From Loxodes magnus (lineage: Eukaryota; Ciliophora; Karyorelictea; Loxodida; Loxodidae), in assembly GCA_946699065.1 (NCBI GenBank), contig CAMPDV010000088.1, forward strand, positions 834,667-898,666: DNA of 64,000 nt, given 5' to 3'. A model generated the notes under the pieces. That model did not search any database and was not told where the DNA came from. It worked only from the letters and a program-made list of their open reading frames with translations. The number at the start of each line of letters is the position of its first letter. The first letter of the stretch is position 1. This document shows positions 1 through 64,000 of this stretch, piece after piece. Position numbers and translations under genes: made by a program.

Positions 1-1
1 A

Positions 2-199
2 CTAGAGTAAGAAGATAGAAAATAACTATTTAGCGTAAGATATAGAAAGAATACTATCTCAGAAATTAAGTTAACATTATATATGAATATCCAGATTGAT
101 AGGAACGAAGGAAAAATCGTTAAAAAAAGACCGATCGAAGTGGGTATACACGTAAAAAGGATTTGCAATAAAGCAATACAACCCAGATTTTATAAGTGA
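2..199 (+). CDS. C-terminal end of an unknown protein (copy A, partial)
   Basis: Sixty-five codons are open in the alternative code and end at TGA 197-199. The peptide contains NIQIDRNEGKIVKKRPIEVG and ends NKAIQPRFYK. Copy B (49909-50106) has the same frame with only synonymous or mild changes, which favours this frame over a competing open one. In copy B the frame continues left of 49908. No family is recognised. Confidence 0.4.
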
Positions 200-653
200 C
201 TATATCTATAAATAAAATTAACAATTCAAGCAGTTAATATTCTATAAGAGAGAAACTGCGAAATACGTGTCATTTTAGCAAACTATGTATAAGTGACTAT
301 ATAAATATCCATATAATATCTATAGAGATAGACTTATATCTTATCTAACTCTTATGGAATCTCATATTATGCTAATTAAATACTATTGAAAAATATTTAT
401 TGCAGCTGCTTATTTTAGCCTTTTATAATAATCCTTTAAAATATCTTTAAAAGTCAATTATTATATTATGAATTCTTTTAACTTCTAACTCAGTTTCAAA
501 ATCTGCTTTCCAAAGTTATTGTTATGCTTTGTAGTTCAGATAGAAGACTAAACTAGAAAAATAACTTTATTCTAGTAAAAATAATAGTAGGAATTTATTA
601 ATTTTGAGTTAGTTATATGGTTATAAGATAAAAATTTAGCTATTAATAGAAAA

Positions 654-1738
654 ATGTCAGGTCTATAGAAAGGATTCTTATCAAAGAATATCAAATTCGA
701 ATAAGCAGACAAAGCATAGGAGGAGAATAAGCTAACACAAATTGAGAAAACTCGTAAGCCAAAAGAAAAGAAAGCACGGGGGAATCGTAATAAATGTTAC
801 CATAAATATGTGAAGAAATTTAAACTAATTAGGAATCTTTTATGGGTAAAGCTCGAAAAATAAGTTAAAGATTAAATCCCTGGTGAGAAGGGATTTGAAG
901 ACTTAAGACTTGATCAACAAGCTTACTTAGTAAGTAAGAGAACTGAAGCTATTAACTGAAAGAGAACTTCATTTGAATGAGTTCAAATATTGAACCACGA
1001 AAGAGAAACCTTAGAGCATGTGGAATTTGACGCGGGAATAACAAGATATCACATAATGACTATAATAACAAATAGAGGACCTTATTGGGTTACAATAAGC
1101 CACAATTAAAAGTTAATTCTGATTTAATGGAACTGAAGATCCCTATTGTTTTTCCATAATTTCAATAAAATTATTACTACTTTTTTCTCAATATAGAAGT
1201 CAAAAACATCATTATCGGTAGTGCAAAATATTTCAAATGAGGTAAAGATAATATAGGTAAAAATAAGAAGCCAAAAAGTAAGCATATTTTTAAGAGTAAG
1301 AGAGATCAAGAAGAAATGAAAAGGTTAGAATACAGAGAATCTTTTGCAATAGTAATAGAAGGCTATATAAAATCAAGAGTGTAAATATATGGGAAATTTT
1401 CAAACAGCATCAGACCTTAAATGCAAAGTTGGAAGGAAAACCAATTCAAAAGACTATCTATAAGAAGAAAGGAAGTAAAAATTCGGAAATGGAATTTACT
1501 CCATAAAGTTATTCTAATATTACATATATTGTATTATAATAGAAAAATGTAAACCAAAAAAAGCTAATCAAAAGTCAAACAAAGGTCAGTTTTCATTTTT
1601 GTAAGGTTTATATAATTTCATCAATTAACTTTTGCTTTAATTAATTTAAGATTATAGAAAATATGTAGTTTGACGCTCTAGTTTGAAAGAGAGTATATAG
1701 ATGATAGCGTAATAAGAAAAATACCAAAAACCTTTTGA
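654..1738 (+). CDS. Basic unknown protein with a 26-nt intron (copy A)
   Basis: The start is the ATG at 654. Exon 1 runs 122 codons to 1019, then a GT-AG intron 1020-1045 (26 nt, phase 0) leads into another frame that continues to a TGA at 1736-1738. Removing the intron joins LNHERETLEH to ISHNDYNNKQ. The protein is Lys/Arg-rich near the N-terminus (KTRKPKEKKARGNRNK) and again in the middle (KNKKPKSKHIFKSKRDQEE). Similarity between copies A and B drops right after the TGA, which supports that stop. Copy B has an extra G near codon region 1470, so the last part of the frame is less certain. No domain recognised. A 61-codon antisense standard-code ORF (1124-1309) is an overlap artefact. Confidence 0.6.
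1020..1045 (+). other. 26-nt GT-AG intron
   Basis: The stretch begins GTGGAATTTG and ends AATAACAAG. It lies exactly between two frames that each look coding, in phase 0, and its removal makes them continuous. Confidence 0.6.
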
Positions 1739-2461
1739 TAATTGCTTTATTAAGAAGCAACAAGAAGGAGGTTATGATAGCCAAAAAAAAGAGTCAAATA
1801 GTTTTGAACACAAGTCAAGTTAAAAAGATTAAGCTAGTTTTCTAATAAGGATAGCATACTGAGTGTGATGAAAGAAGATAAAGGAATATAATATCTACTT
1901 TACTGATAATAAGAATAGGTAAATTAAAGTATGAAAATACATAATATTCTTATAGCGTAATTAGTAGCAACTCTAGTAGTAATATGTAATATCTTTACTA
2001 GAACTGAAAGAATAGATACTAAAAGAGATTAGATAAGTTAATCCTTAATTTTAACCATTTAATCAAAATTTTAATAAAGTTTATATTAATAATTCAGATA
2101 ATTAGTAATAAAGCTTATTAGAAGTATCTAAGCAACTGCTTATAACCTTTATTTAAATAAAATTCAAACTTAAGATCAATAGATTTAATTAACAATTTAA
2201 CTTGTGATTGCATGAATTGAAGAAATACAGTAGAATTCAATTAGAGCGTTACTAACTCACACTGAGTTAAGCTTAGATAAATTAAAGCTCTCAATAGTAT
2301 TTAATTAGATTGCCCATATATAATAAAGCATGTATAAAGATTCACTATCTGACGTTATAAAAGATTCCTACTAAATTATTTATTAGATTAGATAACTTCT
2401 TCTCTGATCTCTATTGCTTCTAAACAACAAAATTTTTAAACTTATAACGTTTTCACTTTAA

Positions 2462-4890
2462 ATGCTTGCAAAGAAAGCTCCTAAATATGATAGAGCTTAG
2501 TAGATTCTTAAATATAGATTCCTAATTATAATTATTGCTTATAAGCCAAAATATCTTAATGAGAAACTTGAATAGATAGAAAAGACTTAATTAGCATAAG
2601 TTATGCAAGATTCTATTAATGCTACTAAGTCAGTTTAGTAATATTCACTTATGTAAGTAACCAGTTATTTTCCATTTGCTGCTTAAGGCTATCTCCTTTC
2701 ATTACTTTTTTCAGAAAATTTACCTAAAATAAAAGTTAATTTACAAACGACTTTTTTTAGGATTTCTTGGTTAGTTTTCATAAAGTAACTACAAATTAGT
2801 TAGACTTTTAGATATGCTATAGTTATTTCCAGTTAACAGACACATCACTATTAACTTTTAATTTTTGGCGAATAAATGTTTTCTTGCTAATACTTTATCT
2901 TATCACTTGAATTAAGCTAATCTTTTGATAATAGTAAAAGTTCCAAATTTTATCTATCTCTTAGTTCCTTTAATTATTTTCTATCTAATATATAGCCTTA
3001 TTTTTTGCTTTCTTAGTGAATAGTTTAATTTAGAATCTTATTTTTTGCTAATTTATTCGATTAAAAGTATCCTTAAAATAATCAAACTATATTGATTAAT
3101 CTTTTTAAGCTATCTGGATATGGCTTCAGAAACGAAAGTATCCTTTTTCTCCATATTAATAAATTTATCCTTTTTTTGCTGGCTTGTGCTATAAATTGTT
3201 CTTATGCCTTAAGTTGCATTTATAATTAGTTTATCCATTATTTTTAGCCTTGCTTTTTTATCCATTTTCATTCTTCAAGTTTCTCAGAAGAAGATTAAAA
3301 TGATTTTCTGAAGCTGCTTTCTAGTTCCTTATGCTTTTTTTGTTCTGCAAATATACTAAATAAATCGTAAATTTTCTTTGCATAGCATATTTTTCAGAAG
3401 ATGGCTCTGAATAATCTTTATGTTGATGATTTTTTTCTAAATAACTAGAATTAAAATGCTTAGAATATTAGCAGTATATTTATTATATCTGCTTATTTTA
3501 AATCTCTTGCTTTCTATTAGCTTAAAGAAGCTACCATGCATCTTTGTTCATTAAACTTTAATTTTTTTAAATTATTTACATGAATACTACAAGGCTGCTT
3601 CTAGATTAACTGTTTATAGGAATCATCAGAGGCCGATCTTAGTCAAAGTTTAGTTAAAAGAACTAAAAGCTGTATTATTTGTTAAATACTTTGGTTTCTT
3701 AGACTTTTCTTATAAACTTGAGACTAAGGTCTTAATTTAATTCCTTTAGTTTGCTTTTGATGATATAGCTTCACTTGCATGATTCTATTGCCCTATTATT
3801 AAACTTCTATAATTGAATATTACTTAGATAGTTCAACCTTCTATTAGAAGTGAAGTTAGGAATGCAACTTTCGAATACCAGATTCTTCTATTTATTTGTG
3901 CCTTTCGTCAGATTAATTTCCGATTTAGGATACTAATTGATTAGGAAGCTAGAGATTCAGTACTATTTTCTTATACTAAGATCTCTAATTACTTTCAAGC
4001 TTTAATGTTAGAATGTAGTTTGATTTATTTCAAATTAGATGATAAGACTTTATTAGCATCTCTCTAAAAGAAGCTTCCTGCTTATTTAAATAACGGATTA
4101 TAATGTTGTTTCTTATATCTTAGACAAAACTTAAGCCTCTTTGATTCTCTTACATTTCCCAATATTTTAGTTTCAGATTGAATAACTAAGAGAGCAGGGA
4201 AGATTAGCAAGAGTCTGTTATGAACTAAGATTATGAATAGCCTTCTTAAGTTTAAATTAGTCCTAAGCTTGCATTCTCCTATATAGCTTGTAATTTAACT
4301 TTCTATCCTGTCTTTAAACTAATGTTTCCTTATTTTTAATTCCTATCCCATTATCTTCTTCAATTTCCTTCTAATAATAGGAAAGTAAATTAATAACGCC
4401 AGCAGTTGTAAATCAGAGTTTCCTTCCATTCACTTATAAAGTGTCTGAACCTTAAATCTAGGTATTTAATCTTAATAAGGGTTATTTGTACTTAGAGTAG
4501 ATTAGATATAAAAGCAGCCATTATTTTTCCACTAAGGTTCTTTATTTGTCAGCTATTTTATTTCTAGCCACTAACTCTCGTATTCTCTTACCTCTTACTA
4601 GCTATTTACTCCTTATACTGATTATGCTAACCCTATCATAATACCCCTTATTATCCTATTTTCATCTTCTATTTAAACTTTTTCAAAGACACCTTGGTAG
4701 AAGCATAACAGGAGTTATATATAAAGAAGATAATATTTAGCTTCATTATAGTAAAGATATTGAAGCTCACTTTAAAGATAGAATCTAATTTCTCCTTTAT
4801 TAAACTTTAAATTCAAATCAGTACCTTTTATAAGAAAAGCACTCTACTTTAATTAAATTAGTAGCCACTAGTTTTATATTTCAAGCCTGA
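2462..4890 (+). CDS. Multi-exon, leucine/phenylalanine-rich membrane protein (copy A)
   Basis: The start is the ATG at 2462. Exon 1 (91 codons, with NEKLEQIEKTQLAQVMQD) ends at a 26-nt intron 2735-2760. Splicing gives SENLPKIK followed by DFLVSFHKVTTNQLDF. The next stretch (to about 3560) is very rich in Leu, Ile, Phe and Tyr and looks like several membrane helices. From about 3600 to 4250 the convincing frame changes again (SEVRNATFEYQILLF, then LDDKTLLASLQKKLPAYLNN), and from 4260 to about 4770 it changes once more. Further short introns must therefore exist that I could not place. The likely stop is TGA 4888-4890, which copy B does not preserve. In copy B the intron is 24 nt, an indel tolerated inside the intron. 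Family not recognised. Confidence 0.5.
2735..2760 (+). other. 26-nt GT-AG intron with length difference between copies
   Basis: The stretch starts GTTAATTTAC and ends TTTTTTTAG. Its removal restores a coding frame in phase 0. The matching stretch in copy B (52548-52571) is 24 nt with the same ends, so a 2-nt indel that would wreck an exon is harmless here. Confidence 0.65.
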
Positions 4891-5279
4891 TTTATCTTAT
4901 AGCTATCAATATTAAATTAACCTCTGTGATGTTAAAATAAAAAGGAGCTTAATGAAATAGCTTTATTTTGAAATGCTTAATTATATTCAATTAAAATCAT
5001 TTTTAGTTAAATTATGAAATCATATTTAAAAGTTTATCTAATATCACCCTGAATTTATTATAATTGGATGCTATAGTCAAATAAATATTAATGCTACCTA
5101 AGTGTTAATATGATATCCATTAAGTCTCTTAATATAAGAATCGAGTATTATATTTATTAATAAAGTATAAGTAGTTTAATAATAAATTATCATGAAGGAA
5201 GGAATTTAATATCAAACTAGCTCAGATTATAAAGAAGGCTCTAGACTTTACTCTTTTTCAAGTCTTAAGGTTGTTCGTC

Positions 5280-5540
5280 ATGTGTTTCAGCAGTATTGGT
5301 ACTGCTATTTCGATCTCTAATTTTAATAGCCAACTACTCACTTTTTGTCCTTTATTCATTATCATCGTCCTCATACCAAGATTTCAACTAAGTCCAAGGT
5401 GTTAATTGGTTTCAATACCAGACCAGATGCTAAAAAAATGACTCTAGTGATATTTACTTGCATGGAAAGTAAATTATTTGAATTTATTACAGTTTCAACT
5501 GGCCAACACAGAGAAAGCTACTCCCATTTCTAAAGTTCTT
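5280..5540 (+). pseudogene. 5' fragment of the gene at 55092-56663
   Basis: Homologous to the first 80 or so codons of the palindrome-arm gene in copy B. The shared peptide reads SFIHYHRPHTKISTKSKVL here and SFIHYHHTKNSTKSKVL there. Homology stops near 5540, so only the 5' end is present, with indels relative to copy B. No function known. Confidence 0.5.
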
Positions 5541-5659
5541 TAAATTGAAAACGATTTAGATTTTATGAAACTAAACCAAGATATAGTATGTTAGACGTCT
5601 ACTGCCTTAACTACAATTGCCACTATTTTTAAGGAAATCAAGTTCTAAATAGTTGTTAT

Positions 5660-6205
5660 GCAAGGAGAAATTGTCGAATCCTTTTTATACTTTTCTTGTA
5701 GAGCAACTATATTATTACTAGCAACATCTCTCTAGTTCCTTTAACTATTTTACTCGAAAGAATAAAATATTCAGTTTATTTCTGAAATCAATCATTTTCC
5801 CTTTATCCAGCTCATAGTCTAATTCCCTAAATAAAATCATGATTGCCTCTATTGACCTATTTTTCTTGTAACTCTTCAAAATGTTCAAGCTTAAGTATTA
5901 TCTTAAAATGACTTCAATCAGCTTTCAAATTCTTATCAATATTTTTAATTTTATTCAAGTCATCTTTTACATTTTTGTCTTGTCGATTGCTTCTTAAGCT
6001 TTTTCTCTTTATACAACTCAAAAAAATCTTTTTATTTAGCAGCTGAACGTGAGTTAAGTTCTGGATTTCTTTTTTAGTACTACCATTTCTTTTTATCTCC
6101 TACTTAAGTAACTTCATCTGATTTTCAATCAGATACAAATATATCTACTACCTTCCAAACTGTTAACTTCCCATTAAACTTGATAATACTTCTCTTACCT
6201 TCCAT
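5660..6205 (-). CDS. Small unknown protein, divergent to the methyltransferase (copy A)
   Basis: The ATG is at 6205-6203 on the minus strand. The N-terminus reads MEGKRSIKFNGKLTVWKVVD, followed by a conserved NPELNSRSAAKQKDFFELYK. After about codon 85 the coding frame shifts; the later conserved block includes FRELDYELDKGKMIDFRNK. Copy B (62276 to about 61730) preserves the same peptide blocks while surrounding bases differ, which is good evidence for protein-level conservation. A short intron probably lies in the middle but was not placed. It is head-to-head with the methyltransferase at 6658, about 450 bp away. No family recognised. Confidence 0.5.
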
Positions 6206-7920
6206 TTACATCTTACTTTAGTTTGGGATTCTTTAATAGAAACGAAATAGATCAAATAAATAGGTTTAAACAGTCTTCTATTCTTCATTCTACTAGATTA
6301 AAGCTTAAAATGATTAGCTAATAAATAAGCGTAAATTAGATGATCAATGATTAGTCTAAATAAGAAACAGATAACTAAGTGCTATTTTACTTATTTATAC
6401 GGTAATTAAACTAATGAAAATCACTCTCTTATACAATTAGAAATTACACTATTAGAGTCATTTTCTAAATAAGATACAATCATTCTATGTTCAAATGTGA
6501 GATATCCAAGTAACTAAATGTTATACTTCCAGTTTATAATAAAGAAAGTTTATAGCTATGAGTAGTTTCACTTCGAATAAGAGTAAACTGAAAGTCTAGT
6601 TGAAATAGGATTGTTTAAAAAGAGCTTTTAAGATTAATATTTTAGAAGGAAGATAAAATGAAAACTTCAAGCTTATACTTACTAGCAGCGTCTGCTTTAA
6701 TTGCTTTCTTACTAGTTGCCTTTTTGATATCATAAGCAAAAGTGTAATAGAATAGTATTAATGTTAACTTCATTTAGACAATGAAAACTGAAGTAAAGCA
6801 AGAAGAATAAGAAATGAGAGATTATATCTTGAGCAAGAATTGTTTAACTAGTGTTTAAGATATTAATTATTAACCCTAAATTCACAAAACCTATGGACTA
6901 GCATTAAAAATATACAAGCATATCAAGAATAATACCTTTAACCCCTCCAAATTTCCTATTAAAGGCATAGAATACCCTTCAGAAATTAAGGGGTTTATCT
7001 AGCTTTTACCAAAGCTGAAACTGGTATGTGAAACGAAATTAGATGAGATAGATATTGTGTCTATGAACCATCTACTACCTTGGCTCTTTCAGTACTCATT
7101 AAGCCTTACTTTAAAATAATAGATTGTGGAAGTCATTTAGGATTTCATTCTTTCCGTATGGCTGCTTTACTTAATGAAGAGAAAGGAGGAATATAATATA
7201 CTTTTGAACCAAATCCCTTGAGTTTTCAGTTCTTAAATGCCTCTATCATTATTAATAATTTTGATAAGAAGATGAAGTTATATAACTATGCCATATCCAA
7301 TCAAACTTAAGAAATGGATTTTAATCTATACCAAAGAGGGTATTAGAGCTCCTTGGATTCCTTAAATATGAAAAGGATAAGCAGCAAAATTAAATAAAAG
7401 TCTGATAACGAAGAGAAGACGCAAGTTAAAATCCTTACTATAAGCCTAGATGATTTTTTTCCAGCTCATGTACTTCCAGAAGTTCATTTGATTAAAATGG
7501 ATATAGAAAATGCAGAACTCCTTGCAGTATAAGGAGCTTAAAAGTTAATAAAAAGATCGTAGAATGTAATTATAATAATGGAATGGTGATTCTAAATATA
7601 TAAGATACTAGGAGAAAAGTTTGTGAATTAACAAATTTCGTGACTTTAAAACGAAAATTTTCACTTTTGGTCCTTGAATGATACTATTGCATTGAAATAG
7701 CATAACTGTCATTAACTAAAAAATTATTGGGGCTACTAAAACTTAACAATGGCTAATTTTGAAAAAGTAGATGCTAACTGGTTAAAAAGATATAATTACA
7801 AAAGCCCTTCAGGTGCTCATGCTGATATCTTGATAATGAGAGAGCACACATATAAAAGCTACTTTCCATAAAATTGAACTAGTTAACTTAATACTACTTC
7901 TTTAATTAAAAAAATAAATT
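5675..7920 (+). repeat. Long direct repeat, copy A, right segment
   Basis: Matches about 61770-64000 in the same orientation. The part covering the methyltransferase gene (6658-7880) is almost identical between copies, while 5675-6600 is noticeably more diverged. In copy A only about 135 bp separate this segment from the left one; in copy B about 6.4 kb separate them. The right boundary lies beyond the window in copy B. Confidence 0.93.
6658..7877 (+). pseudogene. FkbM-family methyltransferase (copy A, one-base frame break)
   Basis: About 99% identical to 62736-63956, with the same start (6658) and stop position (TGA 7875-7877). One A is missing in a short A-run near 6960, which takes the N-terminal 100 residues out of frame with the catalytic core. 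It is therefore either a very recent pseudogene or an assembly error in a homopolymer. The anchor helix and the FkbM core motifs (DCGSHLGFHSF, EPNPLSF, LIKMDIENAEL) are all present. Confidence 0.7.
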
Positions 7921-8300
7921 CCTCTTTTTAAGAGTCTTGATTGTATAAAGCATCATAGATAAGTCGTAAAATAAAAAGGTTAGTATACTGGAACAAAATG
8001 ATATAGATAAGATTTTTATATTTACAATCTTAGTAAAGAGCTATAAGGAAATGCTAAACTATTACCTAAATAAATGAAGTTTCTTTATTAATATTTCACA
8101 AATAGAGTCTTCAATCTTTTTATAACTGCCAGATCTGTAATATTTCTTATCGTTAGAATTTGAACTAAAGTATGCTTATTCTATAATAAAATGCTTTAAT
8201 TATATAATTTTAAAATATTATAGCATAATTTCAAATATTATAATGTAGACTTCTAAGCTTTAGTGGATGGAACATTACATGAAACTTAAGCAGTGAATCG
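7900..8300. other. AT-rich spacer
   Basis: I see no gene or repeat in this stretch apart from low-complexity A/T. Confidence 0.4.
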
Positions 8301-8309
8301 AGGGGTGAA

Positions 8310-8560
8310 GAAAAGGATAGTTTTATTAGAGGTTGGGGAAGTTAAGTTCACATAGCCGATTATGTCTTCCTCTGCTTTGGCTGATTTTCGGGAATTTAAG
8401 CGAAATGGCCTTTGGTTTTGGCGATTATTGTCTTGGAATCTAACTTGGGGTGATATGTGAGCACTTTTTTGGTAATCCTAAGAGATAAAGTTTGCCATGA
8501 TTTAATTTTTCAAAATATAACTTATTTATCAGTACTGAGCAGTTAAAATTATGGTTAATC
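8310..8560 (+). repeat. Dispersed hairpin repeat, member 1
   Basis: A stretch beginning GAGGTTGGGGAAGTTAAG and ending GTCTTCCTCTGCTTTGGCT is shared with two sites near 13.16 and 13.32 kb. Its ends, CAGAGG/CCTCTG in the best copies, can pair into a hairpin. It is GC-richer than its surroundings and is followed by a TTATCAGTACTGA motif that also recurs at 13.45-13.56 kb. It is probably a non-autonomous mobile element. Confidence 0.6.
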
Positions 8561-8679
8561 TAATAATTGTCAAGCAACATTAATCTATTATGTTAATTTA
8601 TCATTTTTATTTCTAAAAGTAGCGGGATTTATCAGGCAACGAGAACTATGAACTCCAATATATGGAGTCCCTATATTTA

Positions 8680-9094
8680 GAATTACCAAAGCCACATTTC
8701 AACCCAGTTGAGTGAGTGCGTGGGCAAAAATAAGACAAAAGCTACAGTAATTAAAAAAATATTAAAACAAATTAGCAACGAAACAGTATTAATGAATGTG
8801 GAATCTAAAGAAGTATCTTAAAAAAGAAACTTATAAAGATTAGGAAGAAATTCTTCTACTACGGAAGCACACAATATTTGTATTGAAAATTTTGGAAATT
8901 TCAGCAGAAACAGAAAAATATTGGATTAAAGAGAAAAAATAATAAATCAAGAAAGACGGGAATAAATCAAGACCAAAAATAAAAGGAATGAAAACCTGGA
9001 AAAACCGAATTCCAATTCTCACTATAATTAGATGATCCAAACATTTATATTAGGCATCAGGAAATATGAGCTGCTTTCTCCTGGACAGTACTGA
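8680..9094 (+). pseudogene. Charged ORF with a possible DDE-transposase tail
   Basis: One frame around 8683-8716 reads LELPKPHFNPVEWV, resembling the P-x-FNPxE-x-W signature around the last catalytic Glu of IS630/Tc1-type transposases. A neighbouring frame then stays open to a TGA at 9092-9094 with a basic, Asn-rich peptide (KATVIKKILKQISNETVLMN, later NQERREQIKTKNKRNENLEK). The two frames do not join as read. It could be a decayed transposase, or the FNPxE match could be chance. Confidence 0.35.
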
Positions 9095-9099
9095 GATTC

Positions 9100-9830
9100 C
9101 CTTATCAGATTTTAAGTTAATAAATATTATACTTTTAATTGCTTTTATAGATATTAGAGATATGTTTAGTAACTTAAAGGTTTATTTATCTTCATTTATC
9201 TTCTTATTTATTTCTATATAATGATAAGTAAATCCTCACTTATACTTTATATCATTATTACTTTTTCTAATATCTGTCTGCTATAAAAATGATAGTATAT
9301 ACATTTTCAAGGTATAAGCATAAGATACCTTGATACTTTAGATTTTGTGTAGATGTTCACACTACCTAAAGGTGAATATGGAGGTGAATTAAAACATTGA
9401 TCTATATAAAATAGAATTACTGCAATATTAAATAAATTAGGTAAAAGCATGAAATTGATAGTAAGGAAAGCATTTTAAGCATATAGAATACTTTTAATGA
9501 ATCTTGCAATATATATCTCAACTATATACTATATACCTCTAAGATAAGAAAGATGCCAATTGAAAAGTTATTTATAGATTAGAAATTCCCGTAAATTACC
9601 TATACCAAGTGAAATAAAGTTTGAAGAGAAATAATTATTTGTTACAAACTCAGAATCTAAAGCTGCAAATTTCGCAAAGGCCTTTAAGACAGACATTATC
9701 TAATTGAAAATCTCTATTGTATTTATGGATAATAGCAAAGATTAGATAATGAGATATTAGAAGATTAATAAATTATTACCAAAACTATATAAATTAATTT
9801 CCGAGAAACAATTTAGAATAATTTGATTGA
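9100..9830. other. AT-rich stretch without a clear gene
   Basis: Low-complexity A/T with no motif or frame I would defend. Confidence 0.35.
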
Positions 9831-9839
9831 CAATTTTCC

Positions 9840-10151
9840 ATAGGAAGTTGATTAAAAGGAAATTAGAATTATTTGAACTGGAAAAAGATGAATGATAAGA
9901 GAGCTTTGAGACTCAAGAAAAAGAAGTGAAAGATTGAGGAAAGGATAAAGAGATTAAAGAAAAAGAAAAAAAAAGAAAAAGAAGGGTAAAAGAAGGGTAA
10001 AAGAAGGGTAAAAGGAAGAAGAAAACAAAAAGAACAAACACAAGATTAAAAGAAATAAACTGATGACGAAGATGTTCTAATTGAAGAAGAAAATGAAGAT
10101 GAAAGTATAAAAGTCATAACTTTTAAATAACACTATAACATCTTTAATTGA
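9840..10151 (+). CDS. Lysine/glutamate-rich low-complexity coding fragment
   Basis: The reading begins KLELFELEKDE and runs into a strongly charged tract built on a GGGTAAAAGAA tandem repeat (9985-10020, about four units). It then continues as an acidic tail, TDDEDVLIEEENEDESIK, ending at TGA 10149-10151. The tandem units are not a multiple of three, so the frame within the repeat is uncertain. It could be the C-terminus of a nuclear or nucleolar-type protein. No start identified. Confidence 0.3.
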
Positions 10152-10559
10152 AACAATAAATAAAACAATGAAAAGATGTCACAAGACTCTTTTGGTTAGA
10201 TTTAAATTTAATATAACAATAACTAAAAATTACTTGCCAGAAGTATAAGTCTTAATATTATCTATTACAAAATTAAATCTTCTAGATATAAAATGAATTA
10301 AGTTAACTAATAAATAATAATGTCAAAGCATTAAAAATCTTTTACATAAACAAATATTTAGCAAATATAGAATAAAAAGCATAAGTCGAAGTTTAATATT
10401 AAAATTAAAAAATTTAAACAGTATTTCTGACTTTAGATTCTTCGATTCGTACTAATTTATTATTTTCGATTAATAATAATTTAATTTAATAAAAGAGTTA
10501 CTATATGAAGCTTCTGATAATTCAGAAATCAATTTTATATAAATTTAAGCTTATTAATG

Positions 10560-12200
10560 CCAAATTTATTTTTTCATTTCGTTTATTGCATCTTTTTTTT
10601 CTTCATCGTCGCTTCTAAAACTATCATTTTATTCAATCTTCTGCTCTGTTTGATTTAATATAGATTTTCTAATAATAATTTTCTTTTTTTTGCAAATTCC
10701 GTGAAAATTTTTAGTTTGAAGGTCTTTTTTGCAATTATTGATTAGAAGTAAATTGTTAGCTTGAATATATTTAGTTATATGTTATTAGTCTTTACAAATT
10801 TTTGCCTGAAATTTTATCAGAAAGATTTATAAATATGTCCAAATAGTAGACACATTTGAAGAATTTATTTTCTTGTTTTTTCTTCCAAAACAGAGGAAAC
10901 TTTTCACAGAATAATGATGGAAATGTTTGATATATTGAAAAATATAAGAATGAGTTCGAAACTTAAAGATTAAGATGATTTTTTGTGAATATTGCTTGTT
11001 AAGTTTAGCGTAATTTATTTCTGGAATCTTCTAGAGTTATTCAAGTTGCTCTTTGAAATCTGTGCAGTGGGTATTTCTCTATATCGTAAAGTTACTTATT
11101 AACAAAATTAGTTCATATTTTTTCTTCTATATAGTTCTCAATAGAAAGTTACCTTAAAGCTGGATTTAATACTTTCGGCTATCAAGAGGATCGTATAGCT
11201 TATCAATTTTATAATGAAATAGCCTTTATCTTGCAATGTTTTCGCTTGTGTTGTAAGCTAGTGTTATAGAATAAGGAATATAGTCAGGGGTTAGTTGATC
11301 TTAGTAGGCCTAGAAGTTATTGAATTAATCAATATTAAGATGTTAGGCTGCAAGTATGTAATCATTACAGTAATATTATCCATATGTTCTACATATGAAT
11401 GTGTTAGTTATACAATCATATTTACTTGCAATTCATTTTGTAAAATTAAACTACTTTAGTCTCGTAATCCTATCGTATTAGATAGGAAGATTGTTACCAA
11501 TAGTCCTCTAGTAATTCATTAAAGTCACAAAGGAGGATGTGATTCTTTTGGGTAAATGTATTAAATATTTCATTGAAAATTGTATAGATTTCATCTTTCA
11601 TTTCAGTAGTTTTGCTATTATCTGGCATGCAACAGGAAGTAATAAGCATAACGTAAAATTTGATCATACAAAATTTAAACTTGGTATCTCCTTCAAATAT
11701 ATATATTAGTTGAGTAATATTTAGAATTTTTTAGCCGGAGTACAAACATCTACTCATCTATTTGTTTTTTTTATAATAAACCATAAATCCATGTACTTTA
11801 ACGTGTACAAATAAGTTTTTGACATTCGTTTTTTGATTGAAAAAATATCAAAATCATTTTTAACGATGAATTCTTGAACGGTTTAAAGTTTTGATTGCAA
11901 AATCATCTATATTGGCATTTCCTAAATTTATTTTTTTGATTTGCTGATATGATTAAGAGCCTTTCTGTCCAAGTTCATAAATTAAAAGTTCCTTTTTATC
12001 CACTAATTTCAACATAATGATATTTTTCCAATGTTCTTTTGCTAATAAAAAAGTTGAATTAAAATGTAGAGGTTTCTTCTTCTGTGAATTTTTAAAAGTC
12101 TCTAATAAATGCTAATTTTAACTGGATAACTGTCAATCTATCCTTTTTTCGAGTTTTTAATATATAACAATATATCAATTTAGGATTACTGCTTTGTAAT
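10560..12200 (-). mobile_element. Decayed LINE-like ORF2 with AP-endonuclease block
   Basis: On the minus strand a long open stretch contains FYVMLITSCCMPDNSKTTEM followed about 20 residues later by HILLCDFNELLEDYW. This is the order of an exo-endo-phos (APE-type) endonuclease of non-LTR retrotransposons, Y-x-PP-like then GDFN, with Cys replacing the usual Gly. Beyond it (11080 down to 10560) lies a basic linker with NNSRRFQKQITL and later FTEFAKKRKLLLENL, as expected between endonuclease and reverse transcriptase. No reverse transcriptase is visible at lower coordinates. Upstream (12000-12200) the peptide is open but weak. An old, truncated element is the best reading. Confidence 0.45.
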
Positions 12201-13140
12201 TAATTCTTCTTCAAAGGTTAGATAAAATAAACTCTTGTAGATATATCCAATTAACATTATAAATTTTAATGATATAAAGGCTTTCTTCTGTCTTAATGAG
12301 ATGTAATTATGTAAATGGCAGGTATGAATCTGAACATATTTTTAAGTTTATAGATTCTTCGTTATATTAATTTATTTTAGTTACCTAGTTTAGAGTTTGT
12401 GGATGAGAATGGATGAAAATAAAAAGCTTTTATGTAGAATTTGTTAGAGAAAACTGTTAATTTGAAAGAATATTGCTATTTTAAAATTTACGTATTTCAG
12501 GTATTCCATTAAGATTGGATTTTCTTCTATAGCTCTACTATAATCTTTGACTTCACTAATATACTAAATTCTTAGTCAATCATATTAATGATTCAACTTA
12601 ATATGCTTCTTATCAATGAAGTCGCCTTTAATATTTAATCCAAAATAATAAATCTGTACCAATGGAAGAATCTGAAGTCAGAAATTCTGTTTAAACTTAT
12701 AAATTGCTTTATTATATTCCAATTCATGTTTTTCATTTTATAATTACCAAATGATTGTTTATGGGAATTATTTTTTATTTACTTTGACACGTTTATTTAT
12801 TAGTAAATTCAGTTCCTTTAATATATGGAAGATCACGAAGCTTCATAATTATTATAAATCTGTTGATGATTTAAAGGATCCTTTTCCAAAAAGAGATTAT
12901 ATCAGTTTAAATTATTATAATATTATATAAACAGCTAAGATTTTTTAATGTGAATATTCCTATTTAATGTAATTTATTAATCTCATTATTGAATAATTTG
13001 TCTGTAACTTAAACTAGCAGTTTTATAAATCAAGCTTTAGTTGTTCTTTTTAATTTTTTAATTTCCTTAATTACTGTAAAGCTTTAAAAGGATAAGTATT
13101 TTATTATATCTTATTTTTTAAAACCGTCATAGTTGTTCGA
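12200..13140. other. AT-rich stretch, nothing identified
   Basis: It may contain the eroded 5' part of the LINE-like element on the minus strand, but no conserved motif could be read. Confidence 0.3.
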
Positions 13141-13454
13141 AGGTGAACAACAAGGTCATCTTCATCAGAGGTTGGGGAAGTTAAGTACCCATAATCGACT
13201 TTATGTCTTCCTCTGCTTTGGCTTGACCTCGAGACATAAGATTCTTAGACCTTCGACACTGGCTTGGCTTGGCTTCGTTTATTTTTAATTCTGGAACTAA
13301 AAAGAAATAATATTGCGAGCTCATCAGAGGTGGGGAATTTAAGTACCCATAATTGACACATGTCGTCCTCTGCTTTGGTGATGCAATGAGACACAATCCT
13401 GCCATATCCTTGGACCTCCAGCAAGTATTAAAGATTACGAGTATTCTAAAATTA

Positions 13455-13560
13455 TATCAGCATTTAACATTTTTATCAGTACTGAATAATTATACCAGTA
13501 TTGAACAAGGTTTATCAGTATCTGATAATTTTATCAGTAACAAACATTCTTGTCAGTATG
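13455..13560 (+). repeat. Spaced TTATCAGTA tandem motif
   Basis: Five imperfect occurrences of TTATCAGTA or a close variant, spaced roughly 20 bp apart inside the SINE-like composite. Another occurrence follows the hairpin repeat at 8.5 kb. Confidence 0.6.
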
Positions 13561-13617
13561 AAACATTTTTTTTAAAGAGCTGCGCACCAACGAGAGTGCT
13601 ACGCGCTCTATAATCAA

Positions 13618-13648
13618 ATTTATTTATTTATTTATTTATTTATTTATA
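13618..13648 (+). repeat. TTTA microsatellite
   Basis: About seven perfect TTTA units directly after the shared SINE tail, acting as the element's 3' simple-repeat end. Confidence 0.85.
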
Positions 13649-14199
13649 TCTTCATAGTAATTTGCTAAGTTATTCTCTTTTATTCATTTTGTTTATATTA
13701 TTTCCCTTTTGATGAATTTTGTTGCTATTATTCTATTAATTCATCAATTTATTTCTAAAATTAGACCTTTTTCATCTAAAGATCAAAAAAAAATTAATTT
13801 TCTTATTAACAGAATGATTTTCATTAATTGACACTTATGGATCTATTTATTTATGAGTAGCTTTATGCCAATATAAAGGTTAAGTACTTTCTTGATAATA
13901 TTACTATCTCTTTACTTTTGTTCAAAAAGGCTTAAAGTATTTAGTAACTTCTTTAATTGCTTTAATCTTTAACTAGAATTTACTATTGTTTCTCTTTTTA
14001 ATTTTTTATCAGCTAAGAATGCTTTTTTTATCGTGTAAAAATATGCTAATGGCTACTGTCAATTAGAGTTTTAACCTACCCACTGTGGAAAAGGGTGGAC
14101 AGGTATAAGAGGATGAACCTAACTATTCATGGTTCACTCTAGGTTTAGAATTCGACTGATGATGTGATTTCTCCTAGATCCAGATAAAATATCTGCTGA

Positions 14200-14530
14200 A
14201 TAATATAGTATAAAAAGGTAAAATATTAAGTGGATGATGCAATAACATTGAGGAAGATTCTAATTTTAATTTTCTATAACTGGAGTGTAATTAAAGAACA
14301 TTTGTTTCATTAAAAAATCAAGAATTATGATTACATGAGACTTTCCTTTTAGAGAAAATAAAGAATCTCAAGATTGAATCAAGACAGAACCAAGAATAAG
14401 TCAAGAAAGATCCAAGAACACAAGGAAAAATATTTCCAAATTCAGAGCAAACCCAAAACAATTTAAAACTAAATTCGTGACAAACCAATCAAAAGTGGTA
14501 TCACTTTAATTAACTTATTTATAGATTAAG
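14200..14530 (+). pseudogene. 3' fragment of a zinc-knuckle family gene
   Basis: The end of this stretch (14470-14515) closely matches the end of the gene at 33423-34214: both carry AAATTCGTG or AATTCGTGG, then a CAAACCAA-like block, then a TATCACTTTAAT-like block. Only the C-terminal part is recognisable and no CCHC motif is seen. It is a relic of the same family. Confidence 0.4.
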
Positions 14531-15249
14531 ATAATGTATCTCCGTTCTTTAACCTTTTCTCATATAACTAGAAACAATTTTTTAATAGAAAACTTATATC
14601 TCTAAAATAGATCTAAAATCTATAAATAATATTGAAATTGATTCTAATTATAAATAACTTAATTAATCTTTTAAAAATATATAAGTAATTATTCAAAATT
14701 TGCTATTAAATATATAAATATTACTAAAAACAAATATTTAGAAATCAATTATTTTATATATGCCAATTATTTTACATCTATTTAGGCATTAGTAGTCTTA
14801 ATATATTTATTATGGTATTAAATAAATCTATTTATAAGTCAATTTTTTTTAATTTAATTTTGTTCCGAATCGGTAAAAAAATAATCAGATGAAACATAAA
14901 ATCAAATTTAAAAAAGTCTTTAATCTATTTAGCTTATATAAATAGAATATGGGAAATATATAATCCTTTTAAGAATATATACTTGATTAAAAAGTTATAA
15001 AATAGATATCTTTAAGATTGTAAGTTTAGATATGGAAATAGTCCGGAATATTTTTGCGATATAAGGCTAAAAGAATTTATCTCTAGATATTTAGCTTGAA
15101 GAGTTTCTTTATGTTTTAAGATATTAAGTGCAGCATTTTAAATTACTTCAATTTTAAAATGATATTATATATATATATATAGTAAACTAAAAGTAATTAA
15201 AGTTTAGCATTCCCTGGATTTTCAACCAGGTTTTTGCTACCATTTTTTT

Positions 15250-15991
15250 AGCGTGGATGGATACCACGCCATTTTTTTTTGTGGATGGAACCACTGAGAA
15301 TCTTCTGTCTTTTATACGAATATCTTCTTCTTGTAAATTCCCGTTTCGGTGATTCAGAGTCTGCTAAGCATTCTTAACGTTCTTTGTTGTTCTTTCATCT
15401 AAATTTATCTTCACTGATCGCAATTTTGTAATAGGTGTCACTTTGATTTGCAATAATAGCAATTTTTGATTGGTCTTTTCTTGAATCTCTTCAGAAATAC
15501 TTTTTTTTCAAGTTGATCGATTCTTTGGAGTAATTCTATATTAATCTTTTCGTCATTCTATTTTTCTTGGATGTTTGTTTATGTAGAAACTTTTTCAATA
15601 ATCATATTTTGTTCTTGCTTAAAATTCGATTGAGATTATTCATATAGTTACTATTCCGTGACTAAATTATTTTAAATCAATTGTTGTCTTATTATTAGTA
15701 GCTCGTTGTTTTAATCTTCGATAGTATTCATTAGTTCTCTTATTTTTCCCCTTGATTGTAAATTGTTTCCTAATAATTTTGTATTATTGTTTTCATTTAG
15801 TCAATTTATATTTAGATTTCTGATTATTTTTGTACTTTTACTGGATTCGTCTCTATTGTTCCAATTATAACTTTTCCTTCAGATGAGGAACTTGATTTAT
15901 CTTCTTCTTGTTATTGTTTCTGCATTAGTTTCGCAGCTTTCCTTTTTGCGTTCTTAATTTGGTTTTTGGAAAGGCGAATAGATTATTCCAT
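15250..15991 (-). pseudogene. CCHC zinc-knuckle protein, gag/ORF1-like, broken
   Basis: It begins at ATG 15991 (MEQSIRLSKNQIKNAKRKAA), continues through a Gln-rich coiled-coil region, and has a CCHC knuckle at about 15425-15465: NCYYCKSKWHLLQNC, with the Trp written TGA. After it comes RTLRMLSRLWITETG, parallel to the intact relative at 24.1 kb (EIWRELSRIYVDKDG). Coiled coil plus one zinc knuckle is the layout of LINE ORF1 or retroelement gag proteins. The copy looks broken once or so and is treated as a fossil. Confidence 0.6.
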
Positions 15992-16610
15992 TTTTTTTAA
16001 AATGATATTATCTATAGCTTATTTTATGCCTATAGAAAAAGGATAAAAGATTCGAAATAATTCTAAGTCTAGAATAAAGCAAAATAACTTGAGATAAGTT
16101 TTGTACTTATTATTTAATTAAGCAAGAAAAGTAATTATAAATGGCTAAAATTTTATTCTATAAGTCTCTTAAACTACAAATTTTTAAGCTAAGCAGATTA
16201 AATTATGTAAAAGAGAGTAAATAAAAAATAATCAAGTCATTCAAAAAGTCAATCTTGTAAAATATCTCATAAGAATATAAATTAATCTTCTTTTCTATTA
16301 TATCAAAATATTTTTAAAACTTACAAACTATTTATATGCTTATTTTAGATCGTCTTTCCTATCTCTGTCATCTAATTAGTGAAAGAAATAATTAGTAGAT
16401 ACAATTTTTTATCTTCCATTTTATTGTACTGTTTCCTACTTTTCTTTTTACTACAAATTTTCAAGAAAAAATAACTTAATAAATTTAGGTCACTTTTTTT
16501 TACCTTTTTACATAAAATAATTAAAAATTTTAAAAAGTTGAAAAATTATTTTATTTATGGTATTTTAAAACTATCTTTAATTAAGAGTTTTATTGTTCTA
16601 TTCACTAATC

Positions 16611-19600
16611 TCAGAGTTTTTTCTCAAATTAATTTCCTACTTGAGGAGCTTATATTGCTACCTCATTTTACTTTTTACAGTAGAAGCAAAAAAATTCACC
16701 ATTTTCGAAGACCTGCATCTGACTTTAACATTTGTTACATGTAAAATCTTGCCATTATTGATTTCTTTTTTGTTTTATCAAATTTAAATCTTATAAATCT
16801 GCATATTCTTCTAATATTCTAAAATTATCATTATCTTAAATAAGTTTATTCCTTTCTAAATTTTATTTGCATGCAGTATTTGGACATTTCATCTCAAATA
16901 TTTAAAATTTCTCTTATAATACTAAATTATTAATTTATTTTTTTAAACATTGCTTACAAATTTAGCAACCACAACTCATATGGGCTAAGTTTTCTGCTAC
17001 AGTCTAAATTTAATTGCAAACTATACAGTTAAATTACTAATTTACAACCATTTAGATCATTTACTAGTCTTCTTTGATTTGTATTTTGTTTTAAATGTTT
17101 TAATTTAAATTCCTTTTAGCTTAATTATTATCAGGGCCTTCTTAAAAAGAAGATTATTTAGATGGCTATTCGATTTAAAGCTTTCTATCTAACTTGTTCT
17201 ATTCAACTTAACTTTCTTTTATTGCATTTTTTCTTTATTAGTTTTATTAGTTTCTCTAAAGCTATTATCTTAATAAATTAGAACTTTACTCAATCAACTT
17301 TTATTATTATTCCTTTATAGCAGATAGTTCTTGTAAAAACTATTTAATATTAGGTCTCTCTTTGTAATTAAAAGAAAAGCAACTCTTTAATAAATTGTTC
17401 AGTGCTTAGTTTTCCGTTATTACTTCTGAAAATTAAGGTATCATTTTTTATTTCAAAATTGCGTTTCTAATATTTTCTAAATTTCACTATTAAGGCCATA
17501 AAAAAGATTCATTTAATATCTCTACAGCTATACAAGCTAGTGACCAAATATCGCTTTATTTATAGAATGAAAACTGAAATTATTCAGGCGCCATTCAGTA
17601 AACTGTTCCTCTTCCCGTCTCCGTAAAATTTATGGAATCATTTCTTGATAATCCTAAGTCTGCTATTTTAGGAAGATCGTTTTCATTTAGCAAAATATTT
17701 TATGACTTTAAATCTCTATGAATCATATTAGAGTTATGTATAGCACTCACTCCTTCTGCTATTTAATAAATCAACTTTAACTACTTCATAAGCTTTATTT
17801 AGTTATCTTTAATTTCAGGGAAAAGCTATCTATTTTGGATTAAATAATATAGATTTCCTTTATTTTGATAATTGGTAATAGTGCATAAGCAAAAGTCTTC
17901 TTCATTACTGGTATCTAGAGTAACTCCTAAAAGTCTTAGTACTCTTTAGTCATTTATACTTAATAATGATTCGCATTCTTTATAAAAATCATTAATCAGT
18001 TCTTGCTAACTTATTCCTCTTCTTTGTGTCATCATTTTTATAGCATAACTGAGATTATTTATTTCTATTTTATAAACTGTAGCTTAACCTCCTCTTCCTA
18101 AGATTTTAAGTTTATTTAGAGCTCTATTATCAGGAATAAGTTCATTAAATTGTCAAATTCTTACTTAAGAAGTTGGCAAAGTCCCAGCTCCATTTCTTTC
18201 AAGTAATTTCATAACATCACTTAGAGTATATTTTTTATTTTGAGTGCTTCTTTTTTGATTTATAGGAGTAAAATTGATTTATCTATTTTACTAATCTTCT
18301 ATCTGTTTGTTTTATTAAAGTTAGTTTACTTAATTAATTTCTTTCTCTTTTTATTCAAATTAATCTTGATTATTGTTTTATATCCTTTTTATTTCTTTTA
18401 ATTCTAGTTGTTGTTCTTATATTTCTGGCTTTTGATTTTATTAATTTTTTTGTCAATCGAATAATTATTTTTATAGATCTTCAATTAGTTTTTTTTATTC
18501 GTCATTACATTCGGTTAAAGAATTAATTTTTTAGTTCTGAACTTCTATTTATTTTTGTTTACTATTGCTTTACTAACTTTTATTTTACAAATTTTAACTT
18601 AATTCATTAATTTATCTTCCTAAGCTTTAAATTTCTACTTTTTTTATTTTTAGATGTTGATTTAAAGATTAAACTTAGTTTTAAAGAATAGCTTTATCTT
18701 TTTTAAGTTTTTCTATAGTATCTAATTGATTCTAAATAATGTTGTTATCTTCGATTATTTTATTTTACATTTTTAGCTCAAGTTCTTTATAACTCAGATT
18801 CTTAGATTATACTTAATCTTATAATTCTTCAATTAAAGTTTTGCTTTACTGCTAATCCTTTTAAATCTATTATATTAATTCTTAACTTGCTTATAACTTA
18901 TTTTCAAGCATTTTAATCTTTTATTATTATTCTATATAATCTTTCTATTTTACTTCAAAATTGATATGTAGTTAATCAAACCTAGATTATGAATTTTATA
19001 ATTATTGCTAATAAAATATAACTTCTTTATTTATCTGGAAATTTCATTCATTTAATTTATTCATTTCTTAGTCTTTTAGTTAAATTTATTCAGAGTAAAT
19101 TAACAATTTTTGCTATGCTATTTATATTTCATTTTTCTTCTCTTCTAACTAATCGTTTAATTATTATGCTATTTTTTATTGCTTTTTATAACTTTTTTCC
19201 ATTTTAGTTTTCCAAGATTCATCAATCTTTTTTTATATCTAATCATTTGAAGATAATTAGAATGTTTAATAATTTTAGGTTTACAATTAGTTTATTGCTT
19301 AAGCTTCTTTTTCTCCTTAACTAGTTAAATTTATTTCTTCAGATATCGGATTTCTACTAGACGTTATCTATAAATATTCTCAATCATTTTCAGAACCAAT
19401 TTATAAGAATTATTTTAGCAATTGCAAAAACTTTTCTTTTTATTGTTCCAACTTTTGCATCATCATTTCGCATGAAATTTCAGCTTCCTTTATTTCATCA
19501 TATTTATTATCTTTTACTATTTCTTGCTAGGATTAACTTAAAACATTTCTCTTTTTTGTATTTTGTTATTGCTATCAAATTTATTAATAAAAAAATTCCA

Positions 19601-19991
19601 TATTCTGAACAAGGATTAGTAAAGGTTAGTTGAGTCTATGAAATAAGCTTTTTTCTACTATTTTAACTATTTTTTTTAAAATTTCTTACTTTCAGCTTGA
19701 TATTTGATTTATTATACCTTGTAAATTTAAATTATCTAACCTTTAACTGTTCTTTTGATTATTTAAGATAGTCTCTTTATTGCTTTACTTTTTTATGTTT
19801 TAACTAACTAAAATTTTCATTCATTTCTTATTAAACTCTTTGCTTTCTTAAGTTCCTTCACAAAAAGGACATTTTTAATTATTTTAAGTTTGAGGTATTT
19901 AATCAAAGCATTGATTGCACACTTTATGCTTACAATTTCAAAATAAATTTGCTTCTTGCTAGCAAATATTACAAAGATCGATGTCCTACAT
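16611..19991 (-). CDS. RING - coiled coil - protein kinase - C-terminal zinc-finger protein
   Basis: A single frame of 1127 codons runs from ATG 19991 to TGA 16611-16613. The length is an exact multiple of three and no intron is needed. Residues about 6-45 are a C3HC4-type RING (CNICQQEANLFWNCKHKVC, then KCPFC). Residues 60-620 are Gln/Asn/Lys/Glu-rich and look coiled-coil. A kinase follows: GRGGQATVYK (about 632), AIKMM, HRDLKSQN (about 758), KIADLGLSR, and GTVYWMAPEQ (about 799), where the W is TGA. All catalytic residues are present; DLG replaces DFG. After a charged linker, residues about 989-1110 hold a second Cys-rich array (CIVCNQ, HMSCGCQICKQCL, KCPNTACKQ, FTCNKC, FFCFYC) resembling a RING plus IBR-like finger. 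This predicts a kinase coupled to ubiquitin ligase activity. The arrangement is unusual, and the role is inferred from domains only. Confidence 0.85.
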
Positions 19992-19999
19992 TTTATTTA

Positions 20000-20985
20000 A
20001 TAATTGAAAAAAGAAAACTTTAAAACTAAAAATTATAAGATAAACATAAAATAAATTTTTTGCTTCTAGTAGCTTTTAATTTAATTTATTTACATTTTTA
20101 TTTATTTTTTTCAAACTAAATTTTAATCTTCAATACCAATAAAATTTTAAACTCACATAAGTAAATAATTTCATATAAAGCATTTTTATTTATTTAGTGT
20201 TATTATTTTCTTACTAAACTGAAAAAAAGTTAAAATCAATTTTAGTTTTAATTATTTAATTTTTAATATCCCCTCAAGAATTTGCTGTTATATAGAATAA
20301 TTTTTATTTAAATTTATTAAGTTAGTTTTAAGTTTAAAATCGGAAAAGTTAATAAAAATCTGAATAATTATGCGACTCAATTAAAGTTTTTATGTAAACT
20401 TAATTAAAATTTATATTATTAGCCTTTTTAAAATTTAACAATTTTTCTTTTTTCCAAAGTTGGTTTTTTATTTCACAGTTATTTAATTTTCTAGAAATAA
20501 AATAAATATTATATATTTGTAATAAGATAAATCTATTCTTTTCATCTTTAAAACAAAAACCGTTATCACAGCTTCATTGCTTTCTAGTCCTTACATCTAA
20601 TCTCTACTTCTGAAATTCTTATTTTCATACCTCCTTTCTTAATTCTTGAAATCTTTTAAATTGACATTAATTGGGATTTTTTAAAGATTTTTATATTTCA
20701 CCATTTTTCCTTTTTTCTTTAATAATAAAATGCAGGCTTTAAATAGCTTTCATTTCCTATACGATTTTCATCTGAAATTTTTTGTCTTTAGACAAGTAAA
20801 TCTTGCATACAAATTAATTCTATAGTTAGATACAAATTTAAAAAAAATTTAAATCCAATAAACAAGAGTAAATTTATGACTTTTGTTGAAAATCTAAATT
20901 TAATTTGCTAAATTTTTTTATCCTTTTATAGTAAGAAGCTGAATTTTTAATTTTCTATTTTAGAACCTATTTTTCAGCTATTCAT
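20000..20985. other. AT-rich spacer
   Basis: Upstream region of the RING-kinase gene on one side and the 3' end of a zinc-knuckle relic on the other. No separate gene identified. The first few hundred bases are nearly pure A/T, as expected for a promoter region here. Confidence 0.35.
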
Positions 20986-20989
20986 CTAC

Positions 20990-22093
20990 TCAAATAGTAA
21001 ATGAAACCTTTTATTTTTTGCTTCTCTATTTTTAAACTTCCTTTAAATTAAATTTGTTAAAATAACTGTTAGTCTTCCGGTTTAATAGAAGTTTTAAATG
21101 TATAAAATCTCCGTTCCTGCATGTTCTGTCCTTGCATCTCATTTTTTCCTTGATTTCTCTCTTTATATAATCTGATTTGAAAATTTTTTTCCAGATTTTC
21201 CCCTTTCCCGATAGGAAGAAATCCGTCACTCGTTACTTCAGTTGCTATTAGTTAACATTTTTCCAGATATTCATTCTTATTTATTTCTATTGGGGACATT
21301 TCCGTCATAAATGTCAAGTGCTGTTGCAAATGTAGCATATTTTTCTTGCTCTAGGAAATGTCTTTTCTTGTTTCTCTATTTCCATTGGAGTTCCTTATGA
21401 AGGCTTTTACAGATTTTCTTCTATTAATTGGAGTCTTGAATCTAATTTTATTCAGTTTTTCTCGTCTTGCTCTTTCATTACTAAAATATTATTCTCTAAA
21501 TTTGTCATTCGCTCATAAACTCCGGCTTTAGCTCTTCGGTTTATCATATAAATTTCATCATCATCTTCATGATTTATCAAATAATTAACTTATTATAAAT
21601 ATCTCTTCCTTCTGGGAATTTAATTCCTATTCGAATTTTTTTATGTTTTAAATAAATTGATAAATCAGCTGTTTCATCTTCTAAGAGTTCATTTGTTCTG
21701 TTTCAATATTTTCTAAATAAAATGTAATAGAATCTGTATTGAATTATAGTATTTTATTCTTCTTCATATATTTTTTATTTCTTTGTTATTATTTTTAGCG
21801 ATTCAGTGGAGTGGTTACTTTTTCAGTTTTCAAAGGAGGCGTTGAGAGCTGTGTTAACTTTTCTGTTCTAAATTTTTATCTCAGTTCTTACTTATTCTTT
21901 GATGGAAGAAATCTACTTTATTTTAATTTTAGGAATTAGTATTTTTTATAAATTCTTCTAATCTATTAGATAGTTCTGGCTATTTTTATTAAGATGAACG
22001 TTAAGTAGAAGAAGATGTGATGAGAATATGCTCTTCTAATTTTCTCTCCTGTTCTAAGGAGATGGTAAAAAAACACTTCTGTAAGCTAGCCAT
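20990..22093 (-). pseudogene. CCHC zinc-knuckle protein, gag/ORF1-like, broken
   Basis: The start is the ATG at 22093 (MASLQKCFFTISLEQERKLE). A Gln/Lys-rich coiled-coil-like region follows, then a knuckle at about 21300-21340, ICYICNSTWHLWRKCPQ, with both Trp written as TGA. The C-terminal region (21066-21240) ends with RRFYTFKTSIKPED and is closely matched by the separate fragment at 33.04-33.20 kb. It has the same layout as the intact relative at 24.1 kb. It looks broken a few times and is treated as a fossil. Confidence 0.55.
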
Positions 22094-22099
22094 TTTTTA

Positions 22100-24090
22100 T
22101 ACTTTCGAACTTCTTAATGTTATTAACTCAATGATTATTGATATTTTAAAACTGATTTTAACTTTTTTTACTTAAACTCTCCATTTAATTTTTTGTCCTA
22201 AAATTTCAATTTTTATATTTTTATATTTATAGATTTTTTTTTATTGTTTTTTTAAATAAGTAATCGAGTTTTATTCTTTATTTTTTCTTTTTAAAATTAG
22301 ACTTTTTGTGATTACTTTCCTATCTTTGCATTATTTTTAATTTTTTTATCAAAATTTTGCATGCTAATTTTTTTAGTTTCTTTTGATTTCTAAATTTTCT
22401 TAGTTTTTTTATCGATTTCTTGCGATTCTTTATTATTTTATTTTATTACAGGTTCTAAAGAACTATTTTGGGATTTTTAAATATTGTATCTTTTGTTTAA
22501 AATCTTTAACTCTAGTTTTAAACTTACGCTTAAGTATTACGAAGTCATTTTTATAATTTTTTTTGCCTTGATAAGTGAATTTTTTAACTTTTTTTAATAT
22601 TTTAATTTTTTACATTTTGGTGATGTAAATCAAATTTTTAAATTACTTTCATTTAAATTATAAATATTTCAATTTTTTGGTTACAAATATTATTTTATTA
22701 TTTTTTATCTAAGTATAATTCTTTTAAGCGAGAATTATGTGCTTTTTTTTATTTTTTAAGATTGTTAAAATAAATAAATTAAGATCTAAAGTTTTTAATC
22801 TTTTTTATCTAGAATTTCTTTCACAATTTAGATAGTGAAATTTAAAAAGTTTGATTTAAAATTCTGAAATTTATTTATTTATGACTTTTTTTATACTTTA
22901 ATTTTTCTAAGAGTTTTTTATTTGAATTATTTTTCAAAATCTAAGTTATATTTACGTTTTTTTAAGTATATATTTAACCATCCTTAGGTTTATGATTTAA
23001 ATTCCCATCACAACTTTCATAGGATATCTTACAATTTCTATTTCTTTTTTCAAGAGTGTTTTAGAAAAATGTATTGTGATAATCATTTTTTTGTAAAATA
23101 TTTTCACATCTACATTTTTCTTTTTTAAATAATAATTTATTTTTTTAGAAATTTTATTTATTCTTTTTATACCAAAATTTTTTTCTAAATTGTTTCTATG
23201 CTGTTAAAAATGACTCTCTAATTTCTTTTACACAAAAAGATTTATTAAAATATTTTATTATTTCTTTTTATCAAAATATTTCTTTTTTAAACTCAATACT
23301 TTCAAATTTTTTTGTATTTTTGCTTTTTAGATATTAAAAAATAATCTTATTCCGTCCAAAAAATCTTAGGTATTTCAAATCGCTTAACTAAAAGCAAATT
23401 TTTATTTTTGCTATAAATTGCTTTCAAAAATATAAAATATTGCATTTTTAAACCAAAATTTGTTCGTTAGTGCTTTTAAATTTATTTTAAATTTTAACTT
23501 AATCAAAAAGTTAAAGCAAAAATGTAAAATAAATTCAATATCAATTTTACTTTCAAAAATTATTATTAAAAGGAATAACTTAAAATTAAAAAAAAAGCAT
23601 AAATGATTTCACAATTTCTAAAAATATATAATTCCAGTCCACAAATTATTAGTATATCTAAAAAAACTCTTATAGTATAATACGCAGAGCATAAAAGACC
23701 TAAAATTTTGTTAGAAACATTTAATGATATTTATGAAAATGTAATCTGAGATAAGAACAAAATTAAAACTTAGTTTTGAATCAAACTAAACCATTGATAT
23801 TTATATTTAAAAAATAAATAGAAAAATTTAAAGCATTCATCTTTATTTAATAAATACTATAAACCAAATAAAAAAGATTACTTTTATAAATTTATATAAA
23901 TATATAAAAACATAATCTATATTAATCTAAATAACTTAATATCTTTAAATATTAAATACTAAACAATATAAATACTTTTATAACTCAATAACAAATTATA
24001 GCATAACATATATATACTTAAAAAAAAATACAAAATAAAAGACTTTCAAAATTTATAAAATAACTTCTATAAGATAAATATATTTAAATT
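22100..24090. other. Very AT-rich intergenic stretch
   Basis: About 2 kb of T-rich then A-rich low-complexity sequence between two divergently oriented zinc-knuckle genes. Nothing else seen. Confidence 0.5.
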
Positions 24091-24098
24091 AAAAAAAA

Positions 24099-24869
24099 AT
24101 GGCAGAAGGTCTCAGGAAGGGTTTTTTTCCAGCTCCATAGAAAAAGGAAAAAAAACCAGAGACTTCTAATTCTTCTCCTACCACGTCTTCTTTAATAATA
24201 TAACAATTTTCTTAGGCTCTTTAACCCCCAAATTTAGAAAAATAAAGATAATCTTAAATTGAATAAGAAATTAAATCAACAGAAACTGACTAAAGCAAGC
24301 GAGACTTTTTACTTCCATAGCCACGATCAAGCAACTACATGAAAAGTGGTAACTAAAAAATAATGTAGAAATAGAAAAATGATGAATAGCTAATAATAGA
24401 ATAACTTATGAAATCTATCCGTAACCTATAAGAAGAAGTTTAAATATTAAAGAAAGAAAACCAAAAATTACTATAGAAAAGTTAAAACAATGAAGAAAGA
24501 TTAATGAAACAGGAAATCGAAGTGAAACTTTTGGGAGAAAAAAGAATTTAACCTTAAACTTTAGCTGAAAATAAAATGGAACTAGAATACACAAAACCCT
24601 TAGAGATAACTCCTCCCAGAAGGATCGTCAAACTGTGCTACCTGTGCAAATCAAAATTCCACACATACAAGAGATGCAAGATATATTTGGATAAACAGAG
24701 AAGAAACAGTGAAGAGATTTGGAGAGAACTTTCAAGAATTTATGTAGACAAGGATGGAAGAATATTTAGAAGGAGGCTTTTTCAAGGGAGTGCCAGAACT
24801 CCAAAAAAACTGGGAGTCCCAAACTTTTATTTTAAACCTCAAGGAACGAACTCTGGAGGTATGTATTGA
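24099..24869 (+). CDS. Intact CCHC zinc-knuckle, coiled-coil protein (256 aa)
   Basis: The frame is continuous over 257 codons from ATG 24099 to TGA 24867-24869. The N-terminus is Pro/Ser/Gln-rich. Residues about 95-160 are heptad-rich (MKSIRNLQEEVQILKKENQK), predicting a coiled coil. Residues about 190-203 form the knuckle CYLCKSKFHTYKRC, a C-x2-C-x4-H-x4-C array. The tail is basic (RIFRRRLFQGSARTPKK). A GGGGTTTAAAATCCCC hairpin starts right after the stop. No reverse transcriptase or protease is adjacent. It could be LINE ORF1, a stand-alone gag-like gene, or a domesticated nucleic-acid chaperone. It is the only member of the local family that reads through. Confidence 0.7.
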
Positions 24870-24886
24870 AGGGGTTTAAAATCCCC
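24869..24886 (+). terminator. Hairpin after the zinc-knuckle gene
   Basis: GGGGTTTAAAATCCCC is a near-perfect inverted repeat immediately downstream of the stop codon. It may mark the 3' end of the transcript or of a mobile unit. Function inferred only. Confidence 0.35.
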
Positions 24887-25014
24887 GGAGATACGAACAC
24901 TTTAATTTAGTATATTAAATAAATAAATATATTTACGTAGATTTTTCTACTTTTAATAATTAACTTCTTATATCGTAAAATTTAATTAGCCTTAAATAAG
25001 TTCTTTCCTCACTC

Positions 25015-25387
25015 TCAACTTGCTATCCTCCATTTTCTCACAGTAGTGTCATTCACTCCAGATACTAGCCATTTATTGCCACTACTCAAAGCTTATGAAT
25101 GTATTTCATTTATATGACCTTAAAGAGCCTATATGCATTTATCTGTATTAAAGTTCCATATATTGATTGTTCTATCTAAAGAACTAGAAACTATAAACCT
25201 TGAATCATTACTAAGTTGAATACCTGTTCAATCTGATGTATGACCTTTGAGAGTAAGAATTAAATAACCATTAGAGAAGTCCCAGATCTTTATCATTTTA
25301 TCGTCATTAACGATACAATTCCTTTTTGGCTACTTGTTATTTCTACCGATATAATTAAATCCGAATGTCCATTCAATGTTTCGTCTA
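25015..25387 (-). pseudogene. Truncated WD40 copy related to the kinase-WD40 gene
   Basis: The minus strand carries the last two and a half WD40 blades: TLNGHSD, then IKIWDFSNGYLILTLKGHT, INIWNFNTDKCIQALQGH, and finally VRKWRIAS ending at TGA 25015-25017. The end is strikingly like the C-terminus of the gene at 35.7-37.4 kb ([19 protein letters not shown] and RRWKVAN). Between the first two blades the frame changes by one base. No kinase part is found upstream. It is a truncated paralogue. Confidence 0.75.
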
Positions 25388-25389
25388 AA

Positions 25390-25950
25390 ATAATTAAATA
25401 AATATTACCTTTAGATTAGTCATAGCTGATCTTATTTATAAATTTTTAGAAGCACAGATTGGCAGGATTTCATATTTAAATACAAGGAGAGCTATCCTTC
25501 CAAGGAAATCAATTCTTTGTCTTAAGAATTTACGTAAATTTATAATATAGTAAATTTCCTTTCCTTTATTTGCCTTTTTTTATTTTACAACTAACTTTAT
25601 TAATTGTTTAATTAAAATATCTCACCTTAAGAAAATAATTTTCCTGACTTAATTTCAATACAATTAATTACTTAAATTATTAATTAGTTAAGTATACTTA
25701 TAATTACCTTATTTCTAAAAAATTGAATTGAAGTTCTATTTTTGACTTAACTCGAAGCAAATATAAAATTAATTTAAAAAGTCATGCTTAAATAGGTTTT
25801 TACAATTTTAATTATTTTATATCTTTTTACTTTTATATAAAAGGATTGTTATTATATCACATTTTATATCAAAGAATTTATATCCTTGCAGTATTAACTT
25901 TGCTATGTCTTAATAGTTTCAGTTTATTTTTGCTTTAAATTAATATTCTC
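25390..25950. other. AT-rich spacer
   Basis: No gene or repeat recognised between the WD40 fragment and the SINE-like element. Confidence 0.35.
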
Positions 25951-25954
25951 TAAA

Positions 25955-26275
25955 TAAATAAATTGGATTATAAAGCGCGTAGCATTCTCGATGATGCGCA
26001 GCTCTTTAAGATAATTTTATTTAATGTAAATTAAAATTTTTCATTGAGAGTTTCCTCAACTGCTTCACTCCCTTAGAAATTCTGTCTTTTAATAAGCATG
26101 GTCGGGGTGATGCTCCAATAAATCTAATCATCTGGCATCTTTCGTCAACCGTAACCAATTACCTCCAATTCTTTCCTACTTGGCTCTACCAAGATTCTTG
26201 CTCAGTTCATCTCTTCTGACATACTTCCTGGTACTAAAATTTTAAGTTAATCTCAGTTGGAGGATCGTTACTCCC
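25955..26275 (-). mobile_element. SINE-like retroposon with shared 3' tail
   Basis: A GC-richer block on the minus strand beginning near GATCCTCCAACTGAGATTAA (about 26270). It ends with GAGCTGCGCATCATCGAGAA then TGCTACGCGCTTTATAAT and TTTATTTA (25955-26010). The tail is the same as in the elements at 13.6, 27.3 and 49.8 kb, but the body is different from theirs. Confidence 0.65.
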
Positions 26276-26894
26276 TATTTAAAATATTAATTTTTAGGAA
26301 GAAAAGCTATACTTCTTTATAAGCCCTTTTAAACGATAGCAAAATAATACATTATAATTACTTTGAAAGCAGCTGTTATTACTTATTATTTTTACTTATA
26401 TTTAACCAAACAAATGAATTCTATAAGATTCTATTACTTTTAAAAAAAGCAAAATTAATTTCTTAGTAATTAGTTTATATCAAAATATACCTATTTTTTT
26501 GAATAAGCTTTATTATGTTTAATTATGCATATTAAAGTATTTCAGATATTTATTTATAAATTTATAGTCAAATTGTGAATTTTTATCTAAATAGAGAAGA
26601 AAAAATTTGCTGTGTAATTATAAAATTAAGTAAATAAGCGAAAGAAATAGTTAATTTATACTCGATAAGCAATGTCATAACTAGGTCTTTATTTGATTAA
26701 AATTAAGAAGCAAATTATTTGTTCATATTTCAGTCCTGATTTTAGCATTAGAAGTATTAGCTTTTTCTGAAACAGATTTTGAATTAAATTCACTACTTAG
26801 TTATTTTTTAATTAATTAGGTAGATTTCTATTAAATCAAAAACCTGCTAAATTCAACCAATCTAAACGTATAAACCTTTTATTATAATAAAAAT

Positions 26895-27305
26895 ATGGAT
26901 ATAGGCCGTGATCAGGGAACTAGTAGGCAATCTGGTGCAATATATACTGAATGCGAGTAATCTCACATCATCATGGTGAAGAGATAACAAGCGAGAAAAA
27001 AACAAACCTAACTTACCTGAGGGTTCTAGCTAGCAGTATAAAAGTTTGACTGACAGATTTATTAATGACTTAATTACTAATTCTTATTTGGATCCTATTC
27101 AAGAAGACTGGAGCATTTAATTCAAATCTCAAGAATAATTCTTAATAAGCAGATTTCCCATTTGAAGAAATTGACGTGACTCATTGGACGAATAGAATAA
27201 AAAAAAGAAGTACGAGAACACTTTTTTTAAATATTAAATATTAATATTAAAGGAGCTACGAGCCAACGAAGGGCTACGCGCTCTATAATCAAATTTATTT
27301 ATAAT
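26895..27305 (+). mobile_element. SINE-like retroposon, family with the 49.4 kb copy
   Basis: About 400 bp, colinear with 49438-49852 over the whole length at roughly 75-80% by eye. Shared blocks include AATTCTTATTTGGATC, TTCAAGAAGACTGGAGCATTT and ACTTTTTTTAA. It ends with the common tail (GAGCTACGAGCCAACGA, then CTACGCGCTCTATAATCAAA and TTTATTTA). The start, GGCCGTGATCAGGGAAC, could derive from a tRNA, but no convincing A and B boxes were found. Confidence 0.75.
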
Positions 27306-27309
27306 ATTT

Positions 27310-29150
27310 CTAAATTTAAAATTATTAAAATTATTAAAATTGTCATCAATGCAAATGGTACAGTATTATACTGCCTAGTAAGTTTGCTACACATACAAAC
27401 TAACTAAGAAGACGTATCAATTTAGATTAGATAATAAATTTTAGCTTTAATAAGCATATTTAGCATATAGAGCATGTAAAATAGATTAACAAATCAACAA
27501 GCTGCTTAACCTAAACTTAAATCACAACATAAATACAATTTTTTCTTTTACAACTGTAAATTCTCATTATGATCTATAGTAACTATCTTCTGAAGCTAAA
27601 AACACATATTAATACCTTTTTAAATCTCTTTCCTTCACTTATAACAACTCCTGATCCCTCAAAACCAGGTATTAGAGATTTATTTTTTTAAGATAAGCGC
27701 TATTATAATGACCTTTAAAAGAATAAACAGATGCATTTATAGGAGCATAATACATTATACAGCAACTTCTCCTAACTCAGGTTTATCATATTAAACAACT
27801 GTTTATAATTAAGTTTTTCTGTTTTATTTAGAATTAAAGTATTCTTATTTTACCCTTTTTAGCTTTCTATCTTTATTGGGCCATTAATTTTAATTTAATT
27901 TCTCTTTATTTCAAAATTATAAAGATATTAGATTAGTTATAATTAATGATTAATACATCTTATTAGATCACTTTCTCTTTATTATAGCAAACTAATATTT
28001 ATTATATCTACTTTTGATTTTACTTATTGCTAGTTCTTTTGCTATTTTTCTACACTTAATTGAAAAATATAACACCTCTATTAATATTCTCCTCTTAAAA
28101 ATGTTTTTTTGCTACTGAGAATAAAAAGTATAGCAGATCATCAATTATTTAATACTGTACGTTATATAAGATAAAAATATAAAATGATATGATAATCATA
28201 GAATTATTTGAATCTAAGTGTAGTATAAAATGAAATGATTAGAACTTCGAATAATTATAATTAATGTTTTGATATAATTTTTAATTTTTCTCATAATATA
28301 TTCTTCGTTCTAATTAATTTAAATTGATAAATATATATTTACGTTTTAATAGTAATAGATATAAAAGTTTCAATATTTTGAATATTGAAACATAATTGCA
28401 TAGTTAAATTGAAAGTAATATGCAAATTATGTTTAAATAAAGTTTTTATTTTCATTAAATCTCATCAAGCTTCTTGCTTAAATTCATCTGTAAACTTACT
28501 TGAATATACTCTTCTTAAATTTCATTTTTTTCCATTTTAGTAATTTATTGATCTTTCATTTTTCAATTTGAACATTCTAATCTTCTCTATTTAACGTGAA
28601 CATTTCAAATTTTCTCATTTATGTTTTAACTAAAATCATTTATCACTTTGTTATTTCTGGTTATCTAATTAATATAAACATTTTTTTTCTTTATTTGTTT
28701 AATATTTAATTTACTTAAAATTTTATTATCTGTTGAGTTTTAGAGAAAAAAGAAATGGAATTTACTTTATTATCTGTTTTTTCTTAGTAATTAAAAATAT
28801 TTTTGATGAATATCGCTAAATATGTTTATTATTATTGTATTATACTGTATTTTATAATTTTCTCTTAGTTTATCGTATTATTAGTATTTAGCTATTTTTA
28901 TGATCATAGTAATGAAGAAACTATTTTCTTTTATAATTATTAAATTAAAATATTATTACTTTTTCTTTTTCGTTTTACTTATTTTTAAAAAATTACTTTT
29001 TTATATATAAAAAGCAAAAAATAGATTTATTTATTTTAATGTATTATTTATAAATTTTAAGCAGTAAAAGAATTAAAATATTGTTTTTCTAACTATATAC
29101 ATTTTATGATTTTTTTAATAAATAATCTTAACTTTTAATTGATTAATTTA
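27310..29150. other. AT-rich intergenic stretch
   Basis: Almost 2 kb of A/T-rich sequence without a defensible gene. It contains one perfect short palindrome (28367-28391). Confidence 0.4.
28367..28391. repeat. Perfect 25-bp palindrome
   Basis: GTTTCAATATT, a three-base centre, then AATATTGAAAC. An 11-bp perfect stem in unstructured AT-rich DNA. Possible terminator or binding site; function unknown. Confidence 0.6.
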
Positions 29151-30020
29151 TTTTATGAAATGAAAGGTTAATCCGTTTGCTATTGAGCTATCTTATGCCT
29201 AGTTACTTATCGGTAGAGTTTTTCTTCCATCTTATTTCGGTCCGTGGTTGCTTCATGTTTTAAGTCTTAACTTTCAGTATGGCGAATTTGACTAATCCTG
29301 TATAGGGCTCTTAACTGAAATGATCTTCATTTTCCATTGGCTCTTATTATTCCTCGGATATTCTTCTCATCTTGGGTGGGGTGATCGAAGGGATGGACTG
29401 ATGTAAAAACTGCTTTTTCAGTAGTTTGTGGATATTGTAGCATCGTACTTCTGTATATCAAACGGATTATCGTTGGTTCTCCATTGACCTATTGCAGTCC
29501 TAGTTCTATGGTTGTTCTTGGAAACCGTAAGTCCCACCTCATTAAGAGACTTCTACTCTCTCTATTAAAGCCATAGAATTTCAGTGATAATTTTCCTTCT
29601 ATTCCTAACTAAGTCGAAATTTTTCCAGCTATATCGGGCTTATTATTTTAAGAGCTTCTTTTTATTTTCAACTGAAATTTTTCTCTTCACTAAATTTATG
29701 GTCAATATTGAGAATCTTCATATTCTGTTGTTGCAACACGTCTTCTAATGTTTGGTCTAGATTTTACCAAGGGCCAAATCTGCGTAGAGATGCTTGATAG
29801 GAATTAGGAGGAGTGATACTCCACATTTTTCCTCAATATCCTTCAGCGATCTTCCAGATGTCGATCGAAAGACTCCTACAGTCTCAAGAGGTTGGGAAAT
29901 CGTTATGCTTAAGATAGGATTTCTCTCAAACCCCTTAGTTCCAATCAATAACTTTGTTGCAGGCCCTACTAAAGATCCGATATCCTACAAAAGATTATTA
30001 TATCTTAAATTTTAATACTT
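29150..30020 (-). CDS. Unknown protein in a GC-richer island, N-terminus not found
   Basis: About 290 codons stay open on the minus strand, with TGA repeatedly at Trp-like positions (KVIDWNQGVWEKSYLKHNDF; GYWGKMWSITPPNSYQ). Later blocks are FGPWQNLDQTLEDVLQQQ and KTQNMKQPRTEIRWKKNST. No start codon is seen near 30020, so the N-terminus is missing or in an unplaced exon. Base composition is clearly richer in G and C than the flanks, and the edges are abrupt. No family recognised; a mobile-element protein is the leading guess because of composition and neighbours. The two small standard-code ORFs here (29757-29948, 29794-30015) are shadows. Confidence 0.5.
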
Positions 30021-30099
30021 TTTATATATTTTGCTTTACTTCAAAAAACACAACAATTCAAAATAAGAAATCTTAAATCTTCACATCTTCCGCTGATAA

Positions 30100-30680
30100 C
30101 TAATCAGGTTTTTTAGATTAAGTGATTGGAGAACAAAGATCAATGACAAAAGATAACAATTTATTAGTAAAATTTTATTAAGATAGAATATCTCCTAGAG
30201 GAGTACCATAGATAGAAGTAACTTTTGAAAATGATGCAAATACTATAAGGAATGTGACAGCTGTTTATAAACCAACTAATAAAATAAAAATAACAAATGA
30301 GAAAAGTAGATTGAGTTAATAAGAATCGAAAAGATGATAAAGAAGCAGAAAAATATAAAGCTTAAGATGTAAGTTAAAGAGAAGTTAAAGAAGCGAAAAA
30401 TGGATCATAGATTTATGGAGTGAAGAAAAGTGATAAAGAAAAAAAAATTCGTAATAAGATAGATGCAAATGATAAGTAAATATTGGTTAAAAAGATAGGG
30501 TATCAAAGAAATGGCTAAAAACGGCTTAAAATCGTAGAAAAGAAGTTTAAAAAGGAAAATAGATAAAAATAGTAAGTTTCTTAAATAAAACAATGATGAA
30601 AGCTTATTAAGTAGATGAAATGGCACATAAATCAAGTGAAATTAATTGATAAACTATCTAAATTGATATAACATTGCTAT
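30100..30680 (+). CDS. Lysine-rich unknown coding stretch
   Basis: The first part reads DNNLLVKFYQDRISPRGVPQ and IEVTFENDANTIRNVTAVYK. After about 30310 the better frame is a different one and very basic (EKYKAQDVSQREVKEAKNGS, KKSDKEKKIRNKIDANDKQ). The two frames do not join without a shift or an unplaced intron. No domain recognised. Confidence 0.35.
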
Positions 30681-30774
30681 AAAAGTAATAAAAAAGAATG
30701 TAATATTATTATTAAAGCGTCTAATTTGTATATTTGTCCATGAGTATTTTCTAAATAAATTTAAATAAAAAAAT

Positions 30775-30845
30775 ATCAGTGCAGAGACTTGAATTTCGGT
30801 TCTACGGCCACAACGTCGCACCTAACCACCTAGACAAATCTTTTT
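30775..30845 (-). pseudogene. tRNA-His-like relic (anticodon GTG)
   Basis: The minus strand carries TCTAGGTGGTTAGG (D-arm and A-box-like), then ACGTTGTGGCCGTAG, which matches the anticodon arm of eukaryotic tRNA-His with anticodon GTG. A degraded T-arm (AATTCAAGTCT) follows. The acceptor ends do not pair, and the T-stem and one anticodon-stem pair are mismatched. It is therefore a pseudogene or the head of a tRNA-derived SINE rather than a working tRNA. Confidence 0.55.
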
Positions 30846-30849
30846 ATTA

Positions 30850-31600
30850 TAAAAAGAATCTAAAGTGACATATAAGTAAAAAGAATTAAAGAATCTTCTA
30901 GAGATGTATCAATAGCATTTCTTAGTATTTCTTTTGGACTTGTTGGCTGATCTTTTCTTCATCTTTTTTCGTCATATAGTTTCTTTGTTCTTTTAATCAT
31001 TTTAATTTTAATGTCTTTTTTTCTAAAATTTCAGCTGTTTTTTGACTATAATATTTTTTTCTTTTATAATTTTAAATTTTTGTTGTTCTAGACTAATGAT
31101 ATATTCCTATAGAAATGAAAATTGTTCTTAGGAAGTTTATCTTGATAATCTTTCTTCTGTTATTCCAATTTATCCATTAAATTTTTTATAACTTTATTCA
31201 AAATTTAGCCTTAGAACTTCAATCCTAATATTTATTAAGCCATTCCCAAACTTAACTACTATTTAGTAGTTAAACCAGAGATTTCTGAGTTAATAATGTT
31301 CTTAATTTTCTTTCTAGATCCCTCCCAAGAAATGGAGATGCTACTGAGCAGATAATCTTTCTTACACCCTTTTTCTAGTCTAATATACCTAAGATATTAT
31401 TAATATCTTTATATTTAGAACTGCATAAAATTCTTTTTAGATGCCTTCTTTTATGATTTTTTAATTTGTAATTAAATTAAAAAATAAATTATAATAATAA
31501 GAGTGAAAAATAAAGGAGTAGATTGTTATAATCTTAATTAGAATTAAAGGATTAAAGCTTAACAATTTTATTTATCTTTTAAGAGAAATTTAAATAGTTT
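30850..31600. other. AT-rich spacer
   Basis: No gene identified between the tRNA relic and the F-box/LRR-like gene. The stretch reads weakly as Gln/Lys-rich on the minus strand. Confidence 0.3.
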
Positions 31601-31604
31601 TATC

Positions 31605-32853
31605 TCAGTTTTCATCTTCGATTGAGCTCATAGCTCCATTCAAAAAAAATTAATCCTGAATATTGGAATTTTCTGTTTCATTTAATCTATAGATCTCATT
31701 TCCAAAAGGATTTTCTTCCAATCTAATTTAGTTTTCTAATAGTTTATAGTTTAAATTATTACTTTCAAAAGGATTTTCTCACTCCTTTTCATTTACTTTT
31801 CTCAGAGCACTTCTTGTAATATTATTTGCTTCCTTTAGTTCTAATTTTTAGAGGTTTGGACACAAATCAATAAATTTATCAATTTGCTCATTATTATAAA
31901 TAAGGATTTCTTAAAGAAGCATTCCTTTTACTTCTAAGTAACTTCTTAAGTAATCATAATTCATATTTGAAATTTAAGACTTTTAAATTCCTATTAAGAC
32001 AGTAGTCTTTTAAAAACTTTCCTTTAGACTTTTAAGAAGAAATATAGCTCTTAAATTAAAATTCTTCTAAATTTGTTAGTTCACTCAAAAAGCCAAAATC
32101 TTCCCAATTTCTCAATCTGTCAGTTACAGATAAGCTTTTTAAACCTTTATTTAGTAACTACTCTGAAAACTCTATATTTTCTGAAAGAAGGTTATTTATT
32201 TAAAGTTCTAAAGTTTTATTAATTTTCTTACTTGTATTAGTTTGGCACTTATATTTAGATATCTTATTTATAGCTTATAAAATTTGCTACTAGTACTTCA
32301 GAGGTAATTGATTTGCATCAAATTTTAAAAAGTAAATATTTGAATACGCAAGTTGATTTAAAGTCCAAATTATTCTATTATGAATTAAGATTTTATCTTC
32401 ATAGTATTTCTTAATAGTTAACTTCTCAAAATGATATTAAAACTAGTTAAGTTATTTATTTACTTATTGCAACTTACTAATATCTCTAATGCTAAGACAT
32501 TTAAATATTAGTTGCTACATATAAGCATTTTGAAGCACATTTTAATTACTTTTCCGCTATTTTTTATTTAAATCCATTTGATGATAATATTTGCTTTAGT
32601 TTTCTGACTGGTTTGAGGGGTAAAAATTATGACTTTAAAAGGCTTTTGCATGACATTAAGTATTTTATATTTCTTATTTAAACTTTATATTATAAATCTA
32701 TCCACCAAGTTTAATATTGCAAACTAGAGGTAAGACTCATGTTTATTATTAATCTTTTTAGTTCTTTTGCTTTACTTCTAATTACTTACCTTTTTAGTCT
32801 TCAGAATCAAATCCTTTAAAATCTCTCTTAGTTTTGAAACCAGTTAGTTCCAT
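31605..32853 (-). CDS. F-box/LRR-like protein
   Basis: The likely start is ATG 32853 (MELTGFKTKRDFKGFD), followed at once by a GTAAGT splice-like site, so a first short exon is probable. The main part contains QQLIFKCLSIRDISKLQQVN, an F-box-like helix, then leucine-rich repeats (LKSLSVTDRL, FLSELTNLEEFQF, RNLKVLNF, LCPNLQKLELKEANNITRS). A frame change near 31945 suggests another small intron. The acidic C-terminus ends at TGA 31605-31607. F-box/LRR proteins select substrates for SCF ubiquitin ligases; this role is inferred from the motif order. Confidence 0.55.
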
Positions 32854-33039
32854 TTATTTTAAATTATAATATAAATGTATTTGAAGCTTTATAAATGTAT
32901 TTTATAAAGTAAAAGATGATTCTGTTCATGAATATTTGTATTAGAAATTAAATCTAAGTTATGTATTGATAATGGAATGTTAGGATAATAAACCAATCTT
33001 GAGAATTAAATTGTATCATTAATCATCAAAATGAATCTT

Positions 33040-33200
33040 CTCCTTCCGACTTAATTGAAGTTTTAAATGTATAATATCTCAGTTCCTGCCTGTTCTTTCC
33101 TTGACTTGTTTTTTTTCTTCTCTCTTTTGAATAATCAGAGTTGAGAATTAGTTTTCCAGATTTTTCCATTCCCGATGAGAAGAATTCCGTGGCTCGGTAA
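33040..33200 (-). pseudogene. C-terminal fragment of a zinc-knuckle family gene
   Basis: Matches 21066-21240 closely on the same strand. The peptide RYYTFKTSIKSE here parallels RFYTFKTSIKPE there. It carries no knuckle and no start. An isolated relic of the family. Confidence 0.6.
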
Positions 33201-33422
33201 ATTGTATAATAAAAGAAAAGATAATTTTGAATATGGTTATAAATATTACACTAATATAAATAGTCTTATTCAATTTTACCTTTTTATTTCTAAAATCATT
33301 TTTTTCTTTATAAGCTAGGAAATTTAAGAAAAATGTTTAAGCTCTTAATATAATATTTTGATAAGCTATAAAAATAAATAATTTTATCATCTAAACTACC
33401 ACCATTCATTAATTAATATAAA

Positions 33423-34214
33423 ATGGCACCTAAGATAATATAAAACCGTACCTAGGAAATTATAGAATTCTCCAATAAAACCTAATAGTTACCCAGATTT
33501 TGCTAATGGTTTCTATTTGCTACAATTGGAGAGTTAGAAGTTAGCAAATAAGTTTAAGACCTTAAATAAATAACTTTATCCATCATACTAACCATTAAAA
33601 ACATTATAAATTAGTAGAACTCTAAGCAAGAAATATAATAATAGACTATTTCCGAACAGATGGAAATGTAGATTGGTCAAATTGAATGAATTTAAGATAA
33701 AATTTTGACCAGAGAATCAGTTAACGGGAGCATACCAAGCTTAATTGACTATCAATCAGGAATCAAAAGGAGAAGTGAATCCGAACTCAAGATTATCCTA
33801 ATAGAAAAAAAAATTAGATAAAATATTGCTTTAAGTACGCAAGATTAATGTGCATTAGATTTAAGAAGAAAAAATCTTAAGTGACAAAAAGAGAAATCTA
33901 AAACATATTCAAGATCTATTACTCGCAAAGCAGAAAACTTTACATGAAAAAAATATTTAAACATTTTAGAAGCTCCAAAAATCTAAGATGCATTGAGAAG
34001 ACACGAAAGATGACAATAAGGAATATTTACAAGCATTAGCAAAAGGAGAAAATAAGCAAGATAAAAGGATTTACAATCCAGAAAATCCAGAATAATACGA
34101 TCTCGAGATCTATTGATTTATGCAAAGCGCTATAAACTCTAATTCGTGGTAAACCAAACAAAAATGAAGCCACATTAATATATTATTACTATATACATTT
34201 TAAAATTATAATGA
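33423..34214 (+). pseudogene. Zinc-knuckle family gene, degraded
   Basis: Starts MAPKIIQNRTQEIIEFSNK. It carries a coiled-coil-like middle, a degraded knuckle around 33830 and a long charged tail with LKHIQDLLLAKQKTLHEKN and later ENPEQYDLEIYWFMQ. Its tail parallels the next gene (34676-35262): DLLLAKQKTLHEKN against DLLFAKRKNLLKQN, and KMHWEDTKDDN against IMDHWENFKNDN. The two form a tandem pair. It appears broken and is treated as a fossil. Confidence 0.5.
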
Positions 34215-34675
34215 GAGGCTTAGTTAAAATGTTTTTATTTTTATCTTTAACTTAAGAAAATAAATTTATTTAAAATGGAAATAGAGTTATCAAAATGATG
34301 ATAGAGCGAATTTGAATAACTGGTAGAATAAAAAGAAATATAAGCAGAAATTATATAAATTTCTAAGAACTTCTAGAAGAAATTTTATCATTAAAATTTA
34401 TATCTAAAGATTAGTTAAAAGTTTTAAAAATGATCGAAAAGAGGAATAAATAGATCGAAAGATAAAAGAGGTTTTAACAATATTGTAAAGTAATAATAGG
34501 CAAACATACAGAAGACATTGTATCTTACAATGAATTCTATTGAAAACTCAATTGAAAATTAAACAAAAATCTTATAAGAAGCAGGACGTTAAAATTGAAA
34601 GTTGGAGGGTTTTTAAACATTTTTGATTTAATATTTAAATTTAAGTTAAAAACATTATATGCAAATTATAAACAA

Positions 34676-35262
34676 ATGGATAAAAAATAGAATCTAAAGT
34701 AAGAATTTTACTAGCCGACTATTTCCTAAGAACTTAAAAGCTTGATTAATCTAATAGAAAGGAAACTAAAATAAAGTTTTTACCAGATAATCAATCAACT
34801 GGTGATTGACTATCTCAACAATGATCTGATCCAAAAGTTAAGAGAAAAATAGAATCTATTCTTAAACTTCATCTGCAAAAAAAAATTAGATGTTGATATT
34901 GTAAAAAATATGGACATAAAGTAAATTTGGGCTACATATTTAAGGAAAAATAAACTTAAGAAGTAGAAAGTGGAATTTAAAACCTTAAAGATTTATTATT
35001 TGCCAAGCGGAAAAATCTTCTAAAATAAAATTTTCGATTCAATTTAGAAACTCAAAAAATTATGGATCACTGAGAAAATTTTAAAAATGACAATATAACA
35101 TTAATTTCGAGTCATTTACAAGAGGAAAAAACTATTAAGTTACAAGGATATAAGACCCAGGAAAAATTAGGGAAAACGACGTTGAAACCTATTGATAAAT
35201 AAAAATTTCCACAAACTCTAATTTTGGAAACTTAATAATGGTGTCATCACTATAAAATATGA
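34676..35262 (+). pseudogene. Zinc-knuckle family gene, tandem neighbour
   Basis: Starts MDKKQNLKQEFYQPTISQEL. The knuckle reads RCWYCKKYGHKVNLGY near 34885-34930, with TGA as the first Trp. The following charged tail (NLKDLLFAKRKNLLKQN, DHWENFKNDN) is homologous to that of the preceding copy. The end is TGA near 35260. It looks broken about once and is treated as a fossil. Confidence 0.5.
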
Positions 35263-35688
35263 TTTTTTATATGATACTTAAGTATATCTAGCTAAGAAGA
35301 ATATTGAAAAAAATGAATCTTTAATTTTATCAATATTAAATATAATTAGGTAAAGTAAAAAAGTTAATAGCTATTACTTATCTATCTAAATCAATTAATA
35401 GTTTAAAAAAAATTTAGGTTTATTTAATTAAAAAATTTTAGAATTTATAATCATATACAAGAAATTTTATTTTGTTTAAACTATTAAATTATAAAGCCAA
35501 AAGAGTTAATTGGAATTAAATAAAAATATAAAAATAAAATTTACTTCATAATATGAATTGTATATTTTAATCTAAAATATAACTTTATAAATGATGATAT
35601 CCCAAATCTTTAATCTATTTAGATAATAAATTTAATTAGATTCTTATTTTCTTAAATTGTTTAAATATAATTTAATTAAAATCTAAAA
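35263..35688. other. AT-rich promoter-side spacer
   Basis: A/T-rich spacer upstream of the kinase-WD40 gene; no specific element recognised. Confidence 0.35.
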
Positions 35689-37426
35689 ATGGTTTCGACT
35701 GTTGATTAGGATTATATTATCTAAGCCTAAAAAATTTAAAAGGTAGAGGAGATAGCGAAAGGTGGATTTGGTGTGGTTTATAAAGGTTTATTGCAAGACT
35801 GTACTGTGGTAGCGATCAAAGAATTATATAACTAAACTTTATCTGCAGAGACTAAGTAAGATATGGAATAAGAAATAGCGATTTAGTAAAAAATGCATCA
35901 TCCAAACATAGTCTCTTTGTATGGATATTGTCAGTAGTCATTATGTTTGGTGATGGAGTATTTACCATAAAATTTATATTAGCTCATACATTAAAAACAG
36001 CAAGTACCTTGGGAAATTCGATATAAAATAAGTTTAGAAATTGCCGTAGGACTTGAGTATATACACGGCAAAAACATCATTCATAGAGATCTCAAGAGTA
36101 ATAACATCTTATTAGATGATAAGTTAAGAGCTAAGATTACTGATTTCGGATTATCGAGAGTGAAGACTGAATCCAAAACGATGGAATCTTTGAAATAAGT
36201 TGGTAATTTTCGTTGGATGGCTCCTGAGCTCATGTGTATAAGACCCAAGTACAGTAAATAATCTGATATATTTGCTTTGGGTGTAATTTTTTGGGAAATA
36301 GCCGCAAGAAAAATCTCATTTTAGGAGTCTGAGGACTTTTATATTGAGAGAGGTGTAAGTTAGGGTGAGAGGAAGGAGGTGCCTGAGGATTGTCCTGTAG
36401 AATATGCAAAAATCATTCAAGGATGTTGGCTATAAAACCCAGCACAAAGAATGAGTTTAGAAATTATGCAAAACATTCTTAAGAGCATGTCATAGCATTA
36501 AAATTTAAAGATTTAATAAAAAAAAGAAGAAGTAAAGATAACCACTAAACCCATAATTTTATCTCAAGTAGGAAACCTAAAGATTTAATAAAAAGAAGAA
36601 ATTAAGATAGCTACTGAACCCATTATGCATTATCAACCAAATTACGATTAAAGACAATATAATTCTTTAATATTTTAGATAAGTGATGGCGAATCATTAG
36701 AATTGAGTTAACTCTGAAGTTTTAGCAAGGGACATGAACTGAATTGTCTCCGGGAGTTCCGATAAAACGATAAAGATGTGAGATTTCCAAGGTGGAAGCT
36801 GTACAAGAACTTTGACTGGTCATTCGAATTCAGTTAATTCGCTAGCTTTAACAAGTGATCAGAAGTGACTTGTCTCCGGAAGTGACGATAACAAAATAAA
36901 GATGTGGGATTTCTAGACTGGTAGCTGTACTAGAATTTTGACGGGTCATTCGGATTACGTTTATTCGGTAGCTTTAACAAGTGACATGAAAGGAATTGTC
37001 TCTGGAAGTCGAGATAACGCTATAAAGATGTGGGATTTCCAGACTGGAAGTTGTACGAAAACTTTGACGGGCCATTCTAATTCAGTTAGATCGGCAACTT
37101 TAACAAGCGACATGAAATGAATTGTCTCTGGAAGTTCCGATAAAACGATAAAGATCTGGTCTTTCTCATCTGGTCAGCTTATTCGAACCCTGGAAGGTCA
37201 TACAGGTGGTTTATACAGTGTTTAGATTAGTACTGATTCGAATTTTATCTTTTCTGGATCATGGGATAAAACGATTAAAATATGAAACTTTAATACGGGT
37301 GAGTGCATATAGACTCTTTAAGGGCATACAGGAGGAATAATTTCTCTAGCATTGAGTGGTGATAATACATGGTTGGTATCTGGAGCTGCAGACTACACTT
37401 TGAGAAGGTGGAAAGTTGCAAATTGA
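35689..37426 (+). CDS. Protein kinase fused to WD40 repeats (572 aa, one 19-nt intron)
   Basis: The start is ATG 35689. The kinase (residues about 18-270) has [60 protein letters not shown] and [14 protein letters not shown], all intact and TKL-like. A Gln/Lys linker leads to a 19-nt intron 36707-36725; removing it joins DGESLEL to TRDMNWIVSGSS. Six WD40 blades follow, each like [19 protein letters not shown], ending RRWKVAN and TGA 37424-37426. TGA occupies the W of KW and IW in several blades, while other blades use TGG, direct proof of TGA as Trp. The repeats likely recruit the substrate or scaffold. The truncated copy at 25.0-25.4 kb and the WD40 gene at 40.4-43.0 kb are relatives. Confidence 0.9.
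36707..36725 (+). other. 19-nt intron
   Basis: GTTAACTCTGAAGTTTTAG. Its removal restores the frame between the kinase linker and the first WD40 blade, and the joined peptide (LTRDMNWIVSGS) matches the later blades (LTSDMKWIVSGS). Confidence 0.75.
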
Positions 37427-37429
37427 GGG

Positions 37430-40400
37430 AGCAAGTACATTTAACATTTTAATTTTTAATTTTTAAATTTAAATTTTTATTAATTATTTAAGTTAGCTAA
37501 AGTCATTTGTCCAATTGGGCTATAGGAGTTCATAAAGTTTAAGGGGTTATTAAGTTTCTGCTAAAGGTAAAACTATTAATGTCCTTTGTAGTTATTAAAA
37601 ATGTTTCATATTATTAGGTAATTTAAAGTAAAGCTTATTATAGTAGGTTATTTAAATTTTTTTTTTAAACTTTTTCAAAGGGATTGAAACAAATTGTAAT
37701 TGGGTATCATAACTTTTAATTTATAGTATTTAAAAAAAAGATGATTAATAAAATCTATTTAAATTTTATTTAATTAAAAAGACTTTTTGATTGAAATATT
37801 TTTATTTTAAGTTTCATAAAAAATATTTTAGGCTAAGTAATAAACTATAAGCTTTTTTATTTTTTTGCGTTGTACAATAATAAAATATATTAGAGATGAG
37901 CGGGCAAAGTAATTTTAATTGAGTGTTTTATTTAAATTTTGCGTTATTTTTTTATTCAATTTTAGTTCGTTGCTTTAAATAAAATTTTGTTTGAAGTTCT
38001 AATTTTAAATTATGTTTTTTCTTCAATTTTATTACTTTCTTAAGATTTTTTCTAATATAATATTTTTATTTTTATGTATATTAATTTTAAAATAAGAAAC
38101 ATTTTGTTAATTAAATTAAAAATTATTATTCCAGTTACTTCTAAAAAACTTATGTTAATTTAAAGTCTGAATATTTATTAAAAAATAATTTGTTATTTAC
38201 TCAGCTTTTTGCATGAGAGCACATATTTTGGACAGACTATAAAAAGGAATTAGGGATTAAAAAAGTTAAAAAGGAATAAAATCTTAAGAAAAATTTCACA
38301 AAATAAAAGGTTATTGAGAAATAAAGGGGAATTAAAAAAAATTTAAATTTAATCTTGAAAATCCTTTCTAATAAATGATATTTTGAGTAAAAAAAAGAAA
38401 AGTTATTTTGTTTAAGTTTTAGATTTAAGTTATAATTTTTTTATTTGGATAAAATTTTATTATAATTAAAGTTTTAATTTTTTTTCGATTTGTAAGGTTC
38501 AAGAAATTTTTAGTGAATTAAAAAAATTTTTTTTATTTATAATTTTTTTGATCTACAGAAAAAAAGAAATTAAAATAAGTTAAGAATATATAGAAAAAAA
38601 ATTTGTTTTTTGCCCTGAGTTTTACAAAATAGAGAGAAGTTTGGGACAGAAAAAATAAAAAAAAACCAAGATCATTTGAAAAAATTCGAAAGGAAAACGT
38701 AAAAACAATCTTATAAGAATTATATTTTTAAAAGTCAGAAAAAAAATTTCTATCCTTCGATAAAATAAAAATCTAAAGATTAAATTTTAAGAGATTGATC
38801 AAAAAAAAGAGTAAAAAAAGAATATTTTAAAAAAATATAAAGCATAACATTTCTTCCTTAAGAGACCGAAATAAAGAAAAAAAATTGACGAAAAAATTAG
38901 CTGTTTTTAGAAAGTGAAAAAGGTTAGAAATAAACCTAAAAATAAGATTTTTTCATGAAAAAATCATGATAAATATAAAAGTAAAAAGAGATTTTGAAAT
39001 GAGATACGAACATAACAATCTAAAAATCTAGACTTTGAAGAGTTTTGAAGAAGTAAGTCAGAATTAAAGTAAGGTGAAGAAGAAAGGTAAGAAAAGAAGT
39101 TGGGAAATCAATTTTAAGGAAGTCTTAACAGCTTAAAGTAATAAAATAAAAGAAGTTTAAGATTCCTTAAAACTGATTTTCCAACTTCTTTTCTTACTTT
39201 TCTTCCTCATTTACTATTCATGAAATGCATTATTATTCTTTCCAATTTCTTTTATTTAATTACTATAAGCTATACTAGGAACCTAGAGTTCATAAAAGAT
39301 AAATTTTACAAGCAAAATAAAAAAGCTTGAGAAAGTCTATGATCAAGAAATTAATAACTTAATTCTATATTTTAACAAATTAAAATAGAAACGTAGATAT
39401 TAAAAGTGGCTAAACCAAAATCTTAGATTGATTCAAGAAAGCAAAACAAAGGAGGATAAAAATTTAGAAAATTAAATCTAGAATTAATTAGAAACCTTAA
39501 TGTCCAAATTTATGCTAATGGAAAAATTTTGTAATAAATTCGACAATAACTCAAGAATAAATTTAGTTTAAAGCTTAATTTTCTTTGAGATTAAATTACC
39601 TTATAGAAATAAATAAAAAGCTTTGAGGCTAATAAAATTATCAATTATATTACAAAAGAAAAATAAAGAAACATGTAAAAATTTAACATACTTATTGCTT
39701 AAGATATAAACAAATATATAATAAAGAATAGAATAAAATTATGAAATACTTTGGAAAAATCTTTGTAAAAAGAACGGCAAAATCTATAGAAAAAATTAAT
39801 TTAAAAGGTATGAAGATACGATTTCCAAAAAGAGTGAGAAGATATGAAGATAAACAATTTTAACATAAAGAAGAAAAAACAGTTTTTGCTTTAAAGCTTG
39901 AAAAGCATAAGATGATAATTTTCCAAAAATTTTTAAGTTATAGTATGATTATAATTATATTATGTTTCATATAAATATTAAGAATCTTATATCATATAAA
40001 TATAACTATTAAACTACTTAATTTGTTTGAGTTAATAGTGAGATGATATTAATATTTGATCAAATTAAACAATTTTAAATTTCTTAAGCAAAGAAAAATT
40101 AACCTATTCTTAAACGCTTTATTTTTATATATTAATTTAGAATAACTCCCCGAAGGTTAGCTATTCATTAAATTATTACACTCATTAATATATTTTTATC
40201 ATTTTGGATTATTTTAGTGTTCTTATAAAAACAATTTGGTAGTACCTAGAATTAATTCCTCCTAGAATTGTTTATTTTTACATTTTAAAATTTTGATTAG
40301 CTTTATAATCTTTTTATCTATATTTTAATTATCTTGGAACTTTATTTATTTAAATATGTTTTTCTGTTTTGTTCATTGTAATCAATACACAAACTACAAT
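37430..40400. other. Long AT-rich intergenic stretch
   Basis: About 3 kb of low-complexity A/T without a defensible gene. It contains one long hairpin (39067-39215). Confidence 0.45.
39067..39215. repeat. Long hairpin, MITE-like
   Basis: Arms of about 54 bp (39067-39121 and 39163-39215) are inverted copies at close to 90% identity; both contain AAGTAAGAAAAGAAGTTGG or a close variant. A 41-bp spacer separates them. This is consistent with a miniature inverted-repeat element or a regulatory hairpin. Confidence 0.7.
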
Positions 40401-42306
40401 ATAACTTTTTATTCAATAATGGATTGTGCATCTGCTAAAACTATAAACAGGCTTATAATCAAGAATAAAGAGCACCTAAATAACTTAATTGTGGATGTAT
40501 CAAATGCTTGTCATGTATTAGCTTATCTCGCGAAAGTGCAGACATCATTAAAGTCAAGGCATAACAATTAATTAGTAAGTGAAGAATCTTAAAACTTAAG
40601 AGATATCAGTATATTTGGGTACTTTAAGTAAGAGATGAAAAGGTTTGAGCATAATTCTAACTTCGTTAATCTAATAAAAGATATATAATCTTAGAATTAC
40701 AAAATAAAACTTTATTTCAAAATATTGTAAAAAGTGTTGAATATTTTTATAAACTAGTTATTGATCTAGTCTAATAAATTACCAACTTTTTGTATCAAAA
40801 GGAAATTAGTCTAATTTAAAATGGTAAGTGATTTGGAAAACTTACTATAAAAGTTAAATAAATTAAATAATAAGTAATAAAATCTAAGAGCAGTTCAAGA
40901 AATACCAACCAAGAACGTAATAGAAGTCTAAGTTAGTTGAATGAGATATCAAAAGACTTTAATTCTTCATAGAATGAAATAGAAAAAAGCAATTTAATAT
41001 CAGTTTAATAAGAAAATATTCACTAAATAAAGGATAATATGAGAGATCATATCTTCAGAATATTATATGAACTCATCATAAATTACTCAGAATAATAATT
41101 TGAAAAAATAACGACTAAAGACATTATCGAGAAATATTTTGATAAGCACATTTCCTAAATACAAAATTAAGCTTTATAAAAGTAAATAATTAAGAACAAA
41201 TAATCAGTAAAGAGTCTTAAGGGTCTTAACACCAAACAAAAAACTAGGAATTCTAATCACAAAGTCAATAAAGATTACTCATTCAGCCAATTTAACCAAA
41301 TGAAATGGAAATTATCTTGAATTATCTCTAAAATCTATAAATGGAGGCTGTTTCAATAGGTTAAAGTCCATTAAATACAATTAATATAAACTAAAATACA
41401 AAGCTTTAATTGGAATTAGCTCAATTTACTACTACCAAAATTTAATAAATTCTTTAAAATTTTTTTAAATATCAAAGAATTAGCTTTAGATATAATAAGC
41501 TTAAGCTAATGCTTTCTCCATATTAAATTATATTAATCATTCCTTCAATTAATGTAATTTAGAGGAAATTTATTTATCTAGGTCTATTTATCAGACACAA
41601 CTTTCTTATTATGTAACTTATCAAATTCGGATTTCTAATTCGCTAATCCTAGGAATACTAATTAATAAACTACAATTTGGATAACTCCAACTTCACGTCT
41701 ATTGTTACAGATTACCCATAAATCTTCTCAGGAACACTGATCATGTATCTTCTGTATCAGGAGCATGAGATAATACAATAAGAATATGAGATCTAAATTC
41801 AAATTAGTTTAAGAATAGAATGGATGGCCACTCTGATGCTGTAACTTCTGTAGTAATTTCAAGTGATAATGCCTATATAATATTAGGATCATAATGATAA
41901 TACAATAAGAATATGAGATTCAGATTCAGATTAGTTGAAGAGTACATTGAGTGAGCATATTCATCGTGTAACTTCTGTTACTGTATAAAGAGATAATAAA
42001 TATATAATATTAGGTACATGAGATAATACAATAAGAATATGAGAAATAACTGCAAATTAGTTTAAGAGTACTTTAAATGGGCACACTTATATTGTATGAT
42101 CTGTTGCCATCTCAAGTGACAATATGCTTGTAATACCAGGATCAGGCAATACAATAATGAAGATATGAAGTTTATATACATCATAGTGTATCAAAACTTT
42201 GTAAGGACATTCCTCTTATGTACTATCATTGATAATAGCATAGGACAAAAGCTATATATTATCAGGATCTTATGATGAAACCATCAAGATATAAAATGTC
42301 AAATTA

Positions 42307-42617
42307 ATTAATTAATTTCAACTAAAATGTTTTTGGACCGGAAACTCCTTTCCGATTGCACGACCTGACGCTTTCTTTTTATGGAATAACGGGGATATCC
42401 TGTTGTGTTCCAGGCACAGCTGCTAGGGAGCTCCATCGCTATGAGCAGCCAGGCTTCAAGCCCCTACCAAGAGCGGATAATCTCAAAGACAGCGTTCCCT
42501 TCAGAAAATGACTCTGACCAGGAACTTTCTCAGCGACAGGAAAGGAACTTGTTCCTAGCCATAAAACCAGAAAGTTTAGTCACGAAGGTCATTCTCAGCT
42601 CCCACCATCTTTTCAAT
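42307..42617 (-). mobile_element. GC-rich SINE-like insert with 17-bp target-site duplication
   Basis: The insert is flanked by perfect 17-bp direct repeats, TATAAAATGTCAAATTA, at 42290-42306 and 42618-42634. On the minus strand it starts ATTGAAAAGATGGTGGGAGC and ends with an AATTAATTAAT simple tail. Near half of its bases are G or C against about a quarter around it. GGGGCTTGAAGCCTGG could be a weak B-box. Long target duplication plus simple 3' tail indicates LINE-driven insertion. The 93-codon standard-code ORF at 42405-42686 lies across it and is not a gene. Confidence 0.85.
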
Positions 42618-42835
42618 TATAAAATGTCAAATTATGATAGTGTATATGTACTTTGCAAGGACTTACTAATCCAGTGGGTAGTTTGATGATATCTAATGAC
42701 AATAAGTGGTTAATATCAGTCAATGAACATTGGTGATATGGAGGTTCAACAGAAGATTATTCAATGAGAAGATGGAATATCTAGAGAATATTAAACTAAA
42801 CTACTGATAATAATAGCAACTAGCAATAATAATAG

Positions 42836-42869
42836 GTAAGTATATTTTAAAATATTTAATCATTTAAAG
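42836..42869 (+). other. 34-nt intron
   Basis: It begins GTAAGTATAT and ends ATCATTTAAAG after a run of TAA/TAG Gln codons. Removal joins the poly-Gln tail to IDWDSQYSDYGLKFLN in frame. Confidence 0.6.
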
Positions 42870-42980
42870 TAAATTGATTGGGATAGTTAATATTCTGATT
42901 ATGGGTTGAAATTCTTGAATTGCAGCTTGAATAATGTTATAATGAGTGAGGAGGACTAGGACAGATATTTTACTAATTGA

Positions 42981-44290
42981 GAGATTATAATAACTTTTAT
43001 AGATTTTGCATAAGAGCGTTGAAGAGTATTTGCATTAATTAATTTTAACTAAAGGGTTAAGGTTATTTTTTAATTAGATGAAATACTTCCTTAAATTAAA
43101 GAAGCAATAAAATTTTTTATATTCATTACTCAACTGTAAATGTCTTTATCTGAGACAATTTCAAATAAGATAATTCTTCTTTCTCTTCAATAAGTTAATG
43201 AGCTATTCTTCCATCTTCTTGTAATTTTTTCCAGCTTCTCTAAATAAATTCTAAGATCATCGTTGTCTTTTGGAATATTTATCTTCATTACTAGTAATTA
43301 CCAAGATCCTATTTGAGTAGTCTCACACTTGAATCAACTAATACAACTTTTTACTGTAAAAGCCTCGAAAGCAGTTAAATATAGCTTCCTCGATATAGTA
43401 GTATCATTTGAATAAGAGCTAGAAATACTTAATATACATATAGATTATAAAATGTACCATATTACTATTTTTAGTTTTAGCATAATTTGTAAGCTTTTCT
43501 CCAAGTAATTATGTCACTATATTACTAAATTTAAGACCTTTATAGTTTGTTATTACTAGATAAGCTAAATGAAGGTCTAAACTAGACAGCTTATCAAATC
43601 CATATAAAGTAGAAGTAATAAATGTTCATTAAGCAAGAGTGAACACAAGTAATAATGAATAAACGTAAATCATTAGGATAAGATAAGCTAGAAGAGATAA
43701 TTTAAATAATGAATGTCTTAAATATAGTAAAGACGATTAATGAACTAAAGGAAAGATGCTATGCATTTATAATAATCTTTAATTATGTAAATTAAATTTA
43801 CAGTAGAGATGTAAAGAAACTGGAACTTAGTCGGATATTTCTATAAATGAGAGTTATAACTTCATTAAAAGGAAGAGGTGCGCTATAAACTAATTTTGAT
43901 AACTGTCTAATTATATAAAAGAAGATTATGTTCTGAAGTTAAATAATTTATTGCTTTTTACGAGATTTTGTTTTACTCTTTTTAGTATCAATTTTACAAA
44001 ATTAGAATTTGTATACTTTAATCTAATCTAAAAAATTAAGTTTTTTATCTTTGTTAGAGAAGGAATAGGATCTCAGATCTATTCTTTTGAAATTTTTAAA
44101 TAGCTAACAATTTAAAATCTAATGATTTAAGGTAAGACATTGTAATCGAGGAGAAAAATTATTGATCTTTTCTGAAAAAATGAGAATATAATCTTGAATT
44201 TGGTTTATTTTTTTAATGAATCTTAATTATTTAGTATTTTCGCTTGATACTCAGAAAAAATAAAGTTAAGTGATTTATAGTCACTAGAAA
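42981..44290. other. Stretch without identified gene
   Basis: A/T-rich; several open stretches exist in the alternative code but no motif or consistent frame. Confidence 0.3.
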
Positions 44291-44299
44291 TAAAGCTTT

Positions 44300-45000
44300 T
44301 AGACAAGTATTTCAATTTAACTTTATTTTAAGCCTGCAAATGATCTAATACTTCTAGGCTTTGCAATCGATGATTAGTTCTCTCATTCATTTTTATTTTT
44401 ATAAAATAAACTCTAATTTTCAAAATGCTTTTAAGAGTACAGCAATTATATGATATTTCTAAATTACTTTTTCATTTAATCCGATGACTAGTCCACTCTT
44501 ACAATATATTAAAAATATCCTTAAATAATCATATAACTTACTTAATGGACATCTTGGTATTATTTAAGTTTTTTAAGAGTATACATTTAAATAGGATGCT
44601 TGGACATTTCTCTTAAAATATAATATTTCATTAGTTTGCTTGCTAAATTCCATTTGTAAGTATTATTCTTCTATTTCCACTAGATCGTTGAGTATTTAGG
44701 GTTTTTCAAGTTCGCAGTTTCAAATATTTTAAATCTCCCTTACAATTTATTTTTTCGATTAAATTTTACCTTAAATTTGTTAAAAGGACAGGTTTAGAGC
44801 TAATTCTTATCTTAAAATAAAGTTTACAAATTCTAAAATTTCCATAGAGTTTATTAAATCTTAAATTCGTTAATAAGAATATTAATAGCTTTTACTAATA
44901 TTTAATTCTCCATCTGGAGAAGGAAAAGATAATTGGCATCATCTTGCTAAGATTTTTTAAGGTTTTAGAGAGGTCTGCTATTTCATAGGTGTCGTTTTAT
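44300..45000 (-). pseudogene. Possible relic of the RING-kinase C-terminus
   Basis: The minus strand near 44590-44680 reads QQANQWNIIFQEKCPS, similar in order to KKQINNLVLQEKFQIFEMKC in the C-terminal finger of the gene at 16.6-20.0 kb, and the DNA itself is alike over about 40 bases (GGACATTTC, then TCTTATAAT-like). The remaining Cys residues are not clearly kept. A decayed paralogue is the best guess. Confidence 0.25.
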
Positions 45001-47240
45001 AGTATATATATCAGATAATATATGAAAATGATGGACAAAAACATTTATCCTTTAAATCTAAATTCTAAACTATGGAAAGAAAGTTGAATTTCCCTCAATA
45101 ACCCCAAAACTATTTTATTAAATAATAAGCATTATGTTTATAAATTAAGACTGCTATTTTATTTAAATTGCCTTCTTTTTTAATCATGTTACTAGATAAA
45201 AAATAGTTAAAGGAACTAATATATTTCTTTGATTATTTAAGCGCTATTTTAGGGTTTAATAGTTTAGTTTAAAATTATGATAGTCATTTATATAGACATT
45301 TTTACTAAAAAGGATAATGAGGTAGAAAATATTTTAAGATTAGATTTGATTCAAAAATGATGTGCTAAATTCTTCATTTTAGGTGTTTATGCTATTGAGA
45401 AAAAGAATGGTTAGATTTTAATTTAACTAGAATGTAATTTCAAGCAATTAAAAAATTTAAACTATATAAAAGGAAAAAATTTTAATGAAACATAAGAATA
45501 ATCTATTTCTTCAAAGTCCAAAGACATGGGAAAAAATTATTGACATTTATTTAATTCTAATGAATAGAAAATCCTACACTAAAGTTGCATTTTATATCTA
45601 TTTTTTACTAAGAAAAGAATATTAAGACATAGTATTAAAAGTGCTTTCAGTATTTAAACTTAGAAATTTAAAAATTTTCACTAAAAATTTTCTTATTTAT
45701 TAAACCGAATTAAAGTCATTTACTTGATTAAAATGAAATGTAATATTACTTAATTAAAATAGAATTTAATAGAAAGAAAAGAACGAGTAATAAAAAGATT
45801 TGGATTAGCTAACATTCACCCATAAAATATTGCGTTAGTAACGACTTGATATCTAAAAGGACAATTAGATTCTGTAGATAAATTCAGAGAGATAAAGATT
45901 AACCATTCCAGTTAGCATTGTAATGTACTAAATTTATAAAAAGTTTGATAATTTTAGAAAATTAAATAATTTAATAACACTCAAAATTTCTAAATGTACA
46001 AATAATTATGCTAACAATAATTCATTTTTCCATTCTTATATCTTTTTACTAAAAAAACTATTATAAATCTCTTCTGTCCTCACTTTTAAATTTTCACTTT
46101 TAAAATTTTTCCCAGCATTCCTAATTTTTTGTCTTTTTTAATTTTCTTTGCACTCTTTCTAATTTTCAATCCACATTTTCAATTATTCTATTTTTTAATC
46201 TCTTTTAAAGCAAAATGTTAATCATTAAATATTATTTAGTTTAAACGCTTTTTATTAATTACTTTCTTATATATATTATTTTAATTACTTTCTCATTATC
46301 TTTACTTACTCTCCTTTCCCTTTTTTATATTTTTTATAGACTTATTCATATAATAAATTTTATTTTATTGATTTAAATAAACTTTTTATTTTTTTTAATA
46401 AAATTTTTTAAATTATCTTCTTCTTCTTCCAATTTTTTTCTATTTCCTACTTTTTTAAATTTTTAGAATTAAAATTCTTTTTAATTAATTTTTATTGTTT
46501 TACCATTAATTTCCTTTTTTTTTTATTTTTTCTTTTATCAATTTTCTAAACTTTTTCATTCATCTACCTTTTGAATTTTCTTTACTTTTAAATTATTTTC
46601 TAAATTTTAAACATTTTGTTTTCTGTTTTTTATTTTCTACAATAAATAACCATTTTATTTAATATCTTTTATTTTTTAATAATTTTAAATTAGTAAATTT
46701 ATGTCTTAAATATAATTTTAATATTTATAGTATTTAAATTTTAAATTTTTTAAGTTTTCAAAAGTATTATGTTCTTCTTCACTCTCACTCAATCACTTTA
46801 TTATTAAATTATTCTTACAACCTAAATTTATAAAATTACCCCTTTTTTTGAACTCATACATTCTTTTTTAAAACTTATGTTACCTCCTATTTAATATTTT
46901 TAAACCCATTACGAACTAATTCCTATAGCCACTCCTTACATACTGATATAAAATCTTATACACTCTTTTTAGCTTTAAATGCAAATTACTTTCATCTAAT
47001 TTTATCCTTTAAATTTGATATTACTGACTTAATTTACTTAAATTTAATTTACTTTCTTCATGTTTGCATCAAATGTCAACTTACAATCTTCATTTTCACA
47101 TTAAATTGCAACTTACGAACTATATTTATACATTAAATATAAACTTACCTATATTTAGAAAATTATTTTATTTTCATTAGTCTTACTTCCTGCAATAATA
47201 CTTATTAATTACCGTCTTTTTTATCATTTTATTTAAATTT
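45000..47240. other. T-rich low-complexity stretch
   Basis: No defensible gene. From 46060 to 46900 the sequence is almost pure T/C/A, and at 47060-47160 three loosely repeated AACTTAC-containing units occur about 40 bp apart. Confidence 0.4.
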
Positions 47241-47249
47241 TAACTTACT

Positions 47250-48271
47250 TCATTTCATCTATAGCATCTCTCTATTAACCACTTGATAGTATGATATAGT
47301 ATAGTTGTCCTCTAACTTATTTTAATTCTTTAAAATATCCAAGGTTCATGCTTATAATTTAGTTAGCTCTTAGATATTGTCCTTTATCTACCTGATCGTT
47401 GTATCTTGTGTTACTGATATTTTTACTGTATTTTTATTTGGAGACACTATGATGATTTAGAAGTTTTGATTTTTGAACTAGATTTAAGATTAGATTGATT
47501 ACAACTACTATTATAGCTCCTAATTTCTTATTGTTTATGTATTTATCTAACCTTATAACTGGAATTTCTCCTGTTGTAAAGATTAGATTTGATTATTCTA
47601 TTAATGAATCTAATTCAAATAGTTAATGTTATCTTAATTCACTGCATTTAGATTGAGTTTAACATTGGATAGCTCCTCAAATATTTTAGAAGATAACTTA
47701 GCGTTCTATTAAATGGCACTTTTCACATCTACCAACGCCTTTTATACTTACTCTTCCAACTACGTATTAGTTAGGTTTTATTACTTCTACTATTAAGTAA
47801 GTTCCTACTCATCAGTTTAGGTTATTTATTTCTTGAGATACTTCAACTTAAGTTTAATTATCTTTGACAAATCGTTCATCTCTCTTTATAATGCTAAATT
47901 GTCTTTGAAAAATAAAGCGTTGATATGCTAAATTAACTACTTTATAAAACTTGCACAGTATTCCAGCAACTAGTTTTAAACTGATCTAACTTTACTCTAT
48001 TGATTCTCCAAAAAGGCTATGCTATCTAATATTTCTTTTTTTTTTAATTCCTTTTTTAGTTTTTCATCTTACTATAAAAGAAAAGGTTTTATCTAATGTA
48101 CTTATTTGCATACTTGATAAGCACATTTTAAGTTTTTTTTTACTAAAATTATTAATTTGCACACATTATGCAAATATTATGTCTACAAGGTAGAATCATT
48201 GGAACTATCATCTAACTATCGAAATCTCGATAGCAACTTAGACATTTCAAAACTTCTGACATTTTATCCAT
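47250..48271 (-). CDS. RING - coiled coil - ubiquitin-like protein
   Basis: The start is ATG 48271 (MDKMSEVLKCLSCYRDFDSQ). A RING follows: CLSC, then LPCRHNICIMC and, in a shifted frame, LKCAYQVC. A long Gln-rich coiled coil comes next (QDEKLKKELKKKEILDSIAF; SSKIFEELSNVKLNLNAVNQ). The C-terminus has a beta-grasp, ubiquitin-like pattern: IIIVSPNKNTVKISVTQD, TTIRQIKDNIQEL, ILKNQNKLEDNYTISYYQ, then VVNREMLQMK and TGA 47250-47252. One frame change lies near 48150 beside a 9-base A-run; it is either an unplaced intron or a homopolymer error. RING plus Ubl suggests an E3 ligase engaged with the ubiquitin system (inferred). Confidence 0.7.
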
Positions 48272-48479
48272 TATTGCTTCTTAAAAAATAATAACCCTAA
48301 AGTTATTAGTCCATCATAATATAAAAATATTAGATCTAACGGAGTTAATCAAAATAAGGGTAAGTATTATATTAACTTAAACTATTTTAATTATTATTAA
48401 TATTAAATAAACCATTAAATCAGACTACTTAAAAGATAGCTTTAGTATTAATATAGCAAGTAATATCAACTAATATCTA

Positions 48480-49320
48480 TGTATTATATTTTCATTTAGG
48501 TAGTTAAAGTGCTTGCATTTCATTATTATCCTAATTTACTTACTTAAACCTCATATGTATTTTCTTCCTTTTCTACTGCTTCAATTTTGCCAAGATAGTT
48601 CTATTAGTGTAGATGTTAATATTTTCACTTGAGAATCTCAATTCTTCTTCTAAGTAAGATAAAACAGATTTACCAGATATGCCAGATTTAACTTTACTTT
48701 AGTTATAATTATTAGAATTTAGGTTAATAATAAACGATGACGCTATTCAAATTATTTAGTCCCTTTAAAATAATAGTAAAGCTTAACCTTTTCTAGAGTA
48801 GAAGCTTATCAAAATGAGATTAAAAGCAAAACTTAAGAAGAGAAAATACCATAGCAGCGATTTTGGAAATTTAGAGAAATTGGTCAAGTTTTTGTAAATA
48901 GAAAACTTTAGATTACATTTAGAGGATTGCTTGAAAAAATTGATTTCAAACTTTTTTAAAAGCAGACATAATAATTTCAGAAGGTAGATTAACTTACATG
49001 CTTCTTTCAACATTAGAGGCAGTATATGGATACATTCCCTTAATGGAAAATTTAATAAGCTTACCCATATAATAATAGATGAATCTATAATTAGTAGGAA
49101 AGTAAAAGACTAGATTACTATATCTTTATATTCTAGTTTATATCAGTAAGAAAGAGAAAATGATATAAATTAGCGCTGAAGTGTCTATTTAAAATATAAA
49201 TCCAAACAAACAGTTTTACCCCTAGTTATATCTAAAGACTTAACTATTGGTTATACTTCTAAGAAATGGTTATAGTTTTATTGTATAATCTATTTATTAA
49301 TTTTAACTTTTAAATTACTG
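48480..49320 (+). CDS. Unknown coding stretch
   Basis: One frame is open throughout and reads plausibly: LNSSSKQDKTDLPDMPDLTL, KAKLKKRKYHSSDFGNLEKL, INLHASFNIRGSIWIHSLNG, LPLVISKDLTIGYTSKKWLQ. A second frame starting at ATG 48737 is also open (MTLFKLFSPFKIIVKLN), so the choice is not secure. No domain recognised. The reverse-strand standard-code ORF (48783-49013) is a shadow. Confidence 0.35.
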
Positions 49321-49437
49321 CCTAAATTTAAATAAGAGGTTTGAACTATGAGTAATGTGATTGAATAACTAATTATAGTTATTAATTAACAGGAAGCATA
49401 ATATACTTCTTATACCTTTTTTATTGAAATTTAAAAA

Positions 49438-49852
49438 TAGATATCGGCTGCATTCAGTAGAACTAGTAGAAAATCTGGTGTAATATATACTGCATTGCGA
49501 GTAATCTCGCACTAGATACCACCACGGGAACGGAGAACAGCTCAGTAGAGACAAGCCTAACTTGCCCGAGGGTTCTCTCTAGCAATATGAAAGCTTGATT
49601 GACGGACCTGCTAATTATTTAACTATCAATTCTTATTTGGATCTTATTCAAGAAGACTGGAGCATTTGATTCAAAATTTGATAATAATTTTAATAAGCAG
49701 ATTCCCGTTTTTGGAGAACTTTATGTGGCTCGTTGGACGAATATAATGAATAAAAAGAAGTATGAGAATACTTTTTTTAATACTAATTTTGAAAAAGCTG
49801 CGCGCCAACGAGGTTCTACGCGTTTTGTAATCATATTTATTATTTAAAACCA
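49438..49852 (+). mobile_element. SINE-like retroposon, family with the 26.9 kb copy
   Basis: Colinear with 26895-27305. It ends with GCTGCGCGCCAACGAGGTTC, then TACGCGTTTTGTAATCATA and TTTATTA. It lies about 55 bp upstream of the point where copy B starts matching the window start. The small minus-strand ORFs across it are artefacts. Confidence 0.75.
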
Positions 49853-49879
49853 AATATAAATAGCTCAATAAGTAGATTT

Positions 49880-50106
49880 AATAAATACTATTACGGAAAA
49901 CGCTTGGACTAGAGTAAGAAGATAGAAAATAACTATTTAGCGTAAGATATAGAAAGAATACTATCTCAGAAATTAAGTTGACATTATATATGAATATCCA
50001 GATTGATAGGAACGAAGGAAAAATCATTAAAAAAAGACCGACCGAAGTGGGTATACACGTAAAAAGGATTTGCAATAAAGCAATACAACCCAGATTTTAT
50101 AAGTGA
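49880..50106 (+). CDS. C-terminal end of an unknown protein (copy B)
   Basis: Second copy of the partial gene at 2-199, ending at TGA 50104-50106. The frame can be followed some way upstream of the point where copy A is cut, but the start is not identifiable. Differences from copy A are few (V to I, I to T and a synonymous Leu change). Function unknown. Confidence 0.35.
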
Positions 50107-50560
50107 CTATATCTATAAATAAAATTAACAATTCAAGCAGTTAATATTCTATAAGAGAGAAACTGCGAAATACGTGTCATTTTAGCAAACTATGTATAAG
50201 TGACTATATAAATATGCATACAATATCTATAGAGATAGACTTATATCTTATCTAACCCTTATGGAATCTCATATTATGCTAATTAAATACTATTGAAAAA
50301 TATTTATTGCAGCTGCTTATCTTAGCCTTTTATAATAATCCTTTAAAGTATCTTTAAAAGTCAATTATTATATTATGAATTCTTTTAACTTCTAACTCAG
50401 TTTCAAAATTTGCTTTCCAAAGTTATTGTTATGCTTTGTAGTTCAGATAGAAGACTAAACTAGAAAAATAACTTTATTCTAGTAAAAATAATAGTAGGAA
50501 TTTATTAATTTTGAGTTAGTTATATGGTTATAAGATAAAAATTTAGCTATTAATAGAAAA

Positions 50561-51650
50561 ATGTCAGGTCTATAGAAAGGATTCTTATCAAAGAATATCA
50601 AATTCGAATAAACAGACAAAGCATAGGAGGAGAATAAGCTAACACAAATTGAGAAAACTCGTAAGCCAAAAGAAAAGAAAGCACGGGGGAATCGTAATAA
50701 ATGTTACCATAAATATGTGAAGAAATTTAAACTACTTAGGAATCTTTTATGGGTAAAGCTCGAAAAATAAGTTAAAGATTAAATCCCTGGTGAGAAGGGA
50801 TTTGAAGACTTAAGACTTGATCATCAAGCTTACTTAGTAAGTAAGAGAACTGAAGTTATCAACTGAAAGAGAACTTCATTTGAATGAGTTCAAATATTGA
50901 ACCACGAAAGAGAAGCCTTAGAGCATGTGGAATTTGACGCAGGAATAACAAGATATCACATAATGACTATAATAACAAATAGAGGATCTTATTGGGTTAC
51001 AATAAGCCACAATTAAAAGTTAATTCTGATTTAATGGAACTGAAGATCCCTATTGTTTTTCCATAATTTCAATAAAATTATTACTACTTTTTTCTCAATA
51101 TAGAAGTCAAAAACATCATTATCGGTAGTGCAAAATATTTCAAATGAGGTAAAGATAATATAGGTAAAAATAAGAAGCCAAAAAGTAAGCATATTTTTAA
51201 GAGTAAGAGAGATCAAGAAGAAATGAAAAGGTTAGAATACAGAGAATCTTTTGCAATAGTAATAGAAGGCTATATAAAATCAAGAGTGTAAATATATGGG
51301 AAATTTTCAAACAGCATCAGACCTTAAATGCAAAGTTGGAAGGAAAACCAATTCAAAAGACTATCTATAAGAAGAAAGGAAGTAAAAATTCGGGAAATGG
51401 AATTTACTCCATAAAGTTATTCTAATATTACATATATTGTATTATAATAGAAAAATGTAAACCAAAAAAAGCTAATCAAAAGTCAAACAAAGGCCAGTTT
51501 TCATTTTTGTAAGTTTTATATAATTTCATCAATTAACTTTTGCTTTAATTAATTTAAGATTATAGAAAATATGTAGTTTGACGCTCTAGTTTGAAAGAGA
51601 GTATATAGATGATAGCGTAATAAGAAAAATACCAAAAACCTTTTGATAAT
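50561..51650 (+). CDS. Basic unknown protein (copy B)
   Basis: Near-identical second copy of the gene at 654-1738, with the same start context and the same short intron. A one-base insertion relative to copy A lies in the C-terminal third. Either copy B is broken there, or the downstream frame of copy B is the correct one, since it also reads sensibly. Function unknown. Confidence 0.5.
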
Positions 51651-52276
51651 TGCTTGAATAAGAATTAACTAGAAGGAGCGTATGATAGCCAAATAAAGAA
51701 AAAGAGGCAAATAGTTTTGAACACAAGACAAGCTAAAAAGATTAAAATAGTTTCCTAATAAGGATATCATACTGGGTGTGATGAAAGTAGATAAAGGAAT
51801 AAAATATCTACTAGATTGGAATGAGAATAGGTAAATTTTAGTATCAAAATACATAATATGCTTTTAGTGTAATTAATAGTAACTCTAGTAGTAATATGTA
51901 ATATCTTTACTAGATTTGAAATAAATAATTATTAAAAGAGATTAGATAAATTAATCCTTATCCTTTACTTTAATAAAATTCAAACTTAAGATCAAGAGAT
52001 TTAATTAACAATTTAACTTGTGATTGCATGATGGAAGAAATACAGTAGCATTCAATTAGAGCGTTACTAACTCACACTGAGTTAAGCTTAGATAAATTAA
52101 AGCTCTCAATAGTATTTAATTAGATTGTCCATATATAATAAAGCATATATAAAGATTCACTATCTGACGTTATAAAAGGTTCCTACTAAATTACTTATTA
52201 GATTAGATAACTTCTTCTCTGATCTCTATTGTTTCTAAACAACAAAATTTTTAAACTTATAACCTTTTCACTTTAA

Positions 52277-54700
52277 ATGCTTGCAAGAAAGCTCCTAAAT
52301 ATGATAGAATTTAGTAGATTCTAAATATAGATTCCTAATTATAATTATTGTTTATAAGCCAAAATATCTTAATGAGAAACTTGAATAGATAGAAAAGACT
52401 TAATTAGCATAAGCTATGCAAGATTCTATTAGTGCTACTAAGTCAGTCTAGTAATATTTACTTATGTAAGCAACCAGCTATTTTCCATTTGCTGCTTAAG
52501 GCTATCTCCTTTCATAACTTTTTTCAGAAAATTTGCCTAAAATAAAAGTATTTACAAAGGACTTTTTTTAGGATTTCTTGGTTAGTTTTCATAAAGTAAC
52601 TACAAATTAGTTAGACTTTTAGATATGATATAGTTATTTCCAGTTAACAGACACATCACTATTAACTTTTAATTTTTGGCGAATAAATGTTTTCTTGCTA
52701 ATACTTTATCTTATCACTTGAATTAAGCTAATCTTTTGATAATAGTAAAAGTTCCAAATTTTATCTATCTCTTAGTTCCTTTAATTATTTTCTATCTAAT
52801 ATATAGCCTTATTTTTTGCTTTCTTAGTGAATAGTTTAATTTAGAATCTTATTTTTTGCTAATTTATTCGATTAAAAGTATCCTTAAAATAATCAAACTA
52901 TATTGATTAATCTTTTTAAGTTATCTGGATATGGCTTCAGAAACGAAAGTATCCTTTTTCTCCATATTAATAAATTTATCCTTTTTTTGCTGGCTTGTGC
53001 TATAAATTGTTCTTATGCCTTAAGTTGCATTTATAATTAGTTTATCCATTATTTTTAGACTTGCTTTTTTATCCATTTTCATTCTTCAATTTTCTCATAA
53101 GAAGATTAAAATGATTTTCTGAAGTTGCTTTCTAGTTCCTTATGCTTTTTTGTTCTGCAAATATTACTAAATAAATCGTAAATTTTCTTTGCATAGCATA
53201 TTTTTCAGAAGATGGCTCTGAATAATCTTTATATTGATGATTTTTTTCTAAATGACTAGAATTAAAATGCTTAGAATATTAGCAGTATATTTATTATATC
53301 TGCTTATTTTAAATATCTTGCTTTCTATTAGCTTAAAGAAGCTACCATGCATCTTTGTTCATTAAGCTTTAATTTTTTTAAATTATTTACATGAATACTA
53401 CAAGGCTGCTTCTAGATTAACTGTTTATAGGAATCATCAGAGGCCGATCTTAGTCAGAGTTTAGTTAAAAGAACTAAAAGCTGTATTATTTGTTAAATAC
53501 TTTGGTTTCTTAGACTTTTCTTATAAACTTGAGACTAAGGTCTTAATTTAATTCCTTTAGTTTGCTTTTGATGATATAGCTTCACTAGCATGATTCTATT
53601 GCCCTATTACTAAACTTCTATAATTGAATATTACTTAGATAGTTCAACCTTCTATTAGAAGTGAAGTTAGGAATGCAACTTTCGAATACCAGATTCTTCT
53701 ATTTATTTGTGCATTTCGTCAGATTAATTTCCGATTTAGGATACTAATTGATTAGGAAGCTAGAGATTCAGTACTATTTTCTTATACTAAGATCTCTAAT
53801 TACTTTCAAGCTTTAATGGTAGAATGTAGTTTGATTTATTTCAAATTAGATGAAAATACTTTATTAGCATCTCTCTAAAAGAAGCTTCCTGCTTATTTAA
53901 ATAACGGATTATAATGTTGTTTCTTATATCTTAGACAAACTTAAGCCTCTTTGATTCTCTTACATTTCCCAATAATTTAGTTCAGATTGAATAACTAAGA
54001 GAGCAGGGAAGATTAGCAAGAGTCTGTTATGAACTAAGATTATGAATAGCCTTCTTAAATTTAAATTGATCCTTAGCTTGCATTCTCCTATATAGCTTGT
54101 AATTTAACTTTCTATCCTGTCTTTAAACTAAAGTTTCCTTATTTTTTAATTCCTATCCCATTATCTTCTTCAATTTCCTTCTAATAATAGGAAAGTAAAT
54201 TAATAACGCCAGCTTCTGTAAATCAGAGTTTCCTTTCATTCACTTATAAAGTGTCTAAACCTAAAATCTAGATATTTAATCTTAATAAGGGATATTTGTA
54301 CTTAGATTAGATAAAAAGCAGCCATTATTTTCCCATTAAGATTCTTTATTTATTAGGTATTTTCTCTCTAGCTACTAACTCATGTATTCTCTTACCTCTT
54401 GCTAACTATTTACTTCTTATACTGATTACTCTAGCTCTAACATAATACATATTATTATCCTATTTTCATCTTCTATTTCCAACCTTTCCAAAGACTCCTT
54501 GAGAGTTATATATGCGGAAGTAAAGTTTATTTAGAGTGATTAAAGAAGATAATGTTAAGCTTCATTATAATAAAGATATTATAGCTCTAATTTCTACTTA
54601 ATTAAGCTTTTAGTTAAAATAAGCGCTTTTTATAAGATAAACAGTCTACTTTAATTAAATTAGCTACTATTAGCTTTTATATTTAAAGCCTGCTTTATCT
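52277..54700 (+). pseudogene. Membrane protein gene, copy B, frame-damaged
   Basis: Colinear with 2462-4890 at high identity. Single-base deletions relative to copy A fall in exon 1 (two within the first 20 codons) and near 53930-53980, so the frame is not maintained unless these are assembly errors in short homopolymers. The first intron (52548-52571) is 24 nt against 26 nt in copy A. The C-terminal part past 54300 has diverged and contains a deletion. Confidence 0.5.
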
Positions 54701-54851
54701 TATAACTATTAAGATTAAATTAACCTCTATGAAGTTAAAATTAAAATAGCTTAATGAAATAGTATTATATGAAATGCTTTAATTTCATTAATTATATTCA
54801 ATTAAAATCATTTTAGTCTAACTTACTAAATCAAGTTTAAAAGAATAATCC

Positions 54852-56424
54852 AATATGACCCTAAAATAATTAAAATTGGAAAGCTATAGTAAAATAAATA
54901 TTAATGCTACCTAAGTGTAAATATGATATTAATTTAGTGTCATAATATAATAATAGAGTATTATATTTATTAATAAACCATAAGTTCTTTAATAATCAAT
55001 ATTCATATACCAACCAATCTAATATTATACAACTCAGATTATAAAGGAGACTCTAGACTTTACTGCTCTTCGAGTCTTTTGGCTATTTGTCATGTATTTC
55101 AGCAATATTGCCACTGCTATTTCGACCTATAATTATCAATTACCAACTACTCGCTTTTCGTCCTTTATTCACTATCATCATACCAAGAATTCAACTAAAT
55201 CCAAGGTGCTAATTGGTTTCGGTACCAGATGCCAAAAAGTCTCTTGTGATATCTACTTGCATGGAAAGTTAACTTTTTGAATGTATTACAGCTCAGCGGA
55301 ACATCACATAGAAATGCTACTCCCTTTGCTTAAACTGCTTTCTTTCAATAAATTCCTTAAGCTTAGTCTGAAGCAGGATTTAGAACTTGGAATAAATATT
55401 TTCCCCTGAAGAAACGAATCGCCAAAGTATTTCCATCATATCTTAGTTACACTTCGCGGTTACTATTGGTAAAAATTTATTGCTTGAAAGAAGAAATATT
55501 TCAGCTATATTTTTAACTGGCTACTCGGATATAATTTCACCTCATAAATTTGTTCAATTAACTCCTTTAGAATAAAAATTTAGTTTGATAGACTAATAAA
55601 ATGCTTCTGACTCTCGTACACTAGGAACAGCTAATAATAGAGAACTTCTTCAAAGAATTATGAAAGTTATGATAAATATTTTAGAAAAAATGCCTTAAGG
55701 TAGTTTATCCAGAGCATTGAGCCCAATAGTTCGTCAAAAGATTCAACAGGCTATACTAAAACTCGATTACGAAGAATTAATCAATGGTGATTCTCAAGCT
55801 CCTCTTAAGATACTTTGTATTGTTAATTACAGCTTTTAGACACGTTAGTTTCTAGGGGCATTAAAGAAGAAAAAGTATCGAAGGGAAGCCTGTAATAATA
55901 TTTAGAGAAAGTGCTTAAATAGCAGAAGGTGTGAAGGAGGCGCTGCTAAATTAATATGAACTTCTCGTGAAACAATAAAGAATGCTACTACTGAACTTTT
56001 AACAGTTCCACAAGTTTACAATAGTATGATTGTCTCCAAAAGGTTTTAAACGAGATTGACTTATTTATAGATTTATTGGAATCTTACTCACAAGAATCAG
56101 ATTCCTCTACATCCCATGCAATATGAATGACTCACTTACAATTAAATCTATTGTAAATTCATTTTTACAGTAGTTTCTACTGAAATAGTCCCTTTTTCTG
56201 CTTCCAAGAAAAGTAGGAATTAGCTTTTGTTCTGAATGTTTAGAGAGGACAGTCATTAGAAACGCTGCTAGAGGTTAAAAATAAAACTTTTCTTTAAGAA
56301 TAAGACTAACTTTATTCCAAGATTTCAACTTTAGTGAAGCTAATTATTCAGACCTGGAAAAATAAGGAAATATATGACTATCTAAATATGGAATTTACAT
56401 ATATACAATCAGAGTTGACAACTA
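54852..56424 (+). repeat. Palindrome, left arm
   Basis: The outer end begins CAATATGACCCTAAAAT and is matched by ATTTTAGGGTCATATTG at the outer end of the right arm (to about 60600). The inner end lies at about 56424 (TTGACAAC). The arm holds most of the gene at 55092-56663. Its outer 480 bp are also present in copy A (about 5045-5540), so the left arm is in the ancestral position. Confidence 0.9.
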
Positions 56425-56663
56425 GCAATTATTGCTCATTTATAGTTCCTTTATAATTTGATGCGACGATGCTTATTTCTTTGCATTATATGATGATATA
56501 GTATGGTGCATTGAGTATTTTGCACATAATATTCGTGTTATTACCTCAAGTACTTTTCTACTAGAAATTAAGATATGTAAAAAGACCAGGAAAAGGAGGA
56601 ATAATCACTGAAACTTGGAAAAGACCAGAAGAAGATGGTTAGTTAGTGTAAGGTAACTAATGA
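55092..56663 (+). CDS. Unknown 506-aa protein with two short introns, spanning the left palindrome arm
   Basis: ATG 55092 (MYFSNIATAISTYNYQLPTT) to TGA 56661-56663. Two GT-AG introns, 55469-55490 (22 nt) and 56014-56042 (29 nt), make one frame of 507 codons; they join LVTLRGYY to WRNISAIFLTGY and LLTVPQ to VLNEIDLFIDLL. Readable blocks include LQRIMKVMINILEKMPQGSL, VRQKIQQAILKLDYEELING and KNKTFLQEQDQLYSKISTLV. A Cys/Arg-rich patch (REACNNIQRKCLNSRRCEGG) lies mid-protein. The gene crosses the inner arm border, so its end is in the unique centre. No family recognised. A 5' fragment is in copy A and a deleted inverted copy in the right arm. Confidence 0.5.
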
Positions 56664-56970
56664 GAATGACACTGAATATGACTTTGATGGACAGATATGT
56701 GTTTATAAACTCGTTTTTTCTTATTAACTTGGGATATCTCCAATCAATAAAGCAAATCATGAATAATTTTGGATTTGCATTGTGTTGAAAAATTTTCATG
56801 GTATAGGAACCAAAACACCCAAAGACACAATAAACCCAGAAGTGTGTACTTGCACCAAGAAAGTATCTTTACAACGAGTAGAATCTGATGCCAAGATGCA
56901 GAAAATGAAGTAGAAAGGAATAAAAAGACAGATAACTAAGTATATATAATTTCATGTCCCTTTATTATGA
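56575..56970 (+). CDS. Small unknown protein (131 aa) in the palindrome centre
   Basis: From ATG 56575 to TGA 56968-56970 there is no internal TGA, which is notable here. The sequence reads TNENDTEYDFDGQICVYKLV, then NFHGIGTKTPKDTINPEVCT and CTKKVSLQRVESDAKMQKMK. It overlaps the end of the preceding gene in another frame by about 90 bp, so it could be that gene's last exon reached by splicing. Its 3' end overlaps the convergent gene at 56952-57770 by about 20 bp. Function unknown. Confidence 0.45.
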
Positions 56971-57770
56971 ACACTTAATAGAGTTAGCAAAAATAAGCAT
57001 ATTAATTTTATAGTTAAGATAGTTTTCAACTAACTTTCCAATTTGTTTAATTTTAATTTTAATATATAATTAACATTGTAATTATGAAAGAATTATATCA
57101 AGCAAAAGTTAATAACTAAACGAAATTGTTTATCTTAAGTGGAGTAATATAAATTAGAAGTAACTAATTAATCTACCTTTTCTACATTGCTTAACATTCC
57201 TTTTTAAGCTCTAGTTTAGAGTATTTATTAACATATACCATCAACAGTTAGTTTATAAACATATACCACAGGACTTAATCTATTTTGAAACAGACTAAAT
57301 GTTGAAATACTTTGGATCCATTAATTTAATTTTTGTCTCTTTGAAGCTTACAAGAGTAACAAATACAGTCGTCTTAAGTTTAGTTAGGCGTTGATCTGAA
57401 GTATAAGTATTTTAAATCAGGTAATTGAAGAAACAAATAAATCTATTTCCTTTAAAATTTATCTTATAGACTGTGATATTACTAGTTCTATAGAATTCTT
57501 GCTACACAATTTCATAGAGTTCAATTATTGAAATAATCACCTCAAAGCCAAATCTTAAATTAACTAAAGGATTATCAAAGAAGAAAGCCTTTGAAACAGC
57601 CCAGAAAAAGTTCTATATAATTGTGCAAGCCGTCGAAAATTTTCTGCACGATAAGAACAGCTTAGATCTCCTTCAAGAAACATCTCAGAGAAAAACTTGA
57701 AGTTATCTCTAATTCTCTCTACAAAGTTGTTTAGTGTAGTTAAGAATAAAGTCAATATATTTATGATCAT
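56952..57770 (-). CDS. Unknown 272-aa protein, convergent in the palindrome centre
   Basis: ATG 57770 (MIINILTLFLTTLNNFVERI) to TGA 56952-56954, exactly 273 codons. The protein is helical in character, Leu/Gln/Ser-rich (ENFRRLAQLYRTFSGLFQRL; VYKLTVDGICQQILQTRAQK), with two in-frame TGA at Trp-like places. An upstream extension to about 57840 is possible. No domain recognised. Confidence 0.45.
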
Positions 57771-57839
57771 CGTTCCATCAACGTATGAGAAGTGAAAAAA
57801 CACATATCAAGGTTTACTAAATTAAAGAAATTTATTTTG

Positions 57840-59195
57840 TAAAGTAGTCTTAGCTTTTTAGTTAGAGTTCATTTCAAAGTTAGTAAGTTAGAATGATGGA
57901 TAACAATAAGGACACTTTAAAAGTAAAGACAGAATATCTAGCTCTTTCAATATGACGGTAAAGTTTAAGGATGGAAACTCCTATCTAAATTAAGTTTTTA
58001 GATACTTACTAAGTAATGATTATTTTTGTCCTCTAAATTACTTTAATTATTTTAATTAATATTTCTCTAAAGTATCATAACTTCTAATGTAGTACTATCA
58101 TTCTACTAATTGCCCATTTTAATTCTTAAGTAATACTTAAAATTAAAATCATATTATATAATAGATTTTATGAAGTTGCTGTAACTCTTTTCTTCTGTAC
58201 ATTCATTAATAAGTTTTATTTTGATGGCTATTATTCTAACAATTAGCTTGATTAATAATGCTAATAGTTAAGATATTATTTTTGTTGAAGTATGCATGCT
58301 GCATCTTATGTAGCTTTATAGCTACATTTATTATCCTTCCATTTCATTATATTTTATTTGCTTTTTAGCAACTTAAAGACACCTTTTTTTATTTTCTGTT
58401 TAATAGTAAGTTTAGTGAGTATTTTTGTTTTACTATATGATGATGAAGATGCTTTGATTTAAACAGTTAAAGTAATAATTCTAGTACCTAACTAAAATTT
58501 CTTAACCTAATACTTTACACTCTTTATATCTTTTTCTTACCTGCTTTGTATCTTTCACTCTAAATGCCTTTACAATATTTCGCATGACGAAAGATAGAAT
58601 GCTTGGGGTTTTTATCAAATTTAGATAAATGTTTATGATTAAAATCTAGCCAAAGCTAATTTAAGAATCCTTACATTCAAAATTTACAGGCAAAGCATCT
58701 TAATGTCAATAATCTACTAATAGTAGGATATTAGCATTTAAAGGAAATAGAACTTCTCTGTTAATCAATATTTCTTTAATTTATCATTCAGCAGCAAGAA
58801 TTGCAAACAATAAATCTCCATAACTTAAATAAGCCTTAGAATAAAAATCTAAGATATATTGCTTGATTGCAGTTTCAGGTTAGTATAAAATCGACTAAAA
58901 AGTTTTAAACAGCTTTGTTGGATTAAAACTTATACTCTTTAAAAGTAAAAATTCACTTAATTATGATTTCTTGATAAATAAACATCTAATAAAATATATA
59001 AAAATTGCTTTTCAAATCTTTTATTTCATACTAAATATTTCGCAATAGCTTTTACAGCTCCTTTTCTGTTATTTAGTCTTCAAAAATTTGATATGCATAT
59101 GAAAATACTTAAGGTTAGAATTAAATTTTTGTAAGTTTATAAAATGTTTATAAGTTTAATTAATAAAATAATTTTTAATCAAAGATATAAACTTC
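57840..59195. other. Right half of the palindrome centre, no gene called
   Basis: A/T-rich; open stretches exist but nothing with a clear start, motif or conservation. Confidence 0.3.
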
Positions 59196-60600
59196 TTAAT
59201 GTTGTCAACTCATATTGTATATATGTAAATTCCATATTTAGATAGTCATATATTTCCTTATTTTTCCAGGTCTGAATAATTAGCTTCACTAAAGTTGAAA
59301 TCTTGGAATAAAGTTAGTCTTATTCTTAGAGAAAAACTTTATTTTTAACCTTGTGAAAAGTTTCCAATAAATCTATAAATAAGTCAATCTCGTTTAAAAC
59401 CTTTTGGAGACAATCATACTATTGTAAACTTGTGGAACTGTTAAAAGTTCAGTAGTAGCATTCTTTATTGTTTCACGAGAAGTTCATATTAATTTAGCAA
59501 CACCTCCTTCACACCTTCTGCTATTTAAGCACTTTCTCTAAATATTATTACAGGCTTCCCTTCGATACTTTTCCTTCTTTAATGCCCCTAGAAACTAACG
59601 TGTCTAAAAACTGTAATTAACAATACAAAGTATCTTAAGATATAGAAGCTTGAAAATCACCATTAATTAATTCTTCGTAATCGAGTTTTAGTATAGCCTG
59701 TTGAATCTTTTGACGAACTATTGGGCTCAATGCTCTGGATAAACTACCTCAAGGCATTTTTTCTAAAATATTTATCATAACTTTCATAATTCTTTGAAGA
59801 GGTTCCCAATCACTAGCTGTTCCTAGTGTACGAGAGTCAGAAGCATTTTATCAAGTCTATCAAACTAAATTTTTATTCTAAAGGAGTTAATTGAACAAAT
59901 TTATGAGGTGAAATTATATCCGAGTTGCTAGTTAAAAATATAGCTGAAATATTTCTTCTTTCAAGCAATAAATTTTTACCAATAGTAACCGCGAAGTGTA
60001 ACTAAGATATGATGGAAATACTTTGGCGATTCGTTTCTTCAGGGGAAAATATTTATTCCAAGTTCTAAATCCTGCTTCAGACTAAGCTTAAGGAATTTAT
60101 TAAAAGAAAGCAGTTTAAGCAAAGGGAGTAGCATTTCTATGTGATGTTCCGCTGAGCTGTAATACATTCAAAAAGTTAACTTTCCATGCAAGTAGATATC
60201 ACAAGAGTCTTTTTAGCATCTGGTACCGAAACCAATTAGCACCTTGGATTTAGTAGAATTCTTGGTATGATGATAGTGAATAAAGGACGAAAAGCGAGTA
60301 GTTGGTAATTGATAATTATAGGTCGAAATAGCAGTGGCAATATTGCTGAAATACATGACGAATAGCCAAAAGACTCGAAGAGCAGTAAAGTCTAGAGTCT
60401 CCTTTATAATCTGAGTTGTATAATATTAGATTGGTTGGTATATGAATATTGATTATTAAAGAACTTATGGTTTATTAATAAATATAATACTCTATTATTA
60501 TATTATGACACTAAATTAATATCATATTTACACTTAGGTAGCATTAATATTTATTTTACTATAGCTTTCCAATTTTAATTATTTTAGGGTCATATTGTAG
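59196..60600 (-). repeat. Palindrome, right arm (inverted copy)
   Basis: Inverted copy of 54852-56424 at high identity. It lacks about 170 bp corresponding to about 56085-56260, so the gene it carries is internally deleted. Inner end at about 59196 (GTTGTCAAC). Confidence 0.9.
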
Positions 60601-60930
60601 ATACATTCTACGTTAAATAATCGAGAAATTAAAATTACAAAAGAGATGAATTTTAATATGGAAATACTCTACATTAGTGCAAATAGTTAATTTTGAGAAT
60701 GTTCATTAAGTAAAGATAACAAACAAGTAAACGAAAATTGCTGAGTAATGTTTTTTTGTGTGTATACAAATTAATCGATTTAGTTTTGAGGAAAACCTTG
60801 GATTCTTGCAAAATATTATTTATGCAGATTGAAGTCGACTTAGCATATTATAAGCTACCTCAATATTTGCGATGTTTACAATAAGTTATACTCAAGAAAA
60901 TTTGAATTCAGTGTTTTGAATAAGCATAAT
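60600..60930. other. Spacer right of the palindrome
   Basis: A/T-rich, absent from copy A; nothing recognised. Confidence 0.35.
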
Positions 60931-61279
60931 ATGAGTTGAATTCTATTTGCTTTTATTTTATAAAAGGCTTAATTGAGTGATTTAAAGGTTGAAACTTTTA
61001 CAAAAAACAGATAGTTACCTTTTGCAGATAATTGATATTCTGCTACAAGAAGAATTTTTAAAACGGAGGGGAATTTTAAGTAAATGACACTTGAAGCAAA
61101 GAGAGGTGAACAGGTTTTTGAAAGTAATTAAGAATGATGGAGTTTCCATTCTTAATAGTGTTATTCCAGAAATAATCACTCTTGCAAAAATGAAATCAGA
61201 GACTATTCCTTCAATTTATTATCTCATATGTCTTCATTTCAAATATTTAGAAAATTATAAAACTTACAATATATAATGA
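60930..61279 (+). CDS. Unknown coding stretch present only in copy B
   Basis: The frame reads LLQIIDILLQEEFLKRRGIL, LKQREVNRFLKVIKNDGVSI and LNSVIPEIITLAKMKSETIP and ends with TAA (Gln) then TGA 61277-61279. No clear start codon. Composition is protein-like. No family recognised. The stretch belongs to the material that separates the two repeat segments in copy B and is missing in copy A. Confidence 0.4.
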
Positions 61280-61729
61280 ATTTCAGGAAGCCAACGCAAC
61301 ATTTTCTTAAAATAGCAGATTTTTCCTCCCATCTTTATTTTTTTATGATATTTTTCTAGGTTAATCTTAAGCATTAAAGAAGTTACCTTTTATAAATCAG
61401 AACTTCAACTACTTCTAAATTTTTGGCAATGATATCCATAAATCTTAAACCTTCTTATCATAGTTAACTTATCTAATTCTAGCCTTAGTTCGATCTCCTT
61501 TACTTTTATTCAGTTAATTAGTAGTTTTTGATATATTTATGCCATACTTTCAAATCTTAAATATTTTTACAAATATTCTTTTCTCTCGAGCTCTCGCTTG
61601 TAGATCTTTAATTTAGCTTCCTGAACTTATCATTTTTTCTATTTTCACTTGAAAGTGATGAAGAATTATTTTCCTTATTTTTTGAGTCTTTTATATGGAA
61701 GAAAAATGTCTTCTGTTGTATCTTTTCAA
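61280..61729. other. Spacer
   Basis: No gene identified between the ORF ending at 61279 and the start of renewed similarity to copy A. Confidence 0.3.
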
Positions 61730-62276
61730 ATCCTTCTCCAGTAGAAAGTTTCAAAATAGGCTAATCCTTTTTTATATGTTTTTGTAGAGCAACTAATTAT
61801 TACTAGCAGCATCCTTTAGCTTCCTTTAATTATTTAAAATAATCTTTTTATTTCTAAAGTCAATCATTTTTCCTTTACCCAGCTCATTGTCTAATTCTCT
61901 AAATAGAATCGATATTGCGTCTATTGGCCTCGTTTTCTTGTAACTCTTCAAAATGTTAAAGCAAAAGTATCTACTTTAAAATGACTACAATCAGCTTTCA
62001 AATTCTTATCAATATTTTTATTTTATTCCAGCCATTTTTCCTTTTTTGTCTTGTTGATTGCTTCTTAAGCTTTTTCTCTTTATACAACTCAAAAAAATCT
62101 TTTTACTTAGCAGCTGAACGTGAGTTAAGTTCTGGATTTAATGTTTAGTATTACCTATTCTTTTTATCTCTTACTTAAGTAACTTATCCTGTTTTTCAAT
62201 CAGACACAAATGTATATACTACCTTCCAAACTGTTAATTTCCCTTTAAACTTGATGATACTTCTCTTACCTTCCAT
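61730..62276 (-). CDS. Small unknown protein (copy B)
   Basis: Second copy of the gene at 5660-6205. It starts MEGKRSIIKFKGKLTVWKVV and keeps NPELNSRSAAKQKDFFELYK exactly. Substitutions between copies are mostly conservative. Head-to-head with the methyltransferase at 62736. Unknown function. Confidence 0.5.
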
Positions 62277-64000
62277 TTACATCTTACTTTAGTTTGGAAT
62301 TCTTTAATAGAAATGAAATAAATCAAAGAGATAGGTTTAAATAGGCTTATATTCTTCATTTTACTAGATTAAAGCTTTAAAGGTTGAAATAATTAGCTAA
62401 TAAAAGGTAAATTAGATAAAAGAATGATTAGTCTAAATAAGAAACAGATGACTAAGTATTAACTTACTTATTTATACGGTAATTAAACTAATGAAAATCG
62501 CTCTCTTATACTACTAGAAAATTACACTATTAGAGTCATTTTCTAAATAATATACAATCATTCTATGTTCAAAATGTGAGATATCCAAGTAACTAAATGT
62601 TATACTTCCAGTTTATAATAAAGAAAGTTTATAGCTATGAGTAGTTTCACTTCGAATAAGAGTAAATTGAAAGTCTAGTTGAAATAGGATTGTTTAAAAG
62701 AGCTTTTAAGATTAATATTTTAGAAGGAAGATAAAATGAAAACTTCAAGCTTATACTTACTAGCAGCGTCTGTTTTAATTGCTTTCTTACTAGTTGCCTT
62801 TTTGATATCATAAGCAAAAGTGTAATAGAATAGTATTAATGTTAACTTCATTTAGACAATGAAAACTGAAGTAAAGCAAGAAGAATAAGAAATGAGAGAT
62901 TATATCTTGAGCAAGAATTGTTTAACTAGTGTTTAAGATATTAATTATTAACCCTAAATTCACAAAACCTATGGACTAGCATTAAAAATATACAAGCATA
63001 TCAAGAATAATACCTTTAACCCCTCCAAATTTCCTATTAAAAGGCATAAAATACCCTTCAGAAATTAAGGGGTTTATCTAGCTTTTACCAAAGCTGAAAC
63101 TGGTATGTGAAACGAAATTAGATGAGATAGATATTGTGTCTATGAACCATCTACTACCTTGGCTCTTTCAGTACTCATTAAGCCTTACTTTAAAATAATA
63201 GATTGTGGAAGTCATTTAGGATTTCATTCTTTCCGTATGGCTGCTTTACTTAATGAAGAGAAAGGAGGAATATAATATACTTTTGAACCAAATCCCTTGA
63301 GTTTTCAGTTCTTAAATGCCTCTATCATTATTAATAATTTTGATAAGAAGATGAAGTTATATAACTATGCCATATCCAATCAAACTTAAGAAATGGATTT
63401 TAATCTATACCAAAGAGGGTATTAGAGCTCCTTGGATTCCTTAAATATGAAAAGGATAAGCAGCAAAATTAAATAAAAGTCTGATAACGAAGAGAAGACG
63501 CAAGTTAAAATCCTTACTATAAGCCTAGATGATTTTTTTCCAGCTCATGTACTTCCAGAAGTTCATTTGATTAAAATGGATATAGAAAATGCAGAACTCC
63601 TTGCTGTATAAGGAGCTTAAAAGTTAATAAAAAGATCGTAGAATGTAATTATAATAATGGAATGGTGATTCTAAATATATAAGATACTAGGAGAAAAGTT
63701 TGTGAATTAACAAATTTCGTGACTTTAAAACGAAAATTTTCACTTTTGGTCCTTGAATGATACTATTGCATTGAAATAGCATAACTGTCATTAACTAAAA
63801 AATTATTGGGGCTACTAAAACTTAACGATGGCTAATTTTGAAAAAGTAGATGCTAACTGGTTAAAAAGATATAATTACAAAAGCCCTTCAGGTGCTCATG
63901 CTGATATCTTGATAATGAGAGAGCACACATATAAAAGCTATTTTCCATAAAATTGAACTAGTTAACTTAATACTACTTCTTTAATTAAAAAAATAAATTC
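61770..64000 (+). repeat. Long direct repeat, copy B, right segment
   Basis: Colinear with 5675-7920 and cut by the window end. It carries the intact-frame copy of the methyltransferase and a second copy of the minus-strand gene described at 5660-6205. Confidence 0.93.
62736..63956 (+). CDS. FkbM-family methyltransferase with N-terminal membrane anchor (copy B, intact frame)
   Basis: The frame is continuous over 406 codons from ATG 62736 to TGA 63954-63956. Residues about 5-25 (YLLAASVLIAFLLVAFLIS) form one hydrophobic helix next to the start, a signal anchor. The catalytic core follows: IIDCGSHLGFHSFRMAALLN is the SAM-binding motif I, then YTFEPNPLSFQFLNAS, VKILTISLDDFFP, and VHLIKMDIENAELLAVQGA near residue 285. 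This order (DCG-x-HLG, EPNP, SLDDF, LIKMDIE-x-AEL) is typical of FkbM-type (Methyltransf_21) enzymes, which are SAM-dependent methyltransferases often acting on sugars or small molecules. The substrate is unknown. In-frame TGA codons sit at Trp-like positions (GMWNEIRWDRYCVYEP). It is divergent to the gene at 62276. Confidence 0.8.

Follow-up and report, generated by a model that had tools for sequence, protein, structure and literature searches.

We describe here a gene of the karyorelict ciliate Loxodes magnus whose single reading frame carries an N-terminal RING (N-RING), a long coiled coil, a TKL-like protein kinase and a C-terminal cysteine-rich block (C-block) corresponding to the RING1-IBR part of an RBR ubiquitin ligase. 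The window, by which we mean the whole 64,000 nucleotides of DNA that were analysed (G000:C88:834667-898666), belongs to a genome of which 705,730,643 bases were searched, the macronuclear assembly being given as 706 Mbp (PMC11441545). The modules, their order, their conservation across a family of paralogs and the absence of a RING2/Rcat domain are facts at the level of the sequence. The features of the gene are as follows.

16611..19991, minus strand: whole gene (G000:C88:851277-854657), 1126 codons plus a TGA stop under the table 27 code, based on the full-length paralog L010 and in-frame indels
19860..19973, minus strand: N-terminal C3HC4 RING, residues 7-44 (C7 C10 C20 H22 C25 C28 C41 C44), from Pfam and profile
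18282..19454, minus strand: coiled-coil region, about residues 180-570, from periodicity; Q 22%, E+K 24%, 5 Pro+Gly in 391 residues
17331..18116, minus strand: TKL-like protein kinase, residues 626-887, Pfam Pkinase E 5.2e-41; G-loop 632, K652, E672, HRD 758-760, DLG 778, APE 801
17040..17330, minus strand: Q-rich linker, residues 888-984; omega 0.40 against L010 (residues 891-984), no heptad signal
16869..17027, minus strand: RBR-type RING1, residues 989-1041, C-x2-C-x14-C-x-C-x2-C-x2-C-x20-C-x4-C, with Cys for the usual His
16677..16739, minus strand: reduced IBR-like zinc ribbon, residues 1085-1105, C-x2-C-x13-C-x2-C
16611..16613, minus strand: TGA stop, 21 codons past the last finger Cys; the stops of L010 and L011 lie at the matching place

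The frame is open solely under the karyorelict code (NCBI table 27), because its 1126 codons include 143 TAA or TAG and 10 internal TGA codons, and the gene is readable only with TAA and TAG as Gln and TGA as Trp. Karyorelicts are described as using table 27, with UGA serving as stop or Trp, and 3'-UTRs in this genome are given a mean length of 53 bp (PMC11441545). Translations with tables 11 and 6, and those of the plus strand, were rejected for many stops, or for stops at positions that fit Trp. Since TGA alone closes frames in table 27, and occurs 5 to 43 times per frame of the stretch when all six frames are counted, a long open frame is weak evidence when taken by itself. The preliminary description of this DNA, which had reported an exact 1127-codon frame and omitted the (minus) strand, was correct as to the coding frame (1126 codons plus TGA), but the length that it pointed to is weak proof of a gene.

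That the gene is real and not a chance frame follows instead from comparison with its paralogs. L010 aligns end to end with the window protein (residues 1-1126, 60.7% identity), all five of the indels between the two genes are multiples of three, and Trp is kept as Trp in L010 at nine of 14 codons, with TGA/TGG exchanges at codons 204 and 832; a second paralog, L011, aligns over residues 7-1126 with 47% identity. Purifying selection supports the same conclusion. With omega calculated by the Nei-Gojobori method in our own script, the values against L010 are 0.53 for the N-RING (a segment of 48 codons), 0.49 for the coil, 0.19 for the kinase, 0.40 for the linker and 0.28 for the C-block, and those against L011 are 0.65, 0.62, 0.20, 0.43 and 0.29 respectively. 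The RING and coil of the window gene evolve rapidly, and its 20-codon tail, with omega of 1.84 against L010 and 0.89 against L011, is free of constraint. In 80-codon windows along the gene pN/pS is between 0.15 and 0.8, and it stands at 1.07 in the last six codons.

Domains of the predicted protein

The N-terminal RING has the eight zinc ligands, in C3HC4 spacing, of a canonical RING E3. Pfam applied to the single sequence gave E 0.012, below cut-off, and a profile built from nine paralogs matched RNF4 at E 3.8e-12 and TRIM32 at 7.2e-10 among the best 60 of 254 matches. The nine rows were all chosen by pattern search, so the invariance of the ligands among them is by construction, and rows of the L017 type, in which Leu or Tyr replaces the His, are not in the alignment. 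All eight ligands are conserved in L010, a paralog found by full-length homology, and the BLAST alignment also spans the RING for L010, L011, L012 (as L042) and L019. The coil is recognized by a hydrophobic period of 3.45-3.6 over residues 180-570 that exceeds 500 of 500 shuffles, with no coil periodicity above shuffles at residues 60-250, both in the window gene, which is the only one examined in this way. A C3HC4 RING, whose profile matches RNF4 and TRIM chains, followed by a coil is shared with RING E3s of the TRIM/RNF4 type, although Pfam finds no B-box in the window protein, which also contains a kinase and half of an RBR module.

The kinase contains its Lys, Glu, HRD, DFG-type and APE residues, and the preliminary description, which had named a C3HC4 RING, a long coiled coil and a complete kinase, is borne out for these three modules by the ligands C7-C44 and the RNF4 match, by the heptad periodicity, and by the full catalytic set and Pfam score respectively. 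DLG replaces DFG in the window kinase, as it does in most of the 25 family kinases (of 29 distinct ones, the window included) in which the set of K, E, HRD, D(L/F/M)G and APE is intact; 13 near-duplicates were dropped and are not among the 29 that were tabulated and placed on the tree. The closest PDB chains are EGFR, IRAK4, FGFR2, Lyn and CTR1, and the label 'TKL-like' reflects these and the Pfam neighbours together with the motif HRDLKSxN, which we take to be TKL-associated. The kinases of L012/L042, L019, L069 (C341) and L070 (C110) are without the HRD and DFG-type residues, and are likely to be pseudokinases to judge from these motifs.

Twelve Cys of the C-block are invariant in seven of seven aligned blocks and make up 12 of the 13 invariant columns, and all eight Cys of RING1 are present in nine of ten blocks; identity between the window block and those of other clades is 21-33%. 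The truncated, degenerate or frame-shifted blocks of L013, L018 and L041 were left out of the seven- and nine-block alignments, and those of L060, L063, L069, L070 and L071 are not in the nine-relative alignment. Pfam found nothing above cut-off in the window block alone (Zn_ribbon_6 at E 0.011). With the seven-block profile the best five of 14 PDB matches are RBR proteins (HOIP at 1.7e-5, 7.4e-4 and 9.4e-4, RNF144A at 8.7e-5 and 1.4e-4), and the nine-relative profile, from which the window clade is excluded, matches some 145 residues of HOIP at E 1.3e-11, a stretch which we take to be RING1-IBR. The best six of the 27 matches of this profile are RNF31 or RNF144A entries, and there are weaker matches to unrelated zinc domains (EEA1 at 0.0076, rabphilin at 0.0098); one Cys-preserving shuffle of its columns gave five matches, no RING or RBR among them, the best at 0.085. 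The window clade alone matches HOIP at E 0.004, the best of 16 matches, and its match to the profile of the wider family has a probability of 99.6%. A homology chain also leads from the window block to that of L031 (E 1.3e-10) and from there to L058 (E 1.2e-11), which continues into an Rcat-like finger.

The description of this block as 'RING/IBR-like' was thus right, the nine-relative profile supporting the C-terminal finger even though Pfam alone stays below cut-off, and it can be sharpened to an RBR-type RING1-IBR (C989-C1041 and C1085-C1105). RING1 aligns in the profile with those of HOIP and RNF144A, and the RING1-IBR of HOIP/RNF31 and RNF144A, homologous to the C-block, shares with it the Cys-for-His replacement in the C-x-C of RING1. 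The alignment of the relatives with HOIP extends through the IBR, and their profile also matches the RNF31 fragment 2ct7 at E 0.0011. The window gene has a reduced, IBR-like version, a single C-x2-C...C-x2-C ribbon; a further C-x2-C, kept in L031, L040, L062, L065, L066 and L072, is absent from the window block. The elements that define an RBR ligase are RING1, IBR and RING2, the last of which holds the active Cys (PMC3305615). The window protein differs from HOIP and RNF144A in having a fused kinase and neither RING2/Rcat nor its catalytic Cys, there being no Cys at all in the 21 codons between the last finger Cys and the stop. Because RING2/Rcat is missing, the C-block is an RBR-derived half module (half-RBR) and not an RBR ligase, and a complete second ligase at the C-terminus is ruled out. 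The earlier picture, in which finger regions of ubiquitin-ligase type stand on both sides of the kinase, holds in that both fingers lie in one frame with the kinase, but the second of them is an incomplete ligase.

Related loci and their module combinations

A genome search for relatives of the window gene gave at least 42 matches, 30 of which were taken as loci L009-L038, with L009 the window gene itself. The order RING, coil region, kinase and C-block is present in one frame at a minimum of seven of the 30 loci, representing five distinct genes (L009, L010, L011, L014 with its copy L015, and L029 with its copy L030), and this is a lower bound because the reading of modules was confined to the stretches that had been fetched. 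Within those stretches L012, L016, L019 and L032 have no C-block in the frame of the kinase. Seven loci with kinase and C-block (L031, L062, L063, L065, L066, L070 and L072) showed no N-RING in the stretch fetched after extension upstream, and the N-RING is therefore not obligatory. Fifteen further C-block loci were read for about 1.6 kb upstream and six have a kinase there; nine of the 15, together with L031, were extended by 2.2-2.5 kb, which revealed a kinase match far upstream and in the same frame in C261 (partial) and C341, both putative single genes. In the kinase tree, whose midpoint root is for drawing only and whose module labels are ours, C-blocks are found on both sides of the root and N-RINGs in separate groups, and from this spread it looks as though the combination of kinase and half-RBR is older than the addition of the N-RING, or else the N-RING has been lost repeatedly.

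Five loci (L058, L059, L064, L067 and L068) run on into an Rcat-like finger, as read by eye, and no kinase match was seen in roughly 1.6 kb upstream of them; Pfam IBR is above cut-off in L058 and L059, the two that were scanned. The P0001 kinase likewise had no match in 15 IBR loci with short flanks (15 of 129 matches). Other combinations include L078 with L061 (G000:C22:447200-451800), where a RING, a Q-rich stretch and a RING1-IBR with a CFAM end follow one another and a kinase match is absent between them. At L082 with L069 (G000:C341:210200-214600) one frame, a putative gene, begins with a pseudokinase and continues through two stretches that resemble ubiquitin (Pfam ubiquitin E 2.3e-17) and Q-rich repeats to RING1-IBR; if it is indeed a single gene, it recalls the parts of PINK1 and Parkin in one chain.

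The paralogs L010 (G000:C390:49322-52708) and L011 (about 64952-68400) form a mosaic. Their kinases are 98.6% identical and their kinase, linker and C-block regions 92-99% identical, whereas the RING-coil front halves share 30%, as if variable fronts had been swapped or the kinase homogenised by gene conversion.

Many of the sister proteins have a distinctive end. A Cys lies exactly at position -4 before the first post-finger TGA in half of the distinct Rcat-less blocks (10 of 20, the window included). Counted by locus this is 13 of the 22 that were fetched, three copies among them, and the background over all frames of the fetched loci is 166 in 9294. The ends read CLLM, CFIM, CLIM (twice), CIVM, CQVM, CLIF, CFAM, CAIM and CLVF, which we take to be a CAAX-like signal, and they are not ten independent events because the blocks are related. 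In the CAAX-bearing members the stop is 17-29 codons after the anchor, and in one place of the genome two protein prenyltransferase alpha repeats score over cut-off. The window gene ends in FEKKL and has no CAAX box, nor have L010 and L011, and a prenyl anchor on the window gene itself is ruled out.

Proposed working and alternatives

The order of the modules suggests a single molecule running both phosphorylation and ubiquitin tagging. We favor, with slightly better than even confidence, a model in which one protein made of RING, coil, TKL-like kinase and Rcat-less RING1-IBR is a self-regulating kinase/E3 that uses its half-RBR as an E2-docking module. In such a model the coil would dimerise the protein, the RNF4/TRIM-like RING would be expected to activate an E2 and perform ubiquitin transfer, and the RING1-IBR would dock E2~ubiquitin with no onward thioester transfer. 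The kinase would phosphorylate its own protein and bound clients and so switch or time ubiquitination, the outcome of which might be the protein's own turnover or degradation of clients, with a role for the kinase as in plant KEG. The CAAX-ended sisters would act at membranes, and a cytosolic location would be expected for the window clade, which lacks the box. For the predicted docking function there is a possible precedent in HHARI, where RING1 binds E2 and yet a RING1-IBR construct is reported to bring no gain in E2 reactivity (PMC3305615).

The best functional precedent for the protein as a whole is KEG (KEEP ON GOING) of Arabidopsis, which likewise has a RING and a kinase in one chain, the likeness being one of common domains; to our knowledge KEG has no RBR module. 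MEKK1/MAP3K1 also joins a kinase to a finger, but the finger is of a different type, and we know of only the single finger region, and of no half-RBR, in that protein. The kinase activity of KEG is reported to affect its ubiquitination and stability, and KEG is described as carrying ankyrin and HERC2-like repeats (PMC5385374); the PHD-type finger of MEKK1/MAP3K1 is described as having E3 activity toward ERK (PMC5666861). RING-kinase chains and the RBR RING1-IBR are thus already known separately, and what appears to be new is the kinase between both. The arrangement was unfamiliar at first sight, and likewise no kinase between a RING and a RING1-IBR was found in the open-licence full-text literature, nor was a kinase with Rcat-less RING1-IBR and CAAX. 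If the self-regulating kinase/E3 model is true, the protein is a natural case in which one chain couples phosphorylation to ubiquitination and has a half-RBR for E2 docking, and would offer a clean test of how RING1-IBR acts without Rcat, because a half-RBR cannot catalyse alone. The family also shows a karyorelict ciliate recombining kinase, RING, RBR, ubiquitin-like and possible prenyl-anchor modules.

The strongest alternative, which we regard as possible though appreciably less probable, is that the C-block is a degenerate RBR remnant serving as an interaction or structural zinc domain, in which case the kinase works and any E3 activity belongs to the N-RING only. Such decay is consistent with the absence of Rcat from the kinase-linked blocks that were read, the loss of part of the IBR ligands in the window clade, the lack of a block in the kinase frame of L012, L016, L019 and L032, and the truncated, degenerate or frame-shifted blocks of L013, L018 and L041, but it sits poorly with eight RING1 Cys intact in nine of ten blocks, the window block being only 21-33% identical to those of other clades, and with the omega of 0.28. 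A broader and rather doubtful proposal is a lineage-specific kinase-ubiquitin relay family, in which a half-RBR was captured behind a TKL-like kinase and is often prenyl-anchored, so that a split RBR, controlled by the kinase of its own chain, would present E2~ubiquitin to the N-RING, or to an Rcat in trans. Less probable again is a split RBR as such, whose RING1-IBR would dock E2~ubiquitin and pass the ubiquitin in trans to the Rcat or N-terminal RING of a partner chain; the presence in the same genome of an Rcat-less RING1-IBR family beside genes with Rcat-like fingers is in its favor. It is very improbable that the locus consists of two adjacent genes (RING-coil and kinase-C-block) with an internal TGA such as codon 513 or 613 as a true stop, as the in-frame TGA at both positions in a code with no dedicated stop and the recombining of modules in L010 and L011 (rear parts 92-99%, fronts 30%) might allow, since codon 513 is TTT in L010 (613 is TGA in both), the junction is without out-of-frame indels and has pN/pS of 0.53 (481-560) and 0.31 (561-640), and the one-frame order is kept in five distinct genes. 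Base composition is non-discriminating between one gene and two, since G+C over the greater part of the coil half is 17-25%, hardly more than the 13-21% of the flanks.

Other features of the window

Rfam and tRNA scans of the window gave no matches. A second RING/coil-like gene is situated at 46500-48317 (minus strand), with a RING piece in another frame at 47876-48271 (zf-RING_5 of Pfam at E 5.4e-5) and a Q-rich stretch, after which comes a weak match to ubiquitin-like domains (E 0.0019), both scores being below cut-off; the frame change may reflect a short intron. Another kinase gene lies at 35689-36717 (plus strand; PK_Tyr_Ser-Thr E 5e-57). Positions 1-7921 and 49908-64000 are related by a large direct duplication in pieces with 92-97% identity, and 54851-56094 and 59350-60597 form an inverted pair with 97.7% identity.
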